From: a virus
Virus record (IMG/VR): IMGVR_UViG_3300009408_000011
Coordinates: 1 to 43,398 of that record
Strand: one strand, 5' to 3'
DNA length: 43,398 bases
Position 1 is the first letter of the stretch; the number at the start of each line of letters is the position of its first letter. Shown here one piece after another: positions 1 through 43,398 of the stretch. A model generated the notes under the pieces. That model was not told the origin of the DNA, made no database searches, and saw only the letters and a program-made list of their open reading frames with translations. The position numbers and the translations under genes are program-made.

Positions 1-66
1 ATATTTCTCAATAGAATGACAAGGATTTAGGTCTAGAATATCTTGTTTTGTTATTAGTTTATCCAT
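1..66 (-). CDS. Partial Ala/Ser/Trp-repeat family protein, fourth copy, cut by window edge
   Basis: Only the first 22 codons lie in the window; the gene reads leftwards off the edge. The start ATG is at 66-64. The protein begins MDKLITKQDILDLNPCHSIE, nearly identical to the starts of the genes at 38461, 39034 and 40635. It is therefore a fourth member of that paralogous family, in the opposite orientation and at the other end of the window. It is preceded by its own sigma-28-like promoter (89-115). Whether it carries the Ala/Ser/Trp repeat cannot be seen. The sequence ending inside a multi-copy gene suggests that assembly stopped at a repeat. Confidence 0.85.
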   Translation of the reverse strand, partial: MDKLITKQDILDLNPCHSIEKY

Positions 67-88
67 ACTAACCTCTCTTTCATTTATC

Positions 89-115
89 TTATCGGCACTT
101 CTCTCGTTTACTTTA
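89..115 (-). promoter_or_regulatory. Sigma-28 (FliA)-type promoter
   Basis: On the minus strand this reads TAAAGTAA, 11 bases, GCCGATAA. The consensus is TAAAGTTT-N11-GCCGATAA, so 14 of 16 positions match, with a perfect -10 element. It lies 23 bases upstream of the edge-truncated paralogue at 66. A further TGAAAG follows the -10 element, as at 9358. Confidence 0.75.
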
Positions 116-143
116 GCGATTTATACGCACAAATCACAAGAAC

Positions 144-764
144 TTACTCATCCCCACTCTCCCACTTACTCTCATCGACTTCGATCTCTTCCCAGCCTTG
201 TACTTGAGCCCCTTTAGTACACTTAAAAAAGTCTTCTTTTGATTTATACCAAGTTATACATGTATGAGCTACTTCATCTATATATCTAATCAGCTTAGGT
301 CGATACATAGTCACGGTCTTTTTAGGTTTCACAATTTTGTATTTAGCGTTAAGTATGTAATCGCTAATACCGCAATCCCGATCAACAGGAAGTTTCCATA
401 CCAATTTCTTCCCGTACTCTCTATCCTCATGAAACACAACAGCTAAAGGACATGCGTCGTCTTTATGGAATACCTTATCCCCAACCTCAGCCTGTTCCAC
501 CATTTCTGTAAATGTTAGGTTGTATTCTTCCACTTCTTTCTCAATGGTATATGTAGTATATCCTGGCATTTCTCTCTCCTTGACTGATACGATGTCGGTA
601 CAATCCTCTTCCCCAATATATCTCCTACCCTCTTTGGTCCAACTAAAGAAGGTAGATCTAATAGGATATTGATCTCTAGTGGACCTAGTAATATCAACCT
701 CCTCACCATTCCTCAAAACTGCAATCTTACCAACGTCATCCGCTGTAAGGTTTAGTTCAGTCAT
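144..764 (-). CDS. Hypothetical early protein, 206 aa
   Basis: It starts at ATG 764 behind a good Shine-Dalgarno (AAGGAG) and overlaps the end of the upstream gene by 8 bases, so it is translationally coupled. The N-terminal 60 residues (beginning LTADDVGKIAVLRNG, with paired charged and aromatic residues) resemble a small beta-rich domain I recall in many phage hypothetical proteins. The middle (about residues 80-140) is a second compact region ending IVKPKK, which also occurs in the gene at 12741 as IVEPKK. No catalytic motif, membrane segment or signal peptide is visible. It is the last complete gene of the leftward operon driven from 3622. The function is unknown. Confidence 0.8.
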   Translation of the reverse strand: MTELNLTADDVGKIAVLRNGEEVDITRSTRDQYPIRSTFFSWTKEGRRYIGEEDCTDIVSVKEREMPGYTTYTIEKEVEEYNLTFTEMVEQAEVGDKVFHKDDACPLAVVFHEDREYGKKLVWKLPVDRDCGISDYILNAKYKIVKPKKTVTMYRPKLIRYIDEVAHTCITWYKSKEDFFKCTKGAQVQGWEEIEVDESKWESGDE

Positions 765-1086
765 ACTTAATCTCCTTAACCGTAATTTCTACTGGCGTGT
801 TGTAGTAATATCCTTGCCTCGCACAGAAGTCTACCATCTCACTATACAAACAATTCTCAACGCTCATATCTTCTAGATGCATATAAACCTTAACCGTAAA
901 CTCAATAGGTTTGGGTACTGGGGTGTACCCATTAAATGCGTTTGCTAAGTCAGGTAGCTGTAAGACAGATTCACGAGCATAAGATACAAGGTATAAAGTA
1001 TCCTCTCTCATATAGTACTTCACACCAATATCAGAAACAATATGCCCGCCTTCTTCCAGGTGTTTTACTAGTTCGCTAAATCTCAT
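757..1086 (-). CDS. Hypothetical protein with SELxKHLEEGG N-terminal motif, 109 aa
   Basis: I chose ATG 1086 rather than the upstream in-frame TTG 1098. The ATG overlaps the previous stop (ATGA) and has GGAG 8 bases upstream. The N-terminus RFSELVKHLEEGG is almost the same as that of the rightward gene at 37170 (KASELMKHLEEGG), although the rest of the two proteins differs. The layout of an amphipathic helix followed by beta strands recalls the DUF2829/Tad2-like small phage domains, but the similarity is weak. It contains no catalytic motif. It is co-transcribed with the genes around it. Confidence 0.8.
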   Translation of the reverse strand: MRFSELVKHLEEGGHIVSDIGVKYYMREDTLYLVSYARESVLQLPDLANAFNGYTPVPKPIEFTVKVYMHLEDMSVENCLYSEMVDFCARQGYYYNTPVEITVKEIKYD

Positions 1087-1322
1087 ATCACTCTCCAATC
1101 CTCAGTCCACCTTTTTAAGGGGTATTTTCTTCTTTGTCTGGTTGACGTACCTATAGATGTTTCCGTGGTCAACCAGGTTTCTATTCCCATATCCATTGGA
1201 CCTCGGGGGTGTAAACTATACCACCTCACCTTAATCTTCACGTAATCCTTGTCTGGTATATGGATAAACTTAACAACCATAGCGGCTATAGTGAGACTGT
1301 CCTTATGTTTGTATAGTACCAT
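1083..1322 (-). CDS. Hypothetical small basic protein, 79 aa
   Basis: The start is ATG 1322, overlapping the stop of the metallopeptidase gene, with a GGGGGG ribosome-binding tract four bases upstream; an in-frame TTG at 1334 is less likely. The predicted product has a beta-rich N-terminal half and a strongly basic C-terminal half (TRQRRKYPLKRW), which could bind nucleic acid or membrane phospholipid. I recognise no family. It sits between a lipoprotein peptidase and the SELxKHLEEGG protein in a tightly overlapping run of genes. Confidence 0.7.
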   Translation of the reverse strand: MVLYKHKDSLTIAAMVVKFIHIPDKDYVKIKVRWYSLHPRGPMDMGIETWLTTETSIGTSTRQRRKYPLKRWTEDWRVI

Positions 1323-1816
1323 TAGTCCCCCCAATCTTCCATGTATTCTTTACGGAAACATGATTCGTGCAACTTCTCAGTAGGTCCAAACGCTTGCGAC
1401 CTAACTCCCCTAATCTTACCTTGACAGATAGTCTTATGATAAGCTCTCATCTCTATAACATCATGGATCGTAAACTTCTTAGGGAACACTCTACTCCCCA
1501 TAACAGTGGTCACATTATCGTGAGGTAGGTCTAGTGCGCAATGCCCTAACTCATGGTACACTAGGAACTGAATCTGTCCATCAGTGAACCTAGTAGTAGA
1601 GTAGGGGTTTAGGATACTTACCTTAGCATCTGGCATACATCTTCCATGTAGAGATTGGTCGATCGTCCTCTCCACGTAGATCTCAGACTTGGTAGCATAG
1701 GGGAAGTCCTTGTAGAACTCAATAGCGTACTTAGCTACCTTGACCTTGAAGTCTGTATCGTATACACGGCTTGTTGTTACGCATCCTAGTAGTAATAATA
1801 GTAGTAATACTTTCAT
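1322..1816 (-). CDS. Lipoprotein zinc metallopeptidase (HExxHxxxxxxH)
   Basis: The N-terminus MKVLLLLLLLGC is a short type II signal peptide with a lipobox ending at Cys12, so the product should be lipid-anchored in the envelope. At about residues 88-100 it has HELGHCALDLPH. This is a metzincin-style HExxHxxxxxxH zinc site in which the third ligand is His, and a VMGS turn follows shortly after. Sequence outside the motif does not match a peptidase family I can name. It starts at ATG 1816, overlapping the upstream gene by four bases. Together with the RlpA-like gene at 2645 and a two-TM peptide it may act in envelope breakdown or modification. An anchored peptidase in an early phage operon is unusual. 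Confidence 0.8.
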   Translation of the reverse strand: MKVLLLLLLLGCVTTSRVYDTDFKVKVAKYAIEFYKDFPYATKSEIYVERTIDQSLHGRCMPDAKVSILNPYSTTRFTDGQIQFLVYHELGHCALDLPHDNVTTVMGSRVFPKKFTIHDVIEMRAYHKTICQGKIRGVRSQAFGPTEKLHESCFRKEYMEDWGD

Positions 1817-2283
1817 CTCTCATCCTTTAGTTTGAAGTTACGGGTTGCTCTTTTGTTATGCTCTCTTCTGTTTGCTTTAACTAATTCTTTAGCATTATAT
1901 TTAAGTGTAGCTACATCCATCTCAGTGACTTCACACTTAACTACCCCCATCTGGAAACTTTGTATCAGATCACACTTAGTTACAAAGTATATCTTCTTAT
2001 CACCTTCCGATATCGCTATCGTATAGTAGTAAGGTCCTCCAGCATTCTCAGTAGCTACTATCTTACCTGTCCTACCCCCACATATTTTAAAATCGCTTAC
2101 ATAGAACTTACGTCCATCCGGGAATTTAACGCAAGATAGACTAGTATCTGACCTATACTCTATCTTACCCATTCGACATAATGTTAGGAAGGGTAGAATC
2201 TTGACCCTATCACCTACTTTGTACTTAGATTCCACTTTATTACCTCGTATTTGGTTAAGTTTCTCTTTAATAAACCTGAACAT
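1813..2283 (-). CDS. Hypothetical protein with KOW/SH3-like segment, 156 aa
   Basis: The product is basic. Residues about 20-50 contain YKVGDRVKILPFL, typical of small SH3 or KOW-like barrels, followed by a second beta-rich region. The C-terminal 25 residues are very basic (KANRREHNKRATRNFK). It starts at ATG 2283 and overlaps the preceding RlpA-like gene by about 70 bases and the following lipoprotein gene by four. RNA or ribosome binding is possible from the fold type but not demonstrated. There are no signal peptide or membrane segments. Confidence 0.75.
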   Translation of the reverse strand: MFRFIKEKLNQIRGNKVESKYKVGDRVKILPFLTLCRMGKIEYRSDTSLSCVKFPDGRKFYVSDFKICGGRTGKIVATENAGGPYYYTIAISEGDKKIYFVTKCDLIQSFQMGVVKCEVTEMDVATLKYNAKELVKANRREHNKRATRNFKLKDER

Positions 2284-2645
2284 ACTATCACCTTTCCAGA
2301 CCAGTGTTTCGAATCCTTACCTCCTAGTAACCTAACAGCTGATGGAGTTAGGTCGAACCCCCTCTTTCTGATGAATCGAGGTGATCCTTTGTCATTTGCT
2401 CTGATAAACCTACATATACCACCCCCTATATTCACAGGGACCACCACAGGATGCATTCTTAGCCTCGTAGGAGCGAATACAGCCATTGTAGGTAGATTGG
2501 GGTCAAATACTTCCCCCGAAGCCGTTACAGCACCCTTAGAGCAGCTCCTAGGTTTACCAATGTCCCCACACATCAACTCCCCGTGTCCATACGTGGTTGA
2601 ATGTAAACCAGATGCTATCATTATGTACATGATTATAACATCCAT
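2214..2645 (-). CDS. RlpA-like double-psi beta-barrel protein, probably exported
   Basis: The start is ATG 2645, preceded by GGTGGGG and overlapping the upstream two-TM gene; ATG 2690 has no proper ribosome-binding site. The first 16 residues are hydrophobic and look like a signal peptide. The body matches the RlpA/DPBB layout: TASGEVFDPN near residue 40, a strand ending VVVPV, then RANDKGSPRF followed by FDLTPSAVRLLG. These correspond to the RlpA TANGExF, NDRGPF and DLSxAAA segments. RlpA proteins are lytic transglycosylases that cleave denuded glycan. A Glu-Asp type catalytic pair is plausible here but not proved. Next to a holin-like peptide, it is the best endolysin candidate in the window. 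Confidence 0.7.
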   Translation of the reverse strand: MDVIIMYIMIASGLHSTTYGHGELMCGDIGKPRSCSKGAVTASGEVFDPNLPTMAVFAPTRLRMHPVVVPVNIGGGICRFIRANDKGSPRFIRKRGFDLTPSAVRLLGGKDSKHWSGKVIVCSGLLKRNLTKYEVIKWNLSTK

Positions 2646-2794
2646 ATCCCCACCATAATCTGTACAAATAGAGATATAATTGACATACATCCTATAAACA
2701 TAAGAGTCTTGTTGATGATACCTCTTTTATGTAGGTAGTACTGTGCGTAGGATATCAATATGGTAGTTAGTATGATTTTAGTTAGTATTTCCAT
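2633..2794 (-). CDS. Small two-TM membrane protein (holin-like), 53 aa
   Basis: This ORF starts at ATG 2794, with GGATGTTGAG upstream, and ends TAA at 2635-2633, overlapping the RlpA-like start. It encodes two hydrophobic segments (about residues 4-20 and 31-52) separated by a basic turn HKRGIINK. This is the topology of class II holins and of other small phage membrane peptides. Its coupling to the RlpA-like gene supports a lysis or envelope role. There is no sequence family I can name. Confidence 0.6.
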   Translation of the reverse strand: MEILTKIILTTILISYAQYYLHKRGIINKTLMFIGCMSIISLFVQIMVGIWML

Positions 2795-2795
2795 C

Positions 2796-2978
2796 TCAAC
2801 ATCCTTCCAGTGATACGTACTTATCCAACTCTACAATATTTATATCAAAGGAGTGGTAGCTATCAGGCTCCTCTCCCCTAGCTTTGATAATAGCGTCGTT
2901 AGCTTTAAGGAGTGTGGAATATATCCCAACCACACCTTGCATATACACCCCCTGCCTGTAAACCATATATACTTTCAT
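2796..2978 (-). CDS. Hypothetical 60-aa protein
   Basis: It starts at ATG 2978 with GGGAGG nine bases upstream. The sequence starts MKVYMVYRQG and continues GIYSTLLKANDAI. This is a strand, loop and helix pattern that I recall in small phage proteins of the type sometimes grouped as DUF7336 (MKVYLVY...VFSSLEKAEEAI). It has no membrane segment or catalytic motif. It lies between the metallophosphoesterase and the membrane peptide in the operon started at 3622. Confidence 0.7.
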   Translation of the reverse strand: MKVYMVYRQGVYMQGVVGIYSTLLKANDAIIKARGEEPDSYHSFDINIVELDKYVSLEGC

Positions 2979-2979
2979 C

Positions 2980-3564
2980 TCAACCTCCCTTAAGGTTATG
3001 TTTAATTTCTCTTATGGCTATATACTTCTCTATTGTTTTTATTGGGATGGGTGTACAATCCCAAGCATCGCACCCTACATGTATTTGGTTCTCGTTAAAT
3101 CTAACGGTACTATGGGTGTGACCATGTATATGGTACTGACCTCTATCCACGTCCATTCTATCTAAGTGTTTAGGACGTCTCCTTTGTACGTACTTAGCCC
3201 ACAGACCTTTTACCAGCTTATACTTAAGGGGGTAATGTTTTATCGAAACCTTATGGCCGGCTATGGTCATTGACATCTCCCTTACCATTAAATCGAAACC
3301 CTTTGGTGTTATATTGCCTTTATCATGGTTACCTTGAACAAGAATCTTTGTACCATTAAGTCGGTTAAGTATCTCAGTTCTCTTGGAGGAGTTTCCGAAA
3401 CAAAAGTCCCCTACCACAATAACCGTATCATCTACGGATACTACCTGGTTCCATCTAAGTATTAGTCCCTCGTTCATGCCTTCTACAGTATTAAAAGGCC
3501 GTTTACAGAACTCTAGTATACTAGTGTGATGGAAATGATTATCTGATGTGAAAAATATAGCCAT
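2980..3564 (-). CDS. Calcineurin-like metallophosphoesterase
   Basis: The classical motifs occur in order: SDNHFHH near the N-terminus (D-x-H), GDFCFG at about residue 53, GNHDK at about residue 80, a His in IKHYP, and HGHTH at about residue 148. Together they build a dimetal site. The 194-aa length fits stand-alone phage phosphoesterases that hydrolyse phosphodiester or phosphomonoester bonds. The physiological substrate is unknown; host signalling nucleotides and nucleic-acid ends are both possible. It is the first gene after the sigma-28-type promoter at 3622, starting at ATG 3564 with AAGGAGAG upstream. Confidence 0.9.
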   Translation of the reverse strand: MAIFFTSDNHFHHTSILEFCKRPFNTVEGMNEGLILRWNQVVSVDDTVIVVGDFCFGNSSKRTEILNRLNGTKILVQGNHDKGNITPKGFDLMVREMSMTIAGHKVSIKHYPLKYKLVKGLWAKYVQRRRPKHLDRMDVDRGQYHIHGHTHSTVRFNENQIHVGCDAWDCTPIPIKTIEKYIAIREIKHNLKGG

Positions 3565-3595
3565 TTCTCTCTCCTTTAGTTAATTGTTAACTTAC

Positions 3596-3622
3596 TTATC
3601 GGTCGCTATTTAGAAAACTTTA
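3596..3622 (-). promoter_or_regulatory. Sigma-28 (FliA)-type promoter
   Basis: On the minus strand this reads TAAAGTTT, 11 bases, ACCGATAA: 15 of 16 consensus positions with exact spacing. It lies in the 66-base gap between the DNA polymerase stop (3631) and the metallophosphoesterase start (3564), so it should drive 3564 to 144. No good sigma-70 hexamers overlap it. Confidence 0.8.
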
Positions 3623-3630
3623 GCTATTTC

Positions 3631-4572
3631 TTAGTGAGCGTCGAAATAATCTTTCCCAGACACAAACCCTACCCTGATATCAACATCCCACCCTAATTGC
3701 TTGTTCACATGGTCTGTAGCTAGCTTAAGTGCCTTCTTGGTCTCATCTACCTTGTCTTTAGGTATGGAGTAGACCGCTTCGTCGTGCAAAATACAGTGAT
3801 GTTTAGCCCAAGGAGCTAGTTTATAGAAGGTTATTGCAATAAGATCCATCACTCCACTTGTACTACTTTGAATGAAGTAGTTCAATGTCTTAGGGAGACT
3901 GGGGAATAACCTAAACCCAAACACGTTAGTTATATACCCCTGAGATTTATTCTGCAACTTTAGTCTCTCACCCAACTTACGTACATCTGGGTATAATGAA
4001 TACCAGTAAGCTCTGTGGAAGGCCTTAGCATCCTCTAACCTCAACTTCAATCCTGAGTCAGCTGCCGTGTCCACCATCTTCTGTGCTCCCATCCCGTACC
4101 CAATACCGAGTACTAGGGGCTTGTGGAACTTCCTTATAGCTTTAACATCTGGATCACTCTTGATAACTTCCTTGTCGATAACCCACTGCTCAGAGAAGGA
4201 TACTCCACCCCACTTACGATGATAAGCCTCTTCCATAACATCTTGACCTACTGGAGATACTGAAGCTGAAGTAAGGTAGATGTCGTCAGTCATTAGGATC
4301 TTGTCTTCGTAATAAGGCTCCTTACCAACTCCACCAAAAGCACAGTAAGTAAATCTCCTGTCCTTCGAGAAGTGTGATATGATACTAGGCTCAGCTGCTG
4401 AAATATCGGAGGATACTATAAGCTCCCCTTCATCTGCCACCAAACTTCTCATTAATGACTCGTCTCTTCTACTTAGGCCTTGAGCATTAATCTTAGCCTC
4501 TTTCTCCTGCACCCCCCGAGAGTCTTCCTGTTTTGGTTCCTGTAGCTTGCATACCAACATGCCATCTCCCAT
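3631..4572 (-). CDS. DNA polymerase family A, C-terminal (polymerase) part, in a shifted frame
   Basis: This frame carries the palm and fingers: motif A at about residue 56 (SSDISAAEPSI), a motif B region (HKPLVLGIGYGMGA) and motif C HDE in CILHDEAVYSIP. It lacks a proper start: its formal ATG at 4572 lies inside the upstream frame and has no convincing ribosome-binding site. The conserved reading joins the upstream ORF at the C6/G6 run (4512-4517). Removing one G gives a continuous protein through TGRLSGV-QEKEAKINAQGL. It is either expressed by frameshifting, made as a separate subunit, or split by a homopolymer error. Confidence 0.85.
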   Translation of the reverse strand: MGDGMLVCKLQEPKQEDSRGVQEKEAKINAQGLSRRDESLMRSLVADEGELIVSSDISAAEPSIISHFSKDRRFTYCAFGGVGKEPYYEDKILMTDDIYLTSASVSPVGQDVMEEAYHRKWGGVSFSEQWVIDKEVIKSDPDVKAIRKFHKPLVLGIGYGMGAQKMVDTAADSGLKLRLEDAKAFHRAYWYSLYPDVRKLGERLKLQNKSQGYITNVFGFRLFPSLPKTLNYFIQSSTSGVMDLIAITFYKLAPWAKHHCILHDEAVYSIPKDKVDETKKALKLATDHVNKQLGWDVDIRVGFVSGKDYFDAH

Positions 4573-5686
4573 CTCTCTTAGTTAATTCTAGTAAACTCTC
4601 TGCCTGCTTCTTTCTAATCCTTATAGATCCTCTGTCTTGAAGAATCTTCCCTGACTTATGCCATGCTGCGAGGTGTCCCTTCTTAAAACTCGGGTTACCT
4701 CCACCATTACCGTTCTTATCAGGTTTAGTAAGGAAAGGGGTCTTAATCCCTAATATCCCGTTGTACAGAAGGAATAGATCTTTAGTACTCCCAATATTGA
4801 ACTCACATATCTTCTCTCTGTCACCAAAAGGTAGTCCTTGTTCAATCTTCTGTCTTCTACTCTCCCTACCTCTTTCGGTTTTTACATTAGGATCATTGAT
4901 ATAGGCGTCTTGCTTTATATTAATAGCCTTAGTAATATCTACTTTATGTACATGGAGGAAATCACTCTTCATCTTCTCCAACTGTAACTCCGCCTCTTGT
5001 ACACATTGCTGTAATAGGTCTCTATCTACCTTGACTCCTCCAATGAACCCCTCTACAAGCTGCTCACACCGTCCTCTGTACAGTTGATGATCAGTTATAT
5101 ACCCAGTGTACCCATCCTTCTTAAACTGCTCAATCAGCTCTTCATACAGCCTTAACGTGTTCTCAGTATCACCGCAGTTGTACCTCTTCATCACATCTTC
5201 TGGCAGATCTTTAATGTGAGCACCGAACTTAGTATTCATACCTATATTCTCTCTTACCCAGCTCTCTGCTTCTGCCTTGTGATTGTGATACTTCTCATCC
5301 AACCACCTACTACAGCAAGCCACGAGGCTGAGACCTTCCTTAGTCTCACCCCCTTGCTTCTTGTATCGTTTCTTGTATAGCTTCTGCTCTGATCCTGCAT
5401 CTCCTACTTGACAAAGACGCATTGTACACCAAATCTCCTTAAACTTAATGTCTGGGTACTGTGAGGCTAGTACACCCGTTTCGTATTGAAGTCCGTGTAC
5501 AATAATCCTAACATCCCTCTTGGATAGAGCACGTAATGCATCTCCAACATCCTCATGACCCTTAACATGTTTACTGACCATCTCTCCTAAGTCATCTCTC
5601 CAGGATATAGCCACATCAGTTACCCTAAAGTCTTCATGCCAGTAGTCCAAGCCAGATGCTTCAAAATCTATTGACACATCTCTCAT
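4493..5686 (-). CDS. DNA polymerase family A, N-terminal (3'-5' exonuclease and thumb) part
   Basis: It starts at ATG 5686 behind AAGGAGGGG. It begins VSIDFEASGLDYW, the DxE exonuclease I motif, and continues with a VHGLQYETGVLASQ-type Exo II and a YNCGDTENTLRLYEEL Exo III region. It then runs through the thumb to the family A motif 1 segment ATGTKTGRLS. There it runs into a stop after GGAGERG, because the polymerase domain continues in another frame (3631-4572). It is the replicative polymerase of the phage, next to its RecA-like ATPase, exonuclease, helicase and primase. Confidence 0.88.
   Translation of the reverse strand: MRDVSIDFEASGLDYWHEDFRVTDVAISWRDDLGEMVSKHVKGHEDVGDALRALSKRDVRIIVHGLQYETGVLASQYPDIKFKEIWCTMRLCQVGDAGSEQKLYKKRYKKQGGETKEGLSLVACCSRWLDEKYHNHKAEAESWVRENIGMNTKFGAHIKDLPEDVMKRYNCGDTENTLRLYEELIEQFKKDGYTGYITDHQLYRGRCEQLVEGFIGGVKVDRDLLQQCVQEAELQLEKMKSDFLHVHKVDITKAINIKQDAYINDPNVKTERGRESRRQKIEQGLPFGDREKICEFNIGSTKDLFLLYNGILGIKTPFLTKPDKNGNGGGNPSFKKGHLAAWHKSGKILQDRGSIRIRKKQAESLLELTKRDGRWHVGMQATGTKTGRLSGGAGERG
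4512..4517 (-). other. Homopolymer at the DNA polymerase frame change
   Basis: A run of six G (minus strand) lies exactly where the two polymerase frames overlap. Losing one G (or a +1 ribosomal shift) restores a single family A polymerase of roughly 680 aa. The codon context CTC TCG GGG GGT has no classical -1 slippery heptamer for this direction. Confidence 0.7.
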
Positions 5687-5687
5687 A

Positions 5688-6530
5688 TTACCCCTCCTTA
5701 ATCTTAATCAACTCGCTTAAATCAGCCTTCATTAGTTTAGGTAACTCCCCTGAACTAAGTCTACAGCTGAAGTTTGAGGTCTTCTTAACGATCCCGTTCA
5801 CATCCTTAGAAACCTTAGTAGATACAACCCGTGAGTCAAATACCCGGATAGTTTCCTTTTTACCTGTGTCAGGATCATCTCTGACTAAAGGAGTTACTAC
5901 TACCCTATCTCCGAATTTCTGTAAAACACTCTCAGCTAGTCCATATGTACCTAGTTGTGGGATACATCCTAACAATGCCCCCTCTTCGTCCGTATCACCT
6001 ACAGTCAAGATACAGGTCACAATAATATGAATGCCTGTCTTAGATCGAATGTTCTGTAAGGAGTTCATTAAACCACTAGCTATCCTCTTGGTTGCTGGAG
6101 TTAGCTTAAACCCATCTACCTTACCTTGTGAAGTTAGGCACATCTTCTTAAGTTCCTTACTGTCACTGATACACATATCCATCTCAGTTAATCCGTCAAG
6201 TACAATAGCCCCGAAACCTTGATCTTTAAGACCCTGGGGGTCAGATAGGATAGCTCTAAGTCGGCTTAACGTCTCATCAGGGTCTAAACTCTTTTTACCA
6301 TCACTATCTAAGCAGTAAGGTATGATGTTGTCACTACCCTCTTTCTTACTGGAGTCGATACCGTGTCTCTCCCCCACAAAATGTAGAAAGAGTGTTTTAA
6401 CTCCTAAGGTACCAATCGCATGAGATTTACCCGCTCCACTCGGCCCTAATACACAACAAAACAAACTGTTACCTGACTTGTCTGCTGCCTCTTGTTTCTT
6501 TGACTCAGTTAATAGTTCTGCTAAACTCAT
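5688..6530 (-). CDS. RecA-like P-loop ATPase (Sak4/AAA_24 type)
   Basis: Walker A GPSGAGKSHAIGT lies at about residues 28-40 and Walker B is FGAIVLDGLTEMD at about residue 108. Next comes a long helical region, then a strand ending IIVTCILT, as in RecA-fold sensor regions. The 280-aa length and position beside the polymerase match phage Sak4-type single-strand annealing/recombination ATPases. It probably binds ssDNA with the OB-like protein at 11405 during replication and recombination. It starts at ATG 6530 overlapping the upstream small ORF's stop. Confidence 0.8.
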   Translation of the reverse strand: MSLAELLTESKKQEAADKSGNSLFCCVLGPSGAGKSHAIGTLGVKTLFLHFVGERHGIDSSKKEGSDNIIPYCLDSDGKKSLDPDETLSRLRAILSDPQGLKDQGFGAIVLDGLTEMDMCISDSKELKKMCLTSQGKVDGFKLTPATKRIASGLMNSLQNIRSKTGIHIIVTCILTVGDTDEEGALLGCIPQLGTYGLAESVLQKFGDRVVVTPLVRDDPDTGKKETIRVFDSRVVSTKVSKDVNGIVKKTSNFSCRLSSGELPKLMKADLSELIKIKEG

Positions 6531-6679
6531 TTTGCTCTCCTTAGTTTTTCTTTAGTTAAGTCTGACATTTCTTGCTGTAGCATTTCTATTCGGTAGTATA
6601 GGGACTCAATCTTAGCAGCCAACGACAGGCATTCAGAAAATATATAATCCCTTCTATCCTCTAGCTCTTCGTCTGTCAT
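6527..6679 (-). CDS. Small coiled-coil protein, 50 aa (copy 1 of a tandem duplication)
   Basis: It starts at ATG 6679, overlapping the stop of the 23-aa ORF upstream (TATGA), and ends overlapping the ATPase start. It is rich in Glu, Leu, Arg and Gln with heptad-like spacing (IESLYYRIEMLQQEMSDL), so it probably forms a coiled coil. The same MTD start and IExLQQE segment occur in the ORF at 6892. The two come from a roughly 213-bp tandem duplication that also copied the upstream gene's 3' end. No known function. Confidence 0.65.
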   Translation of the reverse strand: MTDEELEDRRDYIFSECLSLAAKIESLYYRIEMLQQEMSDLTKEKLRRAK

Positions 6680-6727
6680 ACTGACCTCAACAAGTTATTC
6701 TTCTGTTTCTTGGTTCTCTTTTCAGCT
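6672..6727. repeat. 56-bp direct repeat, copy 1
   Basis: Identical over 56 bases to 6885-6940. It holds the last codons of the exonuclease gene (KRTKKQKNNLLRSV and stop) plus the ATG of the next small gene. It marks one edge of a 213-bp tandem duplication. Confidence 0.95.
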
Positions 6728-6747
6728 AGTAGTTCTTGTAATCCCAT
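6676..6747 (-). CDS. 23-aa coupling peptide made from a duplicated exonuclease tail
   Basis: It starts at ATG 6747 behind a strong AAGGAGAG. It encodes MGLQELLAEKRTKKQ and then the same NNLLRSV stop as the exonuclease at 6889. It therefore looks like a leftover of the duplicated 3' end that gained its own ribosome-binding site. Its stop overlaps the next start (ATGA style), so its most likely value is to bring ribosomes to the gene at 6679. The peptide itself may have no function. Confidence 0.5.
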   Translation of the reverse strand: MGLQELLAEKRTKKQKNNLLRSV

Positions 6748-6892
6748 TTTCTCTCCTTAATGTTCTTCGATTAATCTCATCGGCCTCTTGTTGTAATTCT
6801 TCTATTGACTCATAAATCTCTTCGATCCTATCCCGTAGGGCCTCACAGCGGTTATCAATCTCGTCTAATCTACGTTCGTCCCTATCTGTCAT
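6722..6892 (-). CDS. Small coiled-coil protein, 56 aa (copy 2)
   Basis: It starts at ATG 6892, overlapping the exonuclease stop in the same TATGA arrangement as its paralogue at 6679. The heptad-like stretch RDRIEEIYESIEELQQEADE predicts a parallel or antiparallel coiled coil. Its last 17 codons overlap the 23-aa ORF in another frame. The family is unknown; it is probably an accessory to the neighbouring replication proteins. Confidence 0.6.
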   Translation of the reverse strand: MTDRDERRLDEIDNRCEALRDRIEEIYESIEELQQEADEINRRTLRRENGITRTTS

Positions 6893-6940
6893 ACTGACCT
6901 CAACAAGTTATTCTTCTGTTTCTTGGTTCTCTTTTCAGCT
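6885..6940. repeat. 56-bp direct repeat, copy 2
   Basis: Identical to 6672-6727, offset by 213 bases. This copy is the genuine 3' end of the exonuclease gene. Confidence 0.95.
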
Positions 6941-7680
6941 TGTGGGTGTCTCATCGTATGTCCACAGTCCTTACACTTAAATCTCACGTACTTTTGTGAG
7001 TTTGTGTAGTAGTACCCGTTCTTAGCAATCTCGGTTGACCTACATACATTACAAGTAACCTCTTCAAGGTCTCCACTGTTAGCTAGGTTAGCATGTTTCT
7101 TATCCCACGCCCTTAGTTTGTTGTAGACTTCCTCAAGTAGAATGACATCTTGAATATTATAAGACATCATGTGATCAAACGCCTTAGTACTTTTATTCAA
7201 ACAGATATCTTTCCAAGTCTCAAAACCTCCTGGGTCCATCTTAGCGTCGTCAGTAATAGCTTTACCAATGAAGGATAGTTTATTTGATGTAAATCTGAAG
7301 TTCTGTTTAGCCATCCTCAACGTATCCATCAACTTATAGGAGCTAGGTGGTTGCATACCTTGTTGGATAAATCTACTGTTTAGTGTCTTGACATCAAAGT
7401 TAACATTATGTGCTAACACGTAGTCAGCTTCATCCAACATCTCCCATACAGACTCTAGTATCTTGATATCATCCTCTGGATCTTTCTTCCACTTGGCTTT
7501 ATGAAAGTGTAGTGAGTCATAGTAGTAATAATCGTCGTCTAACCACTTAGCACACCAACACAGTACATACATATCTCTTGCTATTTGACTTAATCCCACA
7601 TTCTGCTGCCACAACCCCCAAGTATAGGATAGCAGTGGTGCTGTCTCGATATCTAGTACTAGTATTTTTGGTTTACTCAT
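6889..7680 (-). CDS. DnaQ-like 3'-5' exonuclease with C-terminal zinc ribbon
   Basis: The start is ATG 7680 with AGGAG upstream; the GTG at 7695 is less likely. The RNase H-like exonuclease motifs are VLDIETAP near residue 8, LAHNVNFDVKTLNSR in the middle and YNIQDVILLEEVY near residue 175. These match the family of predicted exonucleases related to PolB and YprB. The last 50 residues contain CNVC and CKDC pairs, which form a zinc ribbon for nucleic-acid binding. It lies in the replication operon and may process ends or proofread. Its 3' end is duplicated just downstream (6672-6727). Confidence 0.85.
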   Translation of the reverse strand: MSKPKILVLDIETAPLLSYTWGLWQQNVGLSQIARDMYVLCWCAKWLDDDYYYYDSLHFHKAKWKKDPEDDIKILESVWEMLDEADYVLAHNVNFDVKTLNSRFIQQGMQPPSSYKLMDTLRMAKQNFRFTSNKLSFIGKAITDDAKMDPGGFETWKDICLNKSTKAFDHMMSYNIQDVILLEEVYNKLRAWDKKHANLANSGDLEEVTCNVCRSTEIAKNGYYYTNSQKYVRFKCKDCGHTMRHPQAEKRTKKQKNNLLRSV

Positions 7681-7888
7681 CTCCTGTCTCCTCACAATCA
7701 GAATCTCCGGTCAACGTAATTATAGGTTTGTAACAGATCACTCCATCCTCTACCCCATAATCAGTCACCCTAGTAACTAGACCGACAGAATCTAGACAAG
7801 GGTACCCTACAGAATTATGTGTTCTAATGGCTACCTCTGTATAATTATCAAACCTATTCAGTATTTTAATTAGATCTTTCACTAGCAT
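7673..7888 (-). CDS. Hypothetical 71-aa protein (phage MLVKDLIxxLxxFD family)
   Basis: It starts at ATG 7888, overlapping the helicase stop, with GGAG ten bases upstream. The opening VKDLIKILNRFDNYTEVAI is the pattern of a widespread small phage protein with an N-terminal helix and a strand of the type FDPDTEV. The C-terminus is acidic. No activity is known. Its 3' end overlaps the exonuclease start. Confidence 0.7.
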   Translation of the reverse strand: MLVKDLIKILNRFDNYTEVAIRTHNSVGYPCLDSVGLVTRVTDYGVEDGVICYKPIITLTGDSDCEETGDE

Positions 7889-9336
7889 CTCTTACTCCAC
7901 TTCAAACTCTCGTTAAAATCCTTGTTAATCAGCTTCTTTACTGACCCCCACACCCATCTGAAATTCTTGTCTCCTACTATCGTGATAGAACTGTCATCCA
8001 CTCCCCTTGTGCTCCTACCTGCTTGCTGTATCAATGTCTGCATAATCTGTAAATTGTACCAAGTGTCTCCATCATCTAGACCTCTTCTCTTCTTTACTGC
8101 TGGGTCTCCTAAGTTAGGTTTAGACATCCTAGGTACTAAGTTTAGTCTGCATTCCTCTCCTGGTAAGTCCAATCCCTCGGAACATGCTGCTGCCAGGAAT
8201 AGTCCACCCTCTTCCTTAAACTTGTTTATGCTCTCATCCTTAGTATCCTTGGTGTTAGCTATACATCCCGGAAAGAAAGGCTTAAGCTTCTCCACATCTG
8301 AGTAAGTTAGGTGTACGATCGTATTACGGTCTGGGTATTTCCTCATCTTACTCTTAATCCAAGATGCGATCAACTTAGGCTCAGTCTTGTAGTTCATAGG
8401 GAATACAGCTGGTTCAACCTTTACTTGCCTACTGTCTGCTGGTATTGGTGTACCTATCTCAGTGAACTCAAACTCCTCATGCTGTAATAGTTCCTTAACT
8501 CCTGGTGTGTTTATCGTGGCTGACATCAATACGTTCTTAGTACCACCAAAGAAAGCGTCTATAATAGTCTTAGGGGGTGTGATCGGCTTAATACAAGTAC
8601 CTCCTATATCATTATAGATCGTATATACGTGAGGTGATCCACTTAATCCCTTGTACACCTCCGATATCTTATCTATTCTACGGTTAAGTTTCTTTATTTT
8701 TTCATGCTCACCTTTCTCTGTAGCCTTTCTCTGATCTCTTAGTGACTGTTTGACACCTCCCAACCAAATTAGAGTATCTGGAGTAGTTAGAGATTTAGGT
8801 TTCCCATAGACCTTGGGGTTAAGTGTAGCTCCGCTCATCAACATAAACGAATTAAGTAATGTGTGGCACTCATCAACTACCATAACGTTAGGCTGTTTAA
8901 ACCCCTCTCTCTTCTTTACGAAGATGTATGAGAAAGGATTAACAAACGTTGGCTCCCCATCCAAGCATCTCTGCACTGATCTCTGGTAGTCACATTCTAT
9001 TGGACAAGACGTCCCGTAGATCTCTTTAGCATCAGAACAGTTAAGTTTAGGGTTGTCCGGTAGTCTAGAACAAGTATAGTGATCCATACCCTTCAAGTAA
9101 TTAATGTTTGGGTAATCCCTAATCAACTGATCCATTAATACGTTTGTAGGTACAACGTAGACACCTCCATGCTCTAGGATCAAGGCTACACCTATACCAC
9201 TCTTCCCTACTCCTGTACCAGCCTGAAGTACGGTAGTTGGAGATGCCCAAGTATCCTCAATATACTGTAAACCTGTAATCTGGTGTTGGCGAGGTTTTCT
9301 ACCTGACCTATCAAAGTTTTTTATCAGTTTGCTCAT
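7882..9336 (-). CDS. Superfamily 2 helicase, DinG/XPD-like, with four-Cys insertion
   Basis: It starts with a Q-motif-like region (KPRQHQITGLQYIE) and Walker A AGTGVGKSG near residue 40. An insertion at about residues 84-125 holds four or more cysteines (YTCS, NCSD, SCPIEC, RC), as in the iron-sulphur domain of XPD/DinG helicases. The DECH box follows at VVDECHTLL and motif VI is QQAGRSTRG. The 484-aa length is short for DinG but usual for phage versions. It should unwind DNA 5'-3' in replication. It starts at ATG 9336 with AAAGGAGG, directly below the sigma-28-type promoter at 9384. Confidence 0.88.
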   Translation of the reverse strand: MSKLIKNFDRSGRKPRQHQITGLQYIEDTWASPTTVLQAGTGVGKSGIGVALILEHGGVYVVPTNVLMDQLIRDYPNINYLKGMDHYTCSRLPDNPKLNCSDAKEIYGTSCPIECDYQRSVQRCLDGEPTFVNPFSYIFVKKREGFKQPNVMVVDECHTLLNSFMLMSGATLNPKVYGKPKSLTTPDTLIWLGGVKQSLRDQRKATEKGEHEKIKKLNRRIDKISEVYKGLSGSPHVYTIYNDIGGTCIKPITPPKTIIDAFFGGTKNVLMSATINTPGVKELLQHEEFEFTEIGTPIPADSRQVKVEPAVFPMNYKTEPKLIASWIKSKMRKYPDRNTIVHLTYSDVEKLKPFFPGCIANTKDTKDESINKFKEEGGLFLAAACSEGLDLPGEECRLNLVPRMSKPNLGDPAVKKRRGLDDGDTWYNLQIMQTLIQQAGRSTRGVDDSSITIVGDKNFRWVWGSVKKLINKDFNESLKWSKRC

Positions 9337-9353
9337 CCTACCCTCCTTTCAAA

Positions 9354-9803
9354 TTACTTATCGGTATCTTTCTGATAAACTTTAGCTAAATCTTGATAAA
9401 ATTTACCGTTTCTCATACTCTCTTTATCATTAGCAGTCTTGTTTTGGTGGCACGAGATACATATTCCTTGTAGATCCTCAGCCTTACAAAAAAGTCTACT
9501 GAAGTAAATATCAACTGTCCACCACTTCGGGGTGTTTTTAGATCCTATAAATCCACCACAAGGGAACTTGTGATCTATCTGAAACTCTTTTGGGGCTTTT
9601 AAGTCTTTCTTTCCACATACCTCACACTCGTATCTTCTAGTGTAGCACTGTTTTCCTTTACGTAGTTTAGGGTCACCGTTTTTCTTAAACGCAGGAGTTG
9701 CGGTTTCACATCTCTTAAGTGCCTTCTTGCGTTCATCGGACATAAAGTATACCCGTCTAAGTGCTAATAATATCCTATATCTCATTGGTGCTGATAAGTT
9801 CAT
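9354..9803 (-). CDS. HNH endonuclease
   Basis: The first zinc knuckle is YECEVCGKKDL, followed by FQIDHKFPCGG (the catalytic DH) and LQGICISCHQNKTAND, the second Cys pair and the terminal H/N of the HNH site. At 149 aa it is a complete small HNH nuclease. It lies within the replication operon rather than beside the terminase. It could be a free-standing homing endonuclease or a DNA-processing enzyme. Its last codons contain the sigma-28-type promoter for the next gene. It starts at ATG 9803 after AGGAGAA. Confidence 0.85.
   Translation of the reverse strand: MNLSAPMRYRILLALRRVYFMSDERKKALKRCETATPAFKKNGDPKLRKGKQCYTRRYECEVCGKKDLKAPKEFQIDHKFPCGGFIGSKNTPKWWTVDIYFSRLFCKAEDLQGICISCHQNKTANDKESMRNGKFYQDLAKVYQKDTDK
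9358..9384 (-). promoter_or_regulatory. Sigma-28 (FliA)-type promoter inside the HNH gene end
   Basis: The minus strand reads TAAAGTTT, 11 bases, ACCGATAA: 15 of 16 consensus positions with exact spacing. It occupies the last ten codons of the HNH gene and lies 22 bases upstream of the helicase start, giving an internal start for 9336 to 3631. Confidence 0.75.
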
Positions 9804-9825
9804 CCTGTTCTCCTAAAACAATCTA

Positions 9826-10623
9826 TCACGCTTGCCTCCTGGCTTGTGTTACAATACTAATTAACTCATCTTCTGTCTTACTGTTATCCCACTCTCTGGT
9901 TATACTAGTTAGAAGGTCGTATACCGTGGCATCGGCCAATCCCCCATGTATAAGATCTTTAGAGATACACCATAGAGCTGTATGTCTGTTACCTAGTTTA
10001 GGTTCATTCAATCCTAGGTCTGTCAACTGTATCAACGAGTCCGCTAAACCCATATCCATATTATCTTCTCCTCCCTTAAATACGTACTTAGGTTTTTCAA
10101 CTATAGGTACTATAGCCTTCTCTCCTTCTACATACTTTACAAACTTCTTAACCAACCTCGTCTTAGGGTGTACCCGGCCTGGTAAGCTTAGAATCCTACC
10201 ATGCTGATAAAGACTTTCATCGCAATCCACCCCAATAGATAAGAGATACTGAAGGTGAGAGTAAGGCAAAAAGATATTGCACATAAAGTCAGTAGAGATG
10301 AATAAATGAAACCCTTTGGATCCAGAGAACCATACCTCATAACCTAATCCCTCCCTTTTTAGTATCTTTTCTGTTTGTTCTAGTTGTGTTTCTCCGTCAT
10401 CTAGGTCAATAGCGATCCTACTGGCTCCTACCTCAAACCTATCAAACCCTGCTGACCGTCTACTATCCCGGATCTCCATAGCGTCTTCTTTGTTGAAGGA
10501 GTACACGGAAGTATAGCCGGAAGAGTACTTGGCTTTAATTATCTTCTCAACCAGAGACTTCTTGATCATAGTTCCTTTACGACCTCTCGGAGTCCTTACC
10601 CACTCTACGTATCTATCTTCCAT
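9826..10623 (-). CDS. Archaeo-eukaryotic-type primase (AEP/PrimPol-like)
   Basis: AEP hallmarks are IAIDLDDGE at about residue 70 (the DxD metal ligands) and FSGSKGFHLFIS at about residue 100 (the SxH motif). The conserved RILSLPGRVHPKT region follows. The C-terminal 60 residues (GNRHTALWCISKDL to the end) resemble a primase C-terminal helical domain. It should prime phage replication, together with the family A polymerase and the helicase. It starts at ATG 10623 with AAGGAG upstream. No separate DnaG- or DnaB-type gene is present, so this is the primase. Confidence 0.85.
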   Translation of the reverse strand: MEDRYVEWVRTPRGRKGTMIKKSLVEKIIKAKYSSGYTSVYSFNKEDAMEIRDSRRSAGFDRFEVGASRIAIDLDDGETQLEQTEKILKREGLGYEVWFSGSKGFHLFISTDFMCNIFLPYSHLQYLLSIGVDCDESLYQHGRILSLPGRVHPKTRLVKKFVKYVEGEKAIVPIVEKPKYVFKGGEDNMDMGLADSLIQLTDLGLNEPKLGNRHTALWCISKDLIHGGLADATVYDLLTSITREWDNSKTEDELISIVTQARRQA

Positions 10624-10634
10624 GTCCCTACTCC

Positions 10635-11405
10635 TTATAGATTGTCTAGATCAGAGTTACCCTTAATTACTTTACCTGGATACATCCTCACAACTTCAAG
10701 TCTAGTTAACTTGTCTTCGATGTCGAAGTCTGTCATCACTGCTAGACAGTCATCATAAGAATTACCTGTAAGCTTAACCACAGTACCTTCGGAATCTTTC
10801 TTGGTAGCGATCTTACCTTTCAAGAACACTGCATACTCATCAGAGTCTTCCACTTTAGAGATATAGTACCCTAAGTACCCTAGATCAACTTCAAATGTCT
10901 TGCCGATCAACTTAGGGTACGAGTATCCTTTTACATCTACCATCTCTTGTTCTTGCTCGCTGAAGGCTTTGTAATCAATGATCTCTGTTTTGTCTGCTGC
11001 AATAAACTTGGTTTGAAACTTGTCTAGTTCAGATGCCTTAGGTGACTCACTGATTGCCTTTAGGAATTTTATTGTCTGGCTCCAGCAGAACATAGTCTTC
11101 TTACCTCCTGGCTTCTGGTACTCGATGTTCTGAGTGATAGGGATGAGTGGGTAGATTCTAATCTCTCTGTCATCTCCCTCAACCCCTGTACCTAAGGTAA
11201 CACATAGGCTCTGCCACTTCTTGTCAGCACACACCTTGTTGAACCTAGCCCCTACAATCTTTAATTCGTAGTGCCCTTGATCAAAGTACTTACCAGTGTT
11301 CTCAGCATCCAATTTCTCTTGTACTGCTTCGTCACTGTCAAACACTGCTGTGGACTTGTCTAGGACAATTGTTGGTAATACTGGTAACTCATTTAACCCT
11401 GTCAT
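10635..11405 (-). CDS. Putative ssDNA-binding protein (DUF669-like)
   Basis: The 256-aa product has a segment YFDQGHYELKIVGARFNK followed by a strand (KKWQSLCVTLG). This is the pattern of phage OB-fold-like proteins of the DUF669 type that bind ssDNA. It has conserved aromatic residues, an acidic character and a C-terminus ending SDLDNL, as in SSBs whose acidic tail recruits partners. It sits between the Cas4-like nuclease and the primase, the usual place for a phage SSB. No catalytic motif is visible. It starts at ATG 11405 with AAGGAGAAG. Confidence 0.6.
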   Translation of the reverse strand: MTGLNELPVLPTIVLDKSTAVFDSDEAVQEKLDAENTGKYFDQGHYELKIVGARFNKVCADKKWQSLCVTLGTGVEGDDREIRIYPLIPITQNIEYQKPGGKKTMFCWSQTIKFLKAISESPKASELDKFQTKFIAADKTEIIDYKAFSEQEQEMVDVKGYSYPKLIGKTFEVDLGYLGYYISKVEDSDEYAVFLKGKIATKKDSEGTVVKLTGNSYDDCLAVMTDFDIEDKLTRLEVVRMYPGKVIKGNSDLDNL

Positions 11406-11406
11406 A

Positions 11407-12225
11407 CTACTTCTCCTTGTTTAAAGTTAATACTTCGTTAATAAATTCTTCTACACTCAAATCTTCTTCATCTGTCTTGTCGCATACATCCTTTAGATCA
11501 CACCAGCTACACGCACCTCTTTCGTCGTTTGCGTTCATTGGTCTATCTGCTACGTAAGGTGTATTTAACATCTCTGCTGCTGCTACCATATGGTTAACTG
11601 CATCTAGTGTTGTATACCCACTCAACCTACCATTGACCAAGATGTCTCTATTCTCTGAGAACGTGATCTCAAACGTGTACGAATGAGGTTCTTTAGTATC
11701 TCGTCTAATCTTAGGTTTGATCTCAAGTTCGCCTGTCTCTTTATTCTTCTTCTCGCTGTACCCATCTATGTGTAAGTAGCCTAGAGGTAAATCGTAGATC
11801 ACTAAGTAACCTACTAACTGAGCTAATTGGTTTATCTTTATCTCTTCCCGTTTAGCTGCTCCAAGAGCACTTGAGTTCATAGAAGACTTGTTCTCGTGAA
11901 CTACAAAAGTGTCAGAATCATGCTCCATAGTTAGGAAGTCTGTTCTTGCTGAGTAATTTACTTCCCCAATACCTAGACTCTGTACTATTGGTATCTCATC
12001 AAGAATAAGGCTGTATTTACCGGAATCAACTAGCTTGCGGTAGAAGTTTAATTCATTAATCTCACCCATCCTTGCGTACTTCTCAGGTATGTTTGACTTC
12101 AACCCGGCCTTAGCTGCAAGTATATGTCTCAAACATCCTGAACTGTACTGCGTGTCTACCCTCTTTCCATCCATGAAGGCTGCTGCGGAGGCTCCTATTG
12201 TTTGTTTAATTTTAACTCTCTCCAT
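11407..12225 (-). CDS. Cas4/RecB-like PD-(D/E)XK exonuclease with Fe-S cysteines
   Basis: ATG 12225 fits the GAAGGG ribosome-binding site; the upstream TTG (12252) lies inside the previous gene. The nuclease core shows GEINELNFYRKL, the metal ligand region YSARTDFL and VVHENKSS (E-x-K). The C-terminal CSWCDLKDVC plus an N-terminal SSGC give the four cysteines of the Cas4 iron-sulphur cluster. Phage Cas4-like nucleases resect DNA ends for annealing recombinases, which fits the Sak4-type ATPase and the SSB-like protein in the same operon. Confidence 0.8.
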   Translation of the reverse strand: MERVKIKQTIGASAAAFMDGKRVDTQYSSGCLRHILAAKAGLKSNIPEKYARMGEINELNFYRKLVDSGKYSLILDEIPIVQSLGIGEVNYSARTDFLTMEHDSDTFVVHENKSSMNSSALGAAKREEIKINQLAQLVGYLVIYDLPLGYLHIDGYSEKKNKETGELEIKPKIRRDTKEPHSYTFEITFSENRDILVNGRLSGYTTLDAVNHMVAAAEMLNTPYVADRPMNANDERGACSWCDLKDVCDKTDEEDLSVEEFINEVLTLNKEK

Positions 12226-12751
12226 AGTCATACCCTTCAATACGATACTCAAACCTACTTAACGTATTATTAAATATGGTTGAGTTGTTATCTCTATACA
12301 CACACTTACGATACAAATGTTTAGGATTGATTTTATATACAATGTACGTCCCCACTTTCAGGGGGTTTGTATCGTGGGGTATATAGTCTACATCCTCCTC
12401 CGTACCAGATCCGACCAACTCCTTCGATCTAGCTTCCAACTCTTCCTTAGTCTTTCCTTTAAACTTATGCTCATTAAAATATCTGATCAACATCGCCATA
12501 TTACATCTCACGTGCGCTGCGTGTTGTAGTCCAGACTCTTCATCAATAAACTCACCTTGTAGGATAGCGTTACTATGTCTGAGAGCAGATTGCATTACTA
12601 CCTCAACTGTCTTATCTCCCCACAGCTTCTCCCAATTGTTTCTACCGTACTTCTTCTCTCCCATAGACCAAACCTTAGCTTCTTCGATTAAGGCGTCTAC
12701 CGGTGTGATAGTGAAGTCAATCTTGCCTGTATTAAATCTCTTAGCAGTCAT
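12212..12751 (-). CDS. dATP/dGTP diphosphohydrolase-like protein with extra C-terminal domain
   Basis: Residues 1-90 match the phage dATP/dGTP diphosphohydrolase (DUF5664) pattern: RFNTGKIDF, then EEAKVWSMGEKKYGRNNW, SALRHSNAILQGE and GLQHAAHVRCN. The paired helices carry the Glu and His metal ligands of the all-alpha NTP pyrophosphatase family. The last 55 residues (from about HDTNPLKVGTY) form an added beta-rich domain. It probably remodels the dNTP pool. No adenylosuccinate synthetase-like PurZ is present, so there is no case for a 2-aminoadenine genome. It starts at ATG 12751 with GGAG upstream. Confidence 0.75.
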   Translation of the reverse strand: MTAKRFNTGKIDFTITPVDALIEEAKVWSMGEKKYGRNNWEKLWGDKTVEVVMQSALRHSNAILQGEFIDEESGLQHAAHVRCNMAMLIRYFNEHKFKGKTKEELEARSKELVGSGTEEDVDYIPHDTNPLKVGTYIVYKINPKHLYRKCVYRDNNSTIFNNTLSRFEYRIEGYDYGES

Positions 12752-13124
12752 CTGTAGTCTCCACTAAAATATCATTATCCCAAATAGTTTCCTCGGTAAT
12801 ATACCCTAATCTCTTAAAGTCTGAGCTATATAAGACCCTACCATCCTTAAATCTAAGCTGTCCTAGCTCGTCAAATTTTGCGTCAGTAAACTTCTCAAGG
12901 ATCTCTACCATAGTCATAAGTCGGTAGGTCTCCTTTTTAGGTTCAACTATTTTGAACATACAGTTACCCCAATGAAAAGGTTTTAAGACCTCTCGCTCCA
13001 TATCTGCGTATATTAATACTCCATCTGATATTCTTATAGGACTTACTCCTACTGTATGTACAGTAGCACCCTCATCCAACATAGCCTTAAAGGCTTCCCC
13101 GATTGTTAAATTATACTCGCTCAT
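12741..13124 (-). CDS. Hypothetical protein with IGEAFKAMLDEG motif, 127 aa
   Basis: It starts at ATG 13124 behind AAAGGAGAAG. The opening LTIGEAFKAMLDEGA is a helix of the kind that begins many DUF2829/Tad2-like phage proteins, followed by beta strands up to FKIVEPKK. A second, similar unit (TMVEILEKFTDAKF to VLYSSDFKRLG) makes up the C-terminal half, suggesting an internal duplication of a small alpha/beta domain. If the likeness is real, a ligand-sequestering role is possible; this is weak inference. Confidence 0.75.
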   Translation of the reverse strand: MSEYNLTIGEAFKAMLDEGATVHTVGVSPIRISDGVLIYADMEREVLKPFHWGNCMFKIVEPKKETYRLMTMVEILEKFTDAKFDELGQLRFKDGRVLYSSDFKRLGYITEETIWDNDILVETTDDC

Positions 13125-13446
13125 CTTGCTTCTCCTTTAAATAATCTGGTCCGAAGACCACGTTAATAGCTGAGGATAGACTCCAAGGATGTTCCCCTAC
13201 TTCTTTGATCAACCCTACATAGTACTTTATAAGTTGATGGTCTAGAGCAAACCCCAAACCTTCAGCAATATCTTTGTCTGTACTAGTGTCTCTTATCTCG
13301 TACGAGGCTACTATCCTTTTGTTACCAACTACAATACTTACTACCTTACATGTACCATCCTCACTGGTAAATGACGTAGGTACTAATCCTCTGTCACATA
13401 AATCTTGTAATTTTTCCTCGGTCAGAAAGTTCTGCATTTGTTGCAT
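13111..13446 (-). CDS. Hypothetical protein, 111 aa
   Basis: It starts at ATG 13446 with AAAGGAGAAG upstream and overlaps the end of the previous gene by 53 bases. The 3' end codes for YLKEKQD, because it contains the next gene's ribosome-binding site. That 24-base cassette is identical at 13122-13145 and 13444-13467. The protein has an alpha/beta composition with no membrane segment. The function is unknown. Confidence 0.7.
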   Translation of the reverse strand: MQQMQNFLTEEKLQDLCDRGLVPTSFTSEDGTCKVVSIVVGNKRIVASYEIRDTSTDKDIAEGLGFALDHQLIKYYVGLIKEVGEHPWSLSSAINVVFGPDYLKEKQDERV

Positions 13447-13807
13447 CTTGCTTCTCCTTTAAATAATTATCTTCAAGAATCTTCTCAATATTAAACATCA
13501 GGTTCTCGTTGTGTGTTCTCCTCAAGCACCCCTTAGCTCTTACCGTGTTGGTAACTACGATGAAGTGATCCACAATTCTAACATCTAACTTAGACCAAGA
13601 TCTTCCGTCTATAGTAGTGCTACCTAGCGGTTCCAGCCAGTCCTGTAACTTGGCTACATGGAACCCTTCCTTCACTCTACAGACGCTTACAGGCCGTCCC
13701 TTATGTTGGTAAAGTAGGTCCCCCATCTCATCAACAATAGAGATAAACTCATCCCACGTTTTCTTTGTCTTCTTGTCGAACTCTGAGACTATTTTGTTTC
13801 TCGTCAT
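13394..13807 (-). CDS. Hypothetical protein, 137 aa
   Basis: It starts at ATG 13807, within the end of the upstream regulator-like gene. It has a helical N-terminus (TWDEFISIVDEMGDLLYQHKG) and a beta-rich centre (SWSKLDVRIVDHFIVVTN). The last 18 codons overlap the next gene, so its C-terminus may not be constrained. It shares the YLKEKQD ending segment with its downstream neighbour through a repeated ribosome-binding cassette. I recognise no family. Confidence 0.65.
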   Translation of the reverse strand: MTRNKIVSEFDKKTKKTWDEFISIVDEMGDLLYQHKGRPVSVCRVKEGFHVAKLQDWLEPLGSTTIDGRSWSKLDVRIVDHFIVVTNTVRAKGCLRRTHNENLMFNIEKILEDNYLKEKQDATNAELSDRGKITRFM

Positions 13808-14483
13808 CTAACCAAACCAACCTTTCCGCAAGCCGCCACCCTGTGTACCTGTTCCGCAATCCCTCTTCAATGTCCTCATAATAACCTATCTCCCTGGTTC
13901 GTATGCCGTCCCTGTCTCGGTCGATCTTGTTCACCATTACATCCTCTGTAGTCTTTAAAGGGTCTTTGCAGTAATCAACAACCTCGTACTCACTATCCTC
14001 ACTAAAGCGAAAATTTCCAGGATTGTTCACTTCCTTTACACTTGGTAAGAGGAGTTTGTTTGATAACAAAGGTTTATATTTATTGATCCTATAGTCAATA
14101 GTGCTTCTGGGGATATCTAGGATCTCAGATATCTTCTTGGCTGACATACCTTCGCTGTGGTAACCCCACATCCTTTGGTCATCATAGGATTCAAATACAT
14201 GATACCCATCATCTAACTTTATGTGGTTTAACTCACTAGCGTGTTGGTAGTATTGCATCTTACCTGATGGGTCGATTACAGTACCGTGCTGCTCCGAGTC
14301 TTCTGTCAATTCAACGCCACTTACAGTACTTCTGGTTGATAGATGACCTCTGGCTCTACCATTCTTAGGGTCTATTAACTCTATGTCTATAAACCCGTTA
14401 TCCTTTAGAATTGAATACCAATACTCCTGATCACTTAACATAAATCTCTTAGATCTCATAATTTGGTCATCAATAAGTGCCAT
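13749..14483 (-). CDS. Helix-turn-helix DNA-binding protein, possible early regulator
   Basis: ATG 14483 lies seven bases after AAAGGGG; the TTG at 14501 is too far upstream. Around residues 114-140, MSAKKISEILDIPRSTIDYR is a clear helix-turn-helix of the homeodomain-like or resolvase type. It has the A-x-K-I-x-x-x-L...S-T-I-x-x-R pattern. The flanking regions, about 100 residues on each side, match nothing I know. The C-terminus is rich in Arg, Glu and Asp. It could regulate the early-late switch at 15033-15678. It lacks the region 2 to region 4 layout of a sigma factor. Confidence 0.7.
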   Translation of the reverse strand: MALIDDQIMRSKRFMLSDQEYWYSILKDNGFIDIELIDPKNGRARGHLSTRSTVSGVELTEDSEQHGTVIDPSGKMQYYQHASELNHIKLDDGYHVFESYDDQRMWGYHSEGMSAKKISEILDIPRSTIDYRINKYKPLLSNKLLLPSVKEVNNPGNFRFSEDSEYEVVDYCKDPLKTTEDVMVNKIDRDRDGIRTREIGYYEDIEEGLRNRYTGWRLAERLVWLDDEKQNSLRVRQEDKENVG

Positions 14484-14709
14484 CTTCATCCCCTTTGTCA
14501 ATTATGATTTGAATAATCTCGATAAACCTTAAAATACTTTTTCCTTTTGTGGCTCCCGGCATCTCCAACGTCTCATCAGAAGTTACCTCCTGCCCTGTAC
14601 AGTTGAGGTCGGCCAATTTCTCATCAATAATGTAATGATCCTCTTCCTCAGTAATATTGACTGCAATTGGGTCTAAAACCCCCTCAATCTCAATAATTCT
14701 TGTATACAT
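14470..14709 (-). CDS. Hypothetical acidic protein, 79 aa
   Basis: It starts at ATG 14709, overlapping the stop of the zinc-finger gene by one base, with AAGGAGAAG upstream. The product is acidic (EEEDHYIIDEK, DKGDEDG) with alternating beta segments and a hydrophobic helix (RFIEIIQIII) near the C-terminus. Small acidic proteins encoded first in phage operons often inhibit host enzymes. That is a generic expectation, not evidence here. Confidence 0.7.
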   Translation of the reverse strand: MYTRIIEIEGVLDPIAVNITEEEDHYIIDEKLADLNCTGQEVTSDETLEMPGATKGKSILRFIEIIQIIIDKGDEDGTY

Positions 14710-15032
14710 TATACTTCTCCTTGTTGGTTACGGGACTCTACTTGATCCCAAAATAATTTTGCATGAATTTTGTAAAAACACTGATTCTCTCTCTGATCTC
14801 TACCTTCCTCTCTGTACCACTCTGCTTGTGCTGCTTCCATTGCCAGTATCTTAGTATCTAGCTCTACCTGTGTCAACTCTCTGTGCTCTTCCCCTTTCTT
14901 GTCGTAGGATCTTTTTGACTGTTCTGCTTTACAAGGTCTACAAATGTATTCTAAACCATCAAGATGTCTAGACCTCTTCCCAAAAGACATTAAACTCTTA
15001 GACTTCTTACATTTGGTACATACCTTATTCAT
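14709..15032 (-). CDS. Small Cys4 zinc-finger protein, HNH-type knuckle
   Basis: The N-terminus has CTKCKKSKSLMSFGKRSR and then YICRPCKAEQSKRSY. This Cx2C...Cx2C knuckle is common in phage HNH proteins and transcription-related fingers. The usual catalytic HNH residues after it are missing, and the C-terminal half is a charged helix (EEHRELTQVELDTKILAMEA). It is the first gene after the leftward sigma-28-type promoter at 15101, so it is probably made immediately on infection. It starts at ATG 15032 with AAGGAG upstream. Confidence 0.75.
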   Translation of the reverse strand: MNKVCTKCKKSKSLMSFGKRSRHLDGLEYICRPCKAEQSKRSYDKKGEEHRELTQVELDTKILAMEAAQAEWYREEGRDQRENQCFYKIHAKLFWDQVESRNQQGEV

Positions 15033-15074
15033 AATAACTCCTTGTTAGTTGTTGTTCCCTTAATCTTAATACTC

Positions 15075-15101
15075 TTATCGGTTATTGTCTACATAACTTG
15101 A
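15075..15101 (-). promoter_or_regulatory. Main leftward early promoter, sigma-28-like with overlapping sigma-70 hexamers
   Basis: The minus strand reads TCAAGTTA, 11 bases, ACCGATAA (12 of 16 sigma-28 positions, exact spacing). The same stretch also offers TAGACA-17-TAAGAT, a fair sigma-70 promoter whose -10 lies just beyond (to about 15065). It would drive 15032 to 9354. Confidence 0.65.
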
Positions 15102-15179
15102 GGACTATTTACAAGTATTTTGTAATTTGTTGATATTACTGTATTAGGGTAATAAGTCCTCTAGTCCTCTGATTAATCC

Positions 15180-15209
15180 TTGTACGAACTTGGAAAATCT
15201 CGCTATAGT
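15180..15209 (+). promoter_or_regulatory. Candidate rightward sigma-70 promoter for the head and tail operon
   Basis: TTGTAC (15180-15185), 18 bases, TATAGT (15204-15209). Transcription would begin near 15216, within the first stem-loop of the structured leader. No sigma-28-like site precedes the late operon. Confidence 0.4.
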
Positions 15210-15211
15210 GA

Positions 15212-15345
15212 GGGGTAAGCACACCTACCCCAATTACGTGAGGCGAACGCAGCAGCCACTTGGACAGATCGGGAAAGAATAACCGTCAAATAGACACTAA
15301 GGTTGATCCCGATGACGAGTAACACTCCAGCTACCGAATTGTAGC
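15212..15345 (+). ncRNA. Putative structured leader RNA
   Basis: Several nested pairings occur in order. GGGGTA/TACCCC at 15212-15217 and 15226-15231 comes first. ATCGGGA/TCCCGAT at 15268-15274 and 15307-15313 follows, enclosing AACC/GGTT, and last is GCTAC/GTAGC at 15330-15345. The stretch is GC-richer than its surroundings, non-coding, and starts at the predicted transcription start. I recognise no known RNA class. Confidence 0.4.
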
Positions 15346-15350
15346 GATTA

Positions 15351-15364
15351 GGGGGGTTGGGGGG
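15351..15364 (+). other. Double G6 tract
   Basis: Two runs of six G separated by TT, in a region otherwise rich in A and T. This could form an intermolecular or two-layer G-quadruplex or act as a strand-biased signal such as an origin or pause site. Confidence 0.5.
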
Positions 15365-15554
15365 TTGTAAACCTGTCACAGCGGCAGTATGAGCGTATAT
15401 TAATATATATATATATATAATAGGGTACCTCGGATACTTCGTACCCTCGGTACTAGTAAGTATAGTATATATATATAGAGAGAGGTTGACCGCAAGTTAT
15501 GGACACAACCTACTGTAATCACATACCCACTTACACAGAGTACCCAATACCTCC

Positions 15555-15568
15555 TGTAATCGATTACA
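15555..15568. promoter_or_regulatory. 14-bp perfect palindrome, possible operator
   Basis: TGTAATCGATTACA is fully self-complementary. A half site (TGTAATC) also occurs near 15513. It lies 110 bases upstream of the small terminase gene. Confidence 0.4.
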
Positions 15569-15678
15569 TAACCTCCAGGCTATCCTGGTATAGATTTAAT
15601 GGTAGAAGGCCTTAGAATCGATCCTAAGGACTCTCAGAGGTATCTCAGTATCCTAATCATCTCGTAAATGGAGACATC

Positions 15679-15960
15679 ATGTCAGACTCATTTAAAAACC
15701 GACTGCGTGAATACATCCAGGACGAAGACTTCTTCAAGGAGTTACTTGAGGATATTAATTCTGAAGCTAATGGACCCGCAGTGAGATTCAAACTCAAGAT
15801 GGAGTTACTTAGTTATATTGAACCTAAACTTAAGACACAGGATGCAGCCAAGAGTGATCAAGGTACTAAGATTGAGATCACATTCACAGATGCTGTAAAC
15901 CCTACTGAAGGAGAAGATGATGGAAATTCCGCTTCTCCCCTACCAGAAGAAGTTTCTTGA
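15679..15960 (+). CDS. terS: Putative terminase small subunit
   Basis: The 93-aa product has a helical, charged N-terminal half (residues 3-55) and an acidic tail (GEDDGNSASPLPEEV). It is the first gene of the rightward operon and overlaps the large terminase start by 44 bases, the standard place for TerS. The length is at the lower end for the family, and the sequence alone would not identify it. It should bind the packaging site and load TerL. It starts at ATG 15679 with GGAGAC upstream. Confidence 0.6.
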   Translation: MSDSFKNRLREYIQDEDFFKELLEDINSEANGPAVRFKLKMELLSYIEPKLKTQDAAKSDQGTKIEITFTDAVNPTEGEDDGNSASPLPEEVS

Positions 15961-17137
15961 ATCTAAGATCAAATTCGTATTTATGAAGTGTGGTATTGGT
16001 TCAGGTAAGTCTTATGTACTTAGCTGGTATATTATATCAAGGATGTTGACTAATCCTGAGACTTTAGGTCTGATAACAGCCAACAGCTACACACAATTAT
16101 CAAACTCAATTATGGCAGAGGTTTTCAGAAACCTAGATGTTGCAGGACTCTCATATAGCTTCAATTCGCTAACAAAAGAACTCGTACTACATGAGACAGG
16201 GGCCAAGGCTTTATGTCTGTCACTAGAGAAGTATGAGGCCCTTAGAGGTATTCAGTGTGGATACATAGCAGGTGACGAGATCTGTTTTGCCAGAGAAGAA
16301 GCATTCAACGTCATGATAGGTCGTCTCAGATGTCCTAAATCCCATGCTCTCGAGGGACGATTTACTAGCTCTCCTAATGGCATGAACTTCATGTACAAGG
16401 CGTTTGCAGAAGGTGGGTATATCTCTAGATCAGAGACACCTGACTTCCATAAAGACAAATACCATCAAATGATTTCTGCTAGTGCATTAGATAATCATTT
16501 TCTACCAGAAGACTACTTAGAATCACTTGCCATGCAATACTCACCTCTCATGTACGAGCAGGAGATTTATGGTGAGTTTGTAGACCTTACAGCTGGTAAA
16601 GTATATCATGCATTCACTAGAGATTGCTTAAAAGTCTCTGACGAACCTATTATTGATATACGAGCAGGTATTGACTTCAACGTAAGTCCTATAACGGCAG
16701 CGTATGCCTCAGTAGTAGGTAACCAGTCTGTACATATATTTGATGAGACCTGGATCGAGAACTCAAATACTTTCGAGCTATCTGAAGCTATTCAAGATGT
16801 TCAACAAGGTATGAGAGTATACCCGGATGCTTCTGGAGCAGCTAGACATACTTCTGCATCTAAGTCTGACCATCAGATACTTAGAGATGCTGGACTTGAT
16901 GTTAAGGCCCGCAGGAAGAATCCTAGTGTACGAGATCGCTACAACAACGTCAACCGCTGGATTGCCAACGGCTGGCTTACGATAGACCCTAAATGTATTA
17001 GATTAATTAATGATCTACAGCAGTTAGTGCATGATAATAAAGACCCAGAACTGTCTCATATTAGTGACGCTCTAGGTTATCTGCTATGGGGTATCAATCC
17101 AATTAAACGTAAACAAACTCCATCAAGGGTAATCTAA
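15917..17137 (+). CDS. terL: Terminase large subunit
   Basis: The ATPase domain shows Walker A CGIGSGKSYVLSW near residue 26 and Walker B GYIAGDEI near residue 112. The nuclease domain shows AGIDFNVSPI near residue 247, YPDASGAARHTS and the C-terminal HISDALGYLLW (metal-binding Asp). This is the order of Terminase_6/17-type packaging motors. At 406 aa it is complete. Two adjacent ATGs (15917 and 15920) follow GAAGGAG. It translocates DNA into the prohead through the portal encoded next. Confidence 0.93.
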   Translation: MMEIPLLPYQKKFLESKIKFVFMKCGIGSGKSYVLSWYIISRMLTNPETLGLITANSYTQLSNSIMAEVFRNLDVAGLSYSFNSLTKELVLHETGAKALCLSLEKYEALRGIQCGYIAGDEICFAREEAFNVMIGRLRCPKSHALEGRFTSSPNGMNFMYKAFAEGGYISRSETPDFHKDKYHQMISASALDNHFLPEDYLESLAMQYSPLMYEQEIYGEFVDLTAGKVYHAFTRDCLKVSDEPIIDIRAGIDFNVSPITAAYASVVGNQSVHIFDETWIENSNTFELSEAIQDVQQGMRVYPDASGAARHTSASKSDHQILRDAGLDVKARRKNPSVRDRYNNVNRWIANGWLTIDPKCIRLINDLQQLVHDNKDPELSHISDALGYLLWGINPIKRKQTPSRVI

Positions 17138-17138
17138 T

Positions 17139-18608
17139 ATGACTTTACATAGCCAGATACAAGATATAGTTTTGTACGTCAAGGAGAATGCTGGCAGAGT
17201 AGAATTTGCAAACAGACTAAACAAAGTAGATGCAGGACAGCTTCTCCCAGAGATACGTATCGCACTACTGAAAGAGTACGAATCAACTACAGTAGACCAG
17301 ATGATCGGTAGAATCCCTTGTATCAACTTACTTACTAGAATAGTAGACAAAGTATCTAAGATCTATGACGAGCCTGTAACAAGGTCTTCCGTGCTCGAGA
17401 GAGACACTGATTTGATAGGGTTCTATCGAGAGTCAATGAGACTGGACAGCAAGATGGGGTGGGCTAATCGACTCTACAATTTACATGAACATACTGCTAT
17501 TGAACCTTATCTTAATCGTGATGGCAAACCTAGTCTGAGAGTACTGAGTCCTAATCAGTTTCTCATGTTTTCAGATGACAATACAGACCCTACTAACCCA
17601 ACTGTGTTTATTAAATTTATGGGTGACGCTGAGAAGATTCGACAGGAAGAAGATGTCAACCAGAACGGTATATATACCGATGCTAGCGAATCTACTAGGG
17701 TAAGTGTACTGTATATATATAGCGCTACTGAGTTCTTTATTGTGGACTCTGACGGTGAGACCAGACATGATCTACTACCGGAAGGTTCAAAGATGGGTGT
17801 TAACCCTCTCGGTAGATTGCCAGTGGTATACGTCAACAAGTCAAACGATAGACTAATACCACTACCTAACACAGACACATTAAATAATACAACACTTATT
17901 CCTATGTTGCTAGGGGACTTAAACTTTGCAGTTAAATACCTATCACACTCAGTATTTGTTGCTAGGGATCTAGACATTCCAGACAACATGACTTTGAACC
18001 CAAACTCAATAGTTGATCTGAAGTCTAGTGCTTCTACAATAGAGGATGGGAAGCAAGGTGAGTTTGAGGTAATTACACCTAAGATTGACATTGATGCTGT
18101 TATCAGGTTGATACAGACTACCGTAGCAACTTGGTTAGAATCTCTAGGTATTAGACCAGGGACAATGGGCCAATCAACTGGATCAAGTAGAACCTCTGCA
18201 TTAGCTAAGATGGTAGATGAAGCCGATACAATCTCAATCCGTAATGGACAGATTAGTAAGTTCTCTATTATCGAGGAAGAACTATTCCAATTAATTTCTA
18301 AGTATCATGAGATCTGGAGGAGGTCTTCAACCTTCGCTGAAAAGAGAGCATTCTCTAAGGACTTCAAACTATCCATCATGTTCCCAGAGCAAAAGATCTT
18401 TTCGAGTGAGAAAGAGAAGATTGAGAAGGCTGTTATGTTGACCTCAGCAGGACTAGCCACACCGAGACAGGCAATACGTCTTATCTTCCCTTCCATGACA
18501 GAGAAGGAGCTGGACAAGTATATTGAGGAGCTAACCGATGAACAATCCAGGAAACAAATTCAGATTGACAATGGAGAAGGAACTCAAGCGGATCAAAGCC
18601 AAAAGTAA
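17139..18608 (+). CDS. Portal protein (SPP1 gp6-like)
   Basis: It is 489 aa, starting one base after the terminase stop. Conserved portal features are the N-terminal NLLTRIVDKVSKIYDEP and the central LIPMLLGDLNFAVKYLSHS. The region SLGIRPGTMGQSTGSSRTSALAKMV precedes the helical wing and crown, and the C-terminal part is a charged helix. It forms the dodecameric ring at the packaging vertex and binds terminase and the head-tail adaptors. Confidence 0.9.
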   Translation: MTLHSQIQDIVLYVKENAGRVEFANRLNKVDAGQLLPEIRIALLKEYESTTVDQMIGRIPCINLLTRIVDKVSKIYDEPVTRSSVLERDTDLIGFYRESMRLDSKMGWANRLYNLHEHTAIEPYLNRDGKPSLRVLSPNQFLMFSDDNTDPTNPTVFIKFMGDAEKIRQEEDVNQNGIYTDASESTRVSVLYIYSATEFFIVDSDGETRHDLLPEGSKMGVNPLGRLPVVYVNKSNDRLIPLPNTDTLNNTTLIPMLLGDLNFAVKYLSHSVFVARDLDIPDNMTLNPNSIVDLKSSASTIEDGKQGEFEVITPKIDIDAVIRLIQTTVATWLESLGIRPGTMGQSTGSSRTSALAKMVDEADTISIRNGQISKFSIIEEELFQLISKYHEIWRRSSTFAEKRAFSKDFKLSIMFPEQKIFSSEKEKIEKAVMLTSAGLATPRQAIRLIFPSMTEKELDKYIEELTDEQSRKQIQIDNGEGTQADQSQK

Positions 18609-18987
18609 TCTGAACATGCTAGCCAAAGAAGTTATCAAAACTATAGTGACAAGAACTCAGGATCAAGGTAAGGGTGTAAAGTCTTTTGGTGGAAATAGAA
18701 ATAAACTAAAACCTCTAGCCGAGTCTACCGTCAAGAAGAGAAAATCTTTCCCAAGACTTTCAGGTAAAACTACTCCAAGCACATCAAACTTAACCATGAC
18801 AGGTCAACTATTGAGATCCCTATCCTATAAACTCTTAGGGTTGGGAGATATCTTGTTCGTTATAGTTGGAGACAGGAACAAGAAAGTAGCAAAACATGCA
18901 CAAGAAGCAAGAAACTTCTTTACAATAAGTAAGACAGAACTTAACAATCTCGCTAAGTTCTTTTCTAATTTAACACGGAGAAAATAA
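18538..18987 (+). CDS. Minor head or tail-completion protein (gpG/virion morphogenesis-like)
   Basis: The 149-aa basic protein overlaps the portal by 71 bases and the scaffold start by one. Residues 55-90 (LKPLAESTVKKRKSF then SNLTMTGQLLRSLSYK) are the signature pattern of phage virion morphogenesis or HK97 gp10-like proteins, in which a polar loop precedes LTxTGxLLxSI. It probably acts at the head-tail junction. It starts at ATG 18538 with GAGGAG upstream. Confidence 0.65.
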   Translation: MNNPGNKFRLTMEKELKRIKAKSNLNMLAKEVIKTIVTRTQDQGKGVKSFGGNRNKLKPLAESTVKKRKSFPRLSGKTTPSTSNLTMTGQLLRSLSYKLLGLGDILFVIVGDRNKKVAKHAQEARNFFTISKTELNNLAKFFSNLTRRK

Positions 18988-19571
18988 TGGCAGACCCGAT
19001 TAGTGATCAGGTGGACCCACAGGAGGCTGTGCCACCAAAGCAAGATGATTCAGTAGCGTATTCGACATATAAACGTGTCCTAGATCAACGCAAAGCTGAC
19101 TCAAGTAAACTGAAGACAGTTGAGGAAGAGTTGAACGCTCTTAGAGCTGAGAAGGCGTCATCTGAAGAAGCTAAATTAGCTGAACAGGGACAATTCAAGG
19201 AGCTTTTAGAGGCAGAGAAACTTAAATCAGAAGAGCTTCAAAGATCGTTGAACGATCACAACAGCCGCAGTATTGCTAGGAATAAGGAAGAGGCTTTACG
19301 TAAGGAGCTGGGACCACTCAAGAATGATGAGTACCTAAAGTTCGCTGACGTAGAATCTATCAGTATGGATGCAGATGGTAATATCGACCTCGAATCCGTT
19401 AAGCAATCAGCACTTAAATTCAGAGACAATTATCCAGACCTATTAAAAAGTGAGAGTTCAGGGTTGCCTAATAATGCACCCTCTGATGGACCACCGGGTC
19501 TAACTTACCAAAAATGGTTGACACTTTCCTCAAAAGAGCAAAAGGCACGTCAATCAGAAGTAATCGACTAA
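18987..19571 (+). CDS. Scaffolding protein
   Basis: It is 194 aa, highly charged, with a long coiled coil at about residues 35-110 (VEEELNALRAEKASSEE and LEAEKLKSEELQRSL). A short structured C-terminus (YQKWLTLSSKEQKARQSEV) may bind the coat protein. It lies directly upstream of the major capsid gene, the usual place for a scaffold. No protease is fused or adjacent, so it is probably released rather than digested. Confidence 0.85.
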   Translation: MADPISDQVDPQEAVPPKQDDSVAYSTYKRVLDQRKADSSKLKTVEEELNALRAEKASSEEAKLAEQGQFKELLEAEKLKSEELQRSLNDHNSRSIARNKEEALRKELGPLKNDEYLKFADVESISMDADGNIDLESVKQSALKFRDNYPDLLKSESSGLPNNAPSDGPPGLTYQKWLTLSSKEQKARQSEVID

Positions 19572-19585
19572 AAGGAACTTAAATC

Positions 19586-20440
19586 ATGGCAATAACAGAC
19601 TTAACAGCAGTAGCAAACCAAATCCAGAAATTCTGGTCACCTACCTTCTCTAAGGAATTAAGAGAAGACACTATGTTAGCCAGCTTGGTTAACAGAGAGT
19701 ATGATGGAGAGATCCGGAAAGGTGGAGACACAGTCTACGTATCTCAAGTTGATGCACCAGTAGGAGAGTTACTAACTGTCGGTACTAACGCCGATTCTTT
19801 CACTCCAGAGGCAATTACTACTCAACGTATCGCTATCCAAGCTGATCGACGTATTGTAGCATCAGTCGAGTTCACAGAGCTTGCTGACCTACAATCTCAG
19901 ATTGGTGACCAGGGCAGTGCAATCCGACAGAGTTTGATGTTTGCTTTAGAGAAGCAGTTGAATGACTACCTCTACACTAAAGTAGCTCCATCAGCAGTAG
20001 CTCCAGATCACACTATTATCAGTGCAGATATGAACGCAGTTCAACTTCGAGCTATTCGTCTATTAGCATCACAGGCTAAATGGAGACAAGACAAGCCTTG
20101 GTACTTGCTTGCAGACCCGTCTTACTACAATGATATGCTTGCTGACTCAACATTGAACAGCAGTGACTTTGTAAGAGCTGATGCACCAACAGTCGGTGGC
20201 AAGTTAGTTGCTCAACGTTACGGATTCAACATCCTAGAAGACAACAGTCGAGCTACTGACACTGCAATCGCATTCAGCCCAGACTTCTTGCACCTAGTAA
20301 TGCAGAAGCAAGTTCAGTTCAAGGTCTCTGACCTACACTCAAACAACAAGTTTGGTTACGTTATCTCCGCTGATATGATCCTTGGATCAGCTCTAGGCGT
20401 TGCTGGCGATGTCAAGCACATTAAAGTCTCAGCAGTATAA
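19586..20440 (+). CDS. Major capsid protein
   Basis: The 284-aa product has the HK97-fold coat pattern of the P22/N4gp56-like group. It contains an N-arm (IQKFWSPTFSKELRED), then the E-loop strand DTVYVSQVDAP and the helix FALEKQLNDYLYTKV. The A-domain region is KPWYLLADPSYYNDML and the C-terminal strands are FGYVISADMILGSALG. It follows the scaffold with its own strong AAAAGGA ribosome-binding site, as expected for the most abundant virion protein. Confidence 0.9.
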   Translation: MAITDLTAVANQIQKFWSPTFSKELREDTMLASLVNREYDGEIRKGGDTVYVSQVDAPVGELLTVGTNADSFTPEAITTQRIAIQADRRIVASVEFTELADLQSQIGDQGSAIRQSLMFALEKQLNDYLYTKVAPSAVAPDHTIISADMNAVQLRAIRLLASQAKWRQDKPWYLLADPSYYNDMLADSTLNSSDFVRADAPTVGGKLVAQRYGFNILEDNSRATDTAIAFSPDFLHLVMQKQVQFKVSDLHSNNKFGYVISADMILGSALGVAGDVKHIKVSAV

Positions 20441-20458
20441 TAATTGAAGGAGTCTATA

Positions 20459-20650
20459 ATGGACATGCAACCTAAAAAAGGTAGTAAGTTCGAAGGCAGG
20501 GGCTCAGCGAAGATTGAGAAGTCTGACTGTAGTAAAGGTAAGGTAATCGTTAGCTTCAGGGATGGAGCTAGCTACCACATCCCGGAATCTATGGTTTCAG
20601 AGTTCTTCGTTAAAGATCAGCCTAAACCTAAGCCAAGTAAAAAGAAGTAA
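20459..20650 (+). CDS. Small basic virion-associated protein, 63 aa
   Basis: The start is ATG 20459 behind GAAGGAG, not the earlier in-frame TTG. It is a basic protein with a small beta-rich centre (KGKVIVSFRDGASYHIPESM) and a Lys/Pro tail (KPKPSKKK). Between the coat and adaptor genes, small proteins of this kind are often decoration or head-fibre proteins. The role is inferred from position only. Confidence 0.6.
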   Translation: MDMQPKKGSKFEGRGSAKIEKSDCSKGKVIVSFRDGASYHIPESMVSEFFVKDQPKPKPSKKK

Positions 20651-20666
20651 CCTAGAGGGTAGATAG

Positions 20667-21494
20667 ATGAAAACTAGAATCATATATAGTGACAACGGTA
20701 CACTTACCGATCTCACACCTCAATTGAATGATTACAGTGCTAGCTCTAAAGCATTTACATTCGTTGCATCAGAGGATAGTATTCTTCTAGGGTCTATCTA
20801 CCCTTTTACTTCTAAGTTCTTTAAGAGAACAACCCCGAATACCTCAGCCTCGGTAGCTACAGTTAGTTACTGGGATGGTACAGAGTGGAGAGCAGCTTCT
20901 AATCAGATCGATGAGACAGGGCTTACAGGCACCCCATTCAGCTCCTCAGGATACCTTACCTTTCAAACAGATAAGAGATATGGCTGGATAGCAGATGACA
21001 CTACAAATAACGGAGTAGAACAGATTACAGGATTATCGGGTATCACGATATACGATATGTACTGGATCAAGATAACTTACTCCGCAGATATAGCAATGAC
21101 ACTCAGCTGGATTGGTGATGTGTTTTGCAAAGACTCAGACCTTAAGTTGGTAGCTCCCTCAGTGTTGGGTACTACCTTTATGGACAACTGGGAGAGTGGT
21201 AAGACAGGCTGGGAAGACCAGAGAGTAGCCGCTACCCAACTTCTTATAGAAGAGTTGAAAGGCCACAAACTAGAATCTGAGAACATCTACCTTGATAAAG
21301 ATGAACTCACATTAGCTACAACATTCAGAACATTGGCACTTATTTATGGGGATATGGGTGATACTGAGAAGTTTAATATGTATATGGATCGTGTGGATAT
21401 TCTGTCAAAGCAGTCCTTCTCTAAGGACAATAACTTGGATGGAAGAGTTAACCCGAACGAAGTTGGCTTACGTTCGCCTTCATTTAAGAGGTAA
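20667..21494 (+). CDS. Head-tail connector with an N-terminal beta-sandwich domain
   Basis: Residues about 1-150 form a beta-rich domain (SYWDGTEWRAASNQIDETG, then KRYGWIADDT and MYWIKITYSA) of the sort found in virion surface or decoration proteins. The C-terminal 120 residues (QLLIEELKGHKLESENIYL, LATTFRTLALIYGDMGD) are helical and recall gp6/gp15-type head completion adaptors. The combination of an adaptor with a surface domain is unusual. Its place between coat and tail terminator supports a connector role. It starts at ATG 20667. Confidence 0.6.
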   Translation: MKTRIIYSDNGTLTDLTPQLNDYSASSKAFTFVASEDSILLGSIYPFTSKFFKRTTPNTSASVATVSYWDGTEWRAASNQIDETGLTGTPFSSSGYLTFQTDKRYGWIADDTTNNGVEQITGLSGITIYDMYWIKITYSADIAMTLSWIGDVFCKDSDLKLVAPSVLGTTFMDNWESGKTGWEDQRVAATQLLIEELKGHKLESENIYLDKDELTLATTFRTLALIYGDMGDTEKFNMYMDRVDILSKQSFSKDNNLDGRVNPNEVGLRSPSFKR

Positions 21495-21496
21495 TC

Positions 21497-21970
21497 ATGA
21501 GTACCGTAGTTTCGGATCTAATGAAAAAACTTATAACAGAAATTCCATTGGTAACAGGTTACTCCACTAAGAAGAGATTATCCAACCCTTACCAAGTTAC
21601 AGACACTAACATCAACTCCTATAAGATGCTTGCTAACGGATGGGCTATATTGATGGGAGGCTCTAACAGGTCTCTACCAGCCTTCAAGACGCTACATTCA
21701 GAGCAAGCCTTCACCGTTCTATTAACTAGACAGATCTCTGGATCAGAAGAGACACCAAACATCCTAGACAAGGAAGTTGAAGCCATACAGGTAGACGCAC
21801 ACGAGTTGATTACACATCTCAGCTCTAATGAAGTGTGGACCTACCCAGTAGGAGTGATAGACGTACAGGTACTCTCTACCGACTCTATTGAATACTTCAA
21901 TGATGAGAGATTCAGAATGATAACAACATCAGTTAACTTTATTGCTAGAATTGAGGAGAACTTAGATTAA
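21497..21970 (+). CDS. Tail terminator or tail completion protein
   Basis: The 157-aa alpha/beta protein has an N-terminal helix (DLMKKLITEIPLV) and strands such as AFTVLLTRQIS and YPVGVIDVQVLS. It ends with FRMITTSVNFIARIEE, a pattern typical of tail terminators (gpU or gp17-like) in which the last strand pairs between subunits. It follows the connector, in the standard place. It should cap the tail tube after the tape measure sets its length. Confidence 0.6.
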   Translation: MSTVVSDLMKKLITEIPLVTGYSTKKRLSNPYQVTDTNINSYKMLANGWAILMGGSNRSLPAFKTLHSEQAFTVLLTRQISGSEETPNILDKEVEAIQVDAHELITHLSSNEVWTYPVGVIDVQVLSTDSIEYFNDERFRMITTSVNFIARIEENLD

Positions 21971-23829
21971 TGGCTCTATCTACTACAATTAACTATGATA
22001 CTCCAAGCAATTTTACCTACGACAATACAAAGATCGAAGTAACCACAGAAGCTAAATTAAAACTACAATCAGGATCAATCCAACTTACGGAAGACTTTAC
22101 TGTCGATACCGGATTTACTTATGATAATAGTAAAGTAGAGTTTGTCGGTGGGGTAATAAGACAGAAGTCTCAGAAAGCTGTCGACAATACCTTTGCAGCT
22201 ACATACACCTCTTCAGTCGATGCCACATGGTCGGATGGTAGCCCAACTGCATCGATAGTTGGAGGGGCTTCTATCTTATCTGGAAAGCTAGACTTGACTG
22301 GCAGCACCCTACAATACGTAACTTATGCAGTAAATAATAACGTGGTTTTCGGTAATACTTTCAGTACTAGATTGAAGTACACTCCCAATTATTCGGGGAC
22401 ACCTACGAAGTTACAGTTTATATACGATATCGGAGACGGGGTTGGACAAAACAACCGAGTTATTCTGTATAATAGTACAGCAGGAGATTTAATTCTACTG
22501 GTAAACTCCTCTTCAGGATCGTCTATAATTAACATATCAGGTGCTTGGAGTCCCACAGCTGGAACTGAGTATATTTTAGAAGTTGATGTGGACCTAACTT
22601 CTGGCGCAACTAGGATGTTTGTAGATGGGGTTCAATTTAGCAGTACAGATACTTCCACAGGATCCCGGTCTGATAGTGGGTTAGTGAATCTCCGTATAGG
22701 AAATAGAAGCTTTGGACCAGAATCTACATATAATGCTGACTTCTCTATAGATGACCTAGTACTATTTTCTAAGGTGCAGAACACTTCTAACCACACACCC
22801 TCCTACTCATTACCAGAATTTATTTTTGTAGGGAGTTCTGTACAACTACCGACCTTGACGCACCCTGGACCTGGCTCCATACTTAGTTACGACGGTATAA
22901 CTATAGCCTCAGAAGTAGGGGCTATACGATACACAATAAAGACAAATGGTGGATCAGAGAAGTATTGGAACGGAACAGTCTGGGCAATATCAGACGGAAG
23001 CTACGCTCAGGCAAGTTCTAGCTCTGATATAGATACTAACTTACCATCTTTAACAGATGCGAGTACCGCTCTTAGTGTAGATATTCGGATGGTCTTCTTA
23101 TCCAGCCCTACCCAATCTAGTCTAGATACTTTTGCTTTAGACACCACTTCCAATACGGGATATTCCACTACAGACCCAACTATTGAGGTTGTATCAGGAA
23201 TACAGTCAGATGAGCTTCTAACCTTCTCAGCTATATCAACAGCCTCAGGCAGTGATTCAATACAGTATGATCTTTGTATCTCTGGTCAGTGTATGTACTG
23301 GAATGGTACAGCTTGGGTCAATAGTGATGGTACACTAGCTCAAAGCAATATAGCCTCAGATATTAGTAATAACCTAGCAGCACTAGATATAGGTACGGGT
23401 AAGACAGTCAAAGTCCGAGCATTCCTACATTCTAATGACGGTCTAACAACTCCATCTATAGCTAGTGTAAGTATGACATATGGCTTCTCAGTACCTCTGA
23501 TTACAAGTCCTGTAGAATGTATTGTCTTCGGATTCATCAGAACAATACTTGCTGACCCTCACGCATCTGCTATTGAATTAAGAGTCACTAATGAAGCTAC
23601 TTTCTACTACAATAGTACTTCAGTAGTTATCCCTAACGTTCAAAGTAAGTTCGCAGACTCCTCTGGTAATATTGATCTCAGTGTTATTGAGACTACTACA
23701 CCTGGAACTAAGTATAAGTTTGAGATCGTATACACAGACATTAATGACCAACAACAAACAGTACTACTCGGTAACGCGACAGTACCTAACCAAACCACAG
23801 TAAACATAGCAACCTTGACATTTAGTTAA
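21970..23829 (+). CDS. Large virion surface protein with LamG-like domain
   Basis: It is 619 aa and Ser/Thr-rich. Residues about 75-270 resemble a concanavalin/laminin-G jelly roll: LKYTPNYSGTPTKLQFIYD, then GTEYILEVDVDLTSGATRMF and a FSIDDLVLFSKV ending. Two repeated modules follow, each with a MYWNGTAWVNSDG-like strand, at about residues 315-400 and 405-500. A C-terminal domain completes it. Encoded between the tail terminator and the tube protein, it may decorate the tail or capsid and bind glycans. It has no tail-fibre trimerisation motifs. Confidence 0.6.
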   Translation: MALSTTINYDTPSNFTYDNTKIEVTTEAKLKLQSGSIQLTEDFTVDTGFTYDNSKVEFVGGVIRQKSQKAVDNTFAATYTSSVDATWSDGSPTASIVGGASILSGKLDLTGSTLQYVTYAVNNNVVFGNTFSTRLKYTPNYSGTPTKLQFIYDIGDGVGQNNRVILYNSTAGDLILLVNSSSGSSIINISGAWSPTAGTEYILEVDVDLTSGATRMFVDGVQFSSTDTSTGSRSDSGLVNLRIGNRSFGPESTYNADFSIDDLVLFSKVQNTSNHTPSYSLPEFIFVGSSVQLPTLTHPGPGSILSYDGITIASEVGAIRYTIKTNGGSEKYWNGTVWAISDGSYAQASSSSDIDTNLPSLTDASTALSVDIRMVFLSSPTQSSLDTFALDTTSNTGYSTTDPTIEVVSGIQSDELLTFSAISTASGSDSIQYDLCISGQCMYWNGTAWVNSDGTLAQSNIASDISNNLAALDIGTGKTVKVRAFLHSNDGLTTPSIASVSMTYGFSVPLITSPVECIVFGFIRTILADPHASAIELRVTNEATFYYNSTSVVIPNVQSKFADSSGNIDLSVIETTTPGTKYKFEIVYTDINDQQQTVLLGNATVPNQTTVNIATLTFS

Positions 23830-23848
23830 GCCTCAATAGGAGAAAACA

Positions 23849-25378
23849 ATGGCAGAAAAAACCCGTAGTTCCATTATCGGATTTAAAGAAGAAACAACTG
23901 AAGGTACTCTTATTGAATTGGCTGCAGGGTCAGAATTCACTAAGATCAATTCAGGCTTCAGTATCAATAGCTCAGTAGACAGCGTTGATTCTGATGAGTT
24001 AGTAGACGGTATCGGAGCATCAGAGTCCTTTACTACTAAAGAAACTCCAAGCGCATCTGTATCAAAAGACTTGAAGCACAGTGGTGTAGAAGGACAGGCT
24101 CCTGACTATGCCGTTATGATTAAGTCAGCAATGGGCAGTCAGACAGACAACGCAGTAGAGCACAACACTGTCGTAGGGTCTACAGCAGGTACGTCAAGTG
24201 CAGCTGGTATCGTTAAGGTTGACGCTGGTGAGGGTACAAGCTACCCTGAAGGTAGAGCTATCCTAATTAAAGATGGAACGAATGGCTATGCAGTACGAAA
24301 CGTGAAGTCAGTCTCTAGTGACGACCTTACTATCAACTACAACCTCGGATCTGCTCCAGGTGTTGGTGTCAACTTAGGTAAGGCGATTCATTGGTCACCT
24401 TCTCCAGACGGACACCCAACCTACAGTACACACCACTATCAGTCATCTGCTTCAACTAGCTCTCTACACCAAGCAATTGCAGGATGTAGAACGACTAGCT
24501 TTAGCATGAACTTCCCAGCTAACGAACTCGCTACAATCGACTTCGAAGTTGAAGGTATTAAGTCTTTCCGTAACGGTATCACAGTAAGTGTTTCTAACAA
24601 CAAGATTGAGTTTGTTGATGTTTCAGCAGGTTCAGAGCTTACAGCTACCCTATCTAATAAAACGTACCAATCTCCTAAGGAATTGGCTGCTGAAGTCGGT
24701 ACTAAGATGACTGCTGCCAGTACAAATGGCGACACTATCACCTGTACATTCGATTCAATGACAGGTAAATATACTATCTCAACTTCTGGAGCATTCCTAG
24801 AAATTAACTGGGCTACAGGGTTAAGTGGTAATGCTGCTGACACTATCTTAGGCTTCTCAGCCGATGTAAGTCTATCTACAAGTTACACAGGTACTGCTAG
24901 TACTTACAACACATCTCTAACACCAGCCTACGACTCTTCTAGCTCTTTCGTAGTTAAGAATCAAGAGTTAATGATTGGTAGCTTTGACCGTAGTGATTGC
25001 CGACCAGCTAACAGCTTCTCACTTTCTGTATCTACTCCTAAGACGGATGTAGATAACTTCTGTAGCGAGTCAGGTGTATCTGAGTCAGTTGTACTTCAAA
25101 GAGAAGTTACAGCTTCAGCTACTCTAGTATTCCAGAAGCATGAGATTGATGCCTTCAATGATCTTATCAACAACAATACAACTTCTTTGATGTTTAATGG
25201 TGGTAAGAAGGATGCTTCAGGTAACTGGGTAGTCGGTACAGTTGTCAACGTTTGGATGCCAGCCGCTAAGATTACTGCTAACACAATTGCAGATAATGAC
25301 GGATTCTTGGTAGTTGAGATCGAAGTCAAAGGCTTCGTAGCATCTTCAGACAAAGATTTACACATAAACATGATCTAA
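23849..25378 (+). CDS. Major tail tube protein with inserted domain
   Basis: It is 509 aa, with its own GGAGAA ribosome-binding site. The ends fit phage tail tube proteins (RSSIIGFKEETTEGTL at the start; DFEVEGIKSFRNG and VVEIEVKGFVAS strands). An inserted module at about residues 245-350 includes TYQSPKELAAEVGTKM, FDSMTGKYTIS and ILGFSADVS. The same module type also occurs in the distal tail protein at 29365. The length is large for a tube protein because of this and other insertions. It polymerises into the tube around the tape measure. Confidence 0.75.
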   Translation: MAEKTRSSIIGFKEETTEGTLIELAAGSEFTKINSGFSINSSVDSVDSDELVDGIGASESFTTKETPSASVSKDLKHSGVEGQAPDYAVMIKSAMGSQTDNAVEHNTVVGSTAGTSSAAGIVKVDAGEGTSYPEGRAILIKDGTNGYAVRNVKSVSSDDLTINYNLGSAPGVGVNLGKAIHWSPSPDGHPTYSTHHYQSSASTSSLHQAIAGCRTTSFSMNFPANELATIDFEVEGIKSFRNGITVSVSNNKIEFVDVSAGSELTATLSNKTYQSPKELAAEVGTKMTAASTNGDTITCTFDSMTGKYTISTSGAFLEINWATGLSGNAADTILGFSADVSLSTSYTGTASTYNTSLTPAYDSSSSFVVKNQELMIGSFDRSDCRPANSFSLSVSTPKTDVDNFCSESGVSESVVLQREVTASATLVFQKHEIDAFNDLINNNTTSLMFNGGKKDASGNWVVGTVVNVWMPAAKITANTIADNDGFLVVEIEVKGFVASSDKDLHINMI

Positions 25379-25402
25379 TTAACACGTTCGGGGGAACATA
25401 AT

Positions 25403-25708
25403 ATGCAGATTAAAGAAAAAGGTATTCTAATCGAGTTCAAGCTTTGTAACATCCCAGAGAAGTTGGAGTTACTAGGTGCCATCGGTATGAAGCCAAGTGA
25501 AGTACAGTTCGAGTATGATTACGCGGTACTAGCCAAAGGTATTAGGTACATTGAGCCTATGATCCAATCAGTATCCGTTAAGACTAAGGAGGGGGTTATC
25601 TCTTCATGGTCAGACCTCTTGGAACGAGAAGATATGACAGAGCACGTTATCAAAGTGTTCACAACTATCCTCAATCCACCTAAGAGTTCTAGCTCAAAAA
25701 AGTCATAA
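25403..25708 (+). CDS. Tail assembly chaperone, short form (gpG-like)
   Basis: The 101-aa protein lies between the tube and tape measure genes and ends with a Ser/Lys-rich tail encoded by a run of A (25696-25701). Most ribosomes stop at TAA 25708. A fraction should slip -1 on A AAA AAG and continue into the next frame (to 25932). The short form coats the tape measure during tail assembly, as lambda gpG does. It starts at ATG 25403 after GGGGGAAC. Confidence 0.8.
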   Translation: MQIKEKGILIEFKLCNIPEKLELLGAIGMKPSEVQFEYDYAVLAKGIRYIEPMIQSVSVKTKEGVISSWSDLLEREDMTEHVIKVFTTILNPPKSSSSKKS

Positions 25709-25733
25709 CCATCGCGGCCTCCTTATTGGGGGC
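25696..25733 (+). promoter_or_regulatory. Programmed -1 frameshift signal, A AAA AAG plus stem-loop
   Basis: The heptamer AAAAAAG (25696-25702) is in the phase A AAA AAG, the best known bacterial slippery site, three bases before the short-form stop. A stem GCCTCC/GGGGGC with loop TTATT (25717-25733) follows 14 bases later and could stimulate the slip. Confidence 0.8.
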
Positions 25734-25932
25734 TGGGGTGGATCTCTCTACTCAAATGAGTGATGGGGACATCTCGACAGTAATGCCAGTAATAGAGAGA
25801 TACAATATGCTTATGAAGTGTAAGAATCTCGGTATCGCTGTCCCCGCCTCCTCAATGACTCCTGAAGAACTAGACCTAGTTCATGACTTTTATACAGAAT
25901 TAGAAACCGTAAGAAATAAGAAAAAAGGATAG
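25702..25932 (+). CDS. Frameshift extension of the tail assembly chaperone (gpT-like part)
   Basis: Read in the -1 frame after AAG 25702, the protein continues VITIAASLLGAGVDL and on to the stop at 25932. It adds 76 residues to the first 100, giving a 176-aa fusion. The extension contains a helical domain (MPVIERYNMLMKCKN, MTPEELDLVHDFYTEL). It has no ribosome-binding site or good start of its own, which supports expression by frameshifting. As in lambda gpGT, the extension should recruit tube subunits to the tape measure. Confidence 0.78.
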   Translation, partial: VITIAASLLGAGVDLSTQMSDGDISTVMPVIERYNMLMKCKNLGIAVPASSMTPEELDLVHDFYTELETVRNKKKG

Positions 25933-25936
25933 GCAC

Positions 25937-28900
25937 ATGGCAAACCCAATTGATTTTGAACTACTGCTTAAAGATCAGAAGTTTCAAGAAGCATTACGGA
26001 AAGCCGTGCGTTCTGTCAAAAAAGTAGACAGAGGCCTCAAGCAAACCCAAAAGACATCAAAGAACAGTTTCAAAACTGGTCGGATATTGAAGTTTGGTGT
26101 AGCTTTAGTGGGAGTTCAAACAGCGGCTCTAGCTGTTCGAAAAGGCCTACAACTAATGATAAGGGCAGCGACTGGTTCAGTCAAGACCTTTGCTAAATTT
26201 GAAAAAGAGATGCTTTCAGTAAGAACTCTTCTAGACGAGACCTCATTTGCAGGTAAGACGGCTGGAGAGGGTTTCAAGCAGATGGGCAAGGAGATGACGA
26301 AAGTCCTCCAAGATATACCTATCAATGCCTCTGACGCTAGTAAAGCATTATTTGATATAACATCAGCTCAGATTGGGGCTGCTGATGCTACAAAAGTACT
26401 AGTTGCAGCAGGTAAATTGGCTGTAGCAGGTAACGCTAGAGTATCTACAACCACACAAGCAGTTGTCAAATCTATTGTTGCATTCAATCTAAATGCTAAA
26501 GATGCTACTAACATTGCGGCTAAATTCTTTACAGCACAGAAGCTAGGTTTAACTACAGTAGAGGAGTTATCTAAGGGTATTGGCCTAGTAGCCGCTCAGG
26601 CCTCTCAAATGGGTGTCTCACTGGATGAAGTACTAGGATCAATAGTAGGTACTACCAGAGGTGCTCTCGGTACTCGTAGAGCGTTTGTAGGACTTGCAGC
26701 AGCGTTTAAGAATATTATTAAGCCAGGTAAGGAAGCTAAGGAAACAGCCAAGGAATTTGGTATCGAGCTAAGTGAAGCCGGTGTTAAAGCAGCAGGGGGG
26801 TTTATTCCATTCCTAGTTGACCTTAACAAAAAGGCTAAGGGAAGTTCCAAAGTCTTAAGTACTATCTTCGCACAAGCCCGAGCATTTAAGCAGGTATCAG
26901 CACTCCTAACCAAATCCGGTACAAAGGGTGCTACAGATGCCATTGATAAGTTAGGTAACGCTACTGAGAATACTAAGACACTTACAGATAACTATGCAAT
27001 TGCAGTCAAAGGTTTAAGTGCTCAGTGGGACAAGTTCACTAATAATACTGGTGAAGTTCAGAAAGCCTTAGTTGAAGGTCTGGCACCAGCGTTTAAGGAC
27101 GTTCTAAGCGATGCCACCTCAAGTCTTCAAAAGTTGTTTGATGAAATAAAGACACCAGAAGTACAGGCATCCCTAAAAAATCTAGGGGATTCAATATTTA
27201 AAATGTTTCAAGGTTTGAAGCGATTGACTCCAAAGTTACAGACCTTCATTACATCACTAGGGGGTTTAGTAGAGATTGGATCAAGTATAACAAACAGTCT
27301 TGCTTCTATTGGCGAGGGGTCTGAAGTATCTTTTACAAAAGCTGCTGTAGCTTCTCAGAAACTAATAGAAGCCGAGAATGCTTTGTCAGAGGTTCAGAGA
27401 CGTAGAGCTATTGATGGTAATCAAGCATTCATGCTCAGAGGACAGGAAGAGTCCTTAAAGAAATTAATCAAACACCTACAACTAAAAGTAACTGCTCTTA
27501 ATCTTGCAGAAAAAGAAGTTAAGATAATACGCTCTATGTCTTCAACTGAAGCTACCCTCCTAAAGAATAGGTTAGATCATATAGCTAAAGAGAGAGGTGC
27601 TAGAGCAGACGCAGCCCAAGCTAGAGAAAAAGATGCCCGTACAGCAGAAGGTAATGCAGAAATAGCCGCCAATAGGGCTAAGATACTGGCGGCAGAGGTT
27701 GAAGAAGCTGAACTCGAGTCAATGGCTAAGGTTGCTGACAAGAGGCTTAAAGCAATTGAGTCTGCAAATAAGATAGCTGATGCCTTCATTCAAGCAGCAC
27801 AGTTTATAGGGTTATCTGAGATAGAGATTGCAGACAGAACTTTAAGAATTAAAGCTGACAAGATAAAGGAAGCTTTAGATCAAAATCTGATAGCTGAGGA
27901 AACCGCTCTTCAAGCAATAGAAGCTTTAAAACTCAGTCACGCAGATAAAGTAGCAGCAGCCGAGAAAAAAGCTAGAGATAAAAAAGAAGCTGAAGAAGAG
28001 GCGCTAATTGTACGTATTATTGGTTTTGCAAGTAAAGCCGCTAGCGCATTAAGTTCTGGCACCCGAGTTCAAGGTGAAGTAACCTCCACCCAATCAGCCG
28101 CGGAGAAAGCCTCTTCAGAACTATCAGGATTACAAAAACCGGACACCCAATCCACAGCTAAGGCAGACAAAGCTGTAAAGCAAGGTGAGAAGGAGGTAAA
28201 AGATCTTCAAAAAGATATACGCAGTATCTCGACCTCTATATCAAACTCCGATTCCAAATCCTTTAAACAGGATAGAAGAAACCAACAGGCAGATTTAAAA
28301 AACAGGTTGGCAGCAGCTAAAACTAAGCTGTCTGAAGATAAGAAGGTTGCCTCGGAAGCTAAGAAAGAATCTAAGTCTAGAGAGTCCGCTATCACTAAGG
28401 GTTTAGATAAAGTTAAGGAAGCTAATATATCTGTAGATGAGGCAATTAAATCTAGGGATCAGGAAGCGAGAGCTAATGTAACTGGAGGTCTTGCATCAGG
28501 TGCAGGGATAGCAGCTACAGTAGCCTTTGGTCCAGCTATAGGGGGAGCAGTAGCCTCAGCAGCAGGACCCATTATCGAAGCATTAACAGGTGATCCTGAA
28601 GACGCTAAAGCTTTTATCGAATCGATTGTAGATCAAATACCCGTACTAATAGAGGCTTTGGCAGACAATATGCCGGTAATAATTAATGCTTTAGCTAGAG
28701 CAATGCCCTCTGTAGCTCTTGCTCTAGTAAAAGCTATACCTCTTCTAATACCAGCAATACTGGAATCTACTGTAGCTATTTTTGAGGGATCCTTCTCAGG
28801 ACTAGACGACGTTTGGAAGAGTATACTAGAAGACACCAAACTCTTTAGAAAATTAGCTGGTGAGGTATTCTCAGACCTAGGTGTTAAGTTAAAAGATGTA

Positions 28901-29350
28901 ATTGTGGATGCTATTGTCGGTCCGTTTAGACTTATCGCTAAAATGTTGGATAAGATCTTTGGTTCTAATGCTGAGAAGGCGTTAAACTCCGGGGTAGATA
29001 AACTTTCCGCAGGATTTGGTAAAATAGGTAAGGGTAAAGCCCCTAAACTAGCCACAGGAGGTTTCGTCACCGGGCAAGGTAACCGAGACACCGTACCAGC
29101 CGTACTTACTCCTGGCGAGTTAGTCGTTGACAGAACTACTGGGCCTAGACTCAACCGTTTCCTAGATTCAGCAGAAGGAGCGGGAGCAGTACAAGGAACC
29201 TCTGGTGGGTCAGAGAATAAAGAGATGTTGGCCAGAATACTTTCTGAAGTTCTAAAGCCAGTACAGGTTGAAGCTGAAGTTAAAATAAATGAAGATGTAT
29301 TTGCCGACATAATACTAGATCTAAACAGACGAAACGCTAGATTAGCTTAA
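25937..29350 (+). CDS. Tape measure protein
   Basis: It is 1137 aa and mostly helical. The N-terminal region (KVDRGLKQTQKTSKN, FEKEMLSVRTLLDET, TSFAG... through SQMGVSLDEVLGSIVGTTR) is the TP901-type tape measure core domain. Long coiled coils follow (about residues 545-690), then Ala-rich segments, two hydrophobic stretches (ASGAGIAATVAFGPAIGGA and ALAKAIPLLIPAIL-like) and the typical end GGFVTGQGNRDTVPAVLTPG. The length predicts a tail of moderate length. The hydrophobic stretches may insert into the host membrane during DNA entry. Confidence 0.92.
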   Translation: MANPIDFELLLKDQKFQEALRKAVRSVKKVDRGLKQTQKTSKNSFKTGRILKFGVALVGVQTAALAVRKGLQLMIRAATGSVKTFAKFEKEMLSVRTLLDETSFAGKTAGEGFKQMGKEMTKVLQDIPINASDASKALFDITSAQIGAADATKVLVAAGKLAVAGNARVSTTTQAVVKSIVAFNLNAKDATNIAAKFFTAQKLGLTTVEELSKGIGLVAAQASQMGVSLDEVLGSIVGTTRGALGTRRAFVGLAAAFKNIIKPGKEAKETAKEFGIELSEAGVKAAGGFIPFLVDLNKKAKGSSKVLSTIFAQARAFKQVSALLTKSGTKGATDAIDKLGNATENTKTLTDNYAIAVKGLSAQWDKFTNNTGEVQKALVEGLAPAFKDVLSDATSSLQKLFDEIKTPEVQASLKNLGDSIFKMFQGLKRLTPKLQTFITSLGGLVEIGSSITNSLASIGEGSEVSFTKAAVASQKLIEAENALSEVQRRRAIDGNQAFMLRGQEESLKKLIKHLQLKVTALNLAEKEVKIIRSMSSTEATLLKNRLDHIAKERGARADAAQAREKDARTAEGNAEIAANRAKILAAEVEEAELESMAKVADKRLKAIESANKIADAFIQAAQFIGLSEIEIADRTLRIKADKIKEALDQNLIAEETALQAIEALKLSHADKVAAAEKKARDKKEAEEEALIVRIIGFASKAASALSSGTRVQGEVTSTQSAAEKASSELSGLQKPDTQSTAKADKAVKQGEKEVKDLQKDIRSISTSISNSDSKSFKQDRRNQQADLKNRLAAAKTKLSEDKKVASEAKKESKSRESAITKGLDKVKEANISVDEAIKSRDQEARANVTGGLASGAGIAATVAFGPAIGGAVASAAGPIIEALTGDPEDAKAFIESIVDQIPVLIEALADNMPVIINALARAMPSVALALVKAIPLLIPAILESTVAIFEGSFSGLDDVWKSILEDTKLFRKLAGEVFSDLGVKLKDVIVDAIVGPFRLIAKMLDKIFGSNAEKALNSGVDKLSAGFGKIGKGKAPKLATGGFVTGQGNRDTVPAVLTPGELVVDRTTGPRLNRFLDSAEGAGAVQGTSGGSENKEMLARILSEVLKPVQVEAEVKINEDVFADIILDLNRRNARLA

Positions 29351-29364
29351 CAGGGGAGTAGAGA

Positions 29365-30498
29365 ATGGTAGAGCGAAATGATAGAATAAGGTGGTGTAAC
29401 AACAACCTTACAGAAGCAGCCGATACAACTGTAACAGTTAGCTCTGAACAAGCTCTATTCCCGGCATCTAATCTACAGATACCTCAGAGATACAAGCCGT
29501 GGAGCCCTTCAGGTAATTTTGTAGTGTCTTCGGTATCTACTAAAAATGAGATATACATCAACGACGGAGCCGACAAGACAGTTACAATCACCCCAAGCTC
29601 CTACACACCCTCACAGTTGGCTACCGAGATAGCTACCCAACTAAATACGGTATCTTCTTTATGGTCATGTACTTACACCGGATCTAGATTCACAATATCA
29701 CGATCTTCAGGTACAGCTACTTTGAGATTCTCAGGCCAACCTCTTATCATGTGGGAGTCTATAGGGTTCTTAAGTACTACAGACAGGTCTGGGTTGCTAT
29801 CTTACTCGGCTGAGGAGATACGTATCCACTCTTACGAGACAGTTGATTGGGACTTAGGTGCACAAAGACCTATCACCTTTTTCTCCATAATAAGTAAAAA
29901 GTCAGAACAATTTACTCTATCAACCTCAGCAGTCCTAACCTTAAGAGGTGATAATATACCACCTGTCATAGGTACTACCGCAGCTTTTGAGAGGATTGTT
30001 ACTGTAGGGGATGAAGGAGTATTTGAATTTCTGGATGACACCGCTGATACAAGCTTTAGATATTGGCAGTTGGTAGTACAGGACAAGACCAACCCTCTAG
30101 GATCTACAGCTCTAAAATTCGGTGTTATATATCTAGGAGACTATTTGACCTTAAGCGCTAGAGGACTAGCCAGAGGATTTACTAAGAAGAAGATAGACCC
30201 CTCCCTAAAGAATACAGCGGAGTCAGGTGCAGTCTATTATAAAATTAAAAACAAGTACTGGACCTTTACCGGCCTAAGTACTCAATACTTAAAAGACGCT
30301 GACAGGAAAGACTTAGAACAGTTCTTTGAGGACGTAGGAAACCACGCTCCTTTCTTTATTAGTCTAGATCCTACATTATGTGTATCTACAAAACTAAGCG
30401 AACTAACTAAATACGTCAGGTTTGAGGGAGACCCCTCTTTAGTTCACGTTAAAACTGACACCTACAGTATGGGGTTCAACGTCAGAGAGGATTTATAA
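29365..30498 (+). CDS. Distal tail / minor tail protein
   Basis: It is 377 aa, first after the tape measure, the position of distal tail (Dit-like) proteins. The N-terminal strand region is followed by an inserted module (VTITPSSYTPSQLATEIATQ, then TGSRFTISRSSG) of the same type as in the tail tube protein at 23849. The C-terminal half (YWQLVVQDKTNPLG, IKNKYWTFTGLSTQYL) resembles tail tip proteins of siphoviruses. It starts at ATG 29365 with GGGGAG upstream. Confidence 0.65.
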   Translation: MVERNDRIRWCNNNLTEAADTTVTVSSEQALFPASNLQIPQRYKPWSPSGNFVVSSVSTKNEIYINDGADKTVTITPSSYTPSQLATEIATQLNTVSSLWSCTYTGSRFTISRSSGTATLRFSGQPLIMWESIGFLSTTDRSGLLSYSAEEIRIHSYETVDWDLGAQRPITFFSIISKKSEQFTLSTSAVLTLRGDNIPPVIGTTAAFERIVTVGDEGVFEFLDDTADTSFRYWQLVVQDKTNPLGSTALKFGVIYLGDYLTLSARGLARGFTKKKIDPSLKNTAESGAVYYKIKNKYWTFTGLSTQYLKDADRKDLEQFFEDVGNHAPFFISLDPTLCVSTKLSELTKYVRFEGDPSLVHVKTDTYSMGFNVREDL

Positions 30499-30953
30499 TG
30501 TCTATAAAGAACTTTTCCGACGAGCTTTATGTTAAAACAGTGGAGTCGGCGCAGGAGAGCTACTTAGGTTCCTTCACTCCCGCTGTATCTATGGAACTAT
30601 CGAGCCTAGTACTCTCCCTATACAAAAAGGGCGCACACACGGGTACCGAAGAGTTTAGGATTAAGATCTATCGAGAGGAGTCAAGAACCTCTACACCTAT
30701 ATTAAGTGATACTGTTAAGATATCAGACGCACCTTCTATAACTTCAGGTGACTGGATGGGGAGGATCAGGTTTGACTTCAATAGGGAAAATATGGTTGCA
30801 GGATCTAGTTATTTTGTTACACTAGACCCAGTCGTATATACAAGAAACGCTAATGTGTTCTACTTCAGTACACTGCTAGACTGGCCTTTCTCGACCAACT
30901 CCCAGTCAGGACTAGAAGCAGGATCTAAAATGGAACTTTGGGGATATGAGTAA
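30498..30953 (+). CDS. Minor tail protein, beta-sandwich, 151 aa
   Basis: It overlaps the previous stop and the next start (TAATG junctions), so it is translationally coupled to both tail tip genes. The predicted strands (SLVLSLYKKGAHTGTEEFRI, DWMGRIRFDFNRENMVAGSS YFVTLD) match a carbohydrate-binding-module-like jelly roll. A role as a tip accessory or glycan-binding domain is likely, but the family is not certain. Confidence 0.6.
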   Translation: MSIKNFSDELYVKTVESAQESYLGSFTPAVSMELSSLVLSLYKKGAHTGTEEFRIKIYREESRTSTPILSDTVKISDAPSITSGDWMGRIRFDFNRENMVAGSSYFVTLDPVVYTRNANVFYFSTLLDWPFSTNSQSGLEAGSKMELWGYE

Positions 30954-33106
30954 TGACGTTTTCAGATGAATTGGGTAAACCCTCCAATAGGCGTAACACC
31001 TTTGTTAGATTAGCTCCAGCTAGATTTATGAACCCATACCTTACGGAACAATCTCCAGGAGTATGGGTTGGGCCCTTTTCTGGAAACTTATTTAAGGTAC
31101 AAGTAGAAACTGCCTTGTTAGGTATAATAGTATTTACTGAAAGTGATTCAGGAGATCCAGATACTTGGTCTTACGATGGAAATACTTTAACGATACACTC
31201 ATTTGAGATCAGTGCTACCACAAATCTTGTATCAGCCTTCCACTACTTAACCTTTACAGATGTACAGGATATTGAACTTCCTATAGATCCTATATTAGGT
31301 GGAGAGACCACTATCTGGGAGGACAAGTTAAAAACATCCCCTCAGATAACAGAATCAATCTCAAACGTACTACAAGGTGTAATGACCGTAGCATCCTCCT
31401 CGATCTCTTTAGAGAATTCTGATCAAGGACTCTCACCCCTATTCTCCGTAGATGACTCATTTCTCAATAAAGAAGTACTTATATGGTTTGACGTAAATGG
31501 GGAGAAGACTAAACAATTTTCTGGACAGATCAGAACACTAGATTTTACGGGGACTACTATTGTTCTAGGTGTTGTTGATCAATTTACCTCCCTGTCTCAA
31601 CCCTCCTATGTGGGTAGCGACGAGTCGTTAGTTAAATATAGTCTTCCTACATACACGGTACACCCTCAGGATAAAAATAAACCTGTGCCCTTTATTGTAG
31701 GTAGATCGTTCAATACTTCAGTAGATTTAAACGTACTAGATAAAGTTAGCGCTGCCGGAGACAAGCTACCTACTCTTAATATCAACCCTGCTACTAACCC
31801 CCAATCTATATGTATAAACTACTCAGGTCTACCTAATGCAGGTAAGACTAACAATAGAGAGTGGGGATTATGTAGATCATTAGGTTCTCAACTTATAAAT
31901 AATATTGATTTTGGTATCGTGACGTCTATATTCTCTATAGGTACAAACACTAGCTCAACAAGTAAGAGAGGTATACCCGTTCAAGACCTTTACTTCAACT
32001 CCACAGGGCATGATTGTGAAGTAGGGGATAGTGGTATATTGGATGCTAACTTTGGAGCTGGGCCGGCCCTAGTACCATTTATAGTGTACGAAGTAGGGTC
32101 TAACTTCTATCGAGCTACAACAAATCTTGGACCTGCTTCTGGGACAGATGTGAGAGTAGACACTCTTTACAGTTATTCCGTACCGACATCTTCTACAGCC
32201 GTATCCCTACTGATTGAATATGGAGATGGGTCATTTTTCGTACCTGTAGCTAGTAGGGTTAAGAACTCCCACACAGCTGGGTCTGACTTCTACCTAACAG
32301 ATGCTTTGCAATCTGACGGTACTAGGAAGCTTACCGTAGTATTTAGAGATAACTTTGAGCTTAGTGCGACAGGCGTGTCCCCTGAGATGGTTAAGATGTA
32401 CTTCAATTTGAGGTATGGTTCAGATGTACAGCATGGGGACTTGGTGAAGGCGGTGGTAGAGGGGGCTGGATTTACTGTAAACAGTTCATCTATAACTCAG
32501 GCTAACTCTGATCTATCTAGCACTGTATGTGTAATATCTATACCTAGAAATAACGAGTTAGAGTTTCCTTCTGTAAGAGATACTCTAGAAGAGATTATGG
32601 TATCCACTTTAGGGTACTTGACGATAGACCCTGAAGGAGAGGTTAGTTACAACCTATTCGATACCACGGGAACACCTGTAGGCATTAGAACAGATGATGA
32701 GATACTAAGCTCCTCTCTATCTCCAAGGATTAACTACTACGACACCCAAAGACAGTTAACCCTAACTAGTGATCACATTTCTCAGGAGAATTCACTACCG
32801 TTTCCTCAAGTACTTGAGTTTGACAAGGCTGCCAGAATACACGGAGAGACAAAACCTAAGTCAATTAAGACTGTATTAGACTTTGCTCCTTCATCTCTAC
32901 AAAACAGGTATGAGAAGTTTCTAGGTAACCCTACACATACTTACTCTTACAAAACTGACGCTATAGACTTAGGTCTCAAGTTAGGGGATACAATAACCTT
33001 ACAAACACCAAACCTATTAGGAGATCTGACCACGGTAGATCTTTTAGTAATCAAGTTGATTAAATCTACAAAATCAGTAACCGTAACAGGTCTACAAATT
33101 ATTTAG
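30953..33106 (+). CDS. Tail tip hub protein
   Basis: The 717-aa protein lies between the distal tail gene and the fibre. Its centre (VVDQFTSLSQPSYVGSDES, then KPVPFIVGRSFN) resembles tail hub proteins that close the tube end. The C-terminal part is ordinary tail-tip beta domain sequence (LREIM-like DTLEEIMVSTLGYL, KLGDTITLQTPNL). The role is inferred from order and size. It should form the closed hub from which DNA is released, and anchor the fibre. Confidence 0.65.
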   Translation: MTFSDELGKPSNRRNTFVRLAPARFMNPYLTEQSPGVWVGPFSGNLFKVQVETALLGIIVFTESDSGDPDTWSYDGNTLTIHSFEISATTNLVSAFHYLTFTDVQDIELPIDPILGGETTIWEDKLKTSPQITESISNVLQGVMTVASSSISLENSDQGLSPLFSVDDSFLNKEVLIWFDVNGEKTKQFSGQIRTLDFTGTTIVLGVVDQFTSLSQPSYVGSDESLVKYSLPTYTVHPQDKNKPVPFIVGRSFNTSVDLNVLDKVSAAGDKLPTLNINPATNPQSICINYSGLPNAGKTNNREWGLCRSLGSQLINNIDFGIVTSIFSIGTNTSSTSKRGIPVQDLYFNSTGHDCEVGDSGILDANFGAGPALVPFIVYEVGSNFYRATTNLGPASGTDVRVDTLYSYSVPTSSTAVSLLIEYGDGSFFVPVASRVKNSHTAGSDFYLTDALQSDGTRKLTVVFRDNFELSATGVSPEMVKMYFNLRYGSDVQHGDLVKAVVEGAGFTVNSSSITQANSDLSSTVCVISIPRNNELEFPSVRDTLEEIMVSTLGYLTIDPEGEVSYNLFDTTGTPVGIRTDDEILSSSLSPRINYYDTQRQLTLTSDHISQENSLPFPQVLEFDKAARIHGETKPKSIKTVLDFAPSSLQNRYEKFLGNPTHTYSYKTDAIDLGLKLGDTITLQTPNLLGDLTTVDLLVIKLIKSTKSVTVTGLQII

Positions 33107-33117
33107 GGGAATTTATA

Positions 33118-35763
33118 ATGGCAGGTGAGATAAAGAAACTACAGTTTAGTGATGGAGTGGTGGTTGTTGCACCTACAGGTCTGACTATCGACTTCGCTTC
33201 GATCACATCGTATATAGACGACGCTACTTTCGTATCAGCAAATGGTGCGGCCGTTAAGGGTAGTATATACTTCAATACTACTTCCAATGTTTTACGATAT
33301 TATACAGGAACTTCTTGGTTGTCTCAAGTTGATGAGTCCTCCTCTCAAGTACTTACTAATAAAACTATTGATGCTGACCTTAATGCTGTCTCTAATATTG
33401 ATGATAATGATATCAAAGCAGCTGCTGGTATTGATGCCACTAAGATCGGTGGAGGAGGTGTAACCTCTTCTGAGTTTGACTTCTTATCTGGTGTTACCTC
33501 TGATGTGCAGACTCAGGTAGATGCTAAGATCCCTCTGACTCAGAAGTCTGCTGCCAACGGTGTAGCTAGTCTAGATGCATCAGGTAAAGTACCTACTGCG
33601 GAACTACCTGACTCAGTTCTAGGCGCCCTTCAGTTCCAAGGTACGTGGGATGCTACGACTAACACCCCTACATTATCCAGTGGATCAGGTACAGAAGGAT
33701 ATTACTATATTGTATCGGTAGCGGGAACTGTTCTTCTTAATGGTATATCAGACTGGGAGATTGGTGACTGGGTAGTAGCCGCAGATCTTGGTGTATGGAA
33801 TAAGATTGATAACTCAGATAAAGTAAGCTCTGTTGCAGGAAAGACTGGACCCGTTACTCTGGACCTTACAGACGTTGATAATGGTGGTAGCCTAGTCTCC
33901 CCTAATATCTCTGAATCCGTGCTTCTCGATGAACAAGCATCTACTCCTGCTACTCCTGCTACGGGTAAGAAGAAAATCTACTCCAAGACAGACAACAAGC
34001 TCTATACTTTAGATGATGCTGGCTTAGAGCAAGAAGTAGGTACAGGAGCCGGTGGAGCAGGTACAGGGGAACCTAATTACATAACTAACCCTAGTGCTAC
34101 TGACGACACTACAGGATGGACAGAAGAGAATGCTTCTGCCATGACTATTGTGCGTACAGTTACAGCCGCAGAACTTCCTAGAGAGAACCTAACAGGTACA
34201 GGCTTTAAGATCGTTACATCTAGCTCTGGAGCTGGGATCAGTGTTGATACACCTATCACTCTAGATGATGTAGATCTAAACAAGAAGCTTAAAGTAAAGT
34301 TCGCTCTTAAACCTATAGCTGGATATGTTGCAGGAGACTACCAAGTAGTTATCTTAGCAGGAGCCACTGAATTACTTAGAGAAGATATTCCTAATGTAAC
34401 TGGAGAATTTCTTTCTTCGTTTGATAGTGACTCTACAGCTGGGATTACTTATAAGGTCGAAGGTAAAGTGGGTCTTACTTCTTCTGCTGGAGTCGTAATC
34501 TCTGACGTGATTATCGGACCTGGAAGCATTGTTACAGGTGCTAATATCAGCGACCTAAATATAGCGCTGTCTTTAACCAACTTTGCTTCCACAAACGACG
34601 AAGTATTAGCAACCAGAGTGGGAAAATATCTCGAACTAGTTTGGTACGGAACAACAACAACTTCCCCAACGTCAACCATGGGATGGACTTTACCTGCTGG
34701 TCTGACAGTAGACACATCGAAAGTGGCGCTTGGCGCTTCAGGAACGTATCTTGGCCTAGCATCTGCTAGGGTTAGCGGACTTTACTACCAGGGTTCGGTT
34801 ATAGCGAATACATCAACCAGGCTACAAGTTCTACCAGAAAACGGAGCCGGAAATTGGTGGGGCAATGCAGGGTTTCCTGGGACTTGGACTACCAGCGACA
34901 CCGTGACGATTCAAGCAAGAATTCCTATAGCAGAATGGGCAGGCTCCGGCACAGTAAATCTCGGCGCTAACGATGTTGAGTATGCTTTTAATACTTCAAC
35001 AAGTACAACATCTGACACTACTAGTTTTGGTTCTGGAACATCTGGAGCGAACATAGCCGCATTTGCTCCATCTGGAAACGCTTCGATTGTGAAAAGAGTA
35101 CAGTTCCCTAGCGCACAAGCCACAGACACATTTGAGCTTCAAATTAATACCGGAGGGAATACTTGGTTAGACTTTAAAGATAGGCTGAACAGTTATTTTC
35201 AAAATGATGCAGGATCGATATCCTATGGGGCTAAACTAATAAGGGTTTCAGATACACAGCTTGATGTTGGGTTTTATTCAAAGCCGGACGTATCTAACGC
35301 ATGGTCGGCAGTGACAGCTTGGAAATGGAGAGTAGTAAAACACCGCTCCGGTATACCGGTAGGTTTTGGACTTGCGACGGCGACTGCGAGTGGGCTTATA
35401 CCTAATTATGAATCAACCACTATTAGCCTTAATGGTAATTTCACACTTGGGACACTAAAAATAACAAAAATAGGCAATGTAGTAACAGCTAGTGTTTATG
35501 GGATAGCTTGGTCAAGCACTTTGGCTGATGTCGCTAGTTTAACTGGATTAATCCCATCCAATATGGTTCCGAATACGGATATTCACTACTTTACTGTGTT
35601 TGATGGGGCAGGCCCAGGTGGGTATATGGCTAAGGTGCGATTTAAAGCAGACGGGCAATTTAGGTTAACCCTCTTCAAGGCAACGGATTTGTCTGATCCA
35701 GCTCCAGCCAGAGCGTCGACTGAGTTTGATGGAACGCAATACGTAAGCAGTTGGGTAATTTAA
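33118..35763 (+). CDS. Tail fibre / receptor-binding protein, mosaic C-terminus
   Basis: It is 881 aa. The N-terminal 140 residues contain the SIYFNTTSNVLRYYTGTSW motif of phage fibres and a trimeric-fibre-like repeat (SSQVLTNKTIDADLN, DDNDIKAAAGIDATKIGGG). A shaft-like segment follows (ASLDASGKVPTAELPDSVLG, AGKTGPVTLDLTDVDN). From about position 34530 the base and codon use changes (more CG-containing codons), and two similar C-terminal modules follow. This fits an exchanged receptor-binding tip. It starts at ATG 33118. Confidence 0.85.
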   Translation: MAGEIKKLQFSDGVVVVAPTGLTIDFASITSYIDDATFVSANGAAVKGSIYFNTTSNVLRYYTGTSWLSQVDESSSQVLTNKTIDADLNAVSNIDDNDIKAAAGIDATKIGGGGVTSSEFDFLSGVTSDVQTQVDAKIPLTQKSAANGVASLDASGKVPTAELPDSVLGALQFQGTWDATTNTPTLSSGSGTEGYYYIVSVAGTVLLNGISDWEIGDWVVAADLGVWNKIDNSDKVSSVAGKTGPVTLDLTDVDNGGSLVSPNISESVLLDEQASTPATPATGKKKIYSKTDNKLYTLDDAGLEQEVGTGAGGAGTGEPNYITNPSATDDTTGWTEENASAMTIVRTVTAAELPRENLTGTGFKIVTSSSGAGISVDTPITLDDVDLNKKLKVKFALKPIAGYVAGDYQVVILAGATELLREDIPNVTGEFLSSFDSDSTAGITYKVEGKVGLTSSAGVVISDVIIGPGSIVTGANISDLNIALSLTNFASTNDEVLATRVGKYLELVWYGTTTTSPTSTMGWTLPAGLTVDTSKVALGASGTYLGLASARVSGLYYQGSVIANTSTRLQVLPENGAGNWWGNAGFPGTWTTSDTVTIQARIPIAEWAGSGTVNLGANDVEYAFNTSTSTTSDTTSFGSGTSGANIAAFAPSGNASIVKRVQFPSAQATDTFELQINTGGNTWLDFKDRLNSYFQNDAGSISYGAKLIRVSDTQLDVGFYSKPDVSNAWSAVTAWKWRVVKHRSGIPVGFGLATATASGLIPNYESTTISLNGNFTLGTLKITKIGNVVTASVYGIAWSSTLADVASLTGLIPSNMVPNTDIHYFTVFDGAGPGGYMAKVRFKADGQFRLTLFKATDLSDPAPARASTEFDGTQYVSSWVI

Positions 35764-35915
35764 TCTGTGAAGACCGGGAACTAGACTCTAAACCAACTTG
35801 GTCATAAAGGACTAGCCTCACCTTGACGAGTCGAGGAGCCTCCATCCTGCTCTAAGTCCGATGGAGAGGATTGGCCCACCTAAACGGGCTACTTAACTTA
35901 ATTACAGGACGTATC
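35764..35915 (+). other. Short intergenic region with stem-loop after the fibre gene
   Basis: No gene. CTCCATC (35840-35846) pairs with GATGGAG (35860-35866) around a 13-base loop. It has no T run, so it is not a clear intrinsic terminator. It could be a processing site or leader element for the holin-like gene. Confidence 0.4.
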
Positions 35916-36188
35916 ATGGACGATATCAAAGAAAAGTTAGAGACATTACAAGACAGCATAGACGAGATCTCATCAGTTCAGGTGGATCAGAAATACATTC
36001 TAGCAGACCATATGCGTAGGAGTGCTGCTAATGAGGCTAGGCTCGACGTAATGGAAGATATAAGGGCAGACTTCATTAAACATATGAATCAGCTCAGAGG
36101 GGCTATTATGGCCTTCAAATGGGTAGGTGGTGCTTTGACCCTATCCGTAGTAGTGATCCAACTAATCGTATACATGAAAGGTATGTAA
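35916..36188 (+). CDS. Holin-like protein: coiled coil plus C-terminal TM segment
   Basis: The ATG at 35916 (AGGA six bases upstream) is preferred over TTG 35871. The 90-aa product has an amphipathic N-terminal region (IKEKLETLQDSIDEISSVQ) and a charged middle. A single C-terminal membrane helix (FKWVGGALTLSVVVIQLIVY) is followed by Lys. This is the layout of XhlA-like phage proteins and of some holins. It follows the fibre gene, where lysis genes often begin, but no endolysin is next to it. Confidence 0.65.
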   Translation: MDDIKEKLETLQDSIDEISSVQVDQKYILADHMRRSAANEARLDVMEDIRADFIKHMNQLRGAIMAFKWVGGALTLSVVVIQLIVYMKGM

Positions 36189-36189
36189 T

Positions 36190-36342
36190 ATGCAAGCAAT
36201 GATAATCGCATTCTTAACAAGCGCGGCTATGAAGGAATTTGGTAAGAGACTATTCTTACTTCTGGCTTCTGAGTATGTGAAAGATACTAAGACTAAGCTA
36301 GACGATAAGGGACTTAAGATCCTGGAAGAGTCTATCAAATAA
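36190..36342 (+). CDS. Small hypothetical protein, 50 aa
   Basis: The ATG is one base after the previous stop. Hydrophobic stretches near residues 4-12 (MIIAFLTSA) and 21-28 (LFLLLASEY) are followed by a charged helix (DTKTKLDDKGLKILEESIK). It could be a small membrane-associated partner of the holin-like protein. It is followed by an untranslated stretch leading to a sigma-28-type promoter. No family is known. Confidence 0.55.
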   Translation: MQAMIIAFLTSAAMKEFGKRLFLLLASEYVKDTKTKLDDKGLKILEESIK

Positions 36343-36383
36343 ACCCCCGACCCTCCTGGATATGAGGTTATAAACTATCCACC

Positions 36384-36410
36384 TAAAGTTTATACGAATA
36401 CAGCCGATAA
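36384..36410 (+). promoter_or_regulatory. Perfect sigma-28 (FliA) promoter
   Basis: TAAAGTTT (36384-36391), exactly 11 bases, GCCGATAA (36403-36410): 16 of 16 consensus positions. It lies 33 bases upstream of the metallopeptidase start. No good overlapping sigma-70 pair is present, so sigma-28 use is the cleanest explanation here. Confidence 0.85.
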
Positions 36411-36442
36411 GACAATATCAATAACAGATCTTGGGGGAGATT

Positions 36443-36757
36443 ATGATTAAACGAATTACAGCAGTTAAGGGGTTCGACAACCTCACAATAAGTTACAAAT
36501 CCAAGTTACCTAATGATGTGTATGGCTTATGTCATGCAGACAAGGGACTTATAGAAATATCATTAAAGCAGAACAGTACTCAAGAGATGTTAGAAGCATC
36601 CTTGTGGCATGAACTTCTCCACTTAGCATTTTATAGAAGTGGTTGGGGTGAGGTGTTGAGTGATGCTAACCTATCTGAGGAAGGTGTGGTAATCATGTTA
36701 GAAAATGCGTTTAGACAGATTATTTCATTTGAGTACGAAGAAAAAGCTAAAGTTTAA
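36443..36757 (+). CDS. Small metallopeptidase-like protein (HELLH)
   Basis: The start is ATG 36443 after GGGGGAG; a TTG 12 bases earlier is less likely. The 104-aa product has LWHELLHLAFYRSG at about residues 56-69, a zinc-binding HExxH helix as in SprT-like and related small phage peptidases. The third ligand is not obvious (E or D in LSEEG). Substrates are unknown. It is the second HExxH protein in the window, after the lipoprotein at 1322, and the only gene under the perfect promoter at 36384. Confidence 0.75.
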   Translation: MIKRITAVKGFDNLTISYKSKLPNDVYGLCHADKGLIEISLKQNSTQEMLEASLWHELLHLAFYRSGWGEVLSDANLSEEGVVIMLENAFRQIISFEYEEKAKV

Positions 36758-36774
36758 TTGACAGGTGCCGATAA
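36748..36774 (+). promoter_or_regulatory. Perfect sigma-28 (FliA) promoter overlapping the peptidase stop
   Basis: TAAAGTTT (36748-36755), 11 bases, GCCGATAA (36767-36774): 16 of 16 positions. The -35 element overlaps the stop codon of the peptidase gene. It shares its sequence with a sigma-70 promoter and with the left arm of a terminator-like hairpin. Confidence 0.88.
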
Positions 36775-36786
36775 GTGGTTTATGCT
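36758..36786 (+). promoter_or_regulatory. Sigma-70 promoter overlapping the sigma-28 promoter
   Basis: TTGACA (36758-36763), 17 bases, TATGCT (36781-36786): a near-consensus pair nested with the sigma-28 elements. The same dual layout recurs at 40565-40603. Confidence 0.75.
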
Positions 36787-36822
36787 TCGAGAGAGGTATA
36801 AGCCACTGTCGGCACCATTTTT
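36764..36822 (+). terminator. Terminator-like hairpin overlapping the promoter
   Basis: The arms 36764-36783 and 36798-36816 pair over about 17-18 positions with one bulge and one G-U, around a 14-base loop, and are followed by ATTTTT. Transcripts from upstream contain the whole hairpin. Those starting at the overlapping promoter (around 36790) lack the left arm, so only readthrough would be stopped. Confidence 0.7.
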
Positions 36823-36841
36823 GCGTTTAAAAGGGATTAAG

Positions 36842-37015
36842 ATGAAGTATATTTTAGTAACAGCAACCAGCCCAAAGGGATTGTCAGAAGCCGTACAAAA
36901 CGGATTGGATAAAGGGTGGGAGTTATATAAAGCACCTGGAGTGGGTATGAGCGGTAATAGGTTTGGTGATCGAACTAGGTACATTCAAGCCATGATCAAA
37001 AAGGAGACAAAATGA
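36842..37015 (+). CDS. DUF1737-like small protein, 57 aa
   Basis: The sequence begins KYILVTATSPKGLSEAVQ, then NGLDKGWELYKAPGVGMS, and ends YIQAMIKK. This is the DUF1737 pattern (a strand, a helix, GWELxGxP, then YxQAMxK). The function of the family is unknown. It is the first gene after the dual promoter at 36748-36786, with the ATG at 36842 after AAGGGATTAAG. Its stop overlaps the next start. Confidence 0.75.
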   Translation: MKYILVTATSPKGLSEAVQNGLDKGWELYKAPGVGMSGNRFGDRTRYIQAMIKKETK

Positions 37016-37170
37016 AGTACTTACTATTACTATTACTACTGACATCCTGTGATGTATCTAAATTCCATCGCGTCGTTGATCCGATTGAGGCGCTGAGGAT
37101 CTGTGGTAATACAGGAGTTAAACAGTATTCAGCAATATCAGGTAATGTAACTTGTAACGGGAGTAAGTGA
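37012..37170 (+). CDS. Small lipoprotein, 52 aa
   Basis: The ATG overlaps the previous stop (ATGA). The first 13 residues, MKYLLLLLLLTSC, form a type II signal peptide with the lipobox LTSC, so the mature 40-residue protein should be lipid-anchored. It contains two more cysteines (ICGNTG, VTCNG) that could form a disulphide. Size and type fit an outer-membrane spanin subunit or a superinfection-exclusion lipoprotein. Neither is proved; no inner-membrane spanin partner is recognised. Confidence 0.7.
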   Translation: MKYLLLLLLLTSCDVSKFHRVVDPIEALRICGNTGVKQYSAISGNVTCNGSK

Positions 37171-37472
37171 TGAAAGCGAGTGAATTGATGAAGCACCTTG
37201 AAGAGGGTGGACTAATTAAGAGAGAGTCTACCGTACTAAGGCTGATAGATTTACCTGGATGGGACTATAACCCTATCAGTAACCCCAATGACTGGGAGAT
37301 AGTAGTACCTAAAGTTAAGTATAGTGTAGATATTTGGTTAAGTGATAGACCCTATAAAGGGGGGAAGGGTCTTGAAGTAATGCAGCACCTATTTGGCTCA
37401 GACTTTATTCACTGGAACCCTACGAAAATGGTACACCTTAAACAATACAAAATCACAGTGGAGGAGTTATAA
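37170..37472 (+). CDS. Hypothetical protein with SELxKHLEEGG motif, 100 aa
   Basis: The ATG overlaps the previous stop (TGATG). The N-terminus KASELMKHLEEGGLI matches the start of the leftward gene at 1086 (RFSELVKHLEEGGHI). This is a shared N-terminal module in two different operons. The rest (VPKVKYSVDIWLSDRPYKG to QYKITVEEL) is beta-rich. No enzymatic residues stand out. Confidence 0.7.
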   Translation: MKASELMKHLEEGGLIKRESTVLRLIDLPGWDYNPISNPNDWEIVVPKVKYSVDIWLSDRPYKGGKGLEVMQHLFGSDFIHWNPTKMVHLKQYKITVEEL

Positions 37473-37705
37473 TGAGATTCGATTTTCAATACATGAACCT
37501 AGACATCAAGGCAACCTGCGAGTATGACGTACGTGAAGATGGTAAGTACGTAGGAGAGATTGAGTTCGAGGTCTATAATGAGTTAGGTGAGGACATTACT
37601 TGCGAGGTAACCAACAAAACATCTCTAGATATCCATCAGAGGGTGGTTGAGTTAGCTCATGAAGAGAGAGACTTGCATCTAGCTTTGGGAGGAAGTAATG
37701 ACTGA
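37472..37705 (+). CDS. Hypothetical protein, 77 aa
   Basis: It starts at ATG 37472 with GGAG upstream, overlapping the previous stop. The sequence has four predicted strands (FDFQYMNLDIKATCEYDV, YVGEIEFEVYNELG) and a final helix (IHQRVVELAHEERDLHLALG). Acidic overall. No family recognised. It is coupled to its neighbours by overlaps, as throughout this region. Confidence 0.65.
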   Translation: MRFDFQYMNLDIKATCEYDVREDGKYVGEIEFEVYNELGEDITCEVTNKTSLDIHQRVVELAHEERDLHLALGGSND

Positions 37706-37928
37706 CACAGACGGACTAGGGTTAGAAAACCTATGCCAGTACTCTATTACTATAGGAGTGGGGTTTGCTATCCTCACTTCTCCCTCGGGACACACTACGC
37801 ACATTACGGACCCTGAACTACTTGAGACATTAATAGAGTTAGGTGTTAAGTATGCTTACTGTAGTAAAGAGGCTGGATTGTTTAAGACGAACATTGGGCA
37901 TAAGGAGGTAGGGGATGACAGTGATTAA
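37698..37928 (+). CDS. Hypothetical protein, 76 aa
   Basis: It starts at ATG 37698 inside the end of the previous gene, with GGAGG upstream. There is a glycine-rich strand pair (YSITIGVGFAILTSPSGHTT) and a helix (PELLETLIELGVKYAYC). Two cysteines are present (LCQY, YCSK). No known family. It is probably a soluble accessory protein. Confidence 0.65.
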   Translation: MTDTDGLGLENLCQYSITIGVGFAILTSPSGHTTHITDPELLETLIELGVKYAYCSKEAGLFKTNIGHKEVGDDSD

Positions 37929-38067
37929 AATTACAGGTAAGGGGTTATTTACTCTAGACTCCTGTGGTAAAGGTAAGAAGGTACTTAAGCCTGAAGTGCG
38001 TAAGGCTTTAGATAAACTAAAGGAGGTATTGAATATACCTAAGGAGATTGTAGATGAGCAAGACTAA
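37915..38067 (+). CDS. Small basic hypothetical protein, 50 aa
   Basis: It starts at ATG 37915 behind GGAGGTAGGGG, overlapping the previous gene by 14 bases and the next by 14. The sequence is Lys-rich (SCGKGKKVLKPEVRKALDKL) with a C-terminal amphipathic helix, which could bind nucleic acid. No family is recognised. It is one of several overlapping micro-genes here. Confidence 0.6.
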   Translation: MTVIKITGKGLFTLDSCGKGKKVLKPEVRKALDKLKEVLNIPKEIVDEQD

Positions 38068-38236
38068 CCAACGACTAGGCAAACATCTGGTAGAGCGCAT
38101 CAACCAACTGTGTGAACTACCTCACGCTAGGGTGTATGTAAAGAGGAAGCTAATCACATTACCAGCAGAGAAGAGAGATGAGTACTTGGGATACTTGGAA
38201 GATCAGAAGGCTAACTTAGATAAGGAGGGGTCATGA
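38054..38236 (+). CDS. Hypothetical protein, 60 aa
   Basis: It starts at ATG 38054 after AAGGAG and overlaps both neighbours. It is entirely helical in prediction, with many Lys, Arg and Glu residues (RLGKHLVERINQLCELPHAR, EKRDEYLGYLEDQKANL). No membrane segment. The function is unknown. Confidence 0.6.
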   Translation: MSKTNQRLGKHLVERINQLCELPHARVYVKRKLITLPAEKRDEYLGYLEDQKANLDKEGS

Positions 38237-38400
38237 CAGTCTACCTAGTATTCGGATACCAGAACGATGGTACGGGAGACGTACTACTACAAGGGTATAA
38301 TACCGAGAGGGCAGCATCTAACTACCTTAAGGATGCTGTCGTGGTAGGTCTATACGATGGGTACTTTGTTCAAGAGGTTGTTATTAGGGGGGTGCAATGA
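38233..38400 (+). CDS. Hypothetical protein, 55 aa; its 3' end is duplicated
   Basis: It starts at ATG 38233 after AAGGAGGGG. The sequence TVYLVFGYQNDGTGDVLLQG then TERAASNYLKDA recalls small alpha/beta phage proteins. From 38355 the DNA is identical for 68 bases to 39735-39802, so its C-terminus (YDGYFVQEVVIRGVQ) is shared with the chimeric ORF at 39664. This marks a recombination junction. Confidence 0.6.
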   Translation: MTVYLVFGYQNDGTGDVLLQGYNTERAASNYLKDAVVVGLYDGYFVQEVVIRGVQ

Positions 38401-38422
38401 GTAAGTCAGATAAAGCTAAGAC
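38355..38422. repeat. 68-bp perfect direct repeat, copy 1
   Basis: Identical to 39735-39802, 1380 bases apart. It spans the end of the 38233 gene and the first nine codons of the next gene (MSKSDKAKT). Confidence 0.95.
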
Positions 38423-38459
38423 TAATTCCAGACTTAAACAACAAACAAAGGGGAAATAA
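38397..38459 (+). pseudogene. 20-aa truncated copy of the 39777 gene
   Basis: It starts MSKSDKAKT exactly like the 74-aa gene at 39777, then changes to NSRLKQQTKGK and stops. The 3' end (AACAAACAAAGGGGAAATAA) is the same junction sequence found before three other ATGs (39034, 39551, 41158). It is best explained as a recombination remnant; any peptide made would mainly pass ribosomes on to 38461. Confidence 0.6.
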
Positions 38460-38460
38460 T

Positions 38461-39009
38461 ATGAATAAACTAATAACAAAACAAGATATTCTAGACCTAA
38501 ATCCTTGTCATTCTATTGAGAAATACAATATCACGAAACCTATTTCTCTAATCTCTATTTTGGAGAGGGATGACGTAGAAAGCTCTGACAAGCTATGGTT
38601 AGTGACTCACTTCCTTACAGACAAAACTAATAGGTTGTTTGCTGTATGGTGTGCTAGGCAAGTACTAACAAAGGATAGTGATTATAAGGTTATTGAGGCT
38701 TGTAACGTAGCTGAGAGATACGCTAATGGGGAAGCTACCGATGCAGAGTTGGACGTAGCAAGGGCAACATCCAGGTCAGCATCAAGGTCAGCAGCCTGGG
38801 CAGCAGAGTCAGCCTCCTGGTCAGCAGCCTGGGCAGCAGCAGAGGTAGCAGCAAAGTCAGTCTGGGCAGCAGCAGAGTCAGCAGAGTCAGCAGAGTCAGC
38901 AGCAGAGGCAACAGTCTGGGCAGCATCAGAGTCAGCAGCAGAGTCAGCAGAGTCAGCATCAAAGGCAGCACAGACCAAACAACTAATCAAAATGTTAAAT
39001 GTTAAGTAA
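38461..39009 (+). CDS. Ala/Ser/Trp-repeat family protein, copy 1 (Imm-5-like)
   Basis: It is 182 aa. Residues 1-100 are a conserved domain (ITKQDILDLNPCHSIEKYN, RLFAVWCARQVLTKD, CNVAERYANGEATDAEL). This matches the N-terminus of Ala-rich proteins I recall as annotated 'putative immunity protein' (Imm-5). Residues 100-172 are built of 3- or 4-residue units of Ala/Ser closed by Trp, Glu, Lys or Arg, predicting a long amphipathic helix. Codons are restricted: NCA for Ala/Ser, and a C-ending codon just before TGG. It ends with a TKQLIKM tail shared by all copies. The function is unknown; it may be a binding scaffold with an evolvable surface. Confidence 0.8.
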   Translation: MNKLITKQDILDLNPCHSIEKYNITKPISLISILERDDVESSDKLWLVTHFLTDKTNRLFAVWCARQVLTKDSDYKVIEACNVAERYANGEATDAELDVARATSRSASRSAAWAAESASWSAAWAAAEVAAKSVWAAAESAESAESAAEATVWAASESAAESAESASKAAQTKQLIKMLNVK

Positions 39010-39033
39010 TATAACAAACAAAGGGGAAATAAC

Positions 39034-39549
39034 ATGGATAAACTAATAACTAAACAAGATATACTGAACCTAGATCCTTGTCATTCTATTGAGAAATACA
39101 ATATCACGAAACCAATTTCTCTAATCTCTATTTTGGAGAGGGATGATGTAGAAAGCTCTGATAAAGTATGGTTGGTAACTAAATTCTTAACAGACAAAAC
39201 TAACAGATTGTTTGCTGTATGGTGTGCTAGGCAAGTGTTGACAAAGGATAGTGATCCTAGGAGTATTGAGGCTTGTAACGTAGCTGAGAGATATGCTAAT
39301 GGGGAAGCTACAAATGAAGAGTTGGACGTAGCAAGGGCAGCAGCCTGGGCAGCAGCAAGGTCAGCAAAGTCAGTCTGGGCAGCAGCAACGGCAGCATCAA
39401 GGTCAGCAGCAAAGTCAGCATCCTGGGCAGCAGAGGCAGCAGCAGAGTCAGCCTCCTGGGCAGCAGCAAGGTCAGCAGCAGAGGCAGCATCAGAGCCAGC
39501 ACAGACCAAACAACTGACCAAAATGATACAACAAACAAAGGAGAAATAA
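39034..39549 (+). CDS. Ala/Ser/Trp-repeat family protein, copy 2
   Basis: It is 171 aa, with the same N-terminal domain as copy 1 (about 90% identical by eye) and a repeat region of different unit order (AAWAAARSAKSVWAAATAAS). The charged positions are more often Arg here and Glu in copy 1. It shares the AAAGGGGAAATAAC ribosome-binding junction 5' and the TKQLTKM tail 3'. Probably co-transcribed with copy 1 from 36748. The changing repeat between conserved flanks suggests recombination or slippage within the repeat. Confidence 0.8.
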   Translation: MDKLITKQDILNLDPCHSIEKYNITKPISLISILERDDVESSDKVWLVTKFLTDKTNRLFAVWCARQVLTKDSDPRSIEACNVAERYANGEATNEELDVARAAAWAAARSAKSVWAAATAASRSAAKSASWAAEAAAESASWAAARSAAEAASEPAQTKQLTKMIQQTKEK

Positions 39550-39550
39550 C

Positions 39551-39664
39551 ATGGAAAACCTAGACCTAATTACTAAGATCAGCTTATTTTTAACAATTGG
39601 ATTCTTAGCCGGCGGACTAGTAGCTGGGTTCGTTAACGTAGCATTGATGTTAGGAGGTAACTGA
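39551..39664 (+). CDS. Small one-TM membrane protein, 37 aa (copy 1)
   Basis: The sequence begins MENLDLITKI and continues into a hydrophobic stretch SLFLTIGFLAGGLVAGF, a single membrane helix with a small-residue (GxxxGGxxxG-like) face, typical of oligomerising peptides. It is nearly identical to the peptide at 41158 (two residue changes). In both places it directly follows an Ala/Ser/Trp-repeat gene, so the two may work together. ATG 39551 follows AAAGGAGAAATAAC. Confidence 0.7.
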   Translation: MENLDLITKISLFLTIGFLAGGLVAGFVNVALMLGGN

Positions 39665-39780
39665 TGGATATCACGACATTAGAGCCTATCGAAATTGAAT
39701 TGCGCAAGTCTCTTGATGACGTAGTAGTTTATGTCGATGGGTACTTTGTTCAAGAGGTTGTTATTAGGGGGGTGCAATGA
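39664..39780 (+). CDS. Chimeric 38-aa ORF: head of the 41603 gene, tail of the 38233 gene
   Basis: The first 25 residues (ITTLEPIEIELRKSLDDVVV) match the start of the gene at 41603. From 39735 the DNA switches to the 68-bp repeat copied from 38355, giving the ending YFVQEVVIRGVQ. It overlaps the previous stop (TGATG) and the next start. It was formed by recombination within short homologies (GATGG). The truncated product may be non-functional. Confidence 0.6.
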   Translation: MDITTLEPIEIELRKSLDDVVVYVDGYFVQEVVIRGVQ

Positions 39781-39802
39781 GTAAGTCAGATAAAGCTAAG
39801 AC
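39735..39802. repeat. 68-bp perfect direct repeat, copy 2
   Basis: Identical to 38355-38422. It links the chimeric 38-aa ORF to the 39777 gene start. Confidence 0.95.
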
Positions 39803-40001
39803 CATTTCTAGGTGGGTTAGTACAGAGAAGACTAGAAAGAATCATGATACTATATTTAATAAGGACAGAAAGGTTAGCGATAAGGAGCTATCAGATATGT
39901 ATTTAAGTATGGGTAACATAGACACCTTATTAAGAGAGTTAGCTAGGGAGTTTATTCTATACGGTTGTACTATACCTGAGGAAGAAAGTGAAGATCCCTA
40001 A
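39777..40001 (+). CDS. Hypothetical protein, 74 aa
   Basis: It starts at ATG 39777, overlapping the chimeric ORF's stop. The first nine residues (MSKSDKAKT) are shared with the remnant at 38397. The body is helical and charged (VSTEKTRKNHDTIFNKDRK, DKELSDMYLSMGNIDTLL). It ends near the 12-bp palindrome AAATACGTATTT (40000-40011). No recognised family. It is the last gene of the operon from 36748. Confidence 0.65.
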   Translation: MSKSDKAKTISRWVSTEKTRKNHDTIFNKDRKVSDKELSDMYLSMGNIDTLLRELAREFILYGCTIPEEESEDP

Positions 40002-40075
40002 ATACGTATTTCAGCACATTGATTTATACCGTTTTATATTTTAGGATATTATTCTGATTTATAGGACGGTAGAAA

Positions 40076-40103
40076 TTCACAAACATACATATGAATTTGT
40101 GAA
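40076..40103. promoter_or_regulatory. Operator-like inverted repeat TTCACAAA-N12-TTTGTGAA
   Basis: Perfect 8-bp arms at 40076-40083 and 40096-40103 separated by 12 bases. The size and symmetry are those of a dimeric regulator site. It has no T tract on the plus strand. Confidence 0.5.
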
Positions 40104-40253
40104 AAATGTTGGCCGGAATTTTGAGGGTTTGAGATTAGAATTTTAGGTAGTACCCAGAAAAACCCCATTTTAAATAATCAATAAAATCAATAGGTTACGT
40201 ATTTAGAACCATATTTAAAAAAGTACTACGGTGGGTGTTTACCTCTACATACG

Positions 40254-40308
40254 TTCCTTTAGTGCCTGTTGATATCGATTCTCAAGGAAGCTCCATCCAC
40301 TAAAGGAA
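40254..40308. repeat. 11-bp inverted repeat with 33-base loop
   Basis: TTCCTTTAGTG (40254-40264) and CACTAAAGGAA (40298-40308) are perfect complements. In a leftward transcript from 40448 this would form a stem-loop about 140-190 bases from the start, consistent with a small RNA. Confidence 0.6.
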
Positions 40309-40447
40309 GATACCTACATAAATACCCTTTCCTAACAATCTTACCAGGTTACCCTAAGTAGCTGATATTACTTTATTAATGCCGGGTTCGCTTTCCCTAC
40401 TATTAGTCTATAATAGCCGACCTTCCTAGTCAACCAACTAGTGTCTA

Positions 40448-40475
40448 TTATCGGTTCACCCTGTCAAAAACTTTA
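40448..40475 (-). promoter_or_regulatory. Leftward sigma-28-like promoter, 12-bp spacer
   Basis: The minus strand reads TAAAGTTT, 12 bases, ACCGATAA. The elements are strong (15 of 16) but the spacer is one longer than optimum. TTGACA is present inside the spacer. It points into non-coding sequence with no ORF, so it may drive a small RNA. Confidence 0.5.
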
Positions 40476-40564
40476 ACGATTGTATATAAAATTGTCACTG
40501 TATTTAATTACCTTCCTCTAACACTCCAACATCACTCCATTTATAAGATATATTAAATATAAAT

Positions 40565-40591
40565 TAAAGTTTAGTTGACTCCGACCGATAA
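40565..40591 (+). promoter_or_regulatory. Sigma-28 (FliA)-type promoter
   Basis: TAAAGTTT (40565-40572), 11 bases, ACCGATAA (40584-40591): 15 of 16. It drives the third repeat-protein cassette (40635 to 41963). Confidence 0.82.
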
Positions 40592-40603
40592 GTAATATAT
40601 AAC
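40575..40603 (+). promoter_or_regulatory. Overlapping sigma-70 promoter
   Basis: TTGACT (40575-40580), 17 bases, TATAAC (40598-40603). Nested with the sigma-28 promoter exactly as at 36758. Confidence 0.75.
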
Positions 40604-40634
40604 AAGGCAGTGAACCACTTCACACGGAGCTAAC

Positions 40635-41156
40635 ATGGACAAACTAATAACAAAACAAGATATTCTAGACCTAAACCCTTGTCATTCTATTGAGAAACAC
40701 AATATCACGAAACCCATTTCTCTAATCTCTATTTTGGAGAGGGATGATGTAGAAAGCTCTGACAAGCTATGGTTAGTGACTCACTTCCTTACAGACAAAA
40801 CTAACAGATTGTTTGCTGTATGGTGTGCTAGGCAAGTACTAACAAAGGATAGTGACTCTAGGAGTATCAATGCTGTAGACGTAGCTGAGAGATACGCTAA
40901 TGGGGAAGCTACCGATGCAGAGTTGGACGAAGCAAGAGCAGCAGCCTGGGCAGCCTCCGGGGTAGCAGCAGAGGCAGCCTGGGCAGCAGCAAGGTCAGCA
41001 GCAGGGTCAGCATCAAGGTCGGCAGCAGAGGCAGCAGCCGGGGTAGTAGTCTGGGTAGCAGTCAGGTCAGCAGCAAGGTCAATAGCAAGGTCAGCAGCAA
41101 AGGCAGCACAGACCAAACAACTGACCAAAATGATACAACAAACAAAGGGGAAATAA
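40635..41156 (+). CDS. Ala/Ser/Trp-repeat family protein, copy 3
   Basis: It is 173 aa, with the same conserved N-terminal domain (SDKLWLVTHFLTDKTNRLF, VDVAERYANGEATDAELD). The repeat section has more Gly and Val substitutions (ASGVAAEAAW, AAGVVVWVAVRSAARSIA) than the other copies. Either it has drifted or its repeat is under different selection. It has its own dual promoter and a GGAG ribosome-binding site, so it can be expressed independently of copies 1 and 2. It is followed by a near-identical copy of the 37-aa membrane peptide. Confidence 0.8.
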   Translation: MDKLITKQDILDLNPCHSIEKHNITKPISLISILERDDVESSDKLWLVTHFLTDKTNRLFAVWCARQVLTKDSDSRSINAVDVAERYANGEATDAELDEARAAAWAASGVAAEAAWAAARSAAGSASRSAAEAAAGVVVWVAVRSAARSIARSAAKAAQTKQLTKMIQQTKGK

Positions 41157-41157
41157 C

Positions 41158-41271
41158 ATGGAAAACCTAGACATAATTACTAAGATCAGCTTATTTTTAA
41201 CAATTGGATTCTTAGCCGGCGGACTAGTAGCTGGGTTCGTTGACGTAGCATTGATGTTAGGAGGTAACTGA
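41158..41271 (+). CDS. Small one-TM membrane protein, 37 aa (copy 2)
   Basis: It differs from the peptide at 39551 by two residues (Leu6 to Ile, Asn29 to Asp). The helix SLFLTIGFLAGGLVAGF is unchanged. It starts one base after the repeat-protein stop with AAAGGGGAAATAAC upstream. The stop overlaps the next ATG. Conservation of the pair supports a functional link with the repeat protein. Confidence 0.7.
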   Translation: MENLDIITKISLFLTIGFLAGGLVAGFVDVALMLGGN

Positions 41272-41603
41272 TGTCTATTAAAATACTACTAGATAATTTG
41301 ACAGAAGAGTTTTGGGATTCAAGATGTATTCATCAAAGTAATAATGGTTGGGGGCCAATAACGTTCTTTTACAGTGAATGTGGTAAGATATCAATAAAAG
41401 GGACTGGTATTAGGAGAGCTACATTAAGGAAAGAAATTTGGAAGAGACTGAAAGATCGTGGTTGGGACTACTTAAGACGAATGCAGCAGGAAAGGTCAAG
41501 TCTACAATGCTCGCTAAACAGACCAGTTGATATCATGTGCTGCCACCTATTCAATCACCATGAGGTCGGCTATTTAATAGAAAATTCAGAGAGGGTTAAC
41601 TAA
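41271..41603 (+). CDS. Hypothetical protein, 110 aa
   Basis: It starts at ATG 41271, overlapping the previous stop. The basic C-terminal half has a helix (RRATLRKEIWKRLKDRGWDY) and clustered Cys/His residues (DIMCCHLFNHHEV) that might bind a metal. The N-terminal half contains SNNGWGPITFFYSECGKISI. I recognise no family. It is present only in the third cassette, not at the equivalent place after 39664. Confidence 0.65.
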   Translation: MSIKILLDNLTEEFWDSRCIHQSNNGWGPITFFYSECGKISIKGTGIRRATLRKEIWKRLKDRGWDYLRRMQQERSSLQCSLNRPVDIMCCHLFNHHEVGYLIENSERVN

Positions 41604-41833
41604 TGAATATAACAACGCTAGAGCCTATCGAAATTGAAATGCGGGAATCTCTTGACGACGTTGTAGTCTATGTCGATGGTATTCTTTACATGTCCGTTAA
41701 CAATATTGACCTTGACGATATCGATCCCCAGAAGGTCAAAATATACGTTGAGAACACCTATTACGATAACAGCTACAAGTGCAGTCAATATGTACCGGGA
41801 ACTTATTCACGAGGGGAATTCGACTATGTTTAG
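41603..41833 (+). CDS. Hypothetical protein, 76 aa (intact parent of the 39664 chimera)
   Basis: It starts at ATG 41603, overlapping the previous stop. The beginning (ITTLEPIEIEMRESLDDVVV) matches the chimeric ORF at 39664. The rest (DGILYMSVNNIDLDDIDPQK and VENTYYDNSYKCSQY) is acidic and beta-rich. No known function. Confidence 0.65.
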   Translation: MNITTLEPIEIEMRESLDDVVVYVDGILYMSVNNIDLDDIDPQKVKIYVENTYYDNSYKCSQYVPGTYSRGEFDYV

Positions 41834-41963
41834 TGCAGCAACCAAACTATCTTTAGAGCTTATTAAAGAAATGGAATTGGATGAATATGAGATCACTGAG
41901 GAAGGTTTAGTGATCACTGAGAAGGATCAGACAATAAACGTGCCAAAACCCCTTGCGTTTTAA
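41826..41963 (+). CDS. Small acidic hypothetical protein, 45 aa
   Basis: It starts at ATG 41826, overlapping the previous gene's end by eight bases. Sequence: an N-terminal helix (SAATKLSLELIKEMELDEYE) and two short strands (ITEEGLVITEKDQTINV). No family recognised. It is the last gene before a terminator-like hairpin. Confidence 0.6.
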   Translation: MFSAATKLSLELIKEMELDEYEITEEGLVITEKDQTINVPKPLAF

Positions 41964-41967
41964 TAGG

Positions 41968-42001
41968 CCTAAACGGCTCTCTCAGACGTTTCAGGTGTTT
42001 T
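41968..42001 (+). terminator. Intrinsic terminator candidate
   Basis: CCTAAACG (41968-41975) pairs with CGTTTCAGG (41987-41995) with one bulge around an 11-base loop, followed shortly by TTTT (41998-42001). It closes the third cassette. Confidence 0.5.
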
Positions 42002-42122
42002 GTGTGTACTCATATTCGGAAGGTCCGTTTCGTCCACTACGAAGGAAACGCTGTAATTTCAGTAGGTAATAACCGTGCCAAAGTGGTGCCAGACAAGAAC
42101 CATGCCAGAAAGAGGTAAAACC

Positions 42123-42344
42123 ATGATTACAAGAATTCACGTCAATCAGCATGTAATTAAATCAAACCGTAAGAATTCGGAAAGTAATCCCGTCTTGACA
42201 TGTAAGGATTACAAAAGGAATCGTAAGGCTAATGAAGTTCGAATCCTTGGGGAATGTAAGATTGTATATCGTCCAGAAGATCCACTTCCATGTGGTGCCC
42301 ATGTTTGGATTGAGACTGAATCAGAGGTCATAGTAATAGAGTAG
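42123..42344 (+). CDS. Conserved small protein (IHVNQHVIKSNRK family), 73 aa
   Basis: ATG 42123 (AGAGG nine bases upstream) is preferred over GTG 42075. The sequence has RIHVNQHVIKSNRKNS, PVLTCKDYKRN and the distinctive end VYRPEDPLPCGAHVWIETES. I recall this as a widespread but uncharacterised small protein of bacteria and phages. Beta-rich, possibly nucleic-acid binding. It is transcribed separately from its neighbours or by readthrough. Confidence 0.7.
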   Translation: MITRIHVNQHVIKSNRKNSESNPVLTCKDYKRNRKANEVRILGECKIVYRPEDPLPCGAHVWIETESEVIVIE

Positions 42345-42431
42345 TGATTTTAGTAAGTTATCGAGGTTGTATTTAATTGACCTCTATATTTGTTTAGTAT
42401 TACAGTAGGTTGAAAGAAAGTTCAGAATTAT

Positions 42432-42459
42432 TTGTTGTAGTACCGACAAGTAATATAAG
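42432..42459 (+). promoter_or_regulatory. Promoter candidate for the last gene
   Basis: TTGTTG (42432-42437), 16 bases, TATAAG (42454-42459). The spacer holds ACCGACAAGTAATATA, a close variant of the -10 region at 40584. The sigma-28 -35 element is missing. Confidence 0.5.
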
Positions 42460-42466
42460 AGTTAGG

Positions 42467-42487
42467 CAACAACAACAACAACAACAA
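42467..42487 (+). repeat. Seven tandem CAA units in a 5' leader
   Basis: Exact (CAA)7, immediately before CGGAG and the ATG at 42498. In RNA it would be unstructured, a known way to help initiation, and its number may vary by slippage. Confidence 0.8.
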
Positions 42488-42497
42488 CGGAGTTACC

Positions 42498-42692
42498 ATG
42501 AAGTTAACAAACAACCTACTAAGCATCCTTGTCGCAGCTTACCATAACGATGGAGTACTTGCAGGAGCAACTAATAGAACTAGAATAAGTCTTAGATCAA
42601 AGGGGCTTACCGAGAAGGTAGCTGCATACCAAGGAAAGACAACTCTAACTAAAGAAGCTATTACCTTACTAATAGACCTAGGGGAAGTATGA
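42498..42692 (+). CDS. Small winged-helix-like protein, 64 aa
   Basis: It starts at ATG 42498 after CGGAG. The order of a helix (NNLLSILVAAYHNDG), a turn, a recognition-like helix (NRTRISLRSKGLTEKV) and a hairpin with a final helix (TLTKEAITLLIDLGEV) is that of minimal winged-helix domains in phages. It is the last gene of the window, with its own promoter and CAA leader, so it may be a regulator. No close family named. Confidence 0.6.
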   Translation: MKLTNNLLSILVAAYHNDGVLAGATNRTRISLRSKGLTEKVAAYQGKTTLTKEAITLLIDLGEV

Positions 42693-42726
42693 TAGGATAG
42701 TTTGTGTTGAAGTTAATTAGATTCTC

Positions 42727-42780
42727 AACTAACGTCAGTATATTGGTTAGTATACAGTAGTATACATACTGACGTTAGTT
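42727..42780. repeat. Cruciform-capable inverted repeat
   Basis: 15-bp perfect arms (42727-42741 and 42766-42780) enclose an inner GTATAC-AGTA-GTATAC hairpin (42750-42765), with an 8-base bulge on one side. No T run follows, so it may be a terminator variant, a protein-binding or replication site. Confidence 0.7.
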
Positions 42781-43131
42781 GTTACGGTAACACACAGAGA
42801 GGCTGGCTGGGGGAGACCTTGGCTGGCTTTTGTGCGTGGGGGATCCTATGTAGGTGCCTGTTTAGCCAGAAAATTATATGCGAGGGGGTCACTACCCCCG
42901 ATATCCAATCCCAAATGGGGACATACCCCTACCTCCATTACGGCCTGAAATGGCCCCTCACACAGCCTCACGTCCACGCTGACAGCCTTGCCTATATAGG
43001 GGACACTGGCACGCCTATTGCATTAGCAAGAATTGGGCCAACCAATATCCCTACCTTCCCTACATAAGGGTGCTGGGTGTATCTGGTGCCTAAATACATA
43101 CCAGACTACCACATAGAAGGCCTCTAATAGC

Positions 43132-43210
43132 CACCCTAAGCCACGTATCTATATAATCAATAGCACGATAGCCTAATAGGTCTGTAATAGCCTGGTGTGG
43201 GCGTTAGATA
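43132..43210. repeat. 79-bp terminal inverted repeat, left arm
   Basis: Perfect reverse complement of 43320-43398, with 109 bases between the arms. The arms start CACCCTAAGCCACGTATC. Confidence 0.95.
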
Positions 43211-43319
43211 CCCTAATACAGCATATATGTACAATTAGCTCTATTATTGGGGTTAATATGACATATAGTGTATATTAAGTAATCACCTATGTGTAGACCT
43301 ATGCATATGGTATGGTCGA

Positions 43320-43398
43320 TATCTAACGCCCACACCAGGCTATTACAGACCTATTAGGCTATCGTGCTATTGATTATATAGATACGTGGCTTAGGGTG
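43320..43398. repeat. 79-bp terminal inverted repeat, right arm
   Basis: Perfect reverse complement of 43132-43210, running exactly to the window end, so the true repeat may be longer or may be an assembly product. Confidence 0.95.

Follow-up and report, generated by a model that had tools for sequence, protein, structure and literature searches.

Can a phage start its main genes with sigma-28 (FliA), the flagellar sigma factor of its host, which is usually viewed as a dispensable motility regulator? This question is raised by positions 36,384 to 36,774 of a 43,398-nucleotide contig of an uncultured phage (IMG/VR record IMGVR_UViG_3300009408_000011; the whole stretch is hereafter the window), where an initial annotation had noticed two perfect matches to the FliA promoter and, elsewhere in the window, five close ones, and had suggested that early and accessory transcription appears to be wired to FliA. 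We scanned the window, a diverged relative and other viral and prokaryotic sequences for this motif and evaluated which factor may read it. The sites are very probably real sigma-28 (FliA)-type promoters, with which the phage appears to start its replication and accessory genes by means of a motile host's FliA, and several of them are interleaved with a sigma-70 promoter.

FliA-type promoters head early and accessory genes

The window carries leftward genes (144-15032), which include polymerase, exonuclease, helicase, HNH and dATP/dGTP diphosphohydrolase-like genes, and rightward genes (15679-35763) for terminase, capsid, tape measure and tail, after which rightward accessory genes follow. A scan of the 43 kb for TAAAGTTT-N11-GCCGATAA that allowed at most three mismatches gave eight matches compared to 0.49 expected, a count that none of 100 shuffled sequences reached. 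Both boxes and the 11-bp spacer of this motif are identical to those of the Escherichia coli FliA consensus (PMC2859248). The seven sites listed at the outset all lie where they had been placed and all keep the exact 11-bp spacer, with 13-16 of the 16 box positions matched: two are perfect, as claimed, and five match at 13-15. A divergent site with a longer spacer is additional to these seven.

89-115, minus strand: FliA promoter, 14/16, 22.3 bits; after gene 144-764 and before a gene truncated at the left contig end
3596-3622, minus strand: FliA promoter, 15/16, 30.7 bits; flanked by the polymerase gene 3631-4572 and the metallophosphatase-like gene 2980-3564
9358-9384, minus strand: FliA promoter, 15/16, 30.7 bits; within the final codons of the HNH gene 9354-9803 and upstream of the helicase gene 7882-9336
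15075-15101, minus strand: FliA promoter, 13/16, 22.7 bits; head of the leftward early operon, with an interleaved sigma-70 promoter
36384-36410, plus strand: FliA promoter, 16/16, 32.0 bits; before the HExxH-type gene 36431-36757
36748-36774, plus strand: FliA promoter, 16/16, 32.0 bits; in the last codons of 36431-36757, with an interleaved sigma-70 promoter
40448-40475, minus strand: divergent FliA-like site, boxes near-perfect, spacer of 12 bp; no downstream ORF of 60 aa or more
40565-40591, plus strand: FliA promoter, 15/16, 28.8 bits; before gene 40635-41156, with an interleaved sigma-70 promoter

The sole change in the three 15/16 sites is G to A at the first base of the -10 box. A weight matrix built from other viral contigs only, which ignores the spacer and has a maximum of 32.0 bits, scored the seven sites at 22.3-32.0 bits, and in the comparison with shuffled sequence that the initial annotation had suggested as a check the top score of 40 shuffled windows was 19.5. 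The matrix gains two positions beyond the motif, a C preceding TAAAG (present at six of the seven sites) and a G following the final A (present at all seven). At one mismatch or fewer, there are roughly 0.5 sites per Mb in 59 bacterial genomes, which belong to the phylum of a Desulfovibrio genome and hold 0-7 sites each, compared to five in the 43-kb window.

All seven sites are upstream of, and point at, non-structural genes. Those at 89, 3596, 15075, 36384 and 40565 fall in gaps directly 5' of ORFs and those at 9358 and 36748 overlap the final codons of the preceding gene, which is the placement initially described. Site 15075 stands before the early operon, 9358 before the helicase, 3596 before the metallophosphatase and 89 before the left-end gene, and 36384, 36748 and 40565 each precede an accessory unit. 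The window scan found no FliA site in operon direction along the head and tail operon (15.68-35.76 kb), consistent with the claim that structural genes are free of them; a minus-strand match at 30266-30292, antisense within the structural gene 29365-30498, was rejected as a real site because its 12.1 bits are at chance level. The phage would start replication and accessory transcription with its motile host's flagellar sigma factor, and the late head and tail operon by other means.

Some of the neighbouring genes are unusual in themselves. A phrog_18326-type gene with Ala-rich repeats occurs in four copies (38461-39009, 39034-39549, 40635-41156 and at the left end before base 67), two of which have a FliA promoter in front; the truncated left-end gene (starting MDKLITKQDILDLNPC...) is a paralog of 40635-41156. 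The small HExxH proteins encoded by 1322-1816 (HELGHCAL, lipoprotein-like) and 36431-36757 (HELLHLAFY) are possible metallopeptidases, and no Pfam or NCBIfam family was found for those scanned. The short protein of 2214-2690 is RlpA-like by eye and had no match in Pfam, NCBIfam or cultured phages and no convincing one in the PDB. The family A DNA polymerase is seemingly split into overlapping ORFs, 3631-4572 (exonuclease and N-terminal part) and 4493-5686 (C-terminal part).

The sites recur in a diverged relative and in many other viruses

Alignments of the terminase and a tail protein yielded a single close relative, IMGVR_UViG_3300023313_000016 (G001), which is colinear with the window and whose terminase is 76% and other proteins 26-75% identical; its polymerase, too, is in two segments, and its counterpart of the RlpA-like protein has 54% identity. 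G001 has at least four FliA sites at positions that match window sites, namely counterparts of 9358, 15075 and 36748 plus one that, as 89 does, lies close to the left end; a mismatch in the -10 box is present at several G001 sites. In the counterpart of 9358 (8035-8061 of the reversed contig), the -35 octamer is identical though the adjoining codons differ. Its right end holds a divergent pair as at 40448/40565, with a weak rightward member, and it has neither a match to site 36384 nor the gene downstream of 3596.

The motif is also found in viruses of very different kinds, from the 43-kb siphovirus-like family to a T4-like virus of 129 kb (G037). Among the matches listed for an exact scan of IMG/VR, many contigs have several sites, whereas among those listed for the fully reversed motif no stretch has more than one; other whole contigs carry 5-15 sites when up to two mismatches are allowed, and a reversed-pattern control is near zero. 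The extended 18-base consensus occurs in 68 IMG/VR stretches at a spacing of 11 compared to 6 at a spacing of 13, and fetched viral stretches contain 223 sites at a spacing of 11 compared to 0-19 at other spacings, a comparison in which the loci had been picked for spacing 11. A same-strand ORF begins within 150 bp downstream of 53-68% of viral sites but of only 11% of reversed-control sites, and 9-19% of viral sites are inside ORFs compared to 68% of the control (in the spacing analysis and one ORF-position analysis each motif half was reversed in place; in the scan of listed matches and the other ORF-position analysis the control was fully reversed). A BLAST search of a consensus 46-mer against phages returned chance-level matches only.

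On one viral contig (L049:458-5037), eleven FliA sites within 4.6 kb precede nearly every small gene. Other contigs with such sites encode a PhaR-type polyhydroxyalkanoate regulator domain near them (L018:1032-1265), or collagen-repeat lipoprotein-like proteins and a subtilase-family protease (L068:10463-12382 and L004:10703-11473).

Some sites contain an interleaved sigma-70 promoter

Three window sites also show a TTGACA-N17-TATAAT arrangement, each with mismatches:

15086-15091 (TAGACA), N17, 15063-15068 (TAAGAT), minus strand: sigma-70 promoter at site 15075
36758-36763 (TTGACA), N17, 36781-36786 (TATGCT), plus strand: sigma-70 promoter at site 36748
40575-40580 (TTGACT), N17, 40598-40603 (TATAAC), plus strand: sigma-70 promoter at site 40565, the final -10 base being C, not T

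A TTGACA-like hexamer starting at motif position 11 was present at 19 sites, these three and 16 others. Of these composite sites, 17 have TAnnnT 17 bp further on, at motif positions 34-39, compared to 4 of 130 other sites (Fisher P = 1 × 10−16, which is optimistic because sites sharing a contig are not independent); many of the composite loci had been picked for TTGAC, none for the downstream hexamer, and with the window excluded the proportion is 15 of 16. The nested pattern occurs in 22 stretches of IMG/VR but only twice in 257 Gb of prokaryote genomes, where one match is a promoter preceding a Desulfovibrio start judged fliM-like by eye and the other is likely due to chance. This nested FliA/sigma-70 arrangement is a new element of the present analysis and is found mainly in viruses.

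With the sigma-70 -35 at motif position 11 and its -10 at 34, transcription from the sigma-70 promoter would start roughly 11 bp further downstream. The initial view that early and accessory transcription is wired to FliA stands in part: the sites precede early and accessory genes, do not occur in the structural operon and far outnumber chance expectation, but the wording is too strong for 15075, 36748 and 40565, as each also has an aligned sigma-70 promoter and the genes behind it should be fired by either holoenzyme. Among the window sites, only 89, 3596, 9358 and 36384 look FliA-only.

The promoter at 36748 further overlaps a putative terminator:

36764-36816, plus strand: terminator-like hairpin followed by T5, -40.6 kcal/mol, z -9.2

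Its 5' arm holds both the FliA -10 and the sigma-70 -10, and G001 has a hairpin at the equivalent place (z -4.2); a simple consensus terminator scan did not list the window's hairpin. Because most of the 5' arm is upstream of the expected start, transcripts arriving from upstream would be stopped and the promoter's own would not, so that one element could end the transcripts from 36384 and start the next unit. Terminator overlap was rejected as a general trait, as any such hairpin occurs at 4 of 200 sites, the window's being by far the strongest.

Host FliA is the likely reader

The sequence, spacing, position and recurrence of the sites and the co-occurrence of both promoter types are direct observations, from which we infer that host FliA appears to be used, and when and to what benefit. 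The FliA/WhiG profile TIGR02479 matched nothing in the window and only once, at 14.6 bits, in 21 multi-site contigs. The sigma region 4 family PF04545 gave a window match of only 21 residues (13.4 bits) in a generic helix-turn-helix (HTH) protein, and short HTH matches in 6 of 22 records (the window and five contigs). With no sigma-factor gene found in the window and most multi-site contigs lacking either family, host FliA is the simplest and, judged from these sequences, the likely reader.

The reader may instead be a regulator too divergent for sigma-family models. That it is a divergent phage-encoded sigma factor with a phage-specific regulon seems improbable to us. Phages such as T4 and SPO1 do carry their own sigma factors, many ORFs of the window belong to no known family and one of the region-4-like HTH matches is above the Pfam cut-off; against this, TIGR02479 is without a match in 21 of 22 records, the region-4 matches are short and absent from 16 of 22, and site 15075, heading the leftward early operon, must be read before any phage sigma factor exists.

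We consider it slightly less probable still that the motif copies are stoperator-like operators of a phage-encoded regulator and that they resemble FliA promoters by coincidence. The early operon does encode an HTH protein (13749-14501), and the three overlaps with sigma-70 promoters would offer a place for repressor action, but the motif shares both boxes and the spacing with the published FliA consensus (PMC2859248), recurs across the very different viruses described above, is oriented toward the downstream gene and at four window sites has no overlapping sigma-70 promoter. Least probable is that the sigma-70 promoters do the work and the FliA boxes are relics or useless, for although three sites of the window and many elsewhere do have a well-placed sigma-70 promoter, a sigma-70 -10 in the fixed position is missing from four window sites and from most of the viral ones, the 35.7-43.4 kb region has 15 sigma-70-like sites compared to 19.1 expected from shuffles, and the FliA boxes are the constant part, kept in the diverged G001.

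Putative hosts and implications of a possible FliA dependence

Phage megablast, tblastn of several proteins, tRNAs and family searches identified no host, and a terminase scan found no relatives in GTDB genomes. In Bdellovibrio bacteriovorus, where FliA is a global regulator, 92 of 140 attack-phase promoters are FliA promoters, and many non-flagellar genes use such promoters (PMC3627812). Because FliA controls most attack-phase promoters there, a Bdellovibrio-like bacterium is a candidate, and the sites would be in keeping with any host that, like such a predator, passes through a phase dominated by FliA. No site at one mismatch or fewer occurs in the cultured tailed Bdellovibrio phages phi1422 and phi1402 or in the flagellotropic phage Chi; without close matches in Chi, flagellotropism alone was rejected as the explanation.

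With host FliA as the reader, FliA-only sites would limit some genes to swimming, FliA-active cells, and composite sites would keep others on under sigma-70 dominance. On balance we lean towards a broader reading, by which widespread phages of several unrelated kinds adopted host FliA for initiation and evolved an interleaved FliA/sigma-70 promoter specific to viruses, whereby their gene sets track whether the host swims or grows. If true, such state-responsive gene sets would fit phages whose hosts are predators or other motile bacteria with a biphasic life, and the interleaved promoter would amount to a two-state switch that is both short and portable. If many phages need FliA, motility state would gate infection after entry, beyond flagellar adsorption; silencing of fliA would be a route to host resistance, and lysis would be directed at swimming cells. 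In metagenomes, the motif could serve as a sequence marker for phages of FliA-dominated hosts.

Comparison with known systems

The early promoters of T4, lambda and T7 use host sigma-70; a host holoenzyme starts infection there as it would here, but in the present phage that holoenzyme appears to be the one with the flagellar sigma factor. The initial annotation knew of no well-described phage that relies on FliA for its main promoters, and we likewise found none reported in the open-access papers searched, which is weak evidence of absence.

Class 3 flagellar promoters of E. coli and Salmonella have the same -35, -10 and 11-bp spacer (PMC2859248); they drive host flagellar and chemotaxis genes, whereas the phage ones precede replication and accessory genes and are far denser. 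The Bdellovibrio FliA regulon is similar in placing non-flagellar genes under FliA, but there the genes are cellular and the reported -35 is TTAAG. Closest to the interleaved promoter are the flagellar operons fliAZY, fliL and fliD, which have dual sigma-70/FliA promoter regions (PMC4183435), so that both sigma factors serve one gene. There, however, the sigma-70 promoters need FlhDC (PMC4183435), whereas the sigma-70 promoter of the phage is near-consensus and interleaved with the FliA boxes at one fixed offset.
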